From: an uncultured Carboxylicivirga sp.
GTDB taxonomy: Bacteria > Bacteroidota > Bacteroidia > Bacteroidales > Marinilabiliaceae
Reading direction: 5' to 3'
DNA: 64,000 nucleotides
Assembly (NCBI GenBank): GCA_947503525.1
Contig: CANNEA010000006.1
Coordinates: 248,001-312,000 of the forward strand
Shown here: one piece after another, positions 1 to 64,000 of the stretch
Layout of the letters: every line of letters starts with the position of its first letter
How positions within the stretch are numbered: position 1 is the stretch's first letter
Translations under genes and position numbers: made by a program
The notes under the pieces: generated by a model
What the model was told of the DNA's origin: nothing
Seen by the model: only the letters and a program-made list of their open reading frames with translations
Databases searched by the model: none

Positions 1-258
1 CGTGATACGAATGTCATTATCAAACATTAGCTGCAAAAAATGACCATGAACCCTCTCCATATCATCCTCAGTATATTCCCCTTTAGCGATACCTCCCTGG
101 TTGGTGATAATAATAAGTTTATAACCTGCGTCTTGCAATTGCTGCAGACCTTGGATGACATCCGTGTTAAGCTTAAAATCCCTCTTTTTATAGATGTAGT
201 AATGACCTTCATCATTATTAATGACACCATCTCTATCGATAAATACCGCTTTATTCAT
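1..258 (-). CDS. HAD-IIIA phosphatase, GmhB-like (3' end cut by window edge)
   Basis: Start ATG at 258; 86 codons are visible and the gene runs off the left edge. The N-terminus has the HAD nucleophile motif FIDRDGVIN (Asp8 and Asp10) and then ITNQGGIAKGEY, the arrangement of histidinol-phosphatase / D-glycero-D-manno-heptose 1,7-bisphosphate 7-phosphatase (GmhB) proteins. GmhB removes the C7 phosphate of heptose bisphosphate in the cytoplasm during ADP-heptose synthesis for lipopolysaccharide. The zinc-loop cysteines that would support GmhB lie beyond the edge, so the exact substrate is inferred; a related HAD-IIIA phosphatase is possible. The rhomboid gene ends 9 bases upstream of this start on the same strand, suggesting co-transcription. 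Confidence 0.75.
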   Translation of the reverse strand, partial: MNKAVFIDRDGVINNDEGHYYIYKKRDFKLNTDVIQGLQQLQDAGYKLIIITNQGGIAKGEYTEDDMERVHGHFLQLMFDNDIRIT

Positions 259-267
259 TTCGCAAAA

Positions 268-885
268 TTAAAGAAAATTGAATACTTCTTCCACAAATTC
301 CCTCAATAATGAAGGTTTAAACAGTACCGGAAAAACAAAACCATAAACAGCTCCCCAGAAGTGTGCATCGTGCCCAATGTTATCCACATTCCGTTTGGCC
401 ATATAATAAGAATAGATAAGGTAAAGAACTCCAAATATTATATTATAGAATTCAAATGGGATTAAGATGATTCCCATGGTTCCAAAAGGGTTAAATAATA
501 TATTAGCATATACAATTGCTGAAACAGCTCCTGAAGCGCCAATAGCATTATAGTTGTAATTGTCTTTTTCTTTTCCAAAAGAGTACAATGATGAGAACAG
601 AATTGCAGAAAGAAAAAATACCAGAAAAAGCAAACCACTATTCCCCGGTAGATCTCTTTGGAAATAAGAGAGAACTGCTTGGCCAAATGAAAAAAGCACA
701 AACATGTTAAAAATAAGATGCATCCAACTCCCATGAAAAAAACCATGGCTAATAAATCGTACGTATTCTTTTCTGTGTTTAATCTGCCAGGCATTAAACT
801 GATACCTGTAAACTAATTCAGGCTGACTAAAGCCAGCAATACTAATAGCACTAATGGCAAGTATGATAATAATTGATATATCCAT
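268..885 (-). CDS. Rhomboid family intramembrane serine protease
   Basis: A 205-residue polytopic membrane protein. It carries the rhomboid signature: GASG at residues 116-119 with nucleophile Ser118, the His56-x3-Asn60 motif of the second membrane segment (WMHLIFN), and AHFWGAVYG with the presumed catalytic His175. Segments near 3-18, 52-74, 84-102, 113-131, 136-160 and 176-188 are hydrophobic, fitting the six-helix core. Rhomboids cleave transmembrane substrates inside the bilayer; the substrate here cannot be told. It is followed 9 bases on by the HAD phosphatase gene. Confidence 0.88.
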   Translation of the reverse strand: MDISIIIILAISAISIAGFSQPELVYRYQFNAWQIKHRKEYVRFISHGFFHGSWMHLIFNMFVLFSFGQAVLSYFQRDLPGNSGLLFLVFFLSAILFSSLYSFGKEKDNYNYNAIGASGAVSAIVYANILFNPFGTMGIILIPFEFYNIIFGVLYLIYSYYMAKRNVDNIGHDAHFWGAVYGFVFPVLFKPSLLREFVEEVFNFL

Positions 886-971
886 TCGGAATGGTTAATT
901 TATAGTTGTGTGTGCTTGAAGTAATGGATTATTGATTACATAAATCATTAACGACTGATTACAATAATTAG

Positions 972-1973
972 TTAATGCATTATTTTGAAAATCATTTCTT
1001 TTAGTAGTTCACCGGGTTCGGTAGTTGAACTGTTGAATCCCTTCGATTTCATATCGTACTCGCGAAGAAGACTGATTATCTGAACAACTTTACGTGCCGG
1101 ATAGTTTTTGGCACCAGTCACATAGTCCTGTACAAAAAAAGGATTAATTCGAAGTGCAGAAGCCACACTATGTTTTGATTTATCCGGTAAATAATAATAG
1201 GATAGAAGTTTAACGAACGCACCAAACAATGTTATCGTCGTGACCTGAATTGGGTAGGCTTTAGGATTTTTACCAAATGCGAGTATAATTTTATTGGCCT
1301 TTGGAATGTCTCTTGAAAGAACTGCCTTTTGTAATTCAAAGTTATTGTAATCTTTACTTACGCCTATGTTTTTCTCAATATGGGCAGAGGTAATTTGTTT
1401 AACAGAACTACCAATGGCCAGCTCCAACTTATCTAGTTCATGTGTTATTTTAGATAAATCGTTCCCTAAAAATTCAGTTAAGAGAGCAGCAGACTTAGGA
1501 TCAATTGTTTTGCCTTTTGATTGTAAATATGAACTCACCCATTTGGGTATTTCATAGTCCCGAAGTGCTTTTGATTCAAATATTAGCCCGGCTTTGGCAA
1601 TGCTTTTATAAACCTTTTTACGTTTGTCGAGTGTTTTGTATCTGTAGTTGATAACCAAAACTGTAGACGTAAGCGGATTATCGGCATATATGCTTAAGGC
1701 ATCAAGGTTAGAAATGTTTTGAGCTTCCTTTACTATTATAACTTGATGTTGAGCCATCATGGGATAACGACGGGCTGCCATTACGATATCTTCAGCCTCA
1801 ACATCCTTGCCATAAAGGACAGTTTGATTAAAGCCTCGTTCTTCTTCGCTTAGTACATTATTGGCAATATAATCGGTTATTTGATCGATGTAATATCCTT
1901 CATCACCCATTAAAAAATAAATGGGCTTATAAACCTTCTGCTTTAAATCGTTTATGATTTGCTCAAAACTCAT
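972..1973 (-). CDS. holA: DNA polymerase III subunit delta
   Basis: 333 residues, the usual length for HolA. The N-terminal half reads like the AAA+-like delta fold (FLMGDEGYYIDQITDYI near residues 20-36, then YPMMAQHQVIIVKEAQ near 70-85), and the C-terminal third is the helical collar domain (LQKAVLSRDIPKANKIILAF, then NPFFVQDYVTGAKNYP). Delta opens the beta sliding clamp as part of the clamp-loader complex during replication. It lies 14 bases downstream of the AMP nucleosidase gene on the same strand, so the two are probably one transcript. Confidence 0.92.
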   Translation of the reverse strand: MSFEQIINDLKQKVYKPIYFLMGDEGYYIDQITDYIANNVLSEEERGFNQTVLYGKDVEAEDIVMAARRYPMMAQHQVIIVKEAQNISNLDALSIYADNPLTSTVLVINYRYKTLDKRKKVYKSIAKAGLIFESKALRDYEIPKWVSSYLQSKGKTIDPKSAALLTEFLGNDLSKITHELDKLELAIGSSVKQITSAHIEKNIGVSKDYNNFELQKAVLSRDIPKANKIILAFGKNPKAYPIQVTTITLFGAFVKLLSYYYLPDKSKHSVASALRINPFFVQDYVTGAKNYPARKVVQIISLLREYDMKSKGFNSSTTEPGELLKEMIFKIMH

Positions 1974-1987
1974 TCTAATCCGTCGTA

Positions 1988-2770
1988 TTAATTGCCAAAT
2001 CTAAGGTGCTTAACCGATTTACCATTATTCTGAATGGTATCCATGGCTTTAATGCCAATTTTTAAATGCTCATGCACATAATTCTCAGTCACAACCTTAT
2101 CACTTTCTTCGGTTTTTACACCAGTTGAAATCATTGGTTGATCAGAAACCAATAATAAGGCTCCTGTCGGAATCATGTTGTAAAAACCGACCGTAAAGAT
2201 AGTGGCTGTTTCCATATCTATGGCCATCGCACGGGTTTTACTCAGGTATTTTTTAAAACGCTCATCATATTCCCACACTCTTTTATTAGTAGTAAATACT
2301 GTTCCTGTCCAATAATCACGTTCTTTATCTCTTATGGTACTTGACACGGCACGCTGCAAGCTAAAGGCTGGTAGGGCCGGGACTTCAGGAGGTAAATAGT
2401 CATCCGATGTACCGTCGCTTCTTATGGCTGCTATGGGTAAAACCAAATCACCTAGTTTATTCTTCTTCTTTAGGCCACCACATTTTCCAAGGAATAAAAC
2501 GGCTTTTGGCATAATAGCACTTAAAAGATCCATCATTGTAGCTGCATTAGGGCTACCCATTCCAAAGTTAATTATGGTAACACCATTGGCCGAGCAGTTA
2601 GGCATATTGCCACTCTGACCAATGATTGGTGCATCATACCATTCTGAGAATAATTCAACATAATGATTGAAGTTGGTCAGGATGATATAAGGGTCAAAAT
2701 CTTCTAGTTTTCTACCTGTATATCGGGGTAGCCAATTCTCTACAATTTCTTTTTTTGTCTTCATGGGCAA
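1988..2770 (-). CDS. amn: AMP nucleosidase, short Bacteroidota form
   Basis: 260 residues, matching the short form found in this phylum and much shorter than the about 480-residue proteobacterial Amn, which has an extra N-terminal domain. The phosphorylase/nucleosidase fold is visible: VTIINFGMGSPNAATM (64-79), FLGKCGG (93-99), the MAIDMETATIF block (182-192) with the purine/ribose-binding Met-Glu, and SDQP (209-212). The enzyme hydrolyses AMP to adenine and ribose 5-phosphate, tuning adenylate pools. The start ATG at 2770 gives MPMKTKK; a second Met two codons later is an alternative. Probably co-transcribed with holA. Confidence 0.88.
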   Translation of the reverse strand: MPMKTKKEIVENWLPRYTGRKLEDFDPYIILTNFNHYVELFSEWYDAPIIGQSGNMPNCSANGVTIINFGMGSPNAATMMDLLSAIMPKAVLFLGKCGGLKKKNKLGDLVLPIAAIRSDGTSDDYLPPEVPALPAFSLQRAVSSTIRDKERDYWTGTVFTTNKRVWEYDERFKKYLSKTRAMAIDMETATIFTVGFYNMIPTGALLLVSDQPMISTGVKTEESDKVVTENYVHEHLKIGIKAMDTIQNNGKSVKHLRFGN

Positions 2771-2911
2771 GTAGTTAAAAGGATGTGTGACTGACTTCTT
2801 TTAGGATAGGCAATTGTGCCTCTATAAGAAAAAAGAAGCCGAAATTTTAATTAATCGACTAAGGTAACTTTTTCTGCTTAATTTGATTTACTTTGTTGAA
2901 AAAATCAGAGT

Positions 2912-3367
2912 ATGCAAAAACTAAACCTTCCGGTCTATGAATTTAGGTTGAGGGATCATCAAAATAAAAAACAGATATTTGATGTGATCCGGAAGAAGTT
3001 TGTTGCCTTAACTCCTGAAGAATGGGTGCGCCAGCATCTGATTCATTTTTTTGTACATCAACTTAAATATTCGCCGGGATTAATTGCCGTTGAAATGCCT
3101 GTTAATGTTAATGGATTAAATCAGCGAGCTGATATTGTGGTATATAATCGTAAGGGGGAGCCAGTGATGGTTGTGGAATGTAAAGCGCCTGCTGTTTCTG
3201 TTTCAAAAGCGGTATTTAATCAGGCCGCGCGTTATAATATGCGTTTAAAGGTGAAGTATATGGTGGTGAGCAATGGACTTCAGCATTTTTGTGCCCAGCT
3301 TAAAGATGAAGAAGGTGGCTATAGCTTGTTAAAGCAATTTCCGAATTTGCAGCAACTCTTAAATTAG
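2912..3367 (+). CDS. Orphan HsdR N-terminal-domain (PD-(D/E)XK) protein
   Basis: 151 residues matching the N-terminal nuclease domain of type I restriction HsdR subunits, without helicase domains. Active-site residues of the PD-(D/E)XK fold are visible: Asp74 in QRADIVVY, Glu89-x-Lys91 in VVECKAP, and Gln104 with Tyr108 in FNQAARYN, the QxxxY motif of RecB/HsdR nucleases. No hsdM or hsdS lies nearby, so this is not a restriction system as it stands. It is transcribed divergently from amn-holA, and such stand-alone proteins are common in Bacteroidota; their role is unknown. Its 3' end overlaps the convergent membrane-protein gene by 9 bases. Confidence 0.8.
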   Translation: MQKLNLPVYEFRLRDHQNKKQIFDVIRKKFVALTPEEWVRQHLIHFFVHQLKYSPGLIAVEMPVNVNGLNQRADIVVYNRKGEPVMVVECKAPAVSVSKAVFNQAARYNMRLKVKYMVVSNGLQHFCAQLKDEEGGYSLLKQFPNLQQLLN

Positions 3368-3661
3368 TGAAGAGAGATAGAATAGCAATAAGTATATTGG
3401 AATAAAAAGTAAATGTTTTATCCTCTGACTTTTATTTTCTAGAACGAAAAACAATAGCATTAAGGAGGCAAAAACTATTAAGCCTGAGAAAAGCATATTT
3501 ACTCGGATAAAATAAGCAATTGGTTCAATATTGCTAATGTTACCATAAGCAATGGCATGGTCAAAAGATGAAATATCAAGTTCTAGGATGTTGATCAAGA
3601 TTAATACTGCAAAAAGAAGATGAAAGAGATAGTACGCTATTTTTCCCACTTTATTTTTCAT
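3359..3661 (-). CDS. Small hypothetical membrane protein
   Basis: About 100 residues starting at MKNKVGK (ATG at 3661). An upstream in-frame Met at 3697 would overlap the GNAT gene by 47 bases, so 3661 (11-base overlap with the GNAT stop) is preferred. Hydrophobic segments lie near residues 9-24, 43-71 and 80-100, suggesting three membrane helices, with a short basic stretch (KSQRIK) between the last two. I do not recognise the family. It sits at the 3' end of the PD40 protein-GNAT unit and appears translationally coupled to the acetyltransferase. Confidence 0.6.
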   Translation of the reverse strand: MKNKVGKIAYYLFHLLFAVLILINILELDISSFDHAIAYGNISNIEPIAYFIRVNMLFSGLIVFASLMLLFFVLENKSQRIKHLLFIPIYLLLFYLSSLI

Positions 3662-4169
3662 CAATTCTCTGATAAAGGGCCTCATCAATAAAGCCATCTT
3701 TTGTTTTACGCCAGGCCTTCTTTACGCCAACTAATTCAAAACCTAATTTTTCAAATAACTTGATGCTGGTAGTATTGTTGCTTGAAATATTGGCATAAAC
3801 CTGTTTTAAGCCTAATGTGTTAAAACAATAAGTTACAAACAAGTTAAGGGCTTCGGAAGCATGCCCCTTTTGCTGGTAATCAGAGTGTATAATAATGCCA
3901 ATGCCAGCCCGCTGATGAAAGGGGTCAAAGTCAAAAAGATCAATCATTCCAATGGGGAGCTTTGATTCTTCCAGTTCAATGATCAGTCGTAACTGTTTGG
4001 TTTGATAAATATCGAGTTGAGCCTGCTCAATATAGATTTTGAGTTGGTGCCTAGAAAAAGGGGTGAGCGTATTGCTCACCTCCCATATATTCATATCATT
4101 TTCCCATTGATAGAGTATGTCAATATCATTGGGTTCAAGAGCCCTTAGCGCCAGCTCTTCATTATTCAT
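3651..4169 (-). CDS. GNAT family N-acetyltransferase (RimJ/SpeG-like)
   Basis: 172 residues with a complete GNAT fold. The acetyl-CoA pyrophosphate loop is IIHSDYQQKGHASEAL (Q-x-x-G-x-A at 99-104), followed by the beta5/alpha4 motif SSNNTTSIKLFEKLGFE (129-145) typical of the RimJ/RimL and SpeG branch. It transfers an acetyl group from acetyl-CoA to an amine (protein N-terminus, polyamine or small molecule); the substrate is not evident. The start ATG at 4169 overlaps the TAA stop of the upstream TPR-PD40 gene by one base (TAATG), a sign of translational coupling. Confidence 0.85.
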   Translation of the reverse strand: MNNEELALRALEPNDIDILYQWENDMNIWEVSNTLTPFSRHQLKIYIEQAQLDIYQTKQLRLIIELEESKLPIGMIDLFDFDPFHQRAGIGIIIHSDYQQKGHASEALNLFVTYCFNTLGLKQVYANISSNNTTSIKLFEKLGFELVGVKKAWRKTKDGFIDEALYQRIDEK

Positions 4170-6082
4170 TATTCTGCTTTTGGTTTAATCAAGTCTTCGA
4201 ATTGTTTGATATCACGTACAAAGGCATCTTTCCAAATGTCCATCTTCACTACCTCTTCTTTGGCCTTTAATGTAGCTTTGTATCCTTTATAGGCGCCATA
4301 GGTGTAGCGGAACCATCCATCCTTACATTCATACAATTTAATCAAGTCTGTATTCAATCCATGTTTTGTAAAGATATCGTATGACTGCAATTGCTCTTTT
4401 AGAGAAACAAATTGTACAGTGTAATATGGAATTCCATCAGAAACGTCCAATGCGTTTTCTTTGTCCGCTGCTTTTTCCTCTTTAGCTGCATGTAAGTATG
4501 TCATCTGAGTTTCTTCCAATAATGTGGTTTTAGTACTCTTCTTGTAAGCCATTTCGCGTTCCACATCAATCTGTTTCACAACTTCTTCATAGCCTTCACC
4601 TGCATAACGAATCTTGTATTTTTTCTCTGCTTCGAGGATTAGCACGTATTTACCACTTCCCGGATGAGGTTTAAATATTCCTTCTTCCTCATCGGTTTCG
4701 GCATTGCTTACATAAATCTGAACGTGTTCCAATGGAGCATCACCACTATTAACAACACCTTTAAATACAGCTAATCGGTTTATTTCCGGTTCCTCGTATT
4801 CAATCAAGTAAATGTCTGATCCGCCATGACTTCCTTCAAATTTAGAAGAAGCATAATAAGCCAGATTCTGAGTAGTAGTAGGTACAAAAAAGAAATCGTC
4901 GTCAGGCGTATTGATTGGATAACCCATATTAACTGGTGCGCTCCAGCTTTCGTCATTCTGTAATTGAGTATAGAAGATGTCAAACTTACCCATGCTATTG
5001 TGACCTTCCGAACTAAAATACAATGTACGCCCATCAGGGTGGATCATTGGAGTTTCTTCATCATACGGAGTATTTAACTCTTCCATATTTTGAGCTTTAC
5101 CCCACTCGCCATTAGGTAGACGGCGAACACGATAAATGTCTAAACCACCCAGACCACCTTCACGATTACTAGTAAAATACAAAGTAGACTTGTCAGGTGA
5201 GATTGATGCATGCGTTTCGTTATAGCGCGAATTGATTGGTTCTGGTAGTTTTACCGGCTCACTCCAATTGGAGCCATCGTGATTACTTACATATAAGTTG
5301 GATCCATCAATATCATTGCGATAAATATAAAGTTCGGTTTCATCAATTGATAAACAAACCCCTGCTTCATGACCGGGCTTACGGAATATTTCCTTAAGTG
5401 ATTTGGCTTTTTTCCACTGTTCATTTTCCTTAAGTGATGAATAAATGCGCTCGGCATACTGCCCGTCGGGCAATATTTCGCTATAACTCGAAGCTCTACG
5501 CGAGGTAAATAATAACAGTGATTCGTCAGCTGAGATCAACGGGCTATGATCGTCGTATTTAGAATTGATTTCAGGTCCTAGATTAATAACATTTAAAGTA
5601 ACCGGTTTAGCCATCAATTCAATAGCGTTCTCACAAATCTCTATCTCACGCTTAAATTCATTAATTGCTGTTTCGTCAGCAGGATTAAGCTGAGCAATAA
5701 TTTCTTCATACTTCTGAATTGCCATTTCCGGTTCAAGCTGCAGTTGATAGTTTTTAGCAACCATGCTCTGAACCTCAATTCCAACTGTTCCTTTCTTTTC
5801 TTCTTCATTTAAAAGAGCATGAACCCGATTAAAATAATCAACCGACTTTTCGTAATCATTTAAATAAAGATTGCAATAGGCCAGGTTATACAAAACTTCA
5901 AGATCTTCGTTGTCCTTTGCCAGAAGTTCGCTGTACAATTCCATGGCCTCACTATAGGCTTCATTTTCGAAAAGAAATTCCGCGTCTTTAAATTTCTTAT
6001 TATCTCTCGAATTGTTCTGAGCTAAAACAAGCTGTGCTGAAAATAAAAAGGCAAAACATACCAGTAGTAAACGTTGTAACAT
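4169..6082 (-). CDS. Exported TPR + PD40 beta-propeller protein with SPOR-like tail
   Basis: 637 residues. A signal peptide (MLQRLLLVCFAFLFSAQLVLAQ) is followed by tetratricopeptide-like helices (about 30-150), then PD40/WD40-like propeller blades recognisable by repeats such as SPLISADESLLLFTSRR, ASISPDKSTLYFTSNREGG and PMIHPDGRTLYFSSEG (about 180-430), a short beta-sandwich (about 440-510) and a C-terminal SPOR-like region (IPYYTVQFVSLKEQLQSYD to the end). Relatives in Bacteroidota usually carry an OmpA peptidoglycan-binding domain at this place; here a SPOR-like module may do that job (inference). It is a paralogue of the next gene and probably periplasmic. Confidence 0.82.
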   Translation of the reverse strand: MLQRLLLVCFAFLFSAQLVLAQNNSRDNKKFKDAEFLFENEAYSEAMELYSELLAKDNEDLEVLYNLAYCNLYLNDYEKSVDYFNRVHALLNEEEKKGTVGIEVQSMVAKNYQLQLEPEMAIQKYEEIIAQLNPADETAINEFKREIEICENAIELMAKPVTLNVINLGPEINSKYDDHSPLISADESLLLFTSRRASSYSEILPDGQYAERIYSSLKENEQWKKAKSLKEIFRKPGHEAGVCLSIDETELYIYRNDIDGSNLYVSNHDGSNWSEPVKLPEPINSRYNETHASISPDKSTLYFTSNREGGLGGLDIYRVRRLPNGEWGKAQNMEELNTPYDEETPMIHPDGRTLYFSSEGHNSMGKFDIFYTQLQNDESWSAPVNMGYPINTPDDDFFFVPTTTQNLAYYASSKFEGSHGGSDIYLIEYEEPEINRLAVFKGVVNSGDAPLEHVQIYVSNAETDEEEGIFKPHPGSGKYVLILEAEKKYKIRYAGEGYEEVVKQIDVEREMAYKKSTKTTLLEETQMTYLHAAKEEKAADKENALDVSDGIPYYTVQFVSLKEQLQSYDIFTKHGLNTDLIKLYECKDGWFRYTYGAYKGYKATLKAKEEVVKMDIWKDAFVRDIKQFEDLIKPKAE

Positions 6083-6198
6083 ATTGGGCTGGCTTAATAT
6101 TAATCCGTTAATATAAATATTTAGTGCAAAATAAATAATAAAGGCATGTCATCATGCGCTTTAGCGATTTATTTTGATAAAAGTAATCAATTATAGTA

Positions 6199-7806
6199 TT
6201 AGTTGTCTTCTTTTTTGTCTTCAACAATAATAGGGTCCAGATACGAAGCATTACCATGTGTAGGAAAATCCAATCGTCCTGATATTTTAAAATCCTTTGA
6301 CATGGTCACTTTTCCAAAGGTTCTTATGGTCATTGTGTACTCTACGCCAGTTGGAAGTATAAGTACATATTTACCATTTTCAGGGTGAGGTCGATATTGT
6401 CCAACTTCTTCGCCAGAATCTTTTTTAGTTAAGATAAGTTGCGATTCATGCGAGGGTAGTCCGTCTTCTGTAAATATGAACCCGGCAACTACGGCTAATG
6501 AGCGCTCATCTGTTTCCGGAAATTCAATTAACCATATATCAGACCGACCATAACCTCCGGGGCGTTCAGATGCAAAATAAACTCGATGTCCATCTGATGT
6601 TGGAACAAAGAATAAATCGTCTCCGGGAGTATTTATGGGATAACCTATGTTTTTGGGCTCGCTCCATTTTTGCTCAGCATCATTAATTCGATTCGATGAG
6701 AAGATGTCAAAGCCTCCCATGGATAAATGTCCCATTGATGCAAAATATAAGGTGCCTTCATCGTGCGAAAGAAAAGGGCTCTCTTCATCTTCCACAGTAT
6801 TTATTGTAGGACCAAGGTTTGAAACTTTACCCCATGTGCCATCGGGTAATCTCTTGACTATATAAAGGTCTTTGCCTCCAAACCCACCCGGACGATCGCT
6901 GGAAAATACTAAAGTATTACGATCGTATGAGAATGATCCATGTGTTTCGTGATAATTTGTGTTGATCGGTTTCGGAAATTTAAGAGGAGCAGACCATCCT
7001 TTTTCAGATAAGTTGGAAAAATATAAATCACCTGATATCCCATCATTTCGATAGATAATCATGGTTTGCCCATCCGCACTTAAGCTGCAAGTTGCATCAT
7101 TTCCATCGGAATTAACTGATTTACCAAGGTTCAAGGCAGGTAGCCATTTCTCTTCGCGCCAAATGGTTTTATGAATGTCCTCATAAAATAAGCCATCCGG
7201 ATTAGTTAAGTTTCCTGTTCCCTGACGGTTAGAAGTAAATATTAAAATGGATTCATCTGCCGATATCACCGGGCTGTGTTCATTATGCTCACTATTTACA
7301 GCCTGACCAAGGTTAGTAATTCTAAAGTCGACTGGATTTGCTTTGAGTTGAATCGCATTCTCATTATATCTGGTTTCCAGCTCCAATTGCTTTAGCAGCG
7401 ACTTTTGCTTGGGTGGAATGTTGTCCTTTAATGCAATTAATTCCTGTAAAGCTTCTTCAAATCGATGATTTAAATGATAAGCTTGAGCCAGGTAAAAGCG
7501 TGCCTCAATGGCATGTTGATTTTTTCTTGTTTCAAGAGTGTAATGTTGTTTTGCTTTCTCAAGGTAAATTATTGCATCATCCGATTTGTAATCAATATTG
7601 AGCAAACAGAGTCCATAATTAAGATTGAGGATTGGCTCATCCGGATGAACAATCATCAATTCTTTAAGTTTAGCTGCTGCTTCTTCAAACTTCTCCAGAT
7701 TAAGGTCATTGGTAATGTTTACCAAATCCTTTTTCTTGAGTTTAGATTGAGCTGGTACAATTGTAACCGAAAATGACAAAATCAGTAATAGGCCAATTAA
7801 CTTCAT
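6199..7806 (-). CDS. Exported TPR + PD40 beta-propeller protein, paralogue without SPOR tail
   Basis: 535 residues with a signal peptide (MKLIGLLLILSFSVTIVPAQ), N-terminal TPR-like helices (about 25-150) and PD40 blades such as SPVISADESILIFTSNRQG, GSFSYDRNTLVFSSDRPGG and SPFLSHDEGTLYFASMGH (about 170-420), then a beta-sandwich (PHPENGKYVLILPTGVEY). The order matches the downstream 637-residue protein almost blade for blade, but it stops at a charged tail (VEDKKEDN) and lacks the SPOR-like region. A tandem duplication followed by loss or gain of the tail is the simplest reading. Likely periplasmic or cell-surface; the function is unknown. It is 116 bases upstream of its paralogue. Confidence 0.8.
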   Translation of the reverse strand: MKLIGLLLILSFSVTIVPAQSKLKKKDLVNITNDLNLEKFEEAAAKLKELMIVHPDEPILNLNYGLCLLNIDYKSDDAIIYLEKAKQHYTLETRKNQHAIEARFYLAQAYHLNHRFEEALQELIALKDNIPPKQKSLLKQLELETRYNENAIQLKANPVDFRITNLGQAVNSEHNEHSPVISADESILIFTSNRQGTGNLTNPDGLFYEDIHKTIWREEKWLPALNLGKSVNSDGNDATCSLSADGQTMIIYRNDGISGDLYFSNLSEKGWSAPLKFPKPINTNYHETHGSFSYDRNTLVFSSDRPGGFGGKDLYIVKRLPDGTWGKVSNLGPTINTVEDEESPFLSHDEGTLYFASMGHLSMGGFDIFSSNRINDAEQKWSEPKNIGYPINTPGDDLFFVPTSDGHRVYFASERPGGYGRSDIWLIEFPETDERSLAVVAGFIFTEDGLPSHESQLILTKKDSGEEVGQYRPHPENGKYVLILPTGVEYTMTIRTFGKVTMSKDFKISGRLDFPTHGNASYLDPIIVEDKKEDN

Positions 7807-7937
7807 AGTGGTAATGCGCTGTATTCGTTGCTTAGTTGGTTAAACGCCTCTTCTAATAAGAGTGCTACAAGTTAATAAAATATTTTTGTTGTCGACGATT
7901 GTAAAAGATATTTGAGTGTCTATGAAAAGCAAATATA

Positions 7938-9110
7938 TCAGGAGAGAGTAGGCAGTTTTTTAAAGTAAATGACCTCTCCTTTGCTTGAGTTATGGGAGTT
8001 GATTACTAAGTATTTATTGTTGTAAGATACAAAAGCGTAGTTGTGTTTACCCAAAAGCTCCATTTGCTGAATAATTGTTTTGGCCTTTATGCTTTTTAAA
8101 TCAAATATGACGAGGCCTGAATCATCTAAACTATTCGATAAATCAGTAATGATCTCAATCTTTGAGTCAGGGAAAATATTTGAAATTTTGGTTTGTAATT
8201 CGATTTTGCGAAAGTTGAGAAGTATCTTATCAACTTTGTAAGCTGTTTGTTTTTTTCGTTTAAACCGAAGTGTAAATACTTTGTACCTATGGATTAATCT
8301 TATACTAACCCATATTAAGAAATTGGTTAAACCAGAGCTTCTGCTTTTAAAGTATTTTTTGTGGAACACCCACATTGCATTATAAAAATAATTATAGATT
8401 TCTGCCTTGTTTGGAGTTGATTGTCCTTTGAAATGAATAATAGGGCAGGAACCAAAGTAATGGTTGCTGCCAAATTTCTTTTTCAATTCGTAGGATAGTT
8501 CGATGTCCTCGCCATACATGAAATAATCCTCATTAAGCAAGGTGAAATCTCCATTCTTATCCCTTTGTTGAACAAGAAATGCACCAGATAGAATATCTAC
8601 TTCTTGCTCACTATCCATGTTAAAATTCCCATGATAATATCTTGCAAATCTACTGGAATTAGGAAAAGCTTTACACAGTCCACTTACCTTATAAAAAGAA
8701 GTTATTGGTGTAGGTAATCCTCGTTTTGATTCTTTTAAAAACTCACCTGATCCATTAATCATTTTAAGACCTAATCCACCAGTGTTCTTATTTTGCGAAT
8801 AAAACTCAATGACCTTTTCGAAGGTGTCTTCTGCAACAATAATATCAGGATTAAGTAGGATTGCCAATTCTCCTTTGGCTTGTTTTAATCCAATATTATT
8901 AGCCTTTGAAAAGCCGAGGTTTTCACTGTTATGAATTGTCGTAATAAAGGGATAGTGTGATTTAGCTTTGGCTGGAATGTCTGTTTTGGAAGCATTGTCA
9001 ACAACTATAACCTCACAATCAATTCCGGAAATGGAACTTTGAACCGAACCTAAGGTTAGGTCCAGAAATTCCCATGCATTATAACTGACTATGATAATTG
9101 ATAATTTCAC
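7938..9110 (-). CDS. Family 2 glycosyltransferase (rhamnosyltransferase-like) with C-terminal extension
   Basis: 390 residues. The GT-A fold opens with LSIIIVSYNAWEFLDLTL, then VIVVDNAS, NLGFSKANNIGLK, LLNPDI (the metal-site DxD variant, near residues 90-95) and LNEDYFMYGEDIELSYEL (near 200-217), the order seen in cytoplasmic-face sugar transferases of surface polysaccharide assembly. Residues about 265-290 include a hydrophobic, basic membrane-associated segment. The last 90 residues (DSKIEIITDL, then GLVIFDLKSIKAKTIIQQM) form an accessory alpha/beta region also met in Bacteroidota GT2 proteins. Acceptor and sugar are unknown. No polysaccharide cluster surrounds it. Confidence 0.85.
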   Translation of the reverse strand: MKLSIIIVSYNAWEFLDLTLGSVQSSISGIDCEVIVVDNASKTDIPAKAKSHYPFITTIHNSENLGFSKANNIGLKQAKGELAILLNPDIIVAEDTFEKVIEFYSQNKNTGGLGLKMINGSGEFLKESKRGLPTPITSFYKVSGLCKAFPNSSRFARYYHGNFNMDSEQEVDILSGAFLVQQRDKNGDFTLLNEDYFMYGEDIELSYELKKKFGSNHYFGSCPIIHFKGQSTPNKAEIYNYFYNAMWVFHKKYFKSRSSGLTNFLIWVSIRLIHRYKVFTLRFKRKKQTAYKVDKILLNFRKIELQTKISNIFPDSKIEIITDLSNSLDDSGLVIFDLKSIKAKTIIQQMELLGKHNYAFVSYNNKYLVINSHNSSKGEVIYFKKLPTLS

Positions 9111-9176
9111 TCTTGCTTCAATCTAATTCCTTCACTGAGCTTGGCTCAACTTATTTCAAATGTCAATCAGCTTGTG

Positions 9177-9617
9177 TTATTGTTCGTCTCGGCAAAACAA
9201 GCGTTGAATAAAACCACAGAAGGTTCTACTCCTGGCTTTATCATATTGATTTCTAAAATTATCCTTCTCGCTTTGAGGAGCATCTTTATTTAGTTGCTGC
9301 CATATTTCGCCCCAACCTAAAAAGCCACCTACATTTCGATCATCAATAAATATGTCGGCATTAACCTTTCGGCTCATGTTTTCATTTATCACTTCTTCCG
9401 GATAAGTTCGGTTGATAGCATAAAATTCAATACCATTACGTCTGCAATAATCAACCGCAGCATCCAGTTCTTTGCCGGATCGGATAGTCCAGAGAACCAA
9501 AAGATGACCTTGCGCTTGTAGTGCTTTAAGTGTTTGAAAAGCAAAGATTTTTTCCTTGCCAATGGCAGGGTATCTGTGCTCAACTATGGTTCCATCAAAA
9601 TCTACTGCTATAAGCAT
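9177..9617 (-). CDS. BT0820-family HAD-type phosphatase
   Basis: 146 residues. The N-terminus has the HAD nucleophile motif VDFDGTIV (Asp6, Asp8), followed by LVLWTIRSG (motif II Thr) and ADIFIDDRNVGGFLGWGEIW (motif IV acidic pair). This length and the NVGG-GWGEIW ending are typical of the small BT0820-type hydrolases of Bacteroidota. It probably removes phosphate from a small metabolite; the substrate is not known. It lies 8 bases downstream of a small membrane-protein gene on the same strand, in the recR transcript direction. Confidence 0.82.
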   Translation of the reverse strand: MLIAVDFDGTIVEHRYPAIGKEKIFAFQTLKALQAQGHLLVLWTIRSGKELDAAVDYCRRNGIEFYAINRTYPEEVINENMSRKVNADIFIDDRNVGGFLGWGEIWQQLNKDAPQSEKDNFRNQYDKARSRTFCGFIQRLFCRDEQ

Positions 9618-9625
9618 ATGAATGT

Positions 9626-10081
9626 TTAATTATCGTTTTTGTCGTTGTTTTCTAATTCTCGCTGAATCGTTGATTGCGATGGGTAATTTAATAGAAGGAA
9701 TAGATAAATTAATCCAAAAATTATTAATTGGTTGATATGTCCGGTGGACAAATAAATTAGAAGACTTATTAGTGATAGGCCTTCCAGAGTAGCTATTTTG
9801 ATAAAATAGGCACTTTTATAATGCATTAGTTTACTTTCAATACTTAGGCTTTGATTGATACGACTCACCTTTCTTTTATGAAACATATAAGAGGCAGGTA
9901 TGCCAATTAAAGCCAGAACAATAGAAAGTGATTTCATATTATTTTCGTTAGCTGTTTCAAAGGTAGAGACTTTACCTATTGTTAGAATATAGTAAAACGA
10001 AAAGGCGGCAAAAATGGCCAGCGTTATGACTATTACAAAATAGATAAGTTTAATTTGCTTATATGTTGAATTCTTTTGCAT
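9626..10081 (-). CDS. Hypothetical four-helix membrane protein
   Basis: About 151 residues from MQKNSTYKQIK (ATG at 10081), which begins one base after the recR stop codon; an upstream Met at 10099 would overlap recR by 17 bases and is less likely. Hydrophobic segments lie near residues 12-34, 45-62, 92-108 and 113-131, separated by a basic loop (HKRKVSRINQ). The C-terminus is polar (ELENNDKNDN). I do not recognise a named family. Tight spacing with recR above and the BT0820 phosphatase below suggests one operon. Confidence 0.65.
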   Translation of the reverse strand: MQKNSTYKQIKLIYFVIVITLAIFAAFSFYYILTIGKVSTFETANENNMKSLSIVLALIGIPASYMFHKRKVSRINQSLSIESKLMHYKSAYFIKIATLEGLSLISLLIYLSTGHINQLIIFGLIYLFLLLNYPSQSTIQRELENNDKNDN

Positions 10082-10082
10082 T

Positions 10083-10703
10083 CTATAAAGTATTTTCAAA
10101 AGGTAAACGATTAACTAATGAACGACCTAAAGTTACCTCATCGGTATATTCCAGTTCATCACCAATAGAAACTCCACGGGCGATAGTGGTCATGTTTATT
10201 TGATGCTTTTCAAATTTCTTAAAAAGGTAGAAATTTGTGGTGTCACCTTCCATGGTTGTGCTTAATGCGAATACCAATTCTTTAACATCCCCATTTTTAA
10301 TTTTTTCTTCCAAAGCCGAAATTGTCAGGTCATCGGGTCCAATGCCATCCATTGGAGAGATTACACCTCCTAAAACGTGATAAATTCCGTCGTATTGTTG
10401 AGTATTTTCAATGGCCATGACATCACGGATGCTTTCCACTACACATATCAATTCATGATTGCGATTATGGTTGGCACAAATATGACAGGTTTCGCTATCA
10501 GAAATATTATGGCAACTTTGACAATACACAATTTCCTCACGCATATGCCTAAGTGAGTCAGAAAATTTAAATACCATTTCCTTTTCTTGCTTAAGTAAAT
10601 GTAATACAAGCCGAAGTGCCGTTTTTTTACCTATGCCCGGTAATTTGGCAAACTCATTTACAGCTGTTTCTAATAATTTAGATGGAAAAGATGCAGAGGT
10701 CAT
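10083..10703 (-). CDS. recR: Recombination mediator protein RecR
   Basis: 206 residues from [10 protein letters not shown] (ATG at 10703), the normal RecR length; the open frame extends 55 codons upstream but that part is unlike RecR. It has the helix-hairpin-helix [20 protein letters not shown] (18-37), a C4 zinc finger CQSCHNI...CHIC (Cys61, 64, 73, 76) and a Toprim domain beginning at ELICVVES (84) with [16 protein letters not shown] (111-126). RecR with RecO loads RecA onto gapped DNA. A promoter-like TACATTTG lies on the minus strand about 32 bases upstream of this start, supporting it. Confidence 0.95.
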
Positions 10704-10869
10704 TTTCAAATGTTGATTATGCTGCAAATGTAATAAAAAGTACTGATGTAAATATGTTTGATATTTGAGCGGATTTATTATAAATGATAAGGTGAGCGGA
10801 TGCGATGATTTAAATCCGTTAATAAGTAATTGCGATATTTCCTGAGTATCGCATCTACAAAACATCACA

Positions 10870-10900
10870 TTGTTTAATTAATTTACAGACAGTATATTTG
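10870..10900 (+). promoter_or_regulatory. Bacteroidota sigma-70-type promoter for the symporter gene
   Basis: TTG at 10870-10872, a 20-base spacer, then TATATTTG at 10893-10900. This fits the phylum's -33/-7 consensus (TTG ... TAnnTTTG). It stands 20 bases before the ATG of the symporter gene, giving a very short leader. Confidence 0.7.
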
Positions 10901-10920
10901 AACATTCAACACAAAAGCAC

Positions 10921-12366
10921 ATGAATCCAATACATATAGCTATTATAATTGCATGTTATTTCGCCTTATTAATTTTGATTTCATTCTTAACTGGAAGAAA
11001 GGCGGATAATGAAACTTTTTTTAGGGGTAACAAGCAATCACCTTGGTATATTGTTTCCATAGGAATGATTGGCGCTTCTCTGTCGGGTGTAACATTTATT
11101 TCGGTGCCTGGTTGGGTAGGCTCAACAGGAATGACATACATGCAAATGGTTATGGGCTATTTTTTAGGCTACCTTGTTATTGCGCATATCCTTTTACCTC
11201 TCTATTATCGATTAAATCTGACATCCATATATAGCTATCTGGACGAGCGATTTGGCTTTTGGTCATACAAATCCGGATCTGTTTTATTTTTATTGTCGCG
11301 TACGGTTGGAGCATCAGCACGCTTATATTTGATGGCTAATGTATTGCAGATAGCTGTCTTTGATGCCTTTAATATTCCGTTTGAAGTCACGGTGGTGTTA
11401 ACTATATTTCTGATTTGGCTTTACACGTTTCGGGGTGGTATTAAAACCATTATATGGACAGATACCTTGCAAACGCTGTTTATGTTGACCTCTGTTGGGA
11501 TTGCGGTCGTTCTTATTTCAAAAAGCATGGACCTTTCTTTTACTGGAGTGATTAGTACCATTTCAGAGAGTGAATATTCAAAGCTATTTGTGTTCGACGA
11601 TTGGGGATCAAAACAACATTTTGTTAAGCAATTTCTAAGTGGGGCATTTATTACCATTGTAATGACCGGGTTGGATCAGGATATGATGCAAAAAAATCTC
11701 ACATGTAGAAATCTGAAGGATGCGCAAAAGAATATGTACTGGTATGGTTTTGCATTTATGCCTGTCAATCTATTGTTTTTAGGACTAGGAGTTTTATTAT
11801 TTGTTTTTGCCAATAGTCAGGGCATTGCTATCCCCGAAAGAGCAGATGATTTGTTTCCCATAATTGCCACAGGTGGTTATCTTCCTCCAATTGTTGGGGT
11901 GTTTTTTATTTTGGGATTGGTTGCTGCGGCATACTCAAGTGCAGATTCTGCCTTAACATCTTTAACTACTTCTTTTTCTGTCGACATTCTGGGCGTTAAG
12001 GGGCAGGTTGAGAGTAAAGCAAGACGTAATCGCATCCTAGTACATATCGGATTTAGCTTTCTCCTGGCCGTTGTTATTTTGTTGTTTAAAGCCTACAACG
12101 CAGGTAGCGTGATTAGTACTATCTTTAATCTGGCTGGTTACACCTACGGGCCTTTATTGGGTTTATACGCCTTTGGCCTGTTTACCAAGTTTAAGCTTAA
12201 AGACAAATGGGTGCCTTTGGTTGCAATAATTGCCCCTATAATAACCGGGATAATTGATTACAATGCCGAATCCTGGTTTGGTGCCGCTATGGGTTTTGAA
12301 AAACTAATTTTAAATGGGGCAATTACCTTTGTAGGTTTATTGGCCATAATGAAGCGTAATCGTTAA
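10921..12366 (+). CDS. Sodium:solute symporter (SSS family)
   Basis: 481 residues with about 13 hydrophobic segments, the usual build of SSS (SLC5-like) transporters. Family traits are visible: FRGNKQSPWYIVSIGMIGASLSG near residues 32-55 (first LeuT-type helix with the GASLSG break), YSYLDERFG near 100-110, and the Na2-site-like AAAYSSADSALTSLTTSFS near 338-356. It couples sodium entry to uptake of a sugar, organic acid or related solute; the substrate cannot be read from sequence. It is monocistronic, facing the convergent acyl-CoA ligase gene, and divergent from recR. Confidence 0.88.
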   Translation: MNPIHIAIIIACYFALLILISFLTGRKADNETFFRGNKQSPWYIVSIGMIGASLSGVTFISVPGWVGSTGMTYMQMVMGYFLGYLVIAHILLPLYYRLNLTSIYSYLDERFGFWSYKSGSVLFLLSRTVGASARLYLMANVLQIAVFDAFNIPFEVTVVLTIFLIWLYTFRGGIKTIIWTDTLQTLFMLTSVGIAVVLISKSMDLSFTGVISTISESEYSKLFVFDDWGSKQHFVKQFLSGAFITIVMTGLDQDMMQKNLTCRNLKDAQKNMYWYGFAFMPVNLLFLGLGVLLFVFANSQGIAIPERADDLFPIIATGGYLPPIVGVFFILGLVAAAYSSADSALTSLTTSFSVDILGVKGQVESKARRNRILVHIGFSFLLAVVILLFKAYNAGSVISTIFNLAGYTYGPLLGLYAFGLFTKFKLKDKWVPLVAIIAPIITGIIDYNAESWFGAAMGFEKLILNGAITFVGLLAIMKRNR

Positions 12367-12463
12367 AAATAGTTGGAGCTGGCTCTAGCAATCAGTTAAT
12401 GCTTAGTGTAAATACGCAAAAGCCATCTCCCAAGTTCAAACAAAAAAAACTAATCATTAGACC

Positions 12464-14281
12464 CTATCCACCAAACTTAATGGAACCACGATTTTCTTCA
12501 CCATTTTCATAAGCATACATCTCACGCAATATGTCGGCATACTTTTTATAGATGATTCGTCGACGTAATTTTAGAGTAGGAGATAGTTCGCCGGTTGCCG
12601 AAGTCCAGTTTTCGCAAACGAGTTTAAAACGCTTGATTTGCTCATGCGCACCCAACTGTTTATTATACTTCAATACTTCCTGGCGATAAACAGACATCAC
12701 CTTATCATCTTTAATCAATTCCTTGTTGTCACGGAAATGAACTTTTTGTTGATGAGCCCATCCATGAAGAAATTCGAAGTTCGGGGCCAATAAAGCACCA
12801 GCAAACTTTTCGCTTTCGCCAACAATTATAGCTTGTTCGATAAAGTCGGATTCTTTAAGAAGGTTTTCAATGGATTGTGGGGCTATGTATTTACCGCTAG
12901 AAAGCTTAAACATCTCTTTCTTACGGTCGGTAATTTTAAGAAACTTATTATTGATAAGTTTGCCGATATCTCCTGTGTGAAACCAACCATCACTATCAAT
13001 AACTTCTCTGGTGGTTTTCTCATCTTTATAATAACCCATCATAATGTTGGGTCCTTTGGCTAATATCTCACCATCATCATCAATATTGACTTCAACACTA
13101 TTGAAAACAGGCCCTACTGTGCCAATCATTAGGTTGCCAGGCTGAGCGATATAATTAGCTGCAATTACAGGTGCTGTTTCCGTCAGGCCGTAACCTTCCA
13201 TCAAAGGAATTCCGGCAGCAAAAAACAATCGACTTAAGCGAGGTTGAAGAGCGGCTCCTCCACTTACTACAAATCGCAAATGCCCACCAAAAGCCTTTTG
13301 CCACTTTGAAAAAATCAGTTGACGAGCTATCTTCAGTTTAAGTCCGTACAAAGGATAATTCTTTCCGTTGGTTCGATAACGTTCACCTAACTTCATCGCC
13401 CAGAAGAAGAGGCTCTTTTTGATGCCTGATAAATCATTGCCTTTAGATACCAGTTTATCGTAAATACGTTCTATAACTCTTGGTACTGTAACAAAAGCCG
13501 AGGCCTTTATCTCAACAAGGTTTTGGGCAATGGTTCCCAGATTTTCAGCATAATAGATGCTACATCCATTGGCCTGGAACAAATAATTAATCATTCGCTC
13601 ATACACATGGCAAAGTGGCAAGAAGCTCAGAATATTATCTTTTGGTCCCAAAGGATACAAAGGCAAGGCATCCTTCATATTGCTGATGAAATTTTTGTGG
13701 CTAAGCATAACACCCTTTGGGTTGCCAGTCGTTCCTGAGGTGTATATTATGGATACCAACTCATCTTCACTTATGTTGTTTCTGATCTCTTTGAATTTAT
13801 CTTTCCAAATAATCCGTTCCTGCTCACCAAGATCTGTGATTTCGCTCCAGTTATTTGCTTCGGCAATGTCGTTGAAAGTATAAATTTCCTTAATGGAATC
13901 AATTTCTGCCGCAACTAGTTTTAGCCGCTTATATAAGGTGATGTCCGAAATTATCAGCATGCGGGCATCACTATGTTCTAAAATAAATTTGTATTCTTCA
14001 TCTGAAATAGTCGGATAGATGGGTACATGAACTACACCAATCATCGACATGCCCATATCCACAAAGTTCCATTCCGGACGATTGTTTGATACGGTGGCTA
14101 TCTTATCCCCTTTCTGAAAGCCTTTTGCTAATAATCCATAACTGAATAAACGGGCCTGTTCGCTATATTCCTTAACACTAAACTTAACCCATTCTTTGTT
14201 GCGCTTGGCGCATAAAATGTCTTCCTTATCGAGGTTGTGCTTGAGGTTAGCAAGCAAATCGAAGGTCCTTGTGATTTCCAT
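12464..14281 (-). CDS. Long-chain acyl-CoA synthetase (AMP-forming)
   Basis: 605 residues from MEITRTFDLL (ATG at 14281). The adenylate-forming motifs are in order: ATP-binding IIYTSGTTGNPKGVMLSHKN, MEGYGLTETAPVIA, GWFHTGDIG and ITDRKKEMFKLSSGKYIAP. This length and the C-terminal GELSPTLKLRRRIIYKKYAD block are typical of FadD15/ACSL-like ligases that activate long-chain fatty acids for lipid synthesis or breakdown. The reading frame stays open for 98 codons upstream to 14575, but a TATCTTTG element at 14312-14319 (minus strand) sits just before 14281 and family alignment begins there, so the shorter start is chosen. Confidence 0.9.
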   Translation of the reverse strand: MEITRTFDLLANLKHNLDKEDILCAKRNKEWVKFSVKEYSEQARLFSYGLLAKGFQKGDKIATVSNNRPEWNFVDMGMSMIGVVHVPIYPTISDEEYKFILEHSDARMLIISDITLYKRLKLVAAEIDSIKEIYTFNDIAEANNWSEITDLGEQERIIWKDKFKEIRNNISEDELVSIIYTSGTTGNPKGVMLSHKNFISNMKDALPLYPLGPKDNILSFLPLCHVYERMINYLFQANGCSIYYAENLGTIAQNLVEIKASAFVTVPRVIERIYDKLVSKGNDLSGIKKSLFFWAMKLGERYRTNGKNYPLYGLKLKIARQLIFSKWQKAFGGHLRFVVSGGAALQPRLSRLFFAAGIPLMEGYGLTETAPVIAANYIAQPGNLMIGTVGPVFNSVEVNIDDDGEILAKGPNIMMGYYKDEKTTREVIDSDGWFHTGDIGKLINNKFLKITDRKKEMFKLSSGKYIAPQSIENLLKESDFIEQAIIVGESEKFAGALLAPNFEFLHGWAHQQKVHFRDNKELIKDDKVMSVYRQEVLKYNKQLGAHEQIKRFKLVCENWTSATGELSPTLKLRRRIIYKKYADILREMYAYENGEENRGSIKFGG

Positions 14282-14311
14282 ATAACTCTTATCTATTCTA
14301 GCTGATGAGAT

Positions 14312-14319
14312 CAAAGATA
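14312..14319 (-). promoter_or_regulatory. Probable -7 element for the acyl-CoA ligase gene
   Basis: CAAAGATA on the plus strand reads TATCTTTG on the minus strand, a match to TAnnTTTG, 30 bases before the chosen ATG. No clear TTG stands 19-20 bases further upstream, so the match is partial. Confidence 0.45.
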
Positions 14320-14585
14320 ATGATTTTTGTTTTCCGAAGTAAAGGTCTGTGAGGAAAGTATAGGGCGTATTTAGGAATGCAGATAGTAAACGCATTTTTA
14401 TGTTGACTAATTTCTGATGCATTAAGACCACATCAGAAATATGCACGTGCACAGGGATGTATGATAGATGGAAATAAAATAAGTAGTGAGTTTTGATTCT
14501 GAAGGAATAAGGAATTATTTGAATAAGTAGAATATTATCCATCAATTGTGCATTATTTACTATTTTTTTGCTCACGCAAGCAATC

Positions 14586-14593
14586 TATTTTTG
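14586..14593 (+). promoter_or_regulatory. Probable -7 element for the UroD-family gene
   Basis: TATTTTTG matches TAnnTTTG and lies 43 bases before the ATG at 14637. The nearest upstream TTG (14568-14570) leaves only 15 bases of spacer, shorter than usual, so this is tentative. Confidence 0.4.
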
Positions 14594-14636
14594 TAGTACT
14601 TATCAGGTATCTTTCTACCCAAATAAATCAATAATA

Positions 14637-15896
14637 ATGAATTCAAGAGAAAGAGTAATTGCTTCCATTGAGCACAAATCAATTGATAAAGTCCCGTTTG
14701 ATATAGGTAGTAATCCCAGTTCTGGCATATCGGCCATTGCCTATTCGAAACTGTTAAAACATTTGGGTAAGGATAATTTACCGGTTAAAATATTTGATGT
14801 AGTTCAGCAATTGGCCCATCCAGATATGGAAATAGTGGATGCCTTGGGTATAGATGTGATTGATATCGGAGTGATGTATAATACCCATACTAATGATTGG
14901 TGCGAAACTAAGCTAAGTAATGGCGATGCGGCTTTATACCCCAATTGGTTTAGGCCTGAAAAAGATAATAATGGCGATTATTTAGCTAAAAATAAAACAG
15001 GAGAAGTCATCGCCAGAATGCCTGCCGGATCAAGTTTCTTTGATCAAACCATTTTTCCTTGGTTGGATAGTTTTCCACCGGAGATGTCGGGCTTAAAGGA
15101 AGCAATGGATAAAGTATTGTGGAGTGCTTTTGCGCATAGTCCATGGGATCATGCCAATAAACCGGAATTTTGGAGTGATTTGCGAAAGAAGGCTTTGCAG
15201 CTTCGTAATAAATCGGACAAGGCCATTATGATTACAGTAGGTTGTAATTTGTTTGAATGGGGAACTTTTTTACGAAGAATGGATAATTTCCTTATGGATC
15301 CTTATATGTATCCGGATGAAGTGAATACTTTTCTAGATGCTTTGTTGAAGATTCATTTAAATACCTTGGAAAAGGTGGTTGAATCAGTTGGAGAGGTTGT
15401 GGATATTATTCGCTTTGGTGATGATTTGGGAATGACCAGTGGTCCATTGGTGCCACCCGATCTTTACAAAGAATTTTATAAGCCGCGCCATGCAATGCTT
15501 AATGACTATGTACATCAACATTGTAAGATGAAGACATTTTTGCATTCTTGTGGGTCTATCGATCAATTGATTCCTGATCTTATAGAGGCTGGATTTGACA
15601 TCTTAAATCCGGTACAAACAAATTGTGCGGGGATGGAGCCGGAGCGCTTAAAAAATGAGTTTGGGAAGAATATTACTTTTTGGGGCGGAGGTGCTGATAC
15701 CACCACGGTATTGAATAGAGCAAGCACCGAAGAGGTGCGAAAGCATTGCTTAAATCGTCTTGAGATATTTTCGAAAGATGGTGGTTTTGTTTTTAATCCG
15801 GTACATAATATCATTCCTGATGTTCCGCCTGAAAATATTATCGCCATGGTTAATGCCGTTAAAGAGTTTAATGGTGAAGAGTTAATAAAGTTTTAG
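14637..15896 (+). CDS. Uroporphyrinogen decarboxylase superfamily protein (methyltransferase-like)
   Basis: 419 residues from MNSRERVIASIEHK (ATG at 14637); the frame is open a further 23 codons upstream but the family starts here. It has the UroD-superfamily barrel with RERVIASIEHKSIDKVPFDIG at the start, FGDDLGMTSGPLVPPDLYKEF, and the HSCGSIDQLIPDLIEAGFD / NPVQTNCAG / FWGGGADT series. These traits mark the MtaA/MtbA-like and orphan branch rather than HemE: the protein is longer and lacks the N-terminal HemE arginine-rich signature. Members move methyl groups to corrinoid or coenzyme M, or act in unknown steps of catabolism. Only 16 bases separate it from the mutarotase-like lipoprotein gene, so the two likely share a message. 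Confidence 0.78.
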   Translation: MNSRERVIASIEHKSIDKVPFDIGSNPSSGISAIAYSKLLKHLGKDNLPVKIFDVVQQLAHPDMEIVDALGIDVIDIGVMYNTHTNDWCETKLSNGDAALYPNWFRPEKDNNGDYLAKNKTGEVIARMPAGSSFFDQTIFPWLDSFPPEMSGLKEAMDKVLWSAFAHSPWDHANKPEFWSDLRKKALQLRNKSDKAIMITVGCNLFEWGTFLRRMDNFLMDPYMYPDEVNTFLDALLKIHLNTLEKVVESVGEVVDIIRFGDDLGMTSGPLVPPDLYKEFYKPRHAMLNDYVHQHCKMKTFLHSCGSIDQLIPDLIEAGFDILNPVQTNCAGMEPERLKNEFGKNITFWGGGADTTTVLNRASTEEVRKHCLNRLEIFSKDGGFVFNPVHNIIPDVPPENIIAMVNAVKEFNGEELIKF

Positions 15897-15912
15897 ATTC
15901 AACAGATTTATT

Positions 15913-16674
15913 ATGAAATATATAAAATATCTCGTTTTTGTAATTTCACTTCTTATAATTTTGCCGAGTTGTCAACAAGAAAAAAAAATGCGCCGTTTTA
16001 CTTTTGCAACCTATAATTCTTTGAGTGATTCTATTGCTTTTCAAAATCTAAAGTCTGATAAAGTTGTATTGGATGAATTGGCCAAGTCAGGGGTAGTTAA
16101 TTTTAACTATTGCTCGATGGATTCCATTTCATACCTGGTATTAGATATGGAAGAAGATTTCAATCTCGATCGAAGTATAAAAGTATTTAATGACTTGGCG
16201 TTGAAATATTCACAGTTAGGTTTCTTTACTGAAATCCTTAATGGCAATTATCAGCTTCTGGATAGGATTTATAAAATGGAACAAACAATAGAATATGCAG
16301 CCAGCAGTGGTCAGTTGATTCCTTATCAAAAGGCTGACTATGGTCGTTTTATACTAACCCTTGAAATTATAAATGATCCAGTTTTAGCCGAAGAATATAT
16401 TAAAGTACATGGCATAGGTATGGCCTGGCCTCAGATTACAGAGAATATGAAAAGTGTAGGCATTCATGAAATGGAATTATATTTGATGGGCTATCGTGCT
16501 TTTTTAATAATGGATACAAAACCGGATTTTGATTGGGATATTGATGGAAAGGTTTGGGGCGACCTGCCAAAGGAAAAAGATTGGCAAGCTTATGTGGCTA
16601 AGTTTCAAAAAACAAATCCTGAAAGTAAAGCCGCAGAGAAGTGGAAAACAATGAAGCTTATCTCAATGCACTGA
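15913..16674 (+). CDS. Lipoprotein with two L-rhamnose-mutarotase-like domains
   Basis: 253 residues. A lipoprotein signal ends in LPSC with Cys20. Residues 144-253 match the L-rhamnose mutarotase (RhaM, DUF718) pattern: GRFILTLEIINDP, EEYIKVHGIGMAWPQI (His166, Trp172-Pro173), IHEMELYLMGYRAFLIMDT and the closing AEKWKTMKLI. Residues 26-105 (RRFTFATYNSL, LDELAKSGVVNFNYC, SYLVLDMEEDF) look like a second, degenerate copy lacking the His and Trp-Pro. Known RhaM enzymes are about 105-residue cytoplasmic proteins that interconvert anomers of rhamnose. An exported, membrane-anchored double copy is unusual, so activity is uncertain. It probably forms an operon with the preceding UroD-family gene. The assignment is by motif reading only. 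Confidence 0.7.
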   Translation: MKYIKYLVFVISLLIILPSCQQEKKMRRFTFATYNSLSDSIAFQNLKSDKVVLDELAKSGVVNFNYCSMDSISYLVLDMEEDFNLDRSIKVFNDLALKYSQLGFFTEILNGNYQLLDRIYKMEQTIEYAASSGQLIPYQKADYGRFILTLEIINDPVLAEEYIKVHGIGMAWPQITENMKSVGIHEMELYLMGYRAFLIMDTKPDFDWDIDGKVWGDLPKEKDWQAYVAKFQKTNPESKAAEKWKTMKLISMH

Positions 16675-16774
16675 TTTAATAGAAGCTATCTAGAATTATA
16701 TACCTTGGCCTCTTAATGATGATTTCATTATCGAAATGGTATGAATTCATATTTATCCTTAGCTCGGATATAAA

Positions 16775-16957
16775 TCACTCAATTCTGAGCAGATGGATTT
16801 GATCCGTTTGTTGAGTACCCCAAAGCAATGCCAGTTTAACCCGATCAGACATTGGAGTTGAACCTGGCTGATTAACCCAGACGAAATTAGATTCATCCAC
16901 ATTAATAGGTCTTTCAACACTATCAAATTCTTCATCTTGCCGTAATATTATGAACAT
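16775..16957 (-). CDS. Possible small hypothetical protein
   Basis: A 60-codon frame with ATG at 16957, preceded by GGAG five bases upstream, and ending in TGA at 16775. The codons look like those of neighbouring genes and the product (MFIILRQDEEFDSVERP... ending IHLLRIE) is of mixed, non-repetitive composition with two Trp residues, unlike a chance frame. I recognise no domain. It lies in an otherwise empty 325-base gap between the mutarotase-like lipoprotein and the flavin reductase, on the opposite strand to both. It could be a genuine small gene or the 3' remnant of a larger one. Confidence 0.4.
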   Translation of the reverse strand: MFIILRQDEEFDSVERPINVDESNFVWVNQPGSTPMSDRVKLALLWGTQQTDQIHLLRIE

Positions 16958-16999
16958 TATAGCTCCATTTCATGTCTATACAAATAAAAAGATTTACGA

Positions 17000-17536
17000 A
17001 TGAAGAGAATAATTGCATTTGGAGCAAGTAGCAGTAAACAATCGATAAATAAAACATTCGCACAATTTGCGGCTGACAAACTGGAAGTAGAATATGAACT
17101 TCTTGATTTAAACGATTATGAAATGCCTATTTTCAGTGTTGACAGAGAGCAAGAATTAGGCATTCCTGAATTAGCCCTTAAGTTTAAAGAGCAGATAAAA
17201 TCAGCTGATGGAATTATTATCTCTTTTGCTGAGCACAATGGAGCTTATAGTGCAGCCTATAAGAATATCTCAGATTGGGTTTCGCGAATCGAAAAAAATA
17301 TGTGGAACGATAAACCAATGTTATTAATGGCTACTTCGCCGGGAGCAAGGGGAGGTGCATCGGTTCTTGAAATGGCAATTAATCGTTATAAATTTGGAAA
17401 TAGCAATACAATTGCCAGCTTCTCTTTGCCCTCTTTTAATGAGAATTTTTCTTTGGATACGGGTATTAAGGATCAAGGCTTGAATGACCAATTTACGGCA
17501 CAGTTGAAAATTTTCAAATCAGCATTGCAGCGATGA
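17000..17536 (+). CDS. NADPH-dependent FMN reductase / NAD(P)H oxidoreductase
   Basis: 178 residues of the flavodoxin-like NADPH-dependent FMN reductase family. The flavin phosphate loop GASSSKQSINKTFAQF (8-23) is at the N-terminus, ADGIIISFAEHNGAYSAAYKNISDW (near 73-97) supplies the isoalloxazine-contacting loop, and MATSPGARGGASVLE (near 113-127) follows. Such enzymes reduce FMN, quinones or azo compounds with NAD(P)H in the cytoplasm. It stands alone, with no partner gene. Confidence 0.85.
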   Translation: MKRIIAFGASSSKQSINKTFAQFAADKLEVEYELLDLNDYEMPIFSVDREQELGIPELALKFKEQIKSADGIIISFAEHNGAYSAAYKNISDWVSRIEKNMWNDKPMLLMATSPGARGGASVLEMAINRYKFGNSNTIASFSLPSFNENFSLDTGIKDQGLNDQFTAQLKIFKSALQR

Positions 17537-17894
17537 TTAGCATTCATAAGATGTAAGATCAAAAACAATTACTCAGGAGCTTGTAGCTGGGTAATCAGGT
17601 ATTGTGTTTTGGAGTGTTTATGGAATGTATTTTTTGAATAAATAAAGGCAGCAGTTGCTCTACAACAATTTAAGAAAGGAAGTAATAAGCATTGACAAAC
17701 GGAAGCTTTTTCTTATTTGAAATTTCTTTTTTAAAAAGTAAAGCAATAGTAGAATTGGCCCAAAAGAATAATTTGGCAGTTATACCCTATCAATTCAATG
17801 CTAAGTTTATATGGTGAAAGCATATCCCTGCTGTTAAATGCAAAAGACAATATTATATCAGAAACACCAATTGACTTAAGAAAAATTCGAATTA
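17537..17894. other. Gene-poor gap with possible gene remnants
   Basis: 358 bases without a convincing gene. A coding-like stretch without an ATG runs from about 17690 to 17816 (ending in AQKNNLAVIPYQF-NAKFIW), and a shifted frame continues it to 17914. This arrangement would fit a frameshifted remnant, but the area is AT-rich and chance is not excluded. No hairpin terminator is obvious after the reductase gene. Confidence 0.3.
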
Positions 17895-17914
17895 TTACTC
17901 TTGACCTATTTTAG
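17798..17914 (+). pseudogene. Possible frameshifted remnant or 38-codon ORF
   Basis: ATG at 17798 to TAG at 17912-17914 encodes MLSLYGESISLLLNAKDN and a tail ending in RKIRIITLDLF. The same frame is open back to about 17750 and the neighbouring frame is open immediately before, as if one gene had suffered a one-base shift. It overlaps the convergent membrane-protein gene by 20 bases. No family is recognised, and it may be chance. Confidence 0.2.
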
Positions 17915-18218
17915 AACTTCCATTCTTATAAAGGAAGGAAATGGAAAAAATAAACAGACAAGCTATAAATTCATAATAGAAAAGAAAATGTCCTTTAAAG
18001 TTGGCCATTAGATTAACTGAACTGATGGTAATTAAGAACATACCAACCATTAAAATAACCCAATGAAGGTTTTTAAAATCTTCATTCATCAACAACAATA
18101 TAAAAGGGAAAGCGATGGATGCAGCGGTTATATAACCATAACTGCTTGTGAATATTGAAATTAATGCTAAGATTACAGTAATTGATAGAAGGCTTATAAT
18201 TGTTACTTTTCTTTCCAT
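17895..18218 (-). CDS. Small hypothetical membrane protein
   Basis: 107 residues from MERKVTIISLL (ATG at 18218); a Met seven codons earlier (18239) is the alternative. Four hydrophobic segments are visible near residues 4-22, 25-40, 49-66 and 74-96, with few charged residues between, and a polar end (YKNGSSKIGQE). No family is recognised. It is a single-gene unit between the flavin reductase and the divergent capA-like gene. Confidence 0.6.
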   Translation of the reverse strand: MERKVTIISLLSITVILALISIFTSSYGYITAASIAFPFILLLMNEDFKNLHWVILMVGMFLITISSVNLMANFKGHFLFYYEFIACLFIFSISFLYKNGSSKIGQE

Positions 18219-18412
18219 AATGTTGTTTTTTGTCTGCAAGACTAATAATCCATGTGTAATTACAATTTACTAAGCAAAGAGTTTAAATTTAAGTCACTTT
18301 TTTTAATTTATTCTTAATAGCTAAAGTGTCGTCTCATTAAATAATAGATAACTCTAAGTTACCAATTCTAAATCTTCTTCTCCATTTTTGTATTTTTACG
18401 AAAAATGGTTGT

Positions 18413-19555
18413 ATGCGTTATCTTCTTTTATTTTTACTATTTGTTTCATTGAATCTTTCTGCCCAGGAAAAACTTCAAATTCTTTTTCTGGGAGATGTTA
18501 TGGGGCACGATACTCAAATTAACTCGGCCCGTATTGATTCAACAGGAGAGTTTGACTACCACAGTTGCTTTCGTTACATTAAAGATGATATGAAATCGGC
18601 TGATTTGGTCATTGCTAATCTGGAAGTTACTTTGGCCGGACCGCCTCATAAAGGATATCCACAATTTTCTTCACCTGATACTTTAGCCGATGCCTTAAAG
18701 GATGCGGGTGTTGATGCACTGGTAATGGCCAATAATCATTGTGTTGATCGAAGACAAAAAGGATTGGAGCGAACATTAAAAATATTGGATGAGAAAGGAA
18801 TTCCCCGAACTGGTGTGTTTAAAGATAGTTTGGATAGAGTTAAGCATAACCCATTAATTATTGAGAAGAAAGGATTTCGTTTGGCCTTGCTTAATTATAC
18901 CTATGGGACTAATGGGATTAGGGTGAGTGCTCCAAATATTGTGAATCAAATTGACACAGCCGTAATGGCAAATGATATCCTCATAGCTAAAGCAAAAAAT
19001 GTGGATGATATTATTGTTTGTATGCACTGGGGCTGGGAGTATCAAACCAAACCTAATCCCGAACAAAAACGTTTAACTCAGTTTTTATGGAGTAAGGGTG
19101 TTAAAGTGGTGATTGGTTCTCATCCTCATGTGGTTCAACCTATGCACTGGGAAAAGGATGGGCATCAGGATAATATTGTGGTTTATAGTTTAGGAAATTT
19201 CATCTCCAATCAACGCAAGGCACCTTGTGATGGTGGCGTTATGGCGATGGTAGAATTAACAAAAGCAAAAGACTCTACTTATATATCCGATGCGAATTAT
19301 CAGCTAACCTGGGTACATACGCCAATTGAAAATGGGAAAAAGCGATTTTATGTGCTGCCGGCGAAACGTTTTTCAGATGCGGCTTATTGGCCGGATTCAG
19401 TCGCCAAAAAGCGTTTGAACGAATATATTGCTGAAGCCAGTGCTGTTTTTAAGAATAATTCTAATGTTAGCGAGAAGAGTTTCTCCATTCTTCTTAATTA
19501 CCTCGAAAGTAAAGGTGTAATTAAATCCAAGATTGAAGTTGTGTCACAATTGTAA
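18413..19555 (+). CDS. CapA-family protein (calcineurin-like phosphoesterase fold)
   Basis: 380 residues with a signal peptide (MRYLLLFLLFVSLNLSAQ). CapA/PGA_cap landmarks are in order: LFLGDVMGHD (metal-binding Asp), VIANLEVTLAG, LVMANNHCVDR (Asn-His), IVCMHWGWEYQTKP, VVIGSHPHVVQP and VYSLGNFISNQ. The founding member takes part in poly-gamma-glutamate capsule synthesis in Bacillus, but most homologues, including those of Bacteroidota without capBC, have unproven roles, probably as exported metallophosphoesterases. No capB or capC lies nearby. It converges on alaS with a shared hairpin terminator. A second CapA homologue lies at 23514-24719. Confidence 0.85.
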   Translation: MRYLLLFLLFVSLNLSAQEKLQILFLGDVMGHDTQINSARIDSTGEFDYHSCFRYIKDDMKSADLVIANLEVTLAGPPHKGYPQFSSPDTLADALKDAGVDALVMANNHCVDRRQKGLERTLKILDEKGIPRTGVFKDSLDRVKHNPLIIEKKGFRLALLNYTYGTNGIRVSAPNIVNQIDTAVMANDILIAKAKNVDDIIVCMHWGWEYQTKPNPEQKRLTQFLWSKGVKVVIGSHPHVVQPMHWEKDGHQDNIVVYSLGNFISNQRKAPCDGGVMAMVELTKAKDSTYISDANYQLTWVHTPIENGKKRFYVLPAKRFSDAAYWPDSVAKKRLNEYIAEASAVFKNNSNVSEKSFSILLNYLESKGVIKSKIEVVSQL

Positions 19556-19581
19556 GATCAGGTATAAATTATAATATAGAA

Positions 19582-19611
19582 AAGCCCGATTTGCAACTGC
19601 AAATCGGGCTT
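19582..19611. terminator. Bidirectional hairpin terminator between capA-like gene and alaS
   Basis: A perfect 13-base stem (AAGCCCGATTTGC with its complement) around a four-base loop AACT, placed between convergent genes, so it probably serves both. The T-run on the plus side is short (CTTCTT). Confidence 0.8.
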
Positions 19612-19633
19612 CTTACTGTATGGCCAGAGTATT

Positions 19634-22270
19634 TTATGCTTCTAATTTATTTTTGATAATAGCACTAGCTTCTTCTATGGCAGCATCAAGACCTGCAAGA
19701 TTTTTACCTCCCGCTGTCGCAAAAAATGGTTGGCCACCGCCACCACCTTGCATCTTTTTAGCAGCTTCGCGAACAATAGCTCCTGCATTCAAGTCATATT
19801 CTTTAATAAGCTTGTCTGAGATAAGTATAGCCAATTGTGGTTTACCTTTTAATTCGCTACCTAAAATAGCCACACAATCCTCTAATTCAGTTTTAATTTG
19901 GAAAGCCAAATCCTTCATCTCATCTGCCAGTATTGGTTTAACCTGACTTGAAATAACTTTGATTCCATTGATATCAAAAGCACTGTCAATGAGATTTCGC
20001 TTTTCAATAGTCATGGCACCTTTTTTCATGTTCTGAACCTGACTACTCATGTTGGAATTCTCATCCATCAGGTTCTCGATGTTTTTCTTAAGGTTAGCAG
20101 GATTCTTGAACATGTTCTGCAATTCCTTTATTATGCCAAACTGTACATTAATAAACTCTTCAGATTTTGAGCCACTAACCGCTTCAATTCGACGAATGCC
20201 TGCAGCGATTGATGACTCACTTATGATTTTGAAATAACCGATCTCTCCGGTTGCATTCACATGAGTTCCTCCGCATAACTCGACTGAATCATCAAATTTA
20301 ATTGCCCGAACCAAATCGCCGTATTTCTCTCCAAATAGCGCCATTGCGCCCATTTTTAATGCTTTAGGATAAGGGATTTCTCGCATTTCTTCCAAAGCAA
20401 GGTTCTGACGTATTTTCCGATTGACTTTTCCTTCTACAATCTTAATTTCCTCTTCGGTCATTTTTTGGAAATGTGCAAAATCAAATCGTAAATAATCAGG
20501 ATGCACCAATGAACCTTTTTGCTCTACATGCTCTCCAAGAATCTCTCTTAAGGCCTGATGAAGCAAGTGAGTTGCTGTGTGATTATTAGCTGTATTCTGT
20601 CTATATTCAGCATTAACAACAGCCTTAAAAGTTCCATTTAAGTTACTTGGTAGTTTCTTAGCCAAATGAACAATCAAGTTGTTCTCTTTTTTGGTGTCGA
20701 TAATCGAAACTTTCTCATCGCCTTGTTCAATATATCCAGTATCCCCTACCTGACCGCCACTCTCGGCATAAAATGGAGTGATGTTAAATACCAGCTGATA
20801 GAGTTCTTTATTTTTAGCCTTAATCTTACGATAACGAGTTATAAATACTTCTGATTCGATATAGTCGTAGCCAATAAATTCTTCACGATCATCCTGTTGA
20901 AGAACTTCCCAGTCATCCGTTTCGATGGCAGTAGCATTACGTGCACGTTGCTTCTGTTTTTCCATCTCTTCCTCAAACTCTTTTCGGTTAACCACTAATT
21001 GGTTTTCCTTAAGAATTAATTCTGTTAGATCTAAGGGAAATCCAAAGGTATCGTATAACTCAAAAGCAACAGCTCCACTTACAACGTTGTATTTATTTGC
21101 TTTTGTATCAGCTATTATTTTATCCAACATGTTGATGCCGGTCGCCAAAGTGCGAAGAAATGACTCTTCTTCTTCTTTTATTACCTTTTCAATCAAAGTC
21201 TTTTGTGCGCTTAACTCAGGATAGGCATCTCCCATTGTTAGAATAAGAGTATCCAACAACTTATAAATAAATGCTTCTTTACTATTTAAAAAGGTATAGC
21301 TATATCGTATGGCACGACGTAAAATACGACGTATAACATAGCCGGCCTTGTTATTTGAAGGTAATTGCCCATCAGTGATCGAGAAGGCAATAGTTCTAAC
21401 ATGGTCAGAGATAACACGCATTGCAATGTCAACTTCCTCGTTTTTGCCATATTTAAAACCGGTTAATTCAGATATTTTATCCAAAAAAGGTTGAAATACA
21501 TCAGTATCGTAATTGGATGATTTCTTTTGAATGACACGGCACAAACGCTCAAATCCCATTCCGGTATCCACATGCTTGTTAGGCAGAGGAACTAAATCGC
21601 CATTGGATTTGCGGTTAAACTGAATGAAAACCAGATTCCAAATTTCAATTACCTGAGGATGATCCTCATTAACTAATTTTTTACCATCCAGTTTTTCTCG
21701 CTCGTCGTTTGGACGCATGTCAATATGGATTTCAGAACAAGGACCACAAGGTCCTGTCTCACCCATCTCCCAGAAGTTATCTTTTTTATTACCATTGATG
21801 ATTCTACTTTCATCAATCCATTCTTTCCAATTATCAGCAGCTTCGTTATCACGCTCCACGTTATCGTCTTTGCTTCCTTCGTAAACAGTCACAAACAAAC
21901 GATCTTTATCTATTTTTAGAACCTCAGTCAGGTATTCCCAAGCCCAGGCAATTGCTTCCTTTTTAAAGTAATCGCCAAACGACCAGTTGCCCAACATTTC
22001 AAACATGGTATGATGATAGGTATCATGACCTACTTCTTCCAAATCGTTGTGCTTACCTGAAACGCGTAAGCATTTTTGTGAATTAGCCACTCTCGGACTT
22101 CCTGCAGGATTATTTCCTAAAAAGATATCTTTAAACTGATTCATCCCTGCATTAGTAAACATTAGGGTTGGATCATTTTTCACCACCATAGGTGATGATG
22201 GTTCAATTTTGTGCTGTTTCGATCTGAAAAACTCCCAAAAACTTTTTCTAATTTCTGACGCAGTCATCAT
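19634..22270 (-). CDS. alaS: Alanine-tRNA ligase
   Basis: 878 residues, full length. The class II catalytic core begins with [20 protein letters not shown] and [14 protein letters not shown]; the editing domain has the zinc-binding NHTATHLLH motif and the matching [13 protein letters not shown]; the C-terminal DHHA1 domain ends with [18 protein letters not shown]. It charges tRNA-Ala and removes mischarged Ser or Gly. The gene is divergent from the M23 peptidase gene, a neighbourhood I recall as common in Bacteroidota. Confidence 0.98.
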
Positions 22271-22409
22271 ATGTTGCTTATTTTTAATTTACTCTTCTAT
22301 ATTGTTAACTCTTTAAAAGCAAAAGACTATACAAAAGCCTTCTCGCTAATTTTTCCATCAGATTCTCACAAGTTATCTGTGCAGGTCCTGTTCTCTGTAT
22401 GGAAAACTC

Positions 22410-22439
22410 TTGCAAAGTTAGATTATTTACCTAATTTTG
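22410..22439 (+). promoter_or_regulatory. Bacteroidota-type promoter for the M23 peptidase gene
   Basis: TTG at 22410-22412, a 19-base spacer, then TAATTTTG at 22432-22439, matching both consensus boxes and their spacing. The gene's ATG is 49 bases downstream. Confidence 0.7.
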
Positions 22440-22487
22440 GGCGATACATGGTTAATTTTTCATTTTTTAAAATAAAACCGAATAAGC

Positions 22488-23462
22488 ATGTCAAAGGTTA
22501 AGTATCGTTATAATCCTGAAACGCTTAGCTATGATAGAATTCAGAAAGGATTTCAATATTATCTTTTCCGCGTTTCCATATACCTAACTACCATATTGTT
22601 ATTGGGCTTAGTGCTGTACTTTATCTACCCTTACGTCTTTGAAAGTCCAAAGGAAAAACGTCAGACCAGAGAGATTCAGCAGTTATTGGCTCAATTTGAT
22701 ATCATGAACAAAAAATTAGACCAGGTTGAATTGGTACTGGATGATATTGAATTGAGAGATGAAAATATTTACCGTTCCATTTTTCAGGCGGATAGTATAC
22801 CTCAAAGTATTCGACGTGCAGGATTCGGAGGTGTTAACAGATACCAGCATTTAGAGGATATGAATAATTCCGAATTGGTGCTTAACACAGCTCGTCGCCT
22901 GGATGTGGTGATGAAACAACTTTATGTACAGTCGACTTCATTTGATGAGGTTATTGATTTGGCAAAGCGTAAAGATGAAATGTTAAGATCAGTTCCTGCT
23001 ATCATGCCAATATCAAACAGCGATTTACGCAGGACAGCTTCCGGTTGGGGGTATCGTATTCATCCAATTCACAAGATTCGAAAGTTTCATTATGGAATGG
23101 ATTTTACCGCACCTAAAGGAACCGAGATTTATTCTACCGGAGATGGTGTTGTTTCTAAAATCACCAATGAAGTAAGGGGTTACGGTAAGCGAATTGAAGT
23201 AGATCATGGTTTTGGCTACAAAACATTATATGCTCATCTAAGTGAATTTAATGTAAAACGCGGTCAAAAGGTGAAGCGTGGTGAGGTTATCGGTTATGTT
23301 GGTAACACCGGAACAAGTACTGCTGCCCATTTGCATTACGAAGTTATTGAAAAAGGACATAAAGTTAATCCTCAACACTATTACTTTAAGGAAGATTTTA
23401 CTGCTGAACAATATGATCGAATGATTCAGATTTCATCTAATTCAAATCAAACCTTCGACTAG
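22488..23462 (+). CDS. M23 family peptidoglycan endopeptidase, membrane-anchored
   Basis: 324 residues. An N-terminal membrane anchor (LTTILLLGLVLYFIYPYVF, about 33-51) is followed by a coiled-coil-like stretch (about 55-165) and a LytM/M23 domain (about 180-310). Zinc ligands are visible in KFHYGMDFTAPKG (His-x3-Asp) and AAHLHYEV (His-x-His), with TLYAHLSEF between. Such enzymes cut peptide cross-links of peptidoglycan or, when degenerate, regulate amidases; here the ligands are intact. It is divergent from alaS and ends in a hairpin terminator. Confidence 0.9.
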   Translation: MSKVKYRYNPETLSYDRIQKGFQYYLFRVSIYLTTILLLGLVLYFIYPYVFESPKEKRQTREIQQLLAQFDIMNKKLDQVELVLDDIELRDENIYRSIFQADSIPQSIRRAGFGGVNRYQHLEDMNNSELVLNTARRLDVVMKQLYVQSTSFDEVIDLAKRKDEMLRSVPAIMPISNSDLRRTASGWGYRIHPIHKIRKFHYGMDFTAPKGTEIYSTGDGVVSKITNEVRGYGKRIEVDHGFGYKTLYAHLSEFNVKRGQKVKRGEVIGYVGNTGTSTAAHLHYEVIEKGHKVNPQHYYFKEDFTAEQYDRMIQISSNSNQTFD

Positions 23463-23490
23463 GTTAAAATTATACGAGATATAAATATGA

Positions 23491-23516
23491 AAGCTACTCA
23501 TTGAGTAGCTTTTTTA
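23491..23516 (+). terminator. Hairpin terminator after the M23 peptidase gene
   Basis: An 8-base stem AGCTACTC/GAGTAGCT with a three-base loop, followed by TTTTTT. The convergent CapA-homologue gene ends within the T-run. Confidence 0.8.
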
Positions 23517-24719
23517 TTTACGCCTTCTTTTTTTCTTTTTACTTGATAACTTTTCTTCCAGACTATAAGCTTTAACTTTTTGGATAGAGATTGGCGTCGT
23601 GATTTTGTTTTTTGAATAGCTCATTAGTCCCATGGAAGGAATGGCTTTCTCGAATGGCATATAAAAGTCCCCATCATTATCAATAATTAATCGATTATTA
23701 AGTTCAGGGAAATCAATCCTGGTTAAGTCTTTTATTTTATAGATTACCTGATTTGAAGGATCCGGAAAAGTTCCTGCACCTTTAACCTGATGGAAGGCAT
23801 GAATTTTCCCCTTTATAAAGGAGCCATCAGCGTCAGTCCATATTTGAACTATAGGTGTTAGTCCGTTTGCTCCACTTAGGTTAAAACGGCTGTATGTGCA
23901 AAAATTCCCCAAACTATAAGCTATAAATCTATCCTTATATATTTCGATGGAGCGAGGAACATGTGGCCCATGACCAAAAATAAGATCAGCACCGGCGTCT
24001 ATCAGTGTATGTGCAAATTCATAAACATTTCCCCGATTTTCGCCATAGAACATTTCTGTTTCTCGCGTTACATGCTGATGTTTTTTACCTTCGGCACCTC
24101 CATGAAATGAAACCACAACATAGTCACATTTGTCCTTTAACTCCTTTACAATTCGAATTGCATTAGGAATATCTCCAATTTGAACAGTTCCTGTATTGGG
24201 GGCAAATCCACAAAGGCCAATTTTTCTGCCCTGGTATTCAAGTATGTCCCATGGTTTATCTATCAGGCCAGCATAAGGTAATTCCAAACTATCTAATAAA
24301 TGCGTTGTTTTTTGTAATCCTGCCGGACCGAAATCCCGCATATGATTATTTGCTAAATTAATCAGATTGAAACCCACCTTTTTTAAAACAGGGGCATAGG
24401 ATGTTGGCGTTTTAAAAGCATAACATTTAGTGGTGTCCTTGCATCTTTTAAACACTTTCCCTTCATCCAGAAAGGCACCTTCCAAATTTCCGAAAACGAT
24501 ATCTGCTTCTGCAAAAACCGGTTGAACCTCTTTAATTAAAGGCCAGGGATCGTTATTTGGAGGTAAATACTTAGGAGAAGGAAAATGTGTTCCGAGCATC
24601 ATATCTCCAACGCCTATAAATGATAGTCCGGATTTTGTCTGATCTTCAGTATGCTGTGCCTTTGTTTCAAGGCAAAGTAATACAGTAAGTGATAAGATTA
24701 AAATAAATAATTTCTGCAT
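23514..24719 (-). CDS. CapA-family protein, second copy
   Basis: 401 residues with a signal peptide (MQKLFILILSLTVLLCLETKAQ). It shares the landmarks FIGVGDMMLGTHFPS, ADIVFGNLEGAFLDEG, INLANNHMRDFGP, VVVSFHGGAEGKKHQ, IFGHGPHVPRSIE and AYSLGNFCTYSRF with CapA/PGA_cap proteins. It differs clearly from the homologue at 18413-19555 (no HxW motif, longer C-terminus ending in a lysine/arginine run KKKKRRRK). Probably an exported metallophosphoesterase of unknown substrate. A TATCTTTG box (minus strand, 24733-24740) stands 13 bases before the ATG. Confidence 0.85.
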   Translation of the reverse strand: MQKLFILILSLTVLLCLETKAQHTEDQTKSGLSFIGVGDMMLGTHFPSPKYLPPNNDPWPLIKEVQPVFAEADIVFGNLEGAFLDEGKVFKRCKDTTKCYAFKTPTSYAPVLKKVGFNLINLANNHMRDFGPAGLQKTTHLLDSLELPYAGLIDKPWDILEYQGRKIGLCGFAPNTGTVQIGDIPNAIRIVKELKDKCDYVVVSFHGGAEGKKHQHVTRETEMFYGENRGNVYEFAHTLIDAGADLIFGHGPHVPRSIEIYKDRFIAYSLGNFCTYSRFNLSGANGLTPIVQIWTDADGSFIKGKIHAFHQVKGAGTFPDPSNQVIYKIKDLTRIDFPELNNRLIIDNDGDFYMPFEKAIPSMGLMSYSKNKITTPISIQKVKAYSLEEKLSSKKKKRRRK

Positions 24720-24903
24720 GCCTGATTTTTTTCAAAGATAGTTAATTAGTCCTTCAGTCGATTTGCAATTTGCTCAATTAAACAATGGTTCTTTATTGGT
24801 CTTACACTTTCCAGCTGCATATTGCGTACTATAGACAATTCTCTATTTTGGCTTTTATGCAAATTACCGTTATTATTGTATATCGTTCAATAAATACTTT
24901 AAG

Positions 24904-25242
24904 ATGCCTTATAAAGAACAAAAGGTAGAAAAATTGTTTTATTCCATAGGTGAAGTAGCGGACCTGTTTCAGGTAAATACTTCATTAATTCGTTTCTGGG
25001 AGAAAGAGTTTGATATCATTAAGCCTCAAAAAAACAAAAAAGGCAATCGCCTGTTTACTCCAAAAGACCTTGAAAACTTTCATTTGATTTTTCATTTAGT
25101 GAAAGAAAAAGGAATGACTTTAAAGGGAGCACAGAAGAAGCTTAAGGAAAATCATGATGATACTATTAATAATTTTGAAGTAGTATCTAAACTTAAAGAA
25201 ATTCGTGAGCTTCTGGTAGATGTTCGCGACAACATTGATTAA
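24904..25242 (+). CDS. MerR family transcriptional regulator (short form)
   Basis: 112 residues: a winged-helix MerR DNA-binding domain (YSIGEVADLFQVNTSLIRFWEKEF, residues 13-36, then NRLFTPKDLENFHLIFHLV) plus a short helical tail with no effector domain. It opens a tight operon with the Nif3-like (6-base gap) and zinc-ribbon genes. No metal or drug gene is nearby, so the ligand is unknown; the same small MerR accompanies these genes in other Bacteroidota as I recall. Confidence 0.85.
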   Translation: MPYKEQKVEKLFYSIGEVADLFQVNTSLIRFWEKEFDIIKPQKNKKGNRLFTPKDLENFHLIFHLVKEKGMTLKGAQKKLKENHDDTINNFEVVSKLKEIRELLVDVRDNID

Positions 25243-25248
25243 TAATTC

Positions 25249-26346
25249 ATGCAAACAGTTCAGGATGTAGTTAATGTGATGGAGCAATTTGCTCCTTCGG
25301 CATTGAAGGAGGATTTTGATAATGTGGGTCTATTGGTAGGCGATGCGTATCAGAATGTTACAGCTGTTTTGATAAGTCTTGATATTACTGAAAAGATAAT
25401 TGATGAAGCAATAGCTAAAGGTTGTAATATGATTGTTGCTCATCATCCCATAATGTTGTCGGGCCTAAAGAAGATTATCGGAAAGAATGATGTTGAGCGA
25501 GTTGTGCTGAAAGCCATCAAAAATGATATAGCGATTTATGCCTCTCATACCAATGCCGATTCGGTAATTAATGGCGTTAGCGGTAAGATGTGTGAGAAAT
25601 TAGGATTAGTGAACACAAGGATTCTTGCACCGAAGAAAGAAAGCTTGATTAAATTGGTTGTGTTTGTACCAAATGATCATGCTGAGAAAGTGCGACAAGC
25701 AATTTTTTCAGTTGGAGCAGGAATGATTGGTAATTATGATTCATGCAGTTTTAATTTGTCGGGACAAGGTACTTTTAGAGGAGGAGCAGGAGCTGATCCC
25801 TTTGTAGGAGTTAAAGGACAGTTGCATACCGAAGAGGAAGTCAGAATTGAAACCGTTCTGCCGGAGTTTATTAAGAATAAAGTGCTAAAGGCTTTATTGA
25901 AGGCTCATCCATATGAAGAAGTGGCTTACGATATTTACCCATTAAAGAATGAATGGCCAACAGTTGGACTAGGAATGGTGGGTGAGTTGGAAGAAGAACA
26001 AGACGAAATAGAATTTCTTAAGAAAATAAAAGATATTTTTAATGTCGGGTGTGTAAGGCATACCCAACTATTAAATAAACCTATAAAAAAGGTTGCGGTA
26101 TGTGGTGGCTCAGGAAGTTTCCTTCTAGGCAAGGCAAAGGCTTCAGGAGCAGATGTATTTATAACAGGTGATTTTAAATATCATCAATTTTTTGACGCTG
26201 AAGACCGCATTATTATTGCAGATATTGGACATTTTGAGAGTGAACAATACACTAAAGAAGTTTTTTTTGAGATACTTACAAAAAAAATCTCTAATTTTGC
26301 AGTCCATTTATCAATGGAGAATACCAATCCAGTAAATTATTTATAA
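25249..26346 (+). CDS. Nif3-like dinuclear metal-centre protein (YqfO/GTP cyclohydrolase I type 2)
   Basis: 365 residues, the long form of Nif3 with a PII-like domain inserted in the middle (about 125-225: ESLIKLVVFVPNDHAEKVRQ, then AHPYEEVAYDIYPLKN). Metal-binding residues are visible in MIVAHHPIMLSGLKK (two His), YASHTNADS and GDFKYHQFFDAEDR...IADIGHFESE (His and Glu). Members form hexameric toroids with two metals per subunit; annotation as GTP cyclohydrolase is contested. Four bases separate it from the zinc-ribbon gene. Confidence 0.9.
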   Translation: MQTVQDVVNVMEQFAPSALKEDFDNVGLLVGDAYQNVTAVLISLDITEKIIDEAIAKGCNMIVAHHPIMLSGLKKIIGKNDVERVVLKAIKNDIAIYASHTNADSVINGVSGKMCEKLGLVNTRILAPKKESLIKLVVFVPNDHAEKVRQAIFSVGAGMIGNYDSCSFNLSGQGTFRGGAGADPFVGVKGQLHTEEEVRIETVLPEFIKNKVLKALLKAHPYEEVAYDIYPLKNEWPTVGLGMVGELEEEQDEIEFLKKIKDIFNVGCVRHTQLLNKPIKKVAVCGGSGSFLLGKAKASGADVFITGDFKYHQFFDAEDRIIIADIGHFESEQYTKEVFFEILTKKISNFAVHLSMENTNPVNYL

Positions 26347-26350
26347 TAGA

Positions 26351-27121
26351 ATGGCAACAATAGATCCTAATGCAAAAGAAAAAGAGATGTCAGTAGAAGA
26401 AAGACTGAAAGCTCTTTATGACCTTCAATCTGTGGAATCTTCAATTGATAAGATTCGTACACTTAGAGGCGAACTTCCACTTGAGGTTCAGGATTTGGAA
26501 GATGAGATAGAAGGGTTGGAAACCCGTAGGGGTAATCTTGATGGAGAGATTAAAAGTTTAAATGACGCCATCCTTGCGAAAAAGAATGAGATTAAAGAGT
26601 CTGGTTTACTCATCAAAAAATATGAAGCACAGCAAATGAATGTGCGTAATAATCGCGAATTTGATTCATTGTCGAAGGAAACAGAATTCCAGAAGCTTGA
26701 AATGGAGTTGTGCGAGAAGCGTATCAAAGAGTTTACTGCTGAATTAAAAGCAAAAAAGGAAGTAGCTGATTCATCTAAGCAATTGCTGGAAGATAGAAAA
26801 GGTGACCTGGATGCTAAGAAGAAAGAATTAGACGAGATTGTTGGGGAAACTCAAACTGAGGAAGAGCGTTTAATGAAGAAATCAGACGAAATTGCTGAAA
26901 GCATCTCAGAACGTTTAACGACAGCATTCAGACGTATTCGTAAAAATGCACGCAATGGTCTAGCAGTAGTGACTGTTGAGCGTGATGCTTGTGGAGGTTG
27001 TTTTAACAAGATTCCGCCTCAGCGCCAAATGGATATTGCTAATCGTAAGAAAATCATCGTTTGTGAATATTGCGGACGTATCTTGGTGGACAACGCCATT
27101 GGTGGTGAAGTCGCAGAATAA
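26351..27121 (+). CDS. Coiled-coil protein with C4 zinc ribbon (CT398-like)
   Basis: 256 residues. A long antiparallel coiled coil (about 20-195, rich in E/K/L, for example LPLEVQDLEDEIEGLETR) is followed by a C4 zinc ribbon, CGGCFNKIPPQ...IIVCEYCGRILV (about 213-246). This layout is that of the CT398/HP0958 family, whose members have been tied to secretion and sigma-54 in other phyla; here the role is unknown. It ends the MerR-Nif3 operon and is followed by a strong terminator. Confidence 0.85.
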   Translation: MATIDPNAKEKEMSVEERLKALYDLQSVESSIDKIRTLRGELPLEVQDLEDEIEGLETRRGNLDGEIKSLNDAILAKKNEIKESGLLIKKYEAQQMNVRNNREFDSLSKETEFQKLEMELCEKRIKEFTAELKAKKEVADSSKQLLEDRKGDLDAKKKELDEIVGETQTEEERLMKKSDEIAESISERLTTAFRRIRKNARNGLAVVTVERDACGGCFNKIPPQRQMDIANRKKIIVCEYCGRILVDNAIGGEVAE

Positions 27122-27145
27122 CATTCGATTCTAAAATATTATATT

Positions 27146-27172
27146 ACAGCCAGACTTGTTCTGGCTGTTTTT
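27146..27172 (+). terminator. Hairpin terminator after the zinc-ribbon gene
   Basis: An 8-base stem ACAGCCAG/CTGGCTGT, seven-base loop, then TTTTT. It lies just before the next gene's ATG (27195), which argues against that gene's longer upstream start. Confidence 0.8.
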
Positions 27173-27194
27173 GTATAAAATCGTTTCTAGTGTA

Positions 27195-28622
27195 ATGAAG
27201 TCATCTTTAATTGTATTATTCATTTCGCTCAGTCTTTCAATAAGTGCTCAGGAAAAGAATTGGCTTTCGAGCCAGGGCTGCAATGCGCTTAGTAGTTTAT
27301 ACAAATATTCAACACCTGCAATCAGTGAACTTTCTAATGATGAAAAGCATTACCTAGAAGCATACGCACATTTTCTTGCCTTTATTGCAGATGAAAACCC
27401 TGTACACACAACTAACTTTTCAAAAAGTAGAGATCAACTTATAGGTGCCTCCAATAAAGATAGTCAGAAGCAGGATTTGATGGCCATTAATCTGTCCGTT
27501 CAATATGGTTTGTTGCAATTGATGAGTGGCAATGAAATATCAGGTATTTATTCCATATACAGAGGGTATAAAGACTTTATGCGCATAGAAGAGAAGTTAT
27601 GTAATGAATTAGAATATATTAAGCTACAGGCCTTGTTTTTAATATTTGCTGATCAGATTGAGTCACGCAATTCAGTAGCTAGCTGGTTATTTGGAATAGA
27701 AGGGGATGAGAAAAAAGGATTCAGACTTCTGAGATCTTATATTAGGCAAGTGGAAGGCATGGGTGGTTTAGATGTTGAATCACAGGTCTTGTTAGCTTAT
27801 TGTCTATTGAAATTTGGGGAGGCGTCTGACGCTGATATCAAGCATATGTTAGACCAAAGCAAAGTGTTTGAGTCTCCGCTTTTAAGTTTTGTTTCGTTGA
27901 TGGTGGCGATAAAAAGTAGAAAATCAGATGAAGCGATTTGGTTGATAAATGATTTTAGAGAGGATGAATATAAGCGTTTCCCACTGCTATTTTACGCTCA
28001 AGGTCGCTTGGAAACCAACTTACTTAAAGTGGAGGGAGAAGCGAATATAACTGCTTTTCTGAATACTTATAAGGGACAAAGCTATAAAGCTGATGCCTTG
28101 CTTCGTCTTGCTCGATTAAAGCACATAAATGGAGCTCTTTCAGAACGTGATTCAATTCTATCCTTATTGGCCATAGTTAATCCTCTGCCAACAGCAATTG
28201 ATAAGCAAGCTGCAAAAGAGGGGGAAAGCCTGGTTTCATATCCTATTTGTTTACTTAGGGCTCGCCTTCAATTTGATGGAGGTACTTATCAGGCGGCTCG
28301 ATTAAGTTTGAATCAAAGCGAATGTACAGTTTTAAATAAGTGCCAGAGTATTGAGTGGAATTATCGAATGGCCAGACTTGAGCATCTGCTTCAGAATTAT
28401 GAATTAGCTGTTCTGTTCTACTCTAAAGTTCTAGGTGACGCTAAGGGTGATGAACGCTACTTTGGACCTTATTCGGCTTTGTATGCTGCGCAAATTGCGT
28501 TTCAAAACAACTCATTGAGTGAGGCCTTATTGTTAATTGAGCAAGGTCGAGAACTCAATACTGGAGAGTATAAACATAGTGTTAATAGGAAGTTGCGTGA
28601 GCTTGAATTGAAAGCTCAGTAA
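27195..28622 (+). CDS. Exported helical-repeat (TPR-like) hypothetical protein
   Basis: 475 residues from MKSSLIVLFISLSLSISAQ, a clear signal peptide (ATG at 27195); an upstream Met at 27156 lies inside the preceding terminator. The rest is almost all helical repeats with TPR-like spacing, for example ADALLRLARLKHINGALSERD and WNYRMARLEHLLQNYELAVLFYSKVLGDA. No catalytic motif is seen. It is probably a periplasmic scaffold; I recognise no named family. Confidence 0.7.
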   Translation: MKSSLIVLFISLSLSISAQEKNWLSSQGCNALSSLYKYSTPAISELSNDEKHYLEAYAHFLAFIADENPVHTTNFSKSRDQLIGASNKDSQKQDLMAINLSVQYGLLQLMSGNEISGIYSIYRGYKDFMRIEEKLCNELEYIKLQALFLIFADQIESRNSVASWLFGIEGDEKKGFRLLRSYIRQVEGMGGLDVESQVLLAYCLLKFGEASDADIKHMLDQSKVFESPLLSFVSLMVAIKSRKSDEAIWLINDFREDEYKRFPLLFYAQGRLETNLLKVEGEANITAFLNTYKGQSYKADALLRLARLKHINGALSERDSILSLLAIVNPLPTAIDKQAAKEGESLVSYPICLLRARLQFDGGTYQAARLSLNQSECTVLNKCQSIEWNYRMARLEHLLQNYELAVLFYSKVLGDAKGDERYFGPYSALYAAQIAFQNNSLSEALLLIEQGRELNTGEYKHSVNRKLRELELKAQ

Positions 28623-28662
28623 AGCCATTAAAAATAGTACCCTTATCAAGTAAACTATACCG

Positions 28663-28672
28663 ACCGTACGGT
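28663..28672. promoter_or_regulatory. Perfect 10-base palindrome, possible operator
   Basis: ACCGTACGGT, set in an AT-rich stretch 41 bases after the helical-repeat gene and about 112 bases before the lamin-tail protein. GC-rich palindromes of this kind resemble operators of TetR-type repressors, but no regulator is nearby. It is too short for a terminator. Confidence 0.25.
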
Positions 28673-28784
28673 TCATTATTTGTTAACAATTATTTAAAAC
28701 TTAGGAGGCAATAAAGGCAATGCATTTAATTAGTTTTGTTTACATTGTATTGATACTTAAATTTTAACCTATATTTTAAATATT

Positions 28785-29642
28785 ATGAAAAGAACTTTAC
28801 TTTTTGTTTTGCTTGCTGTTTTGGTAAGTTTTAACGCTTTTTCACAGGGATTATTGATTACAGAGGTTGTTGATGGTACAGCATCAGGTGGCTATCCAAA
28901 ATTTGTGGAAATATCCAATTCATCTGATGCTGCGATTGATTTAAATGGTTATAAGGTGAATAGGTATTCAAATGGAGGAACATCAGCCGCTCAAGCCTAC
29001 TTATTTGCTAGTTCGTATTCCCTGCCAGCAAAAGCTTCAATTATTTTGACCAATATAGATAATACGACTAGTGGTAGGAAGTGGACAGATTTTTCGCTTT
29101 CGGAGCCAACAAATGTTATTTATGGGATAAGTGGAATAAGTGCTAATGGCGATGATGTATACGAATTAGTCAATCCTTCTGATGTAGCGATTGATATTTA
29201 TGGTGTAATTGGAGTAGATGGAACAGGTGAAGATTGGGATTTTTTAGATAGTTATGCAAATAGAAATGTCAATATTCTCAATGGTAGAACTACATTTGAT
29301 GCTAGTGAATGGTCTATTGCAGGTCCAAATACTTTAGATGGTCAATCTGCAGATTTGTCATCATTTTTGACGCCAGGATCACATTTTTCTACTCCAACTT
29401 CAGTCTATGGATTCGCAATAGGAAAAATAAAAGTTTCACCCAATCCATTTACAAATGAGTTACGCTTTGACTCCAATGAGGTTAAAACAGTGGCTATCTA
29501 TAATGCATCTGGTCAGTTGGTGAAAAATGTACCAGTTAATGCTCAGGTTGTTTCTACAGCTGATTTAGCTAAGGGGATGTACATTCTTCACATTAAGTTT
29601 GAGGATGGTAGTGTGTCTACTCAAAAAGTGCTTAAGCAATAA
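28785..29642 (+). CDS. T9SS-secreted lamin-tail-domain protein
   Basis: 285 residues. A signal peptide (MKRTLLFVLLAVLVSFNAFSQ) is followed by a lamin tail (LTD) fold (LLITEVVDGTASGG, KFVEISNSSDAAIDLNGYK; about 22-180) and a type A T9SS sorting domain (KVSPNPFTNELRF near 218-230, then VAIYNASGQLVKNV, DLAKGMYILHIKFEDG and the basic end TQKVLKQ). T9SS carries such cargo across the outer membrane. LTD modules often sit in secreted nucleases or surface proteins; here no catalytic domain accompanies it. A TAGTTTTG box (28731-28738) may be its -7 element. Confidence 0.85.
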   Translation: MKRTLLFVLLAVLVSFNAFSQGLLITEVVDGTASGGYPKFVEISNSSDAAIDLNGYKVNRYSNGGTSAAQAYLFASSYSLPAKASIILTNIDNTTSGRKWTDFSLSEPTNVIYGISGISANGDDVYELVNPSDVAIDIYGVIGVDGTGEDWDFLDSYANRNVNILNGRTTFDASEWSIAGPNTLDGQSADLSSFLTPGSHFSTPTSVYGFAIGKIKVSPNPFTNELRFDSNEVKTVAIYNASGQLVKNVPVNAQVVSTADLAKGMYILHIKFEDGSVSTQKVLKQ

Positions 29643-29677
29643 TATGAAGTGAATTAATATTCCTTTTAATTTATACG

Positions 29678-29708
29678 AACCGCTGTCCAATTTGGGCAGT
29701 GGTTTTTT
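29678..29708 (+). terminator. Hairpin terminator after the lamin-tail gene
   Basis: An 11-base stem (AACCGCTGTCC with GGGCAGTGGTT, one or two wobble pairs) with a short loop AATTT, followed by a TTTTT run. Confidence 0.75.
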
Positions 29709-29798
29709 TATGGAAAAAATTGAGATTAGATTGGACATTTTCAGAAACTTGCACGAACTTGATAATACATTTTATTATCTCACTCAAATTATATAGTT

Positions 29799-31334
29799 AT
29801 GAAAAGAACTTTACTTTTGCTTATTACAATCGCTGTATTTATCGGACAGTCAAAAGCTCAATTAGAGAAATGGAGTGTTGAAACATCTGCAGTTATTGCG
29901 AGTCAAGAGCTGACAAACAAAACTGAAGGTGATTATTCACTTAAAGCAACTTGGACAAGTACAAGTAATCAGGACATTGAATCGGAGGTTTTTAACGTCA
30001 CTGAAGGTGCTTCCTTTTCTTATTCATTAGATGTATTTGATAATACAGATGCTGGAAGAGTACGAATGGTTATAATTTGGAGTACTGGAAATGATTATTC
30101 AAGTGTATATTCTGTGGATAACTCAAATTGGCAGACATTAGAGTATTCGGGAACAGTCCCTACAGGTGCTACAACAGCTATGATTCGATTGCGTTTTTAT
30201 GATGAGTCAGGATTTGCAGCTAATGGTAATTCAGCCACGGTTTATGTTGACAATGCAAATTTTAGAGAAAACTCTGGTGCAAACTTAATTTCAGATGGAG
30301 GGTTTGAAATGTGGTCGGCGGTTGGAACTTTAACTTTAACATCACCTAATGGTGGTGAAACGTACAATGCCGGTCAAATTGTTTCCATTCAATGGACATC
30401 TAGTGGGGTTGATAAGGTTAATGTTGAAGTTTACACAGACGAAATGAAATGGGAAGTTATTATTACCGATATTACTTCTCAAGATGGTGCCAATTCAATT
30501 CCCTTTACGATACCGCCCAATGCGTGGGATTGGGATGGATATAAGTTAAAGGTGGTTGATGCAGCAAATTCTGCCGTGAACGATGATTCTGATGGCTCGT
30601 TTACTATTATAGGACATGATGTAGAATTATTCTGGGAAGATTTTGGTTCCGGTGACTTAGCCAACTTTGAAGCCATTTCAGTTCGTGGAACTGAAACCTG
30701 GGCCTATGGTATTTTTAGTGGTACAACCTTTGCCGCTATTGACGGTGGTGGAAATACAAATGAAGACTGGCTTATAAGTCCAGCCTTTAATTTGGATCAA
30801 TCTTCGGATGAGACAATAGAGTTTAGTACTGCTGTTGATAGTTACGAGGATAATCTTGTTGTGAAATATTCTACAGATTATGATGGAATGGGTAACCCGG
30901 CCGGAGCAACATGGACCGAATTTACATCTTATGAACTTTCCGGCGGAAGTTGGGAGTGGAAAGAATCCGTTGTAGATATAAGTATGTTATCAGGTGATGT
31001 TTATGTTGCATTTATCTATACTTCTTCGGCTGCCATTGATAACAAGTGGGAGGTAACCGGCATTTATGTTTCGGGTATTGATGTCCCTACAGTTATCGAA
31101 GGGGTTAAGTCGGGTAAGGTTAAGGTTTTACCAAATCCATTTACCAATGAGTTAAATTTTGAAGCAGAAGGAGTACATGCTGTTGCATTTTATAACGCAG
31201 TTGGTCAGTTGGTTAAAGAAGTGCCTGTCAGTAGTAAGCATGTTGTAACTACTGATTTAGCTAAAGGTATATATATCTTACAAATTCAATTTGAAGATGG
31301 TAGTGTTAGTAACCAGAAAGTATTAAAGAAATAG
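29799..31334 (+). CDS. T9SS-secreted multidomain surface protein (CBM-like, Kre9-like, anchor-J)
   Basis: 511 residues. Signal peptide (MKRTLLLLITIAVFIGQSKAQ); a carbohydrate-binding-like jelly roll (about 22-165, with SLKATWTST and TTAMIRLRFYDESG); a Kre9/KNH-like Ig domain (TLTSPNGGETYNAGQIVSIQW, about 172-270); a choice-of-anchor-J jelly roll (VELFWEDFGSGDLANFEAIS... IDGGGNTNEDWLISP, about 273-425); and a T9SS type A tail (KVLPNPFTNELNFEAEG, YNAVGQLVKEV, DLAKGIYILQIQFEDG, KVLKK). It is adhesin-like or substrate-binding with no enzyme domain. The first 20 bases of the gene equal those of the lamin-tail gene, and the tails are close paralogues. Confidence 0.85.
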   Translation: MKRTLLLLITIAVFIGQSKAQLEKWSVETSAVIASQELTNKTEGDYSLKATWTSTSNQDIESEVFNVTEGASFSYSLDVFDNTDAGRVRMVIIWSTGNDYSSVYSVDNSNWQTLEYSGTVPTGATTAMIRLRFYDESGFAANGNSATVYVDNANFRENSGANLISDGGFEMWSAVGTLTLTSPNGGETYNAGQIVSIQWTSSGVDKVNVEVYTDEMKWEVIITDITSQDGANSIPFTIPPNAWDWDGYKLKVVDAANSAVNDDSDGSFTIIGHDVELFWEDFGSGDLANFEAISVRGTETWAYGIFSGTTFAAIDGGGNTNEDWLISPAFNLDQSSDETIEFSTAVDSYEDNLVVKYSTDYDGMGNPAGATWTEFTSYELSGGSWEWKESVVDISMLSGDVYVAFIYTSSAAIDNKWEVTGIYVSGIDVPTVIEGVKSGKVKVLPNPFTNELNFEAEGVHAVAFYNAVGQLVKEVPVSSKHVVTTDLAKGIYILQIQFEDGSVSNQKVLKK

Positions 31335-31363
31335 GAGCTTGTTCTATGTGAGCTTAATTAAAT

Positions 31364-31395
31364 TAAGCCCTGATTCTGGTAAGAATCAGGGCTTA
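31364..31395 (+). terminator. Hairpin terminator after the second T9SS gene
   Basis: A perfect 14-base stem TAAGCCCTGATTCT/AGAATCAGGGCTTA with loop GGTA. It is the first of two back-to-back hairpins between convergent genes and lies nearer the plus-strand gene. Confidence 0.75.
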
Positions 31396-31406
31396 GTGGA
31401 AATAAT

Positions 31407-31433
31407 AAAGGCATTCGAAACTCGAATGCCTTT
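31407..31433 (-). terminator. Hairpin terminator for the Cys-pair lipoprotein gene
   Basis: A perfect 12-base stem AAAGGCATTCGA/TCGAATGCCTTT with a three-base loop, 22 bases beyond the lipoprotein stop on the minus strand. The downstream T-run (minus strand) is short. Confidence 0.7.
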
Positions 31434-31454
31434 GATGCTTTTTAAAGTGAAAAC

Positions 31455-31733
31455 TTACTCAGTTACTTCGCTTACTACTTCTTTAACTTCAGCTACTACT
31501 TCTGCAACTACTTCATCAGCCACTTTAGTACTGTCCTTATCACAACAAGCTTTCGTGCTGTCTTTTTCACAACAAGCTGTCTTTTCTTTGTCGCAGCATT
31601 CTTTTTTCTCAGTTTCAGCTTTTACCTCAACAGCAGTCGCTTCTTTTGTTTCTTCAGTTTGAGAATCAGATTTCATGTTACATGAAGCGAACACAAATGC
31701 CGCCATGGCAAATACAACTAGAATTTTTTTCAT
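31455..31733 (-). CDS. Small lipoprotein with repeated Cys-Cys motifs
   Basis: 92 residues. A lipoprotein signal ends in FASC (Cys18). Three Cys-Cys pairs at 46-47, 54-55 and 63-64 lie in a charged repeat (KECCDKEKTACCEKDSTK, then ACCDKDSTK), flanked by Glu/Val-rich stretches (VADEVVAEVVAEVKEVV). The middle repeat KDSTKACC recurs with little change. Paired cysteines in an acidic-basic linker suggest metal binding or redox sensing in the periplasm, but that is inference and no family is recognised. It is a monocistronic unit with its own terminator, which suggests independent expression. Confidence 0.75.
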   Translation of the reverse strand: MKKILVVFAMAAFVFASCNMKSDSQTEETKEATAVEVKAETEKKECCDKEKTACCEKDSTKACCDKDSTKVADEVVAEVVAEVKEVVSEVTE

Positions 31734-31916
31734 TTTGAAATGAGTTTGAGTTAATAAATGTGTGTTGGATTCTTTCTTTGGATTGAAAGTTGCTTGTTTA
31801 ACGTTAATTGTTAAAAATAGTTACAAAATATTTAAGAATTATTATTTAATACATAATTGTATTAATAAATTGTGAGCTGAGTGTCTGATGAAGAGCTGTA
31901 GACTTGGCAATACAGC

Positions 31917-31944
31917 AAAAAAAAGCTACCTCATTGAGGTAGCT
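31917..31944 (-). terminator. Hairpin terminator after urocanate hydratase
   Basis: A 9-base stem AGCTACCTC/GAGGTAGCT with loop ATT; on the minus strand it is followed by seven T's (plus-strand A-run 31917-31923). It lies 24 bases past the hutU stop. Confidence 0.8.
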
Positions 31945-31967
31945 AAGAATTATTGAATGGGTATACT

Positions 31968-33977
31968 TTAATCGAATAAATTATCTATTAAATTCTTGTC
32001 CGTCAAGTTTGGTAGTGTAACCTTTAGTTGAGGATTTGATTTCATTGCTCGTTTTATAGCAAACATGGCTTCATTATTTCGTGCCCAACTTCTTCGAGAG
32101 ATGCCGTTATTGACATCCCAAAACAGCATATTATGCAATCTTCGGTCAGCATCTTCACTTCCATCCAAAACCATTCCAAAACCACCATTCATAACTTCTC
32201 CCCAGCCAACGCCGCCACCATTATGAATGGATACCCAGGTAGCTCCTCTAAAGGAATCGCCAATTACATTTTGTATGGCCATGTCAGCAGTAAACTGTGA
32301 GCCATCATAAATATTTGAAGTTTCGCGATAAGGGCTGTCTGTTCCGGATACATCATGATGATCACGGCCTAGTACTATCGGAGCCGAAATCTGTCCATTT
32401 TCAATGGCTTTATTGAATGCAGCTGCAATGCGCATTCGCCCATCCGCATCAGCATAGAGTATACGTGCTTGGGAACCAACCACCATTTTGTTGCGACCGG
32501 CTTCTTTTATCCAATGAATATTATCGGCCATTTGCTGTTGTATCTCAAGTGGAGATTCTTTCATTAGTTCTTCAAGAACCTCAGTAGCTATTTGATCTGA
32601 TTTTTCAAGATCTTTAGGATCGTTGCTTGAACATACCCAGCGGAAAGGTCCAAAACCAAAATCGAAGCACATAGGGCCCATAATGTCCTGAACGTATGAT
32701 GGGTATTTAAAGTCACCATCTTCTTTTAGTATATCAGCTCCGGCTCTGCTTGATTCCAACAGAAATGCATTTCCATAATCGAAGAAATACATACCATTAT
32801 TGGTTAAAGTATTAATGGCAGCCACATGACGCCGTAAACTCTCTTGCACTTTCTCCTTAAATAACTCAGGTTCTTCAGCCATCATGGTATTGGATTCTTC
32901 AAGACTTAAACCAACAGGATAATATCCACCTGCCCAAGGGTTATGTAGTGAAGTTTGATCGGAACCAAGGTCAACATGGATATTTTCAGTAGCAAATTTT
33001 TCCCAAACATCAACGATGTTACCATCAAATGCTATGGATACCACTTCTTTATTAGCCTTCGCTTTTTCAATTCGCTTTACCAATAAGTCCAGATCGCTAA
33101 TGACTTCATCAACCCATCCTTGTGAGTGGCGTGTGTGCGTAGCTTTTGAATTGACTTCAGCTACTACACTTATACATCCTGCAATGTTGCCGGCTTTAGG
33201 TTGAGCTCCTGACATTCCTCCAAGACCTGCTGTTACAAATAGTTTACCTGCTAAATCACTTTTGCCGCCGGAAATTTTACGACCTGCATTTAGCACTGTA
33301 ATAGTAGTTCCGTGCACAATGCCCTGTGGTCCTATATACATGAAAGAACCAGCTGTCATCTGACCATATTGTGTCACGCCAAGAGCATTAAATTTCTCCC
33401 AGTCATCCGGTTTAGAATAATTAGGAATCATCATTCCATTGGTAACCACAACACGAGGAGCATCTTTGTGCGAAGGGTATAGACCCATAGGATGACCTGA
33501 ATACATTACTAGAGTTTGCTCTTCTGTCATTTGCGCAAGGTACTTCATCGTTAATCGATACTGAGCCCAGTTTTGAAATACAGCTCCATTGCCTCCATAG
33601 GTAATTAACTCATGAGGGTGTTGAGCTACAGCATAGTCCAAATTATTTTGAATCATTAGCATAATAGCTGCTGCCTGTCGACATTCATGAGGGAATTCAT
33701 CCAGATGGCGCGCTTTCATTTCGTAATGCGGACGATAACGATACATGTAAATACGTCCGAATTCATTTAATTCTGCTAAAAACTCAGGTGCCAGTGCGGC
33801 ATGTTGTTCAGCTGGAAAATAGCGAAGGGCATTTTTTAGAGCCAGCTTTTTTTCGTCTTGCGAAAGTATTTCCTTTCTTTTGGGCGCATGATTAATGGCC
33901 AAATCATATTCTTTTTTAGGAGGTAACTCAGAAGGAATACCTTCAAGAATAGCGGATTTAAATTGTGCTGAGTTCAT
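31968..33977 (-). CDS. hutU: Urocanate hydratase, long form
   Basis: 669 residues, the long form (as in animals and many Bacteroidota) rather than the about 557-residue proteobacterial/Bacillus enzyme. The NAD+-dependent urocanase blocks are present: YGGNGAVFQNWAQYRLTM, MYSGHPMGLYPSH, GPQGIVHGTTITVLNAGR, TAGLGGMSGAQPKAG, GSDQTSLHNPW and VSIHNGGGVGWGEVMNGG. It hydrates urocanate to imidazolone propionate, the second step of histidine breakdown in the cytoplasm. The usual neighbours (hutH, hutI, ftcD) are not in this window, so the pathway genes must lie elsewhere or be absent. Confidence 0.95.
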   Translation of the reverse strand: MNSAQFKSAILEGIPSELPPKKEYDLAINHAPKRKEILSQDEKKLALKNALRYFPAEQHAALAPEFLAELNEFGRIYMYRYRPHYEMKARHLDEFPHECRQAAAIMLMIQNNLDYAVAQHPHELITYGGNGAVFQNWAQYRLTMKYLAQMTEEQTLVMYSGHPMGLYPSHKDAPRVVVTNGMMIPNYSKPDDWEKFNALGVTQYGQMTAGSFMYIGPQGIVHGTTITVLNAGRKISGGKSDLAGKLFVTAGLGGMSGAQPKAGNIAGCISVVAEVNSKATHTRHSQGWVDEVISDLDLLVKRIEKAKANKEVVSIAFDGNIVDVWEKFATENIHVDLGSDQTSLHNPWAGGYYPVGLSLEESNTMMAEEPELFKEKVQESLRRHVAAINTLTNNGMYFFDYGNAFLLESSRAGADILKEDGDFKYPSYVQDIMGPMCFDFGFGPFRWVCSSNDPKDLEKSDQIATEVLEELMKESPLEIQQQMADNIHWIKEAGRNKMVVGSQARILYADADGRMRIAAAFNKAIENGQISAPIVLGRDHHDVSGTDSPYRETSNIYDGSQFTADMAIQNVIGDSFRGATWVSIHNGGGVGWGEVMNGGFGMVLDGSEDADRRLHNMLFWDVNNGISRRSWARNNEAMFAIKRAMKSNPQLKVTLPNLTDKNLIDNLFD

Positions 33978-34118
33978 AGTCTTTTTACTTTTCTTATTAA
34001 CAGAAACGCGATAAATACAAATTACGACGTTTTTTAATAAAAGATTAATGACTTAGCGCAATTGTTAGATTGGACGAAGTATGAGATTGATCAATTCTGA
34101 AATTGCATAATGGGGTAT

Positions 34119-34748
34119 CTACATTACGCCACTGTCGATTAGCATGATGATGTGTTCGATCATTTTATCTTCACCATCGGCATCGAATTGAGATTTTAAA
34201 TTAGAACCAAACAATCGGGCTACTCCTTGCCAGAAGAATGCGGAAACGCCTCCGCGGTACTCTTTTATGAGTTGATAAGTAGTGTCGCCGGTTTCTCGAT
34301 TAATGAGTTTAATAAGTAACTTCCCTTGTGAGAATGTTAATTTTTTGAGGGGAGTTTCAAACTCATCAAATAATTCCTCTTCTTTTTCTTTCAGGAAGTT
34401 TTTTCGGTCTTTCTCATTTTCAATTAAGGCCAATTGATCATTAATTTCATTAATCTTTTTTCCGGCCTTACGGGCATATGGTAAAGTTACCTTTATGTTT
34501 CGAACCAATTTGCTGTATCGGCGTTTTTGCCTTTTGTTCTTAAACTTATATGGGGGTATAACAGCTACTTCTTGAAGATTAATGTGAGGAATGGTATCGG
34601 TATCGACAATGCGATGTTTAAGTATGAGATCCTGCTTGTTAATGGTGTCCTGACTATAACTATTTGAAATCGATATAATAAGAAAGCAGAGCATGTAACC
34701 TATGGCATATGCGGTTTTCCTATATGTATATCGTTTCTGAAAAGTCAT
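34119..34748 (-). CDS. DUF4294 family exported protein
   Basis: 209 residues. The N-terminus has a hydrophobic segment (AYAIGYMLCFLIISISNSYS, about 13-32) acting as signal or anchor. The body carries the DUF4294 look: HINLQEVAVIPPYKFKNKRQ, RRYSKLVRNIKVTLPYARKA, then the acidic helix ENEKDRKNFLKEKEEELFDE and KLLIKLINRETGDTTYQLIKEYRGG. The function of the family is unknown. It is 100 bases downstream of, and on the same strand as, the M16 peptidase in the gene map but separated from it by a terminator hairpin. Confidence 0.75.
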   Translation of the reverse strand: MTFQKRYTYRKTAYAIGYMLCFLIISISNSYSQDTINKQDLILKHRIVDTDTIPHINLQEVAVIPPYKFKNKRQKRRYSKLVRNIKVTLPYARKAGKKINEINDQLALIENEKDRKNFLKEKEEELFDEFETPLKKLTFSQGKLLIKLINRETGDTTYQLIKEYRGGVSAFFWQGVARLFGSNLKSQFDADGEDKMIEHIIMLIDSGVM

Positions 34749-34799
34749 GCTACTTGTACATTAAATACTGAATTATGTTACGGTAAAATTACAAACAAA

Positions 34800-34825
34800 A
34801 ACGGAGTAGCTACTAACTACTCCGT
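34800..34825 (-). terminator. Hairpin terminator after the M16 peptidase gene
   Basis: A perfect 10-base stem AACGGAGTAG/CTACTCCGTT with a six-base loop, 24 bases past the peptidase stop. A plus-strand A-run upstream gives T's on the transcript side. Confidence 0.7.
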
Positions 34826-34848
34826 TCATAATGCAATTTGAAAAATGC

Positions 34849-37659
34849 TTATTGTTGTGGAACAAAAACAATTTCCATTTTATCAGCATCTTCGAAAAAT
34901 TGCTTAGCTAACTTTTGCAATTGCTCCGAAGTTATGTTTTCAATTATTGTTTCATAGTTTTCAGGCAAATCATTGTTTGTACCTTCTACATAAAAGTTTT
35001 TAATGGTACGCATCCAATAAGAGTTTTTAGCCTTACTTTCGGTACGTTGCTTTAAGAAGTTCTTACGTGTTTTGTCAATGTCTTCTTGTGAAGCTCCTTC
35101 TTCAATTAATTTATCTATTTCTTTATAGATTAATGGAATTAATGTTTCGTAACGTTCCGGATCAGTATCAAAGCTAATGCTTATTGTTGCCTCTTCTTTT
35201 GGTATACGACTTACGTTTGAACGAACACCAACGCCATAAGTTCCTCCTTCTTTTTCTCTCACTTCTTCCATATATCGAAGTGTAAGGATTGATTTAATGA
35301 AGGCCATTCCGATCTGGTTTTCGCGATTGTATTCCAATGAATTGTCAAAATAGATCTTAACAGTGGCTTTAGGATCAGCAAAGTTTATTGGGATAACCTT
35401 TTTTGTTTCACCTTTTGGCGATGATACATTATTATCTCTCCAGTTTTCATTGCCTTCTTGACTTGAAATAGCACCAAGATATTTGGTTGCTATTGTTTTA
35501 GCTATTTCTTTTTCAATGTCACCTACAATGAAGAATACAAAGTCAGAAGCATCGTTGAAACGTTCTGCGTAAATTTCTTGCATGCGATCAAATGAAACAC
35601 TGTTAAGGTATTCCTCGCCGAATAATAAAGCACGTGGATTATAATCGCTTCTTAATAATGTAAGACTATCTCCTAAGGCTTTTTTAGGATTGTCATTGAT
35701 ATTAGTAATGTAGGCCATATTACGTTGCATAAAAGCATCGTAAGCTTCTTTGTCAAATCGAGGTTGCTCAAAACGAAGATACGCCAACTGCATCATGGTC
35801 TCAAAATCTTCAGGACGACAACTTCCGCTGATGTTTTCTGATAGGCTATTTACATTAAAGCCAACAGATGCACTTTTACCTGTGAGTGCCTTTTTAAGTT
35901 CCGTTGCGCTTAGCTCTCCTATTCCAAACGTAGACATAAAGTCTCCCATTACACCCAAGGTAGCTAAATCTTCTACCTCATATAATGATGATCCACCTTT
36001 ACTATAACTGCTTAATGAAACCTGGTTTTTGTTATAATCGGCAAATCGATAGACAACTTTGGTATTATTATTTAATGTCCATTCAACAGCATTAAATTCA
36101 GGAAGTTCTTTTTCAGAAATAACACTTCCTTCAACAGGTAAGCTTTCAATCAGGTTGGAGCTAATTACTTCGTCTACATACGGAGGAATGTCAAATGAAC
36201 ATTCAATTTTTTCCAATGATGCCTTACTTTCTGCTTCTGTAAGATGTGTTATTCCTTCTTTATCTGGTCCCGTAATTAAAATTACACGATTAGATTTTGT
36301 GTAGCTTTTTAGAAATAAGGCTGATACTTCTTTAGCTGTTATTGTTGGAACAATTGCCTTAGCAAAATTATATTCATACTCAATACCCGGCGCAGCCGTG
36401 TTGTGCAAGTATAAATCTCTGTACTCTTTACAATAACTATCGTGAGGAATTTTGTCTCTTCCTTTATAGTAGTTTTCATAGCCTAATAAGAAAGATGTTT
36501 TAGCTCTTTCTAATTCACTTTCTGTAAAGCCATGGCGCTTAATTCGTTCAGCCTCTGTAAGAATGGCTTCAAATGCTTGAGCTTCCTCATTGTCTTTAGC
36601 AGTTGCTGATATGTAGAAAAGGTCTGTTGTTTTGGTGTAACTTGAAAATCCGATTCCACCATTAATAAATGGAGGTGTGCCTTTTTGAAGCAGTTCGCTT
36701 ATTCTTGAATTAATCATCGAACTGGCCAACGATTTCACATATGACATTTTCAAACTGCCATGATTTTTATCCTCAGGCTTTGTTTTTCTGTGGCGGATAT
36801 ATAGCGCAATGCTGGATTGCCCTGCTTCTTTATCAGTTGCCAGCACATAGTCCGTTTCTTCCTTTGGCTCAATATCAACGATAAAACGTTCCTTAGGATT
36901 TTCAACCGCAGGAATGGAAGAGAATAATTCTTTGACTTTAGTCTCCATTTCTTCGGCATCAAAATCACCAACCACAGCTATGGCTTGTAAATCTGTTCTA
37001 TACCAATCGTGATAAAAACGACGAAGTTCATCATATTCAAATCCCTTGATGATATCCAAATCGCCAATTACATCGCGATATGCATATTTAGATTCATTAC
37101 TAAGAACTGGGCCCATTTGAGCACGAATTCTAAATCCGGCATCACGCCTTGTGCGCCACTCTTCAGAAATAACTCCTCGTTCTGCATCAATTTCCTCTTC
37201 TTCGAGTAATAGGTAATTCGACCAATCATGCAGAACTAACAGGCAAGTATCCAATAAACCTTCCGGACCGACCGGTACATTCGAAATATTGTAAACAGTT
37301 TCGTCCTGTGCGGTGTAAGCATTAATGTTGCGTCCAAAAGCGACACCATGATTCTCTAAAGAATTAATTACCCCTTTACCAGGGAAATGTTTTGTGCCGT
37401 TAAATGCCATATGCTCCAAAAAGTGAGCTAGTCCATTTTGACTATCATCTTCCAATATAGCACCTACATTTTGGATAATGTAGAAACTTGCTCTGTCCTT
37501 TGGTTCCTGATTGCTACGGATATAATAAGTCATCCCGTTTTCCAATACTCCAGTCTTAATTGCAGGATCAAGAGGAACTGGAGAGTTTAAGTCGTACTGC
37601 GCATTTGCTGAACTACATAGCAGGCTAAAAGTCAACAAGCTTAATATTACTTTATTCAT
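34849..37659 (-). CDS. M16 family zinc peptidase (PqqL-like), exported
   Basis: 936 residues with a signal peptide (MNKVILSLLTFSLLCSSANA). The inverted zinc motif HFLEH (His79, Glu82, His83) is intact and is followed by the third-ligand region EEEIDAERGVISEEWR, so the N-terminal half is catalytic. The C-terminal half carries a second, inactive M16 module (REKEGGTYGVGVRSNVSRIP, near 810-830). Insulinase-like proteases of this build degrade peptides in the periplasm; in Bacteroidota they are common and often annotated PqqL. It is a single-gene unit. Confidence 0.92.
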   Translation of the reverse strand: MNKVILSLLTFSLLCSSANAQYDLNSPVPLDPAIKTGVLENGMTYYIRSNQEPKDRASFYIIQNVGAILEDDSQNGLAHFLEHMAFNGTKHFPGKGVINSLENHGVAFGRNINAYTAQDETVYNISNVPVGPEGLLDTCLLVLHDWSNYLLLEEEEIDAERGVISEEWRTRRDAGFRIRAQMGPVLSNESKYAYRDVIGDLDIIKGFEYDELRRFYHDWYRTDLQAIAVVGDFDAEEMETKVKELFSSIPAVENPKERFIVDIEPKEETDYVLATDKEAGQSSIALYIRHRKTKPEDKNHGSLKMSYVKSLASSMINSRISELLQKGTPPFINGGIGFSSYTKTTDLFYISATAKDNEEAQAFEAILTEAERIKRHGFTESELERAKTSFLLGYENYYKGRDKIPHDSYCKEYRDLYLHNTAAPGIEYEYNFAKAIVPTITAKEVSALFLKSYTKSNRVILITGPDKEGITHLTEAESKASLEKIECSFDIPPYVDEVISSNLIESLPVEGSVISEKELPEFNAVEWTLNNNTKVVYRFADYNKNQVSLSSYSKGGSSLYEVEDLATLGVMGDFMSTFGIGELSATELKKALTGKSASVGFNVNSLSENISGSCRPEDFETMMQLAYLRFEQPRFDKEAYDAFMQRNMAYITNINDNPKKALGDSLTLLRSDYNPRALLFGEEYLNSVSFDRMQEIYAERFNDASDFVFFIVGDIEKEIAKTIATKYLGAISSQEGNENWRDNNVSSPKGETKKVIPINFADPKATVKIYFDNSLEYNRENQIGMAFIKSILTLRYMEEVREKEGGTYGVGVRSNVSRIPKEEATISISFDTDPERYETLIPLIYKEIDKLIEEGASQEDIDKTRKNFLKQRTESKAKNSYWMRTIKNFYVEGTNNDLPENYETIIENITSEQLQKLAKQFFEDADKMEIVFVPQQ

Positions 37660-37804
37660 CTTTTTTACTTTTTTTAGGCGAGCAAAGTAATATTTTAGTT
37701 AGCTACTTATGTAGAGTTAACAATATTTAACAACCTGATATTCGTCAATAACTTCTAGATTGTGAGTTATTTAACCAATAAGAAAAGAATGGTTAAAAAT
37801 TTCA

Positions 37805-38530
37805 CTATAATCTAATTTTATGTCTGAACGATATATGGAAGATGTGAATAATCACTTGCTCATTGCTTTCTTCTTGTGTATCGTGTTGAAAAAAGTAATT
37901 GGCATCGAGGCTAAATTTTGCATTGAATTGATAACCGTACCCAATGCCATATCTTCCACGTAGAAGGAGTTTGTCTTGAAGTTCATTATACATATTAAAA
38001 TTCCACTCAAATGAAAGGCGGTAATAGAAAGATTTCGGGCTTACGGGTTTTCCGGTGAGACGACCTTTATTATAAATTCTGTATCGAAGACGAGCACTAA
38101 AATCTCTGTTTTCAATATTATCAACAAAAAAAATTCTTTCCTCTAATCTCAGCCGATGCTGAATATTTGAGTTTTCAAGCGTTGGATAATTAAAGTGAAA
38201 TGTTTGATGAGGTCTGAATTCCTGCGAAATTCTATTCTCAAATTTGGTATGATTATACATAAATCCCAAATCAATTGCCGTTCGATAATTCAGATTTCTC
38301 CTAATGCTCCCTCTTAAACCATACCTTGTCCATATATTTGTTCCTAATCCAAGATAAGTTCCGCCATCAAAAGAGGTGGAATACAAGTCATTAAATATTA
38401 TATTTTGCTGATAGATGGTACGTAATTCACCGGCCTGATCAAATGATAATGGATTAAATTGATCTTGTGCAAATGAACTTGTTGACAGACATGTTAATAT
38501 TAGCGTGACGGTAAAAATTCTGAAAGCCAT
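37805..38530 (-). CDS. DUF2490 family outer-membrane protein
   Basis: 241 residues from MAFRIFTVTLILTCLSTSSFAQ, a signal peptide (ATG at 38530; a Met five codons upstream is possible). The body is rich in alternating aromatic/hydrophobic strands (for example YRTAIDLGFMYNHTKFENRI and FYYRLSFEWNFNMYNE) and ends in RHKIRL, consistent with a small beta-barrel. DUF2490 members resemble the outer-membrane phospholipase fold region; no catalytic role is proven. A TATCTTTG box at 38578-38585 (minus strand) lies 47 bases upstream. Confidence 0.75.
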   Translation of the reverse strand: MAFRIFTVTLILTCLSTSSFAQDQFNPLSFDQAGELRTIYQQNIIFNDLYSTSFDGGTYLGLGTNIWTRYGLRGSIRRNLNYRTAIDLGFMYNHTKFENRISQEFRPHQTFHFNYPTLENSNIQHRLRLEERIFFVDNIENRDFSARLRYRIYNKGRLTGKPVSPKSFYYRLSFEWNFNMYNELQDKLLLRGRYGIGYGYQFNAKFSLDANYFFQHDTQEESNEQVIIHIFHISFRHKIRL

Positions 38531-38612
38531 AGATGAAAAACTCAACTCAAATTGAAATGGTTTGTTATATAAACAATCAAAGATAGAAAATTGAATAAAA
38601 TTATATCCATTA

Positions 38613-39833
38613 ATGGAACAAACAAAATATCCAATAGTAGTAATAGGCGGTAGTATAGCTGCAATAAGTTTTATAAGAACCTTAAGGCAAAATCAGAATC
38701 AAGACAAAATTCTGCTTGTCTACGGTGAAGATCGTTTACCCTATAAGCGAACTAAAATTAATAAGAATATGGTTCGCGGTTTTGATAAAGATGAATTTAT
38801 TATTGCTGATGAAAATTGGTATGCTGAAAATAATGTTGAATTATTAAATGATTGGGCAACCAGGATTAATCGTGAAAGCAGGGAGATTGAATTTAAGTCG
38901 GATAGGAAGGTTACTTTTGATAAGTTGCTCATCGCTACTGGATCAGGATCTGTGGTGCCGCGATTAGCCGGAGTTGAAAGAGATGAAATTCATAATGTTC
39001 AAAATGCATCAGATGTAGAACGGCTGCTTGATGATTCTAAAAATAAAAGACGCTTCTTAATAATCGGAGGTGGAGTAGAAAGTATCGAAACGGCAGATCA
39101 GTTGGTTCGAAAAGGGAAAGAAGTCATTTTGGTTGGTAGAATGCTCTACCCAATGCAAAAATTATTTCCAAAAGAAATGATTGATCCATTGGAGAAAGCG
39201 ATGCTAAATAAAGGAATGCAATGGTTTCCCGGAGTATCTATCTCATCCATTGATAAAAATGGCGAAGTATATAGCACAAAGATTAAAGGCGAATCAAAGG
39301 AATTTGATGTGATCGTTGCCTGTACAGGCGCCGTTCCTAACATTTCATTGGCTAAAGTTTCTGATATTAAATCGGAAAATGGAATAGTAGTAGATAAGTG
39401 GTTACGAACTTCCGATAAAAATATACTGGCCGCTGGCGATGTTGCCCAACACAGTAATGGAATAGTTACTGGTTTATGGCATGCTGCAGAGCATCAGGGC
39501 AAATTGGCTGCTCTTAATTTATATGAGGATACTGAAGCGCATACATTACCACCTTATAGACTCAAAGTTTGTGTTTTTGGATTGTACCTATTTTCTGCGG
39601 CTTATGAAAAAGTTATTCCCGGTCAGTTCGAAATGGTTAAAGAAGAAGAAGGGGATGTAAAGAGAATCCTTTATTTCAAGAATGGTTTACTCGAGGCATG
39701 TATTATGCTGAACGATGGCAACAGGGCAAAGCAATATCAGCAAGCGCTTATGGAACATTGGGATAAAGAAAAAGTATTCAAAGAGATGCCGATAAAACCT
39801 GCACTAAGCTTTAGTTTTGGAACATCTGTTTAA
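38613..39833 (+). CDS. FAD/NAD(P)-dependent oxidoreductase (NirB/rubredoxin-reductase type)
   Basis: 406 residues with two Rossmann motifs: IVVIGGSIAAISFIRTLRQ (about 9-27) for FAD and FLIIGGGVESIETADQLV (about 146-163) for NAD(P)H. ATGSGSVVPRLAGVE and the FAD-binding DKNILAAGDVAQHSNG confirm the pyridine nucleotide-disulfide reductase-like fold; the RLPYKRTKINKNMV stretch resembles NirB and ferredoxin reductases. No redox-active Cys pair is seen. The electron acceptor (rubredoxin, ferredoxin or other) is not encoded nearby. It precedes arginine deiminase by about 116 bases, with its own promoter-like box between. Confidence 0.85.
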   Translation: MEQTKYPIVVIGGSIAAISFIRTLRQNQNQDKILLVYGEDRLPYKRTKINKNMVRGFDKDEFIIADENWYAENNVELLNDWATRINRESREIEFKSDRKVTFDKLLIATGSGSVVPRLAGVERDEIHNVQNASDVERLLDDSKNKRRFLIIGGGVESIETADQLVRKGKEVILVGRMLYPMQKLFPKEMIDPLEKAMLNKGMQWFPGVSISSIDKNGEVYSTKIKGESKEFDVIVACTGAVPNISLAKVSDIKSENGIVVDKWLRTSDKNILAAGDVAQHSNGIVTGLWHAAEHQGKLAALNLYEDTEAHTLPPYRLKVCVFGLYLFSAAYEKVIPGQFEMVKEEEGDVKRILYFKNGLLEACIMLNDGNRAKQYQQALMEHWDKEKVFKEMPIKPALSFSFGTSV

Positions 39834-39896
39834 TACTTAGGAATAAATAAAATAGAGAAAACGTCAACAATCATGTTTTTAATTGGAAAGGCTTTA

Positions 39897-39904
39897 TACT
39901 TTTG
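39897..39904 (+). promoter_or_regulatory. Probable -7 element for arginine deiminase
   Basis: TACTTTTG matches TAnnTTTG, 45 bases before the ATG. No clean TTG stands 19-20 bases upstream (the spot reads GTTTTT), so the promoter is only partly matched. Confidence 0.45.
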
Positions 39905-39949
39905 CGGAACAAAGAAGAAGATACCTAATTAATTTAAACTGTTTCATCC

Positions 39950-41212
39950 ATGATAAAGACCATTGATACTGGCGTTTATTCAGAAATAGGAGAGTTGGAG
40001 GGCGTAATATTACATACCCCTGGAAAAGAAGTGGAGAATATGACTCCTACCAATGCGGAAAGGGCATTATATAGCGATATTCTTAACCTCTCTGTTGCAG
40101 TTGAGGAGTACCAACAATTGGCGGGTGTGCTCGGTAAGTTTACTCAAACCTATCAGGTTAAAGATTTATTAGCTGAGATATTAGAGCATTCCAAGATTAA
40201 GCTTGGTCTTGTCGAGAAAATATGTGCCTATGAGCAGGTTTTAAATATCAAAGAATATTTACTTGAATTGCCATCGAAAGAATTAGCAAGACAATTGATA
40301 GAAGGTGTTACTTTGCAGAAGAATACCTTAACAACTTTTCTTTCTGATGAGAGGTATGCGCTTAGGCCATTACATAATTTCTTTTTCACACGTGATGCAA
40401 GCGTGAGCATGTACGATAAAGTGCTGATATCTAAAATGGCAAACAAAGTACGTGAGCGTGAGGCAATTGTGATGGAAGCTATTTTTAATCACTCACAGCA
40501 TTTTAAAACCACCACGGTTAATCCACTTAATTACTACAATGTGGGCTCTGAAACCAATATTGAAGGAGGAGATGTGCTAATTGCCCGTGAAGATATTTTA
40601 GTTATAGGAAATAGTGCACGCACTTCAACGGAAGGTATTGATTTTATTGTCAATCAGCTGAAGCATTCGAAGGATAAGCGTTATGTAGTTGTGCAACAAT
40701 TACCGGATGCTCCGGAATCTTTTATTCATTTGGATATGGTGTTTACCCTTTTGGATAAAGATGCCTGTATGGTATACGAACCATTAATAATGAAGTCGAG
40801 TAGATATAATACTATTTTGATGACAATTGAAAATGGTGAAGTTGCTTCCATCGAGAAAAAGGAAAATCTGGTCAAGTGCCTAAATGGTTTGGGTATGGAT
40901 TTGAAACCAATTAATTGTGGTGGATCAACCGATATTTGGACTCAGGAGCGTGAGCAGTGGCATAGTGGTGCTAACTTTTTTGCAATGGGACCGGGTAAAG
41001 TACTCGGATATGCACGTAATGTGTACACCATGGAAGAGATGAATAAGAATGGTTTTGAAATATTAAAAGCCAATGATGTAATTGATGGTAAAGTATCTTT
41101 ATCAGATTATGAGAAATACGTAGTCACTATTGGAGGTTCGGAACTTTCACGAGGTGGAGGAGGAGCCCGTTGTATGACGATGCCGGTTCGACGCAAGCCT
41201 GTAGCATGGTAA
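39950..41212 (+). CDS. arcA: Arginine deiminase
   Basis: 420 residues. The amidinotransferase-fold motifs are in order: GVILHTPGKEVENMTP, NFFFTRDASVSM (Arg/Asp at the substrate site), EGGDVLIAREDILVIGNS, FIHLDMVFTLLDKDACMV (His-x-Asp) and the catalytic Cys in RGGGGARCMTMPVRR near the C-terminus. It hydrolyses arginine to citrulline and ammonia. Partners arcB, arcC and arcD are not in the window, so a full energy-yielding pathway is not shown; nitrogen release or pH control are possible uses. Confidence 0.93.
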   Translation: MIKTIDTGVYSEIGELEGVILHTPGKEVENMTPTNAERALYSDILNLSVAVEEYQQLAGVLGKFTQTYQVKDLLAEILEHSKIKLGLVEKICAYEQVLNIKEYLLELPSKELARQLIEGVTLQKNTLTTFLSDERYALRPLHNFFFTRDASVSMYDKVLISKMANKVREREAIVMEAIFNHSQHFKTTTVNPLNYYNVGSETNIEGGDVLIAREDILVIGNSARTSTEGIDFIVNQLKHSKDKRYVVVQQLPDAPESFIHLDMVFTLLDKDACMVYEPLIMKSSRYNTILMTIENGEVASIEKKENLVKCLNGLGMDLKPINCGGSTDIWTQEREQWHSGANFFAMGPGKVLGYARNVYTMEEMNKNGFEILKANDVIDGKVSLSDYEKYVVTIGGSELSRGGGGARCMTMPVRRKPVAW

Positions 41213-41230
41213 TAAAATATAGTTCAAATA

Positions 41231-41258
41231 AAAAAAGGGATCTTTCGATCCCTTTTTT
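41231..41258. terminator. Bidirectional terminator between arcA and sucC
   Basis: Stem AAAAAAGGGATC/GATCCCTTTTTT with loop TTTC; the A-run and T-run make it usable from both sides, as expected between convergent genes. Confidence 0.85.
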
Positions 41259-41282
41259 TATATCTGATTGTCCTGTCACTTT

Positions 41283-42473
41283 CTATTTTACAATTTCCTG
41301 AACAATGTCAGAAGCTTCTTTCAATGTAATTGCTGAGAATACTTTAAGGCCTGATTCATCGATAATCTTTTTACCTCCTTCAGCATTTGTTCCTTGCAAA
41401 CGAACAATGATTGGAACGTTAATTTCTCCAATTTTCTTGTAGGCTTCCACAACACCTTGCGCCACTCGGTCGCAACGAACAATACCACCAAAAATATTTA
41501 TTAGAATGGCTTTAACGTTCGGATCATTCAAAATGATTTTCAGGCCTGCTTCAACCGTTTCAGCATTAGCGCCACCACCAACATCAAGGAAGTTTGCCGG
41601 TTCACCACCTGACAGTTTAATAATGTCCATGGTTGCCATAGCTAATCCAGCTCCGTTAACCATACATCCGACGTTCCCGTCTAACTTTACAAAGTTAAGA
41701 TTACTCTTTCCGGCTTCTGTTTCAGCTGGATCTTCTTCATCAAGATCACGCATAGCTTCGTAATCAGGATGCTTATACAAGGCATTGTCATCAAGGTTTA
41801 CCTTGGCGTCAACTGCCATAATAAGGTTGTCAGAGGTCTTTAAAACAGGGTTTATCTCAAACATAGATGAGTCTGTCTCAACATAAGCTTTATAAAGCGC
41901 AGAAACAAATTTTGTCATTTCTTTAAATGCTTTCCCCGAAAGACCTAAGTTGAATGCGATTTTACGCGCCTGAAAGGCCTGGAGACCTAGTCCCGGATCT
42001 ACTTCTTCCTTAAATATAAGTTCAGGTGTTTTATCGGCCACCTCTTCAATGTCCATTCCACCTTCGGTTGAATACATAATGATATTACGTCCCGTATCCC
42101 GATTTAGCAATACACTCATGTAATATTCTTCAGTGTCACTTTCTCCGGGATAATAAACATCTTGAGCTATCAGAATTTTTCGAACAAGTTTACCCTCAGC
42201 TCCGGTTTGATGGGTTACCAAAGTCATACCCAGTATATCGTTAGCTTTAGTTTTAACGTCGTCCAGGTTTTTTGCCAATTTAACACCGCCACCTTTTCCT
42301 CGTCCACCGGCATGGATTTGGGCTTTAACCACCCACCAACCGGTTCCGGTTTTGGCTTGTAAATCTTTGGCGGCACTTACAGCCTGCTCAACGGTGTCAG
42401 CAACAATTCCTTCCTGGATTGCAACTCCGAATGATTTTAGAATTTCTTTTCCTTGATATTCGTGAATATTCAT
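41283..42473 (-). CDS. sucC: Succinate-CoA ligase (ADP-forming) subunit beta
   Basis: 396 residues. The ATP-grasp N-terminal domain opens MNIHEYQGKEILKSFGV and contains IHAGGRGKGGGVKLAKN; the C-terminal ligase domain has GNVGCMVNGAGLAMATMD, FLDVGGGANAETV and NIFGGIVRCDRVAQG. With the alpha subunit it makes succinyl-CoA/ATP interconversion in the TCA cycle. sucD is not adjacent here. The upstream region has TAACCTTG on the minus strand, one base off the -7 consensus. Confidence 0.96.
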   Translation of the reverse strand: MNIHEYQGKEILKSFGVAIQEGIVADTVEQAVSAAKDLQAKTGTGWWVVKAQIHAGGRGKGGGVKLAKNLDDVKTKANDILGMTLVTHQTGAEGKLVRKILIAQDVYYPGESDTEEYYMSVLLNRDTGRNIIMYSTEGGMDIEEVADKTPELIFKEEVDPGLGLQAFQARKIAFNLGLSGKAFKEMTKFVSALYKAYVETDSSMFEINPVLKTSDNLIMAVDAKVNLDDNALYKHPDYEAMRDLDEEDPAETEAGKSNLNFVKLDGNVGCMVNGAGLAMATMDIIKLSGGEPANFLDVGGGANAETVEAGLKIILNDPNVKAILINIFGGIVRCDRVAQGVVEAYKKIGEINVPIIVRLQGTNAEGGKKIIDESGLKVFSAITLKEASDIVQEIVK

Positions 42474-42624
42474 AAGATAAATTGTTTTTCAAGGTTACAT
42501 TATTCTGGTTATGAGAAGCTCAAAACGAGTATAATGCAAAGGGATTTTGTATCAGTTTTATTGTTATCAGTTAAATAAAACTCGCAATTAAAATTACGAG
42601 TACTTATAAAAACAGGAATAGTGC

Positions 42625-42632
42625 TATTTTTG
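42625..42632 (+). promoter_or_regulatory. Probable -7 element for the RNA methyltransferase gene
   Basis: TATTTTTG matches TAnnTTTG, 18 bases before the ATG, implying a very short leader. The -33 position reads CTTA rather than TTG, so it is partial. Confidence 0.4.
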
Positions 42633-42650
42633 TTGTCAAAAATGCAATAA

Positions 42651-43181
42651 ATGAGAAAATTAAAGAATAGGGAACTCAATAGACTAAGTATAGAGGAGTT
42701 TAAAAAAGCCGATAAACTGCCACTTACGGTTGTTCTGGATAATGTTAGAAGCCTGAATAATGTGGGCTCCGTTTTTCGTACATCCGATGCCTTAAAGGTA
42801 GAGCAAATCCTACTTTGCGGGATTACAGCCACTCCGCCACATAACGACATTCATAAAACGGCCTTAGGGGCTGAGGATGCTGTAGAATGGATTTACGAGG
42901 AAGATACCTTGCTCGCTATTCAGAAATTAAAAGAGGAAGGATATACTGTTTGCAGTATTGAGCAAGTTGAGAATAGTATTTCTTTACCTGATTTTAAAGT
43001 TGAAGTAGGAAAGAAGTATGCTTTAATTTTAGGGAATGAAGTGAAGGGTGTTCAGCAAAAAGTGGTTAATAACAGTGATGTATGCATAGAGATTCCACAG
43101 TTTGGTACGAAGCATTCATTTAATGTTTCTGTTACAGCGGGTATTGTATTGTGGGAAATGTTTAGAAAGATTGTAGGTTAA
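42651..43181 (+). CDS. TrmH/SpoU family RNA 2'-O-methyltransferase
   Basis: 176 residues with the SPOUT-fold motifs LDNVRSLNNVGSVFRTSDAL (motif 1), YALILGNEVKGVQQKVV (motif 2) and IEIPQFGTKHSFNVSVTAGI (motif 3), where the trefoil knot binds S-adenosylmethionine. It methylates a ribose 2'-OH in tRNA or rRNA. The short length without an N-terminal substrate-binding domain suggests a tRNA target as in TrmL/TrmH, though the site cannot be told. Confidence 0.88.
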   Translation: MRKLKNRELNRLSIEEFKKADKLPLTVVLDNVRSLNNVGSVFRTSDALKVEQILLCGITATPPHNDIHKTALGAEDAVEWIYEEDTLLAIQKLKEEGYTVCSIEQVENSISLPDFKVEVGKKYALILGNEVKGVQQKVVNNSDVCIEIPQFGTKHSFNVSVTAGIVLWEMFRKIVG

Positions 43182-43202
43182 TCCTTAAAATAAGACGCAA
43201 AA

Positions 43203-43230
43203 AAAAGGGTGACCAAACGGTCACCCTTTT
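43203..43230. terminator. Bidirectional terminator between methyltransferase and TPR lipoprotein genes
   Basis: A perfect 12-base stem AAAAGGGTGACC/GGTCACCCTTTT with loop AAAC between convergent genes. Confidence 0.85.
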
Positions 43231-43249
43231 TATATCTTGTAATAATTAA

Positions 43250-44974
43250 TTACTGAACGATAGACTTGAATGTAGCGTCTTCGAAGAATTTAGCAAATTC
43301 AAGATCTTTAACTGCAGCAGCTTTGAATTTAGCGTCTAACTCAGTAGCCTTACGTAAAGCGTCAAACATTAAGTCATCCTGACCAGTTCTAGCGCCAACG
43401 ATCGCTTTCAAATAATATTTGAAACCTACTTCGTGAGTGTTTGCATTAATTGTTGATAAAGCAGCATCGTAGTTCTTAGCTAAGATTTTAGCAAGAGCAG
43501 CGTTACAGTTAGTACTGTTTCCGAAATAACGAATAGCGTTGTCATACTCTCCTTTGTGGATAGCAACAATACCTAAGTTATTGTCAAGCTCAGCGCCAGC
43601 TCCAGCGGCAGCTCCGAAGAACTCTTCAGCTTTAGCAAGATCACCATCGCGAAGTGCGATTACACCAAGGTTGTTGTTAACTTCAGAAACACCTGATTTA
43701 ATGCCATTAGCTTTTTCGAAAGCACTTTTTGCTCCGGCAAGATCACCTTTTGCATAAAGAGCGCAACCTACATTGTTAGCAGCTCTCCAACACTTAGGGT
43801 ATTTAGAAGAAGCAGCTTTGTAAATAGCTAATTGAGCATCTACATCTTTAGTTAATGTAGCAGCATATAATAACTCTTCTATATTTAACTCACTAGGATT
43901 GCTAGCAGCTAATTCAGAAATTTCAGCGTCAGATTTTCCAATTACATCTACGTTAACGGCCATTTTAGAACGACGTAGTTTAGGAAGAATCTCATCAGAA
44001 ATAACTTTGAAAGTTTCAGACATGTTCTTGATTTCACGCTCACGAACTTCAGGATCGCTGTACATAGAAAGAACACGTAAGATTAATTCTTTATCCTGAA
44101 CATTAGATTTTTCCATTAAAGTTTTGAAACCTTCCCAGTCTTCAGGAGTGTTTTTCAATGTAAAGAAGTCATCTTCTTTAGCACCTTCAACTTTAGCTTT
44201 CTTCAATTCACGAGCTAAATAATCTTTAGCTACTTTTTCACGCTTAGTAGCTAATTTAGTATTCAAATCAGTTGGTCCGTCAGGAGACGCATAAGCAGAA
44301 ATCTGAACACCTTTGAATTCTTTGTTTTCAGCAGTCTGAGCTTCTTTGATGAAATCTTTCAAAGCAGCGATTTCGTCCTTTCGCAATTCAGTTCCACGAA
44401 TGTTAGCTTGCTGAATCATGAAATAGATATCAGCTAGTTTTTCTTCCGGAATTACACGTTGGAAATTGTCACCACCAATAGCAGCTTGAGCTCCTTGGTC
44501 AGCAACCAAAGCAGAAGTAGCGATAACACCATCAGCAATTTTGTAATCGTCAAACTCAGTAGTGTTACTACCTTTAGTAGCTTTAATGCGAACAACTAAG
44601 TCAGAAACTTTCATGTTCTCATTGTAGTCTACTGAATTCTTGTAACTGTAAGTACCACCGTTAGTATAAGAAATTACTTTTTCATTTCCTTCTACTGATT
44701 CTCCTTGAAGTTTATAAGTAGGGAAAGCAGTTTCGCCTCCTTCATAAACTAAAACAGGAGTAGCTTCCAAAGCCACTTTTTTATCAAAGTACTTTTCAGG
44801 AACCTGAACTTTAATTTCCACATCAACTTTACCTGCATGAGCTTCCAGAACCTCTGGCGTTACAGTATAGTTGACACCATCGGCGCCCTTTTTCATCTTA
44901 TCCAACCCAGCACAGCTAGCTAATAATGCTGCAAGTGCCAGAGATGCAAATAGGTTGATTCTAGTTTTTTTCAT
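43250..44974 (-). CDS. Lipoprotein with OmpA-like region and TPR repeats
   Basis: 574 residues. A lipoprotein signal ends in LLASC (Cys21). After an Ig-like beta region (about 35-165), residues about 185-270 hold an OmpA-C-like segment (GVQISAYASPDGPTDLNTKL then ATKREKVAKDYLARELKKA), interrupted by an insert, and closed by KMAVNVDVIG. TPR repeats follow (WRAANNVGCALYAKGDLAGAK, NNNLGVIALRDGDLAKAEEFF, DNNLGIVAIHKGEYDNAIRYF; about 395-500). It is probably a periplasmic, peptidoglycan-associated outer-membrane lipoprotein. Its Ala/Lys-rich, regular codon use and own terminator hint at strong expression (inference). A TAAATTTG box lies at 45025-45032 on the minus strand. Confidence 0.8.
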   Translation of the reverse strand: MKKTRINLFASLALAALLASCAGLDKMKKGADGVNYTVTPEVLEAHAGKVDVEIKVQVPEKYFDKKVALEATPVLVYEGGETAFPTYKLQGESVEGNEKVISYTNGGTYSYKNSVDYNENMKVSDLVVRIKATKGSNTTEFDDYKIADGVIATSALVADQGAQAAIGGDNFQRVIPEEKLADIYFMIQQANIRGTELRKDEIAALKDFIKEAQTAENKEFKGVQISAYASPDGPTDLNTKLATKREKVAKDYLARELKKAKVEGAKEDDFFTLKNTPEDWEGFKTLMEKSNVQDKELILRVLSMYSDPEVREREIKNMSETFKVISDEILPKLRRSKMAVNVDVIGKSDAEISELAASNPSELNIEELLYAATLTKDVDAQLAIYKAASSKYPKCWRAANNVGCALYAKGDLAGAKSAFEKANGIKSGVSEVNNNLGVIALRDGDLAKAEEFFGAAAGAGAELDNNLGIVAIHKGEYDNAIRYFGNSTNCNAALAKILAKNYDAALSTINANTHEVGFKYYLKAIVGARTGQDDLMFDALRKATELDAKFKAAAVKDLEFAKFFEDATFKSIVQ

Positions 44975-45024
44975 AATGTTTACCCAATTATTTGTTTTTT
45001 AACTTAATTCATAGATGAACTCTA

Positions 45025-45032
45025 CAAATTTA
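45025..45032 (-). promoter_or_regulatory. Probable -7 element for the TPR/OmpA-like lipoprotein gene
   Basis: TAAATTTG on the minus strand, 50 bases before the ATG, inside a 196-base gene-free gap that otherwise shows nothing notable. The -33 region reads CTTTT rather than TTG, so the match is partial. Confidence 0.4.
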
Positions 45033-45170
45033 AGAATGTTTTTAAAATATAAAAGTTCCGTCTAAGATTTATTGCAAATATAGATATTATCTGATATTAT
45101 AACAATTCAAAGTGTGTTGTCAAACGGTTTTTATTTGCGGAGTTCGAAAGGTTTAAAAGGATTATTGTCT

Positions 45171-45827
45171 TTAACCTAATGTTGACCTTAGGTTAACTCG
45201 GTTTATTCCTGTATCGTATGGCTGGCTAATAAGTTCTGTTAAACTTTCATAAATGGTGGAATCCTGTTCAAAATTCAGATCCTCCAGGTTAATTAAGAGG
45301 ACAGGTAATTCCGGATGTTCCTTGAAGAACTGAAAGTAACCTTCTTGTAAATCAATAAGATAATCCCCATCGATAGATTTTTCGTAATCTCTTCCGCGCA
45401 GCCTGATCTGCTTTAGTAAAGTTTCAACCGGGCGATGAAGATAAACGTATAAATCGGGGACGGGTGTCATTCCGTAGACGATGTCAAAAATTTGACGGTA
45501 TAGTCTAAATTCATCGGAAGGAAGTGTTTTTGCGGCAAAAATCAAGGATTTAAAAAAGTGATAATCGGCAACGGTTAACTCATGAAACAGATCTCCGGTA
45601 TCAAAATCTTTTTTTAATTGTTTATAGCGTTCTGCTAAAAAAGACAATTCCAATGGAAAAGCGTAACGTTCTTTATTGTTATAAAATTTCGGTAAAAATG
45701 GATTATCTGCGAAGGTTTCTAAAACCAAACGGCCATTATAATCATTGCAAAGCATATTGGCCAGCGTCGATTTGCCTGTTCCAATATTACCTTCAATAAC
45801 TATGTATTTTTTGTTTAAATGATTCAT
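45171..45827 (-). CDS. Deoxynucleoside kinase
   Basis: 218 residues from MNHLNKKYIVIEGNIGTGKST (ATG at 45827; a Met 15 codons earlier is less like the family). The P-loop GNIGTGKST (13-21), the substrate-site FADNPFLPKFY, LYVYLHRPVETLLKQIRLRGRDYE (the ERS/RGR-type LID arginine motif) and IDGDYLIDLQEGYFQFF place it in the deoxyadenosine/deoxyguanosine kinase family. It phosphorylates salvaged deoxynucleosides using ATP in the cytoplasm; the base preference is not readable. It follows the peptidase gene after 86 bases on the same strand. Confidence 0.9.
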   Translation of the reverse strand: MNHLNKKYIVIEGNIGTGKSTLANMLCNDYNGRLVLETFADNPFLPKFYNNKERYAFPLELSFLAERYKQLKKDFDTGDLFHELTVADYHFFKSLIFAAKTLPSDEFRLYRQIFDIVYGMTPVPDLYVYLHRPVETLLKQIRLRGRDYEKSIDGDYLIDLQEGYFQFFKEHPELPVLLINLEDLNFEQDSTIYESLTELISQPYDTGINRVNLRSTLG

Positions 45828-45912
45828 GTAAATAAAAGATGCCTTAAGAATTATTGAACTAATACGGCTCAAGTAACTCTTAAGACATCATCTTAATCGT
45901 TATTTGCTATTA

Positions 45913-48036
45913 TTAATAAGCGGGCGTTATACCCATTTGATCAAATGCAAATGTATATAAGTCTGTCCATTCTTCAATGGTTTTTGACGTCGGTTTTCCA
46001 GCTCCGTGTCCTGCATCGGTTTCAATTCGAATCATCATTGGACGATTTCCTTTATATGCAGCCTGAAGTGCTGAGATATACTTGAATGAATGTGCTGGTA
46101 CTACACGATCATCGTGGTCAGCAGTTGTTACCATCACGGATGGATAGTTGAGCTCACCATCAATAGCATGTAGAGGAGAATACTTATACAAGTAGTCGAA
46201 CATTTCTTTACTGTCTTTACTTGTGCCATAATCAGTAGCCCAATATCTACCAATGGTGAAATTTTGATAGCGCAACATGTCCATTACGCCTACCTGAGGG
46301 TAAGCTACTTTAAATAATTCGGGAGCCTGATTTATAACAGCACCAACCAATAGACCTCCATTTGATCCTCCTTGTGCGGCTAATTTATCAGGATTAGTAT
46401 AACCTTCAGATACAAGATATTTGCCAGCCGAAATAAAGTCATCAAAAACATTTTGCTTATTCATTAAGGTACCCGCTTTATGCCAGTCTTCGCCATATTC
46501 ACCACCACCTCGAAGGTTAGCTACAGCAAATACTCCACCGTTTTCAAGCCAAACTAATCGGCGTATATCGAAGCGCGGAGTTAAGCTAATATTGAAACCT
46601 CCATATCCATATAGCCATGCCGGGTTGTTACCGTTAAGTTCAAGACCTTTTTTATGAACAATAAACATTGGAACTTTTGTGCCATCCTTACTCTTGTAAA
46701 ATACCTGCTTAGTTTCATATTGATCAATATCAAAATCAATTTCTGTTTTATGATAAAGCTCCGATTTGTTGGCCTTAATATCATATTTATAAATGACAGA
46801 TGGGTAGGTATATGAAGAGAACGTATAAAAAGTGGTTTCATCCTCAATCTTACCGTAGAAACCACCAACAGTTCCTACTGATGGTAAATCTACATTATAT
46901 AGAAAATCACCTTCCAGAGAATAAACCTTAATTAAAGAGTGAGCGTCTTGTTGATAGTTGGCAAATATTTTTCCACCTACAACCGATATTCTTCTCAGAA
47001 CGTTTTTGTCATCTTCAGAAATTAAATCAGTCCAATTTTCTTTGGCCGGATTATTTACATCAATTTTAATAATTCTGTACTTAGGTGCATCATCATTAGT
47101 CATCACCCAAAGGTGTCCGTTGTGATGATCTATCACCGAGTAGTCCTTCTCAAAGCTTTCCACCACTTTGACGATTTCAGCTTTCTTTTTTGAAAGATCT
47201 TTAAAGTAAAGAGCATTGCCAGTTGTTGATTCTGTAACTCTGATGATCATATATTTTTCATCTTCAGTGATGCTTGCTCCAAAACTCCAATTAGGATTAG
47301 CTGTATCTTCATAAATCAGTTTATCTTCATCTTGAGATGTGCCCACTTTATGATAATAGATTTTACTATCCTTATTTTGACCTTTCAATTCATCTCCTTC
47401 TTTTGGCGTTGGATAGCGACTGTAGAAGAAGCCATCTTTGTACCATGAAATGCCTGAAAACTTAATCCATTGCAGATGATCTGTTAAATTCTCACCTGTG
47501 TTGATGTCTTTAACGTAGAATTCTCTCCAATCAGAACCCCCGGTTGAAGTGCCGTATCCTAGATACTTCCCATCGTTGGATACTGAAAAAGTGGCTAGTG
47601 AAACAGTTCCGTCATCAGATAATTTATTCGGATCTAGAAAAACCTGAGCATCGCTTTCCAAAGTTTCCTGTTTGTAATAAACGCTTTGGTTTTGTAAGCC
47701 ATCATTCTTTGTAAAGAAATAGTTGTCACCTGCTTTCCAGGGTGCCGAACGACGAGGATAGTTCCATATCTCAGTAAGGCGGGTTTTAATTTTCTCTCTA
47801 AAAGGAACGGTCTCCAGGTAAGAGAAGGTAACTGCATTCTGTTGTTTTACCCATTCGGCAGTTTCAGCTGAACGATCATCTTCAAGCCAACGGTATGGAT
47901 CTGCAACCTGTGTTCCAAAATAAACATCAACAACATCTCCTTTTTTTGTTTCAGGATAATTGTAGTTGCTTTTTTTCATTTCACATGAATACAATGTAGC
48001 AAGCAACACTAGCGTAATAATTTTCAGGTGTTTCAT
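45913..48036 (-). CDS. Prolyl oligopeptidase family serine peptidase, lipoprotein
   Basis: 707 residues. A lipoprotein signal ends in LYSC (Cys19). The first 75 residues of the mature part contain DPYRWLEDDRSAET, the family's entry motif, then a seven-bladed propeller (about 90-440), then the alpha/beta hydrolase with Ser558 in AAQGGSNGGLLVG, Asp in TTADHDDRVVPAHS and His677 in DAGHGAGKP. S9A enzymes cut short proline-containing peptides. A Cys-anchored form points to the periplasm or outer-membrane face. The hypothetical Zn-like gene lies just upstream (10 bases). Confidence 0.93.
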   Translation of the reverse strand: MKHLKIITLVLLATLYSCEMKKSNYNYPETKKGDVVDVYFGTQVADPYRWLEDDRSAETAEWVKQQNAVTFSYLETVPFREKIKTRLTEIWNYPRRSAPWKAGDNYFFTKNDGLQNQSVYYKQETLESDAQVFLDPNKLSDDGTVSLATFSVSNDGKYLGYGTSTGGSDWREFYVKDINTGENLTDHLQWIKFSGISWYKDGFFYSRYPTPKEGDELKGQNKDSKIYYHKVGTSQDEDKLIYEDTANPNWSFGASITEDEKYMIIRVTESTTGNALYFKDLSKKKAEIVKVVESFEKDYSVIDHHNGHLWVMTNDDAPKYRIIKIDVNNPAKENWTDLISEDDKNVLRRISVVGGKIFANYQQDAHSLIKVYSLEGDFLYNVDLPSVGTVGGFYGKIEDETTFYTFSSYTYPSVIYKYDIKANKSELYHKTEIDFDIDQYETKQVFYKSKDGTKVPMFIVHKKGLELNGNNPAWLYGYGGFNISLTPRFDIRRLVWLENGGVFAVANLRGGGEYGEDWHKAGTLMNKQNVFDDFISAGKYLVSEGYTNPDKLAAQGGSNGGLLVGAVINQAPELFKVAYPQVGVMDMLRYQNFTIGRYWATDYGTSKDSKEMFDYLYKYSPLHAIDGELNYPSVMVTTADHDDRVVPAHSFKYISALQAAYKGNRPMMIRIETDAGHGAGKPTSKTIEEWTDLYTFAFDQMGITPAY

Positions 48037-48046
48037 TTTTTAAAAT

Positions 48047-48526
48047 TTAGTAGAGTTTATTGTTTTTGGATAAGTTATTTTCTTTAATCTTTCCGGTAAT
48101 GTAACCTGCCAGCACTCCTACTGCCCAACCTAAACCTGCCATTCCAATTAAATTGTCACCATCACTAAGCCATGAGTAGGATGTTGTTATAGCGGTTCCG
48201 GCCAGCATACCAATGGCAGCATAAGTCGAAGTTAATCTTCCTTTTACTCTTTGTTGATGTACAGTGGTGAGGTGCTTTTGTGACTCGCTTACCCAGTTTT
48301 CAAAATTGCGTTTTGCTTTAACATCCGCACCAAATAAGGGACTAATATCCTTTGTAAATATTTCTCCTTCCTTTGTGAAATGTTTACAATGGTTGCAAGC
48401 CGATTGATTTTTATGCAAGACATCCATTAAGCGAGGCATTACAGCCAGGCTTAAAGAGCGAATTTCCATTTTTGGTATGTCTTTAAGCTGCTCGTTAAGG
48501 AGATCGTAGCATTCTTTGTGTTCCAT
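48047..48526 (-). CDS. Hypothetical membrane protein with N-terminal Cys-His cluster
   Basis: 159 residues from MEHKECYDLLNEQ (ATG at 48526). The open frame runs 24 codons further up but that part overlaps the pnp terminator region, so the shorter start is preferred. The N-terminal half has a CNHCKHF motif (about 44-50) that could hold a metal; two hydrophobic segments near residues 99-119 and 129-147 (AAIGMLAGTAITTSYSWL and IGMAGLGWAVGVLAGYITG) look membrane-inserted with glycine-zipper spacing. No family is recognised. It sits 10 bases before the S9 peptidase gene, so they may share a transcript. Confidence 0.55.
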   Translation of the reverse strand: MEHKECYDLLNEQLKDIPKMEIRSLSLAVMPRLMDVLHKNQSACNHCKHFTKEGEIFTKDISPLFGADVKAKRNFENWVSESQKHLTTVHQQRVKGRLTSTYAAIGMLAGTAITTSYSWLSDGDNLIGMAGLGWAVGVLAGYITGKIKENNLSKNNKLY

Positions 48527-48600
48527 TATGCAATTATGTGTTGAGTGGGATTCAGGAGCTTGAACCAATGAAGTTAAAAAAAGTTTTGAAGGGAACAAAA

Positions 48601-48625
48601 AAGGCCGACTCTATGAGTCGGCCTT
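48601..48625 (-). terminator. Hairpin terminator after pnp
   Basis: A perfect 10-base stem AAGGCCGACT/AGTCGGCCTT with a five-base loop; the plus-strand A-run just before it reads as T's on the minus-strand transcript. Confidence 0.85.
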
Positions 48626-48645
48626 GAAATTTATAATAGTAAATA

Positions 48646-50790
48646 CTATTCTGCTTTTGGCTTTGGTTTTCTTTCAGGACGTGGAAGTAAAACTTTTCTT
48701 GATAATTTAAGTTTTCCAGAACGTTGGTCAACTTCAATCAATTTCACTTCTACTTCTTCTCCTTCTTTCAAAGCATCTTCAACTTTTTCAAGTCGTTTCC
48801 ACTCAATTTCAGAAATATGAAGTAATCCGTCTTTTCCAGGTAAAATCTCAACAAATGCACCGAAAGGAACAATTGATTTAACTTTCCCTTTATAAACTTG
48901 TCCTACTTCAGGAACGGCAACGATTGCTTTAACGCGAGCTAAGGCAGCATCAATAGCGTCTTTATTGCTTGCTGAAATGGCTACTTTACCGATGTTTCCG
49001 TCTTCTTCAATTGTTATTACGGTTTCAGTAAGCGCTTGAATTTCCTGAATGATTTTTCCACCTGGTCCAATCACAGATCCAATCATGTCCTTAGGAATCT
49101 CGATATTCACAATTCGAGGAGCATGTGGTTTGTAATCTTCGCGAGGCTCGGTAATGGTTTCGTCTAATTTGTCAAGAATATGCATGCGACCAGCTTTAGC
49201 CTGATTTAATGCTTTTTCAAGAACTTCATATGAAAGACCATCAACCTTAATGTCCATTTGAGTGGCAGTAATACCATCGCGAGTACCAGTTACTTTAAAG
49301 TCCATATCACCTAAATGATCTTCATCACCAAGGATATCAGAAAGAACAGCAAATTCACCAGTCTTAGTATCAGTGATTAATCCCATTGCAATACCCGAAA
49401 CAGATTTCTTAACAGGTACACCTGCATCCATAAGAGCTAATGTTCCGGCACAAACAGTAGCCATCGATGATGATCCGTTTGATTCAAGGATATCTGAAAC
49501 AATTCGTACGGTATAAGCATAATCATCAGGCATCATGCGCTTAAGGGCACGATATGCCAAATTACCATGACCAATTTCTCGACGGCTGATTCCTCTTGCA
49601 GGACGTGCGTCACCAGTTGAGAATGGAGGAAAGTTGTAGTGTAATAAGAAACGATCGTAACTCTTATTCATTACGTCGTCTACTAATTTCTCATCCATCT
49701 TTGTTCCCAAAGTAACCGTAGTCAATGATTGAGTCTCTCCACGTGTAAATACAGCCGATCCGTGAGGTCCCGGAAGGTAATCAATTTCACTCCAGATAGG
49801 ACGGATCTCGTCAGTTTGACGACCATCTAAACGAATCTGAGTGTCTAGTACTACTCTTCGTACTGCTTCCTTTTCTACATCGTGATAATATTTCTTGATT
49901 AAACCTGTTGGGATCTCATCTTCTTCTGCGTTGTAATTTTCAGCAATAAATTCCTCACAAATTGCACCGAATGCGTCAATGCGCTCGTGCTTATTTGGAT
50001 TAGCTGCTTTGGCTACTTCATATGCTTTGTCATAGGTAGCTTTCCAAACTTTTTCGCGAAGTTCGTCATCATTTTCTTCATGACAATACTCACGCTTTTC
50101 AGTTTTGCCAACCGTTTCCATCATTTCGATTTGAGCCTGACACTGAACTTTAATAGCTTCATGAGCTACTTTCATTCCTTCCAGAAGATCAGCTTCAGAA
50201 ACTTCAGACATTTCGCCTTCAACCATCATAATGTTGTCAATGGTAGCAGCAACGATAATATCCATGTCTGCATTTTCCATTTCTGAGATGCTAGGATTAA
50301 CCTTCATCACTCCATCAATTCGAGCTACACGACATTCAGAGATTGGTCCGTTAAAAGGAATATCTGACACAGCTAATGCAGCAGAGGCCGCAAGTCCGGC
50401 AATAGCATCAGGTGCTACTTCAGGATCAGCTGAAATTAAGTTTACCGTAACAAATGTGTCGGCATGATAGTCTTCAGGGAAAAGAGGACGTAATGCACGG
50501 TCGATCAAACGAGATACTAATATTTCATAATCTGAAGGACGTGCTTCTCTCTTTTGGAAGCCTCCTGGAAAACGTCCAACAGCTGCGTATTTTTCTTTGT
50601 ATTCAACAGTAAGTGGCATAAAATCCACATCGGGTTTTGCATCTTTAGCAGAAGTTACAGCTGCTAATAAATATGTATCACCCATTTTAACGACTACCGA
50701 GCCGTCAGCTTGCTTTGCTAGTTTACCAGTTTCAATGGTAATTGTTCTGCCATCACCTAGTTCAATGACTTTTTCTAATGGTTTAATCAT
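48646..50790 (-). CDS. pnp: Polynucleotide phosphorylase
   Basis: 714 residues with the full domain order: two RNase PH-like cores (first with [17 protein letters not shown]; second with [16 protein letters not shown] and [15 protein letters not shown]), a KH domain ([19 protein letters not shown]) and an S1 domain ([25 protein letters not shown]). It degrades RNA 3' to 5' by phosphorolysis and adds tails. It lies 219 bases downstream of rpsO on the same strand, but a terminator separates them. A TATCTTTG box lies at 50832-50839. Confidence 0.97.
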
Positions 50791-50831
50791 GACAATTTTT
50801 CTTATCTTTTTTTATCCGTCTATATTACTGC

Positions 50832-50839
50832 CAAAGATA
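50832..50839 (-). promoter_or_regulatory. Probable -7 element for pnp
   Basis: CAAAGATA on the plus strand (TATCTTTG on the minus strand), 41 bases before the pnp ATG. No TTG at the expected -33 spot. Confidence 0.45.
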
Positions 50840-50956
50840 TGTAATATCCTAAGATTATTGGTAAAAACTATTTCTTTTTTAGCGCTTAAGGTAGTGTGGT
50901 GTGGTTTTTGGCTAAGCTGGTATTGCAGCGAATGCTGAATTTTCTATTGAGGGTAT

Positions 50957-50992
50957 AAAAAAAGGCAGCCTTTATTTAAAGACTGCCTTTTT
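50957..50992 (-). terminator. Hairpin terminator after rpsO
   Basis: A 15-base stem AAAAAGGCAGCCTTT/AAAGACTGCCTTTTT with one mismatch and a short AT loop, about 18 bases past the rpsO stop, between rpsO and pnp. Confidence 0.75.
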
Positions 50993-51009
50993 GTTTTTTT
51001 GCAAATTGC

Positions 51010-51279
51010 TTACTTACGTAATCCAAGTTCTGCAACAATTGCACGATATCTTACGATATCTTTTTTCTTTAAATAGTCTAATAAGCTACGACGCTTACCT
51101 ACCATTTTTTTCAAAGCATGCTCTGTGCTATAATCTTTTCTATTTGACTTTAAGTGATCAGTCAAATGCGAGATACGGAAAGTAAATAATGCTATCTGGC
51201 TTTCAGGTGAACCAGTATCAGAATTCGATTTTCCGTGCTTCTCGAAGATCTCTTGCTTCTTTTCTGCTGATAAGTACAT
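51010..51279 (-). CDS. rpsO: 30S ribosomal protein S15
   Basis: 89 residues, standard length. The signature GSPESQIALFTFRISHLTDHLK with the following KDYSTEHALKKMVGKRRSLLDYLKKKD block is diagnostic of S15, which binds the central domain of 16S rRNA early in small-subunit assembly. It is monocistronic here, with a canonical promoter at 51309-51338 and a terminator before pnp. The rpsO-pnp neighbourhood is widely conserved. Confidence 0.97.
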   Translation of the reverse strand: MYLSAEKKQEIFEKHGKSNSDTGSPESQIALFTFRISHLTDHLKSNRKDYSTEHALKKMVGKRRSLLDYLKKKDIVRYRAIVAELGLRK

Positions 51280-51308
51280 AATACTTTATTTAAATATATT
51301 TGCGGCTG

Positions 51309-51338
51309 CAAAGATAGATAAATTATTTTAGGCTACAA
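51309..51338 (-). promoter_or_regulatory. Bacteroidota-type promoter for rpsO
   Basis: On the minus strand: TTG (51336-51338), 19-base spacer, TATCTTTG (51309-51316), a full match to consensus and spacing. The ATG is 30 bases further on. Confidence 0.7.
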
Positions 51339-51370
51339 GGTATTAATGTTTAGTTTTTTGCAATAAAAAA

Positions 51371-51392
51371 CCCGAAGATAATAATCTTCGGG
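51371..51392 (-). terminator. Hairpin terminator after the LPP20-like lipoprotein gene
   Basis: A perfect 9-base stem CCCGAAGAT/ATCTTCGGG with loop AATA, 24 bases past the stop; on the minus strand it is followed by six T's. Confidence 0.8.
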
Positions 51393-51415
51393 TCTAAATG
51401 CATTCTTGAATGGAA

Positions 51416-52003
51416 TTACAGTCCTTTTTCAGCTGCCATTTTTTCCATTTCCTGATTGAAAATTTCTTCAAATTTCTTTTTGTCGTAATCAACCTGAAGC
51501 TTTTGGTTTTGTGAAAGCTTGTTGTTGATACCATTCATAATGTCTTCCTTGCTTACTTCAATTGCAACGAATCCGCGGTATTTACCATTGTCAAGCACAC
51601 TGGCTTTTTCGCAGGCAACCACAATGTTTGAAATGGTTTCATCAGCTACTTCTCTGGTCAGGTTCTCAAATTTTTGCTCAAATTCAGAAGCATCACCAAA
51701 TTCACGTTCGTTAACGTAGCGATCAGTAACCGATTTAGTGTTTGAGTTAATTAAGGTTACGATGCGTTGCTTGGCGTTAAGTAAAGCTTTTTCTTTAGCT
51801 AAACTTAAATCTGAACTGGTAGCCATCGCACTTGCTCTGAAATAATTTTTGTCTGAGGTACCTTTATCTTCACAAGGCATGTTTTCTAAAATAGTGCCTA
51901 CCTCACTGTTTGTCGTTACTTTTTCTTTCGACTTACAGCTGTTCATACCGGCAATCATTGCAAGTGATACAATTCCTATTCCTAAAATTTTTCGTGTATT
52001 CAT
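51416..52003 (-). CDS. LPP20-like lipoprotein
   Basis: 195 residues with a lipoprotein signal (SLAMIAGMNSC, Cys23). The mature part contains FRASAMATSSDLSLAKEKALLNAKQRIVTLI and IVVACEKASVLDNGKYRGFVAIEVSKEDI, the pattern of LPP20-domain lipoproteins (an alpha-beta module with AxxxA-rich helix), and ends in a charged helix (DYDKKKFEEIFNQEME). The function is unknown in most bacteria. It is a single-gene unit between the K+ channel and rpsO with its own terminator. Confidence 0.72.
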   Translation of the reverse strand: MNTRKILGIGIVSLAMIAGMNSCKSKEKVTTNSEVGTILENMPCEDKGTSDKNYFRASAMATSSDLSLAKEKALLNAKQRIVTLINSNTKSVTDRYVNEREFGDASEFEQKFENLTREVADETISNIVVACEKASVLDNGKYRGFVAIEVSKEDIMNGINNKLSQNQKLQVDYDKKKFEEIFNQEMEKMAAEKGL

Positions 52004-52164
52004 GATTTACGTATTTGGGTTTTAAAAACTGGTTATAAGCATTACAAAAAGCGAACCAAAAAAAACAGTTCTTAACATCTCTTATAAAAATGATGCCAAA
52101 GCTATATACTTTAATTAGCAAAAAATGTTTGCATCTTGATGCAAAAATATGGTTTTATATTCAG

Positions 52165-53229
52165 CTAGATTACTTTATTAACATCGCTTGTTACTAGCTC
52201 TGTGTCATTAATCAGCTGCTCAAACTTAGTGAGTTGTCCCGGTGCGCCCAAGACAAATAATTTATCTGCCGGAGTGATCTCGATATCAGGGGACGGATTA
52301 AATATATATGCCCCTTCGCCAGTTTTAATCCCGACTAAATTTGCTCCGGATTTTTCTCGTAATTTTAATTCTCGTATTGTTTTTTTATAGTTGGCAACTG
52401 CCAGTTTTGAACAACTTATTTCCATAAGTTGCACATCCTTCGAGCTTTGTAGTAAAATGTATTCAATAAATTCAACTACGTCAGGCTGAGTGACTAATGT
52501 TGCCATGCGCTGTCCACCTATTCTATCGGGCATAATAACGTTGGTAGCACCTGCACGACGCAATTTTGTATCTGATCTAAAATCACTGGCTCTACTAATA
52601 ATTTTTAGAGCCGGATTCATCTCGCTTGCCGTTAATACTACAAACATATTATCCGCATCGTTAGGCAAAGCCGTGATTAGTGCTTTCGCTTTTCTTATTT
52701 GTGCAGCTTCCAAAACTTCTTCAGAACTGGCATCACCCTGTACATATAAATTTTCAGGATCTTCAAGAATTCGCGTAACTACATGATCGCGTTTCTCGAC
52801 AATGACAAAGTGCTCGCCATGTTCTGCCAACTCAACACAAGCCTGATAACCATTGCGACCATAACCACAAACAATAACATGATCCTCCAGTTTGACTATT
52901 TTCTTTCTCAATTGATATGCTTTATATGATTGATGTAGTACACCTTCAAAGATTATCCTGGTTATTTGGGTGATAACATATCCAAATATTCCTAAGCTAA
53001 AAATAATAAGAAAAATGGTAAAAATCTTCCCTGTGTCGGATAAAGGTACAACTTCACTAAAACCAACTGTAGCCATCGTTATGACTGTCATGTAAATAGC
53101 ATCCAGCAATCTATAGCCTTCAAGTAAGGCAAATCCTGCCGAGCCAGCCGAAATAGTAAGTATTAAAAGGCCGGCTGATATTAGCAGGGCCTTAATTGTT
53201 TCATGGTATAATGATTGGTTGTTGTTCAC
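52165..53229 (-). CDS. Two-TM potassium channel with RCK (TrkA-N/TrkA-C) domains
   Basis: 354 residues. Two membrane helices (about 13-34 and 66-92) flank a pore loop with the filter TVGF (54-57, in MATVGFSEV), not the usual TVGYG. The cytoplasmic part is an RCK domain with the nucleotide fold IVCGYGRNGYQACVELAE (about 119-136) and a TrkA-C domain at the end (LREKSGANLVGIKTGEGAY). MthK/GsuK-like channels of this kind are gated by Ca2+ or nucleotides. The gene overlaps the upstream DUF2851 gene by four bases (ATGA), indicating translational coupling. Confidence 0.9.
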   Translation of the reverse strand: MNNNQSLYHETIKALLISAGLLILTISAGSAGFALLEGYRLLDAIYMTVITMATVGFSEVVPLSDTGKIFTIFLIIFSLGIFGYVITQITRIIFEGVLHQSYKAYQLRKKIVKLEDHVIVCGYGRNGYQACVELAEHGEHFVIVEKRDHVVTRILEDPENLYVQGDASSEEVLEAAQIRKAKALITALPNDADNMFVVLTASEMNPALKIISRASDFRSDTKLRRAGATNVIMPDRIGGQRMATLVTQPDVVEFIEYILLQSSKDVQLMEISCSKLAVANYKKTIRELKLREKSGANLVGIKTGEGAYIFNPSPDIEITPADKLFVLGAPGQLTKFEQLINDTELVTSDVNKVI

Positions 53230-54500
53230 GCTTTACTTAATACTTTATGTCCGATGTGGCAATTTAAACACTTTTTGTGATTGCAGTAGTGGTTTTTCAG
53301 AAAAATAAGACTTTGAGCTTGCGCTTCATTATTAATAACGATCCCGGATTTTTTCCAATTACTTAATATTCTGTTTTTTTCAGGTGTTTTCTTATACAGT
53401 TGTTCCAATATATTTTCTTTTTCACTTTTGTTGTTGTGTTTGTCGTGATAAACAAATAAATATGGATAGATGGTATTGTAGACAATTAATTGTTTAGAGC
53501 TTGAGCCGAGGTGTTTTTTTGAATTTTTAGAGCTTTGTTTTCCAAGTACAAAATGAGTATCCCAGTAATCAGATGCATGTATGGATAAATTTAGTTTTCT
53601 GTTTTTGTGATTTTCTAGGTTTTGTAAATTGCTGAATAGGCCTTTGGATAAATGTATTAAAGCAACCAGTTGAGCTATGCGAATGGTTGGGAAGTTTGTT
53701 GGTCGTAATCTAAGAAATTTCCACAAATGGCTTTCAATATTAGTAAGTTGGTATTTATTTGAAAGAAAGCGATATTCTTTTTGTAATGATTCTGTATAAG
53801 CATCAGAATGAGTCGGGTTGTCCAATAAGCCTGCTTGTCCTAGAAGTAGAGCTTCTAATTGAATTAAATTGTCGGAATGTTTTAAAAGTATTTTTAATGG
53901 CGTTTGTTTAGCCATCATTTCGAATGGTTGTCCGTTAACTCCAAAACCAAAACTACGTGCAAGTAGAATAAAAAAGACCTGATCCCAATCGTTTTTATTG
54001 TGTTCTAATAAAAGTTCAATTTGCTTACTTTTAATTTCCATACGTTCTACAAATAATCGATCAAGCCATTGATCAATAATAAAATGATCAATATTGCTAA
54101 TCTGATTTTGGCAAGGTATCCACAGTTCATTAAAAAATAAGGATTGATAACGTTCGAATATGCTATTGGAGTATTTGATTTTCCAAACCGGAACTTTTCT
54201 TCCTGATGATGTTATGGTTTCACTCGTGCAATTGTTTACGACATGAAGGATCACGTTGTCGTAGCTTTTATCTTTATCATGTCCGTGTAAGGCCCATTCC
54301 GATTCAGAATTATGAACTTCTACATTGCCCGCCCATAGGGTGCCATTAAGTTTTATTTTAGCATTGAAGAAATCAGGACCGGCATCATTGTTTTTTAGAC
54401 CGGGATGAATGATCTCAAGCGCTTGTCCATCTTCTGTTTGCAATTGATCAGGGTAATATAATTTGTATTGCCAGATGTATTGGAGGAAATCTTCATTCAT
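53226..54500 (-). CDS. DUF2851 family protein
   Basis: 424 residues. DUF2851 traits are visible at the N-terminus: FLQYIWQYKLYYPDQLQT, then IIHPGLKNNDAGPDFFNAKI and WAGNVEVHNSESEWALHGHD, which resemble a PD-(D/E)XK-like active region (Asp, Glu and His clusters). The C-terminus carries a Cys/His cluster (HYCNHKKCLNCHIGHKVL) able to bind zinc. The function is unknown. It is coupled to the K+ channel gene by a four-base overlap and divergent from the permease gene. Confidence 0.85.
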   Translation of the reverse strand: MNEDFLQYIWQYKLYYPDQLQTEDGQALEIIHPGLKNNDAGPDFFNAKIKLNGTLWAGNVEVHNSESEWALHGHDKDKSYDNVILHVVNNCTSETITSSGRKVPVWKIKYSNSIFERYQSLFFNELWIPCQNQISNIDHFIIDQWLDRLFVERMEIKSKQIELLLEHNKNDWDQVFFILLARSFGFGVNGQPFEMMAKQTPLKILLKHSDNLIQLEALLLGQAGLLDNPTHSDAYTESLQKEYRFLSNKYQLTNIESHLWKFLRLRPTNFPTIRIAQLVALIHLSKGLFSNLQNLENHKNRKLNLSIHASDYWDTHFVLGKQSSKNSKKHLGSSSKQLIVYNTIYPYLFVYHDKHNNKSEKENILEQLYKKTPEKNRILSNWKKSGIVINNEAQAQSLIFLKNHYCNHKKCLNCHIGHKVLSKA

Positions 54501-54595
54501 TCTGTTTGGATTTGATATTCAAAATTTAAGGTAATTAATAGAATATTACAAGAATGATGGACGTTCATCGTATTTGGATTTACCATAATGAGGTA

Positions 54596-54615
54596 GTTAG
54601 AAAGCTTTTTCTAAC
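54596..54615 (+). promoter_or_regulatory. Inverted repeat overlapping the promoter of the permease gene
   Basis: GTTAGAAA/TTTCTAAC, an 8-base inverted repeat around GCTT. Its right arm covers the first part of a TAACTTTG -7 box (54612-54619), so it may be an operator or a leader hairpin. Confidence 0.4.
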
Positions 54616-54619
54616 TTTG
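54612..54619 (+). promoter_or_regulatory. Probable -7 element for the LolC/E-type permease gene
   Basis: TAACTTTG matches TAnnTTTG, only 17 bases before the TTG start codon at 54636, implying a leader of about ten bases or less. Confidence 0.45.
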
Positions 54620-54635
54620 CTTAAAATCGTATAAA

Positions 54636-55880
54636 TTGAATTTTGAACTATTTGTAGCGCGTAAAATCCGAACAGGAGGTATTGCGGGAAAAAAACTTTC
54701 AGGACCAGTAATTAAAGTCGCCACACTAGGAGTGATATTGGGTATGGTGGTTATGATTCTCTCATTGGCGATTGGATTTGGTTTTAAGAGAGAAGTTAGG
54801 GACAAGATAATAGGATTTGGTTCGCATATTCAGGTGCTCAGTTATGATTACAATAGTTCATACGAGAGTAATCCTATAACAAAAGATTCTTCTTTATTAA
54901 ACGAGCTCAAAAATATTCCGGAGGTTAAGCATATTCAGATGTTTGCCACCAAACCTGGAATAATAAAAACAAAAGATGCCATACAGGGAATTGTGTTAAA
55001 GGGAGTGGATAAAGGTTTTGACTGGACTTTTATGAATGAAGTATTGGTGGAAGGACAAATACCTGTTTTCTCAGATTCAATTCGTTCAAATGATATTTAT
55101 ATATCTGAAGAAATTGCGAATTTATTAAAGTTGGAGGTTGGTGATCCTTTGCGAATGTATTTTGTTCAGGATCAAATTCGACAAAGAAAATTTACGATTA
55201 CCGGTATTTATAATTCCCATTTTCCGGAGTTTGATAAGTTATTTGCTCTGGTGGATTTGCGCCATATTCAAAGCTTGAATAATTGGTCGGATAATCAAGT
55301 GTCGGGAATTGAAATTATTATTGAGAATTTTACAAATATAGATGAACTCACCAATGAGGTTTACTATGTAACAAGTTCCAGAATAGAAGAGAATGGTACC
55401 ATGTTGCGAGCAAAAAACATAAAGCAGGTGCAGCCTCAAATTTTTGGTTGGCTCGACATGCTTGATATGAATGTGCTTGTTATTCTTGTTCTGATTATAG
55501 TAGTTGCCGGATTTAATATGGTGAGTGGCTTACTCATATTAATTATTGAGCGAACCAATATGATTGGTGTCTTTAAAGCGCTGGGAGCCGAAAACTGGAG
55601 TTTAAGAAAAGTGTTTTTGTATTTGGCGGCCTATATAGTTGGCAGAGGATTATTATGGGGTAACCTTATTGGCGTTGGTATATGTTTACTACAAAAATAT
55701 ACTCAACTGATTACGCTTGATCCTTCTAATTACTATTTGGAAACTGTTCCAATTTATTTGCAGGCGAGTCATCTAATAATTTTAAATCTTGGAGTAGGCT
55801 TAATTACTCTCTTAATGTTACTGGGCCCATCGTATCTGGTTGCAAGAATACTACCGGTAAAAGCCATCCGTTTTAATTAA
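54636..55880 (+). CDS. ABC transporter permease, FtsX/LolC-E type
   Basis: 414 residues with a TTG start at 54636; no ATG with the right N-terminus exists, and MNFELFVARKI is the normal beginning of this family. One membrane helix at the N-terminus (PVIKVATLGVILGMVVMIL, about 24-45), a large periplasmic MacB-like domain (about 60-270: FGFKREVRDKIIGFGSHIQV, VEGQIPVF, LKLEVGDPLRMYF), then three helices (about 283-310, 325-352, 375-403) with FtsX signatures (IIERTNMIGVFKALGAENWS). With an ABC ATPase encoded elsewhere, LolCDE-like complexes extract lipoproteins from the inner membrane. Confidence 0.88.
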   Translation: MNFELFVARKIRTGGIAGKKLSGPVIKVATLGVILGMVVMILSLAIGFGFKREVRDKIIGFGSHIQVLSYDYNSSYESNPITKDSSLLNELKNIPEVKHIQMFATKPGIIKTKDAIQGIVLKGVDKGFDWTFMNEVLVEGQIPVFSDSIRSNDIYISEEIANLLKLEVGDPLRMYFVQDQIRQRKFTITGIYNSHFPEFDKLFALVDLRHIQSLNNWSDNQVSGIEIIIENFTNIDELTNEVYYVTSSRIEENGTMLRAKNIKQVQPQIFGWLDMLDMNVLVILVLIIVVAGFNMVSGLLILIIERTNMIGVFKALGAENWSLRKVFLYLAAYIVGRGLLWGNLIGVGICLLQKYTQLITLDPSNYYLETVPIYLQASHLIILNLGVGLITLLMLLGPSYLVARILPVKAIRFN

Positions 55881-56050
55881 ATCTGCTGTGCTAGCGTACA
55901 ATAGGTGTTCGAAAACGAACAATAAAAAATCCTGGTAAATTAATGCTGAATGTTTTTGTAGCTTATTTATAGCACACATAGTCAGTGTAATAAGGGATGT
56001 TGTTGCGCTATTTGTTCCGTTTTAAGCTTTTTGGTATGATGTTTGTTTAA

Positions 56051-56124
56051 AAGTGTATATAAACACTTAAAAAGGTTTAAGTTAATAAATGGGACAAATG
56101 GTCGGGAACGCCCGACCTTTTTTT
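56051..56124 (+). ncRNA. Possible small RNA or leader with competing hairpins
   Basis: Hairpin A, AAGTGT/ACACTT (56051-56068), shares bases with hairpin B, ACTTAAA/TTTAAGT (about 56065-56082), so only one can form at a time; a terminator follows. This is the layout of attenuator-like leaders or orphan small RNAs. No promoter of consensus quality was found upstream, so this stays a candidate. Confidence 0.25.
56100..56124 (+). terminator. Orphan Rho-independent terminator upstream of the NUDIX gene
   Basis: A perfect 7-base GC-rich stem GGTCGGG/CCCGACC with loop AACG, followed by TTTTTTT. It lies about 107 bases before the NUDIX start. Confidence 0.8.
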
Positions 56125-56230
56125 ATGCCCTAAAGTTTAATTAAAGAATAATGGAGTTAATTCATTAGATTTTCTTAACTTATAAGAAACATTTCTCTAA
56201 GTAGGGGAGTTATATTTGAAAGAAATATTA

Positions 56231-56905
56231 ATGAGCTTGATGACAACACTTTTTTTAAACGCTTTTAATAATCCTTTGCCTGGAAAGGAGGCTCAACGAT
56301 ATATGTCTCCTTCAGTTCGATTTACCGGCTACGGTAATCCGAATCCGAAGTTGGCCAGGGAGAGTAGTGTTCTGATCATGTTGTTTGTTAAGAATGGAGA
56401 ATGGCATATCCCTCTTATAAAGCGTCCTGAATATAAAGGGGCACATAGTGGACAGATTAGTTTGCCAGGTGGAAAAACGGAAGAAGGAGATAATAGTTAT
56501 CTGCAGACAGCCATTCGAGAGACTGAAGAGGAAATTGGCATCGATGGAAAAGAGGTGCAATTCCTTGGAGAATTGACGTCTTTATTTATTCCAAATTCTA
56601 ATTTCATCGTTTATCCGCAAGTTGGTCTATATAATTCAGCACCAGTTTTTAGATTGGACGAACGCGAGGTGGAATCAATTATTGAAGTGCCAATTTCTGA
56701 ATTGCTTAATCCTGCTAATGTAAAGTCCTTTTCCCGAAGAATAAATGAGGTTCAAGTGGATGCGCCTTATTATTCATATAATGAATATGTAATTTGGGGT
56801 GCAACAGCAATGATACTAAGTGAATTTCTTCAAGTATTGAAAAGGAATAATATTAATCCTTTATTACATTCTTATAGTGATTGTAGCGCTCAAGAATGTC
56901 AATAA
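56231..56905 (+). CDS. NUDIX hydrolase, CoA pyrophosphatase type
   Basis: 224 residues from MSLMTTLFLNAF (ATG at 56231; a TTG five codons earlier is an alternative). The CoAse-specific stretch LIKRPEYKGAHSGQISLPGGK runs into the Nudix box GGKTEEGDNSYLQTAIRETEEEIGI (GX5EX7REUXEEXGU), as in NudL-like enzymes that cut CoA to 4'-phosphopantetheine and ADP. Its 3' end overlaps the convergent lytic transglycosylase gene by 53 bases. Confidence 0.87.
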   Translation: MSLMTTLFLNAFNNPLPGKEAQRYMSPSVRFTGYGNPNPKLARESSVLIMLFVKNGEWHIPLIKRPEYKGAHSGQISLPGGKTEEGDNSYLQTAIRETEEEIGIDGKEVQFLGELTSLFIPNSNFIVYPQVGLYNSAPVFRLDEREVESIIEVPISELLNPANVKSFSRRINEVQVDAPYYSYNEYVIWGATAMILSEFLQVLKRNNINPLLHSYSDCSAQECQ

Positions 56906-58280
56906 CATAATGATAAGGCTCTTCTCCGCGGCAATACCCATACTTAACAACCGGATCGTTGTATACGTCTGGTTTTGATTTATTGAGCAAATAGAAGTCA
57001 ACATTATCTTCCCAAATCAATGGGTTTTTACCATTCTTTTCAGCAAGGCGCATGGCATCTTGCACGTGTCCAAGCCCAACGTTATAGGATGCTAAAACGA
57101 ATTTAATCCTTTCTTCCGGTGCTTCAATGGTTTTGGACAAGCGTCCATCAAGCCATGTCAGGAATTTCAATCCACCTTTAATGTTGTCTGTTGGTGAAGT
57201 GATTTCTTTCACGCCAAAATGATCGGCTGTCTCAGGCATAAGCTGCATAAGGCCAACTGCGCCTGCCCAACTCTCAATTTCAGGTAGAAAACGCGATTCC
57301 TGGTAAATCAAAGAGGCTATTAATCTCCAATCTAAATCGTGCTTCTGACTTTCCTTTTTAATAATGGCATCGTAAATTGAAACTTTGCCACCTTTTATAG
57401 AATGAAAGCCTGCATCTACAAGATGTTTCGAACGCTTGTTGATATAGTACTTTCGATATATGCGTTTGTATTGATTGGTCTTTTTAAAGTTGATTAACCA
57501 GTTGTTAACAACATCCAGTAAATCTTGCGAATTAGGACGTACAGCCCATGCAATTTTTTGTGGGAAACTAATGGCAGTTTCAACGTCAATATTATCGTAG
57601 AAGTTGAGATTTATTTTAGCCAGATTTTCATCACAAACGGTATATGGGATTTCGCCATTGGCAACCAAATCAATTAATTGTTCTACTTCGTAATCCGGAA
57701 TTTCAACCACATTAATACTATCACCTATTTCATCACTAAGGTTTTGAAGCCGCTCAACAAAAGATGAGTTTTCTTGCACATATATGGTCTTACCAGCTAA
57801 CTCAAGTTGATTTCTAATGATCTCGTTAAAGACAAGAGGTGAAGATTCCTGATTGTCTTTATACTTTTGTTGTACCAAAACTTGCCGGCTAATAGAATGC
57901 GGTTCAGTAAAAGTAATATAATTGCTTCTGTCCCGTGTTACCGTAAAGTTTGTGGCAATCAGATCGATTTCTCCACTCAGCAAATCATTGATGTTATTTT
58001 CAACATTGTTAGAAACCTTAATTTCTAATTTTAATCCCAGATGATTACTTAAGGCTTGCAGAAGTTCAAATTGGTATCCTAGTGGACGTCCTTTGTAAAC
58101 AAAATAGTTGGTGGAATTATAGTCTGTGACTACATTTATTTTACCTCTTTTTTCGATGTCGTCGAGATCAATATTAACTTTTGCTTCCGACTTATCTTTA
58201 AGATTAGGTTTTTTATTTGAGTTGCAGGCTGATGCTATCAATATAAGAATTGCCAGCATAAACATGTAGCTGTATCGCAT
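56853..58280 (-). CDS. MltF-like membrane-bound lytic murein transglycosylase
   Basis: 475 residues. A lipoprotein signal ends in LIASAC (Cys19). A bacterial extracellular solute-binding family 3 domain (about 48-270: INVVTDYNSTNYFVYKGRPLG, ITFTEPHSISRQVLVQQ) is followed by an SLT lysozyme-like domain (about 300-475) with catalytic Glu328 in SLIYQESRF and AGAVGLMQLMPETADHFG. MltF cleaves peptidoglycan glycan strands from the outer membrane's inner face, with the N-terminal domain as regulator. A canonical promoter stands at 58304-58334. Confidence 0.93.
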   Translation of the reverse strand: MRYSYMFMLAILILIASACNSNKKPNLKDKSEAKVNIDLDDIEKRGKINVVTDYNSTNYFVYKGRPLGYQFELLQALSNHLGLKLEIKVSNNVENNINDLLSGEIDLIATNFTVTRDRSNYITFTEPHSISRQVLVQQKYKDNQESSPLVFNEIIRNQLELAGKTIYVQENSSFVERLQNLSDEIGDSINVVEIPDYEVEQLIDLVANGEIPYTVCDENLAKINLNFYDNIDVETAISFPQKIAWAVRPNSQDLLDVVNNWLINFKKTNQYKRIYRKYYINKRSKHLVDAGFHSIKGGKVSIYDAIIKKESQKHDLDWRLIASLIYQESRFLPEIESWAGAVGLMQLMPETADHFGVKEITSPTDNIKGGLKFLTWLDGRLSKTIEAPEERIKFVLASYNVGLGHVQDAMRLAEKNGKNPLIWEDNVDFYLLNKSKPDVYNDPVVKYGYCRGEEPYHYVIDILERYNHYKNVIKD

Positions 58281-58303
58281 AAAAATCTCCGAATGATTCG
58301 GGA

Positions 58304-58334
58304 CAAAGATAACAATTATGCAATGTCTCTACAA
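58304..58334 (-). promoter_or_regulatory. Bacteroidota-type promoter for the MltF-like gene
   Basis: Minus strand: TTG (58332-58334), 20-base spacer, TATCTTTG (58304-58311). The ATG is 24 bases further on. Confidence 0.7.
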
Positions 58335-58350
58335 TCTAAAGTGGTGATTG

Positions 58351-60357
58351 TTAGTCATAGAAATTCCATGATACGCCAAATTTAAGTGCTCTTGGATTGC
58401 CCGGATAGTTGTAGGTTGTGTAATAAGGTTCGTTTGGATAGCCTTGATTTACATGATCAAATTTCACATAAATTCGCGCCCTTTTGAGCTGTAAATTCAC
58501 AAATACATCAAACCATGGATAATTGCCCACCTTTTCAATGCTTTGATTAGTGAACTGCGCAGTTGCCGGCATGTAGAACGGCGCATAATATGAAGTATGG
58601 TATCTGAAATCAAAACCTAATTGAAAGTGCAGAACCTTAAATAAAGTATTCTGATAATATGTTGAATTAAAGAGGGCTAATGCTGGCAAAGGTATTATAT
58701 CCTGATCGCTGCTATGTTGATAAACAACTTCATTATGACTGTGGAATCGACCAAGATTAAACAGCTTAGTCAAGCGCGCATTGTATACTTGAATAACACC
58801 ATCCGTTTGGTCCGGTGTTCCATCAAAATTCCAATAAATGTGATTATTCATAAATCGACCTTCTGCACTTAATTCAAGATGCTTTGTTGGGATCCGAATT
58901 CCTCCCTTAAAGCGAACAGTTCTTTTTTGTCCGAAATTATGATCCCATTGAAGGTGATTGGAGTAGTATTTAGTTTCAAAAAGCTCAGGCGTAGTCAAGT
59001 AAATGCCGCCACTACCATAGAATCCGGCCGTGTCATTGGCAATGCGAAAGCTAGAGTTGATTTTTCCAGTTATCTCTGAATCACCGGCTCTATACCCTTG
59101 GAAATAAATTTTTACGCCTGCATTCCACCAAAAGTTTTTTCCAAGATTCTTAAATATTTGACCTCCAAGAGCCGTAGTTACAAGTGTTGTATCGGTGTTG
59201 ATATAATGTGGTATATAATCACCATCAACAATATCGTAGTTGGTAGGTTTTTTAGGGAATTGATAAAAAGATACGTCGTTTACGATGTAAGCCCTCACTC
59301 CGAATTTAAGTAGAGAATTAGCCTCTTCGTTAAATTTTATCTGGAAAGTGTTTCGCATGGTGTTAACACGCACACTGTCCATCGTTTGAAGAGTGTCACT
59401 GTTAATGTTAGGATAAAAGGGATTAAGGACATCCTGAGTGTAATAACTTGGTAAATCCGGAATAAAGTATTCCATGTTATCCTGTTCCAGCTCAAAAGTG
59501 TGATATATCTTACTTACCGGAAGTTCTACTTCGATGGAATCATCCTTGCTTACACTAATATTTCCTATTCCTAAAGAGTGGTTGAAAAATAGTTTTCGAT
59601 TGGTAATTCGGCGCTCGGCAGAATTAAACTGAACAACTACGGATTCTGGAGAAAGGTTTTGAAACTCAAAATCTACTTTATCCCGATTTAAACCACCGTT
59701 TTCGTAGGTTTTTAACTTTGAGTAGATAAATGCGGCTTGAAAGTTGTATTTCACTCCATCATAACTACTAAAAAATCTGAACGTTTCACTGTCTGCTTTC
59801 TGGGCCTGATATTGACCTACAGAAGATGACAATAAATATTCAGCTCCTACATTCCAGGCTTTATTGACATTCTGTGTGTAAGCTACTCTAATTCGTTCTT
59901 CAGATCTACGTTTAGGTCCTCCGAAATGGTAGGTAAGATTCACGTAGGGAGTCTTGGTGTTATAAAAATACAAATCCTTGGCATCGGGCAAATAAACCCG
60001 AAATGCATTAGAAAAAAGATTGCCGTATTTGGTTTCTCGATCTTCCAAAATCATTGATTGATATGCCGTATTTAAGTTGCCAAGATGCGCGTTTGCAATA
60101 CTTCTTTGATATATCGGGTTGTAAACCTGATAACCATTACTTAGAGTATCCACTGCTGTGGTGTCGGCAAATGTAAAATCATCAATGAGGTGCCATGCTC
60201 TTATGTCCGGCTTTATACTTGTACCCTGATTTTGTTGTTCCGGCCCTTCTTGATTTCCTGCGCCACCAGGCCTAGCTGGTTGTGATTGAGAAAATAAGGT
60301 GCCAGTTACGAAGAGCAAAATTAGTGCAACTTGGTATTTCGACTTTAATAAGAACAT
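58351..60357 (-). CDS. Putative porin (outer-membrane beta-barrel)
   Basis: 668 residues. A signal peptide (YQVALILLFVTGTLFSQ within the first 24 residues) is followed by a Gly/Gln-rich linker and then a long run of alternating strands rich in Tyr/Phe/Asn, such as LYFYNTKTPYVNLTYHFGG, KAWNVGAEYLLSSS and QLGFDFRYHTSYYAPFY, ending in ALKFGVSWNFYD with an aromatic near-terminal residue as outer-membrane barrels require. It matches the Bacteroidota 'putative porin' family; transported solutes are unknown. A TATATTTG box at 60417-60424 (minus strand) may be its -7 element. Confidence 0.82.
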   Translation of the reverse strand: MFLLKSKYQVALILLFVTGTLFSQSQPARPGGAGNQEGPEQQNQGTSIKPDIRAWHLIDDFTFADTTAVDTLSNGYQVYNPIYQRSIANAHLGNLNTAYQSMILEDRETKYGNLFSNAFRVYLPDAKDLYFYNTKTPYVNLTYHFGGPKRRSEERIRVAYTQNVNKAWNVGAEYLLSSSVGQYQAQKADSETFRFFSSYDGVKYNFQAAFIYSKLKTYENGGLNRDKVDFEFQNLSPESVVVQFNSAERRITNRKLFFNHSLGIGNISVSKDDSIEVELPVSKIYHTFELEQDNMEYFIPDLPSYYTQDVLNPFYPNINSDTLQTMDSVRVNTMRNTFQIKFNEEANSLLKFGVRAYIVNDVSFYQFPKKPTNYDIVDGDYIPHYINTDTTLVTTALGGQIFKNLGKNFWWNAGVKIYFQGYRAGDSEITGKINSSFRIANDTAGFYGSGGIYLTTPELFETKYYSNHLQWDHNFGQKRTVRFKGGIRIPTKHLELSAEGRFMNNHIYWNFDGTPDQTDGVIQVYNARLTKLFNLGRFHSHNEVVYQHSSDQDIIPLPALALFNSTYYQNTLFKVLHFQLGFDFRYHTSYYAPFYMPATAQFTNQSIEKVGNYPWFDVFVNLQLKRARIYVKFDHVNQGYPNEPYYTTYNYPGNPRALKFGVSWNFYD

Positions 60358-60488
60358 ATATTTGGTCTGTAATGTGCTAAGTATATATCAAAATGTGTAG
60401 CTGTGCTACCTACGAGCAAATATAAATAAAAACTTCATTACGTTACCAGAACTATGGCAATTGCGCTGATCCAAACGAAAGCAAGGAT

Positions 60489-61796
60489 TTATTTTTTTCG
60501 AATAAATATCTGAATCTGTATACCATTAAAGTTCCAGTAATCCCTGATTTTATTTTCCAGGAATCGTTTATAAGGATCCTTAACATACTGAGGTAGGTTA
60601 CAGAAGAAAGCGAACGATGGCGAAACTGTTGGTAATTGAGTGATGTATTTTATCTTAACAAATTTGCCTTTTGTTGATGGAGGTGGATTCTTCTCGATGT
60701 GTGGTAACAATATTTCATTCAATTTTGAAGTCGTGATTTTTGTATTTCTGTTACCATATACTTCAATGGCTTTTTCAATAGCCTTATGAATTCGTTGTTT
60801 TGTCAATGCCGAAGTAAACACAATTGGGAAGTCAGTAAAAGGAGCCATGGATTGACGAATTTGCTCTTCAAATGCCTTTGTTGTCTTGTGGTCTTTTTCG
60901 ATTAAATCCCACTTGTTTACCAATACTACAATTCCTTTTTTATTGCGCTGTATTAGGTGAAATATCTTTTGATCCTGCCCTTCGAAACCTCTGGTCGCAT
61001 CGATCATAAGCATACAAACATCCGAATTTTCGATAGCTCGGATAGCTCTCATAACCGAATAAAACTCTAGGTCCTCACTTACTTTGGTCTTTTTTCGAAC
61101 TCCAGCAGTATCTACCAAAAAGAAATCATGACCAAATTTATTGTATCGGGTATATATTGAATCCCGTGTAGTTCCTGAAATTGGAGTAACAATATTACGT
61201 TCTTCTCCAATAAAAGCGTTTAGGATGGATGATTTCCCGGCATTAGGTCGACCTACAATTGTAAAACGAGGAATGTCAATAACCTCTTCTTCTTCGTTTG
61301 GTTTTGGGAAGATTTCAACTAGGCGATCAAGGAAATCACCTGTTCCTGCTCCATTGATTGATGAAATTGGAAATAAATCCTCAAGCCCAAGAGAATAAAA
61401 ATAACTGGCCTCAGGAATTCGTTCATTATTATCCACTTTATTTACAACAACCAAGGTTGGTTTTTGAGTCCGTCGCAATATTTCAGCTACTTCTTCATCA
61501 TAGTCCGTAACCCCGGTTAATACATCCACAACAAAAACCACTACATCAGCCTCGTCTATGGCGATAACAACTTGCTTTCGAATTTCTTCTTCAAAAATAT
61601 CTTCTGAGTTAGTGGCATAACCTCCAGTGTCTATCAAAGAAAATTCAACACCATTCCATATGCATTTACCATATAAACGATCTCGTGTAACTCCAGCCAT
61701 TTCATCAACAATAGCCTGACGCGTACCAGTTAATCGATTGAATAGGGTTGATTTACCTACGTTGGGCCTTCCCACTATAGCAACTATATTTCCCAT
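60489..61796 (-). CDS. der: Ribosome assembly GTPase Der (EngA)
   Basis: 435 residues from [17 protein letters not shown] (ATG at 61796; the frame is open 22 codons more but the family begins here). Two tandem G domains are present: G1 [18 protein letters not shown] in the first and [18 protein letters not shown] in the second, then a C-terminal KH-like domain ([29 protein letters not shown]). Der acts in late 50S assembly. It follows era in the same direction; each has its own promoter-like box. Confidence 0.97.
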
Positions 61797-61827
61797 GATA
61801 TTTTTGTTTTTTGTGTTTTTGGGGCTG

Positions 61828-61858
61828 CAAAAGTAGTGAAAATCAGCCCGAACACCAA
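61828..61858 (-). promoter_or_regulatory. Bacteroidota-type promoter for der
   Basis: Minus strand: TTG (61856-61858), 20-base spacer, TACTTTTG (61828-61835). The der ATG is 32 bases further on, supporting start 61796. Confidence 0.7.
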
Positions 61859-61897
61859 TCAATCTAAATTAAATAAGTATAAAATATTTTTTTGAAC

Positions 61898-62782
61898 TTA
61901 CTTAAGTTCATAACCGTGACCGCGAAGGAAATTTTCTTTGTCGCGCCAGTCTTTGGTGACTTTGACGTATGTTGTCAGCATCACTTTTTTCTTAAGGAAA
62001 GCCTCGATGTCTTTGCGGGCTTCAATGCCAACCCACTTCAGCTTAACGCCTTTGTGTCCAATGATAATGCCTTTTTGCGATTCTCTGGCTACATGGATTA
62101 CAGCTCTAATATCAATTCGCTCTGGTCCTTCGTTGTATTCTTCAACTTCCACTTCTACTGAATAAGGAATTTCTTTTTTGTATTGTAAAAGAATTTTCTC
62201 TCTAATAATTTCTGTAATGAAGAAGCGTTCGGGTTTGTCAGTAAGTGATTCTTTATCAAAGAATGGAGGAGAGTCGGGCAATAACTCAATGATACGATCA
62301 AATAAATTTTGAACATTAAATTTATGCAATGCCGACATAGGAAAAACCTCCGCGTTAGGCAATTGTTCTTTCCAAAAATCAACAATTCCATCCAGTTTAT
62401 CCTGATCAACTAAATCAATTTTATTGATGACTAACAAAACCGGAATTTCTGTTTTTTGAACAGAACTTAGAAAATCATCATGTTTATCAGGCTTTTCAAA
62501 GGTGTCAGTCACATATAGAATAACATCCGCATCAGCCAAAGCTGCTTTTGAGAATTTCAGCATCGACTCCTGCAATTTATAGTTAGGCTTCAAAACTCCT
62601 GGCGTATCAGAGAATACAATCTGATATTCTGGCTTATTTACGATTCCGAAAATACGATGACGAGTGGTTTGTGCTTTAGACGTAATGATTGATAGGCGCT
62701 CCCCAACTAATTCATTCGATAAAGTTGATTTACCAACATTAGGATTACCAACGATATTTACAAAGCCTGCTTTATGTGACAT
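61898..62782 (-). CDS. era: GTPase Era
   Basis: 294 residues from MSHKAGFVNIVGNPNVGKST (ATG at 62782; a Met nine codons earlier is not favoured). Motifs: G1 GNPNVGKST, G2 TTRHRIFGIV, G3 DTPGV, G4 NKID, and the C-terminal KH domain with IIIGHKGVKLKWVG, which binds 16S rRNA near its 3' end. Era helps 30S maturation. A TATCTTTG box at 62807-62814 precedes the start on the minus strand. Divergent from the GH20 gene. Confidence 0.97.
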   Translation of the reverse strand: MSHKAGFVNIVGNPNVGKSTLSNELVGERLSIITSKAQTTRHRIFGIVNKPEYQIVFSDTPGVLKPNYKLQESMLKFSKAALADADVILYVTDTFEKPDKHDDFLSSVQKTEIPVLLVINKIDLVDQDKLDGIVDFWKEQLPNAEVFPMSALHKFNVQNLFDRIIELLPDSPPFFDKESLTDKPERFFITEIIREKILLQYKKEIPYSVEVEVEEYNEGPERIDIRAVIHVARESQKGIIIGHKGVKLKWVGIEARKDIEAFLKKKVMLTTYVKVTKDWRDKENFLRGHGYELK

Positions 62783-62859
62783 GGTGTTGTTCTTGTTAAT
62801 TTTGCGCAAAGATACGACAATTTATATGAGAATGATTTATTCTTAGTTTGTTGAATCAA

Positions 62860-62889
62860 TTGTTTAACATTTATGATTTAGTATTTTTG
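62860..62889 (+). promoter_or_regulatory. Bacteroidota-type promoter for the GH20 gene
   Basis: TTG (62860-62862), 19-base spacer, TATTTTTG (62882-62889). The gene's ATG is 30 bases further on. Confidence 0.7.
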
Positions 62890-62918
62890 ATATTTATACT
62901 CATAAGGAAAACAAAACT

Positions 62919-64000
62919 ATGAAGCTTATTTCTCTCCTCTCGTTATTTATTCTATTGATATTAATGTCTTGTTCTAATCAAACTGTAGATAGAAATGTCT
63001 CTATTATTCCACAGCCATCCAAACTGGAAGTAAACGATGGAGAATTTGAGATTACAAAGACTACCAAATTATATGTCAGTGATAATGTACTTGACGGAAC
63101 TGCCCGTTTTCTATCGGAGAAAATTAATAGTACATCTCATTTTGAATTGGCTGTTGTCAATGAAAAGCCCAAGAAAAATTACGTAGCTTTTATTCTGTCT
63201 GATTCATTGGAATTGACAAAAGAGGGATACCAACTTAAAGTATTTGAATCCGGTATTGAGATAGGAGCCAAAACACCTGAAGGCATATTTTATGGTTTGC
63301 AAAGTTTATTGCAATTACTTCCTTCTGAGGTGGAAAGCCCCCAATTCGTGCAAAAGATGAAATGGATTGTTCCGTTCGTATCCATTGAGGATGAACCTCG
63401 ATTTCAATGGAGAGGAATGCATTTGGATGTTTGTCGCCATTTTGTACCCCTTGAAAATATTAAGAAACATTTGGATATGATGGCCATGTTAAAGCTCAAT
63501 ACCTTTCATTGGCATCTTACCGAAGATCAGGCATGGCGAATTGAAATAAAAAAATATCCATTACTAACCGAGATAGGATCAAAACGAATAGAAGGAGAAG
63601 GCCATGAATATGGCGGATATTATACGCAAGAAGATATTAAGGAAATTGTAAAATATGCGGCTGACAGATATATCCAGGTAGTTCCGGAGATTGAACTGCC
63701 TGGTCATGCTTTGGCAGCATTAACTGCTTACCCTGAGTTTTCATGTACAGGTGGACCATTTAAGGTACGAAATGTATGGGGTGTTGAGCCTGATGTGTAT
63801 TGTGCAGGCAAAGAAGAAACATTTCAGTTTCTGGAAGATGTGATAGAAGAAGTTGTAAGCTTATTTCCATCGGAATATTTTCATATCGGAGGAGATGAAT
63901 GTCCTAAGGATAGATGGAAAGAGTGCCCGGAATGTCAGAAACGCATTAAGCAGGAAGAATTGGAAGATGAGCACCAACTGCAGAGCTACTTTATTAAACG
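62919..64000 (+). CDS. Beta-N-acetylhexosaminidase, GH20 (3' end cut by window edge)
   Basis: ATG at 62919; 360 full codons visible. A lipoprotein signal ends in LMSC (Cys18). An N-terminal GH20b domain (about 27-155: VSIIPQPSKLEVNDGEFEI, AKTPEGIFYGLQSLLQLLP) leads into the catalytic barrel, with RGMHLDVCRHFVPLENIKK, NTFHWHLTEDQAWRIEIKK and the catalytic pair Asp326-Glu327 in FHIGGDECPKDRW. Such enzymes release GlcNAc or GalNAc from glycans, chitin or peptidoglycan fragments using substrate-assisted catalysis. Anchoring by Cys18 suggests the periplasm or surface. The C-terminus lies beyond the window. Confidence 0.93.
   Translation, partial: MKLISLLSLFILLILMSCSNQTVDRNVSIIPQPSKLEVNDGEFEITKTTKLYVSDNVLDGTARFLSEKINSTSHFELAVVNEKPKKNYVAFILSDSLELTKEGYQLKVFESGIEIGAKTPEGIFYGLQSLLQLLPSEVESPQFVQKMKWIVPFVSIEDEPRFQWRGMHLDVCRHFVPLENIKKHLDMMAMLKLNTFHWHLTEDQAWRIEIKKYPLLTEIGSKRIEGEGHEYGGYYTQEDIKEIVKYAADRYIQVVPEIELPGHALAALTAYPEFSCTGGPFKVRNVWGVEPDVYCAGKEETFQFLEDVIEEVVSLFPSEYFHIGGDECPKDRWKECPECQKRIKQEELEDEHQLQSYFIK

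Follow-up and report, generated by a model that had tools for sequence, protein, structure and literature searches.

The window, the whole 64,000-nucleotide stretch from an uncultured Carboxylicivirga sp. that was analysed here, contains a gene for a 253-residue protein in which a lipoprotein-type leader precedes two domains of the L-rhamnose mutarotase (RhaM) type, one apparently degenerate and one intact (Table 1). A gene of the URO-D/MtaA family lies upstream on the same strand and ends 16 nt before it, and the two genes are probably co-transcribed. The leader is hydrophobic and is followed by Cys20 in the context LPSC-Q, with an unusual Pro in the lipobox. Such a leader suggests that the protein is exported and lipid-anchored, in line with the Cys anchor that an earlier note had read from the sequence. 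Megablast found no match to positions 12400-20000 among plasmid sequences.

Table 1. Features of the lipoprotein gene and its upstream neighbour (positions in the window).
Feature	Position	Strand	Evidence
URO-D/MtaA-family gene	14640..15896	+	PF01208, E 1e-23
Lipoprotein CDS, degenerate plus intact RhaM domain, 253 aa	15913..16674	+	open frame started by ATG at 15913; stop codon ends at 16674
Leader and lipobox, Cys20 the putative lipidation site	15913..15972	+	sequence, judged by eye
N-domain, probable degenerate RhaM copy (residues 25-121)	15985..16275	+	profile-profile match and shuffles; ferredoxin-like model
Linker (residues 122-143), like the C-tail of some single-domain RhaMs	16276..16341	+	ungapped scores, shuffles
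C-domain, canonical RhaM (residues 144-253)	16342..16671	+	PF05336, E 2.3e-16; model against 1x8d and 7byu
Conserved active-site block, Tyr162, His166, Trp172-Pro173	16396..16431	+	aligned with the E. coli RhaM chain

Known RhaM enzymes are single domains of about 105 residues that form cytoplasmic homodimers. In the window protein, Pfam sees a single RhaM domain, PF05336 at residues 147-248, whose score of 60.3 bits exceeds the cut-off of 23.4 (E 2.3e-16), and an NCBIfam scan of the whole protein gave no match. All the landmarks that had been named for residues 144-253 are found there (His166, Trp172-Pro173, EMELYLMGYRAFLIMD and EKWKTMK), so that the assignment of this half to RhaM is confirmed in motifs and Pfam score and, as described below, in predicted fold. 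Tyr162, His166 and Trp172-Pro173 align with Tyr18, His22 and Trp26-Pro27 of the E. coli RhaM chain, positions that we take to be the catalytic residues of the domain. Across the alignment Tyr162, His166 and Trp172 are invariant in 33 of 33 rows and Pro173 nearly so. The MERIYKL ending that is canonical in relatives is missing from the C-domain.

The N-terminal half is not recognised by Pfam, and its sequence contains neither Tyr-x3-His nor Trp-Pro, as the claimed loss of the His and Trp-Pro implied. Profiles were needed to compare the two halves, because BLASTP between them gave just a 24-residue match (E 6e-5). Against a custom RhaM profile the N-half scores 10.6 bits, a value reached by none of 1000 residue shuffles; for its orthologues at loci L049, L050 and L071 the corresponding counts are 0, 0 and 4 of 1000. 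A profile of the N-domain built from the four orthologues matches a profile of 50 motif-selected single-domain RhaMs, not all of them independent, with an hhalign score of 45.0 and a probability of 93.8% over 77 columns in register, and none of 200 column shuffles scored as high (maximum 26.0). The match extends to the RhaM-typical ending LLDRIYKME. The last part of the N-domain, together with the linker, matches C-terminal tails of at least 27 residues that are carried by 5 of 43 single-domain RhaMs; in each of the four orthologues, none of 1000 shuffles equalled the ungapped scores against these five tails. Given this resemblance in sequence, the linker is probably an old RhaM tail. The profile-profile match with its controls, the linker similarity and the predicted structure together support the reading of the N-half as a duplicated, degenerate RhaM copy. 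The duplication proposed by the earlier note is thus upheld, with the second copy extended from residues 26-105 to residues 25-121 on the basis of the model.

Structure prediction gives both domains a similar fold. AlphaFold2 was run on 33 sequences to give five models, of which the best full-protein model has a pLDDT of 91.2 and a pTM of 0.84 (72.0-89.5 pLDDT for the other four), and both halves are predicted as ferredoxin-like folds with the order beta-alpha-alpha-beta-beta-alpha-alpha-beta. In VIA-align the C-domain model superposes on 1x8d with Z 9.5 (1.8 A, 101 residues), on 7byu with Z 9.5 (1.9 A, 99 residues), on 2qlw with Z 8.9 and on 6hhn with Z 8.8. A phmmer search of PDB sequences reached 1x8d at only E 0.53; its best row, a deformylase at E 0.28, was taken as chance. 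When the N-domain was predicted alone from four sequences, with other RhaM rows left out, it gave the same fold (pLDDT 82.1, pTM 0.72), and thus no different N-terminal fold was seen. This model compares with RhaM chains at Z 6.0-6.3, with a best row of 7.8, and Foldseek returned no match to it at E <=0.001. Many dimeric alpha/beta-barrel proteins tie at this level, so that the link of the N-domain to RhaM rests on sequence and not on fold. Residues 24-253 as a whole align with the fused two-domain barrels 9lmn (Z 12.3, 3.4 A, 189 residues) and 9ltx (Z 12.0, 4.0 A, 185 residues), which supports a predicted packing of the halves as in fused two-domain alpha/beta-barrel proteins. This likeness to 9lmn, 9ltx, 3f44 and 3mcs concerns the packing of two ferredoxin-like domains; these proteins are described as polyketide or monooxygenase-type and have 4-11% identity to the window protein. 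Two functional options had been offered, a pseudo-dimer with one active site and a periplasmic sugar-binding protein. The former is better supported than pure sugar binding, because the C-domain keeps the active-site residues and shares 76-77% identity with its counterparts in the three orthologues, compared with 29-54% in the N-domain.

The same layout, a lipoprotein-type leader before the two domains, was found in three other genomes. The orthologues are 63% (L049, Labilibacter marinus, G034), 56% (L050, a Draconibacterium metagenome-assembled genome) and 52% (L071, G817) identical to the window protein. Full-length matches were seen in 3 of the 71 genomes searched within the family and in 2 of the 393 searched within the order, the window genome being counted in both; a pattern-limited scan of an 84,980-genome collection found them at 2 loci. 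Searching 395 genomes of the class with the N-half profile recovered the window genome; eight other genomes gave nine weak hits between them (E 0.001-0.007), which were put down to chance. An N-terminal match in G011, itself weak (E 7e-4), was not reproduced by a later profile and was dropped. The window genome also carries, on contig C1 (L058:5363-5720), a further but decayed copy of this gene, one matched stretch of which contains eight stops. The remnant sits between an AraC regulator gene and a sodium/solute symporter gene, near alpha-L-fucosidase and sulfatase genes, and the AraC protein beside it is 79% identical to that of L050.

Exported-looking RhaMs are also found outside this group of orthologues. 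PF05336 is present in 72 of 395 genomes of the phylum. In a second family, three proteins (L051, L052 and L053) consist of a leader, of the lipoprotein type in L053, followed by a degenerate half and a RhaM C-domain with the Tyr-His-WP set. These three share 48-51% identity over about 180-205 residues with the C-terminal part of a large protein at L138:336-2840 (G1111), which together with L151-L163 makes up 14 large proteins ending in a two-domain module with RhaM; at least 14 PF05336 places, in 14 of the 395 phylum genomes, lie in frames of 833-872 aa. The L138 protein aligns nearly end to end with the other 13 at 51.6-85.6% identity (L163 is cut at its start), and a family scan of this one of the 14 found a leader, GH141_M, a beta-helix and a C-terminal RhaM. 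GH141 is named among the fucosidase families acting on L-fucose in an excerpt of a 2025 article (PMC12282258). The N-half of the second family is tentatively RhaM-like in sequence: its hhalign score against RhaM is 20.1 at a probability of 4.9%, with none of 200 shuffles as high and the best at 19.0, and residue shuffles equalled the score in 24 of 1000 cases for L053 and 297 of 1000 for L051. None of the other profile comparisons (A-BC, A-BN, BN-BC, BC-BN) was distinct from its shuffles, the BN-BC control including one outlier shuffle at 133.75. Further exported-looking two-domain forms occur at L055 and L059. Single-domain RhaMs with a lipoprotein-type leader, judged by eye, are encoded at L098:12224-12640, L132 and L136, and RhaM export may therefore extend beyond the two-domain form. 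At L054:4225-4962 (G041) the order appears by eye to be reversed, with a RhaM followed by a degenerate-looking second copy; this protein is probably cytoplasmic, and its gene adjoins an MFS transporter gene.

Genome context points to the sugar on which the window protein may act. At L050 and L079 the lipoprotein gene is part of, or adjoins, what is probably an oxidative L-fucose operon, with genes for an enolase-family dehydratase, a Zn-dehydrogenase, an SDR, an L-fuconolactonase-like amidohydrolase and an aldo-keto reductase. It is mainly the lactonase that supports assigning this operon to L-fucose; it is the sole gene with a fucose family model, which it matches below the cut-off (NF052480, E 1e-88, 297.6 bits against 400). 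The dehydratase has L-talarate/galactarate dehydratase as its best NCBIfam model, also below cut-off. A profile of a RhaM type that we call KRYC gives the C-domain of the window protein 112.7 bits, and the orthologue C-domains score far higher with this profile than with the classical one. Loci were split by a motif rule into 39 of the KRYC type and 21 classical ones, with six duplicate or double-domain loci excluded and the loci numbered 3-48 that the rule missed left out, and their flanks of about 1.5 kb were searched by tblastn. Relatives of the L-fuconolactonase occur at 17 of the 39 KRYC-type loci and none of the 21 classical loci, those of the Zn-dehydrogenase at 10 and none, and those of the L050 aldo-keto reductase at 4 and none. 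Relatives of FucP, searched with an MFS query that exceeds the cut-off of TIGR00885 (fucP), occur at 19 KRYC-type loci (one of them the query's own) against 4 classical ones. The SDR is found at 2 loci of each type, and no relative of the dehydratase was found in these flanks in either group. At 11 of the 39 KRYC-type loci the short flanks hold no gene of the fucose set.

In the window genome, the same five genes of the probable L-fucose operon are found on contig C3, apart from the lipoprotein gene, and no RhaM gene lies within the 19 kb read around them; fucose-pathway genes were not seen beside the lipoprotein gene among the listed window ORFs or at L049. This genome also encodes a classical RhaM and a FucU/RbsD homologue that exceeds its cut-off, so the lipoprotein is not its sole candidate deoxysugar mutarotase. 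On genome context, the substrate is likely a 6-deoxyhexose, probably L-fucose, and L-fucose-mutarotase-like is a better label for the family than the earlier L-rhamnose-mutarotase-like.

We judge with moderate confidence that the protein is probably a mutarotase that acts on a 6-deoxyhexose, L-fucose being the likeliest, after export and lipid anchoring, and that it has a single active site in the C-domain, with the N-domain as pseudo-subunit. From the observed sequence family, duplication, predicted fold and gene context we infer export, catalysis, substrate and an extracytoplasmic benefit, in the following way. The lipoprotein would be anchored, probably in the outer membrane, facing the periplasm. 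Its RhaM domain would be the sole active site and would accelerate the exchange of the free sugar between its alpha and beta anomers, while the worn-out N-domain would replace the second subunit of the usual homodimer and complete the fold within one chain. The sugar that exported fucosidases release would be brought to anomeric equilibrium before uptake, which could keep an anomer-selective transporter or a C1-oxidising L-fucose dehydrogenase supplied with its preferred form.

The upstream URO-D/MtaA partner is not accounted for by mutarotation. Matches above 500 bits to this gene occur in 7 of the 71 family genomes (G000, G034, G023, G810, G811, G004 and G009). A RhaM gene adjoins it in G000, G034, G004 and G009, and in G023 a single-domain RhaM lipoprotein is encoded 2.8 kb away, so that five of the seven have the pair adjacent or within 3 kb; the adjoining gene encodes the two-domain lipoprotein at L049 and a single-domain RhaM at L082 and L083. 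A family scan of the G004 operon adds a corrinoid protein, a second methyltransferase of the MtaA/CmuA family and a CobW-like GTPase, and this operon also has genes for a RhaT-like transporter and a methionine-synthase-activation-like protein. For G009, tblastn found the corrinoid protein, the second methyltransferase and RhaT, and the remaining G004-type genes were seen by eye. Counterparts of the corrinoid protein and the second methyltransferase are also present on contig C1 of the window genome, with a corrinoid activase-like protein. Gene sets that combine a corrinoid protein, URO-D/MtaA-family methyltransferases, a CobW-like GTPase and a methionine-synthase-activation-like protein span L083:4857-12327, L082:3322-9791 and, in the window genome, L097:4945-10269, the first two including a RhaT-like transporter and RhaM. 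These sets suggest a candidate O-demethylation system for a deoxysugar, of which we recognised no description in the openly licensed literature among the matches listed. At L101 (G1035), in a genome from outside the family, a classical RhaM gene lies beside that of a 56% relative of the window URO-D protein.

The window protein could accordingly be a mutarotase whose deoxysugar is O-methylated or modified in some other way, with the URO-D/MtaA protein as the substrate-specific methyltransferase of corrinoid-dependent O-demethylation and the lipoprotein handling the same sugar outside the cytoplasm. The recurrent proximity of URO-D and RhaM genes, L101 included, and the corrinoid genes of G004, G009 and contig C1 speak for this reading, which we nevertheless consider unlikely: at L050 and L079 the lipoprotein gene has no URO-D gene next to it, no corrinoid gene was seen by eye among the ORFs listed for positions 8000-26000 of the window, and the URO-D genes of G810 and G811 have no RhaM in the 9.4 and 18 kb fetched. 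Somewhat more doubtful is an exported binding or sensing protein, in which the RhaM pair would present periplasmic deoxysugar to a transporter or regulator without catalysis. The lipid-anchor leader and the motif-less N-domain would suit such a role, as would the related AraC genes that stand divergent in L049 and L050 and beside the remnant in L058. However, it is the domain with the Tyr/His/Trp-Pro set that is best conserved, and AraC proteins are cytoplasmic and would not meet a periplasmic partner. That the leader stays unprocessed and the protein cytoplasmic like other RhaMs is improbable, since the imperfect LPSC lipobox is outweighed by a hydrophobic, Cys-ending leader (by eye) in all four orthologues, kept at a leader identity of only 15-37%, and by the lipoprotein-type leaders seen by eye on L053, L098, L132 and L136.

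An anchored deoxysugar mutarotase with one active site, the reading that we prefer, can be set against known systems. The C-domain agrees with RhaM/RhaU (PF05336; 1x8d, 2qlw, 6hhn) in family, fold and Tyr/His/Trp-Pro positions, whereas the whole protein differs in its 253-residue length, Cys leader, degenerate second domain and context pointing to L-fucose. As two related domains replace the usual layout of one domain of about 105 residues, we assign the C-domain to RhaM and treat the whole protein as a variant. FucM of Acidovorax avenae (7byu) resembles the C-domain in fold and the L050 and L079 loci in pathway context, but its solved chain has one domain of 108 residues, and it is not known to carry a lipid anchor. 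FucM of the non-phosphorylating pathway is a known L-fucose mutarotase, according to an excerpt of PMC11199699. Among the matches listed from the openly licensed literature, we recognised no description of an exported RhaM, of the live-plus-dead layout or of a related pair fused to a GH141-type hydrolase.

RhaM-family mutarotases are usually taken as cytoplasmic helpers of sugar catabolism. More broadly, and only tentatively, we propose that anomerisation in Bacteroidota may have moved outside the cytoplasm, probably more than once, by means of single-chain RhaM pseudo-dimers, either as lipoproteins beside L-fucose oxidation genes or as modules that are free or fused to the C-terminus of secreted GH141-type hydrolases, and that it would then be coupled to deoxysugar release and uptake. 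In Marinilabiliaceae the same step might also serve corrinoid-dependent demethylation of O-methyl-deoxysugars through URO-D/MtaA. The related pair fused to a GH141-type hydrolase hints at the role of such exported mutarotases. If the exported live-plus-dead form is real, it would be a clear example of a homodimer that became a single-chain pseudo-heterodimer, its single-domain relatives still extant. Some Bacteroidota would then equilibrate anomers outside the cytoplasm, which would make the anomer preference of deoxysugar transporters a testable question.
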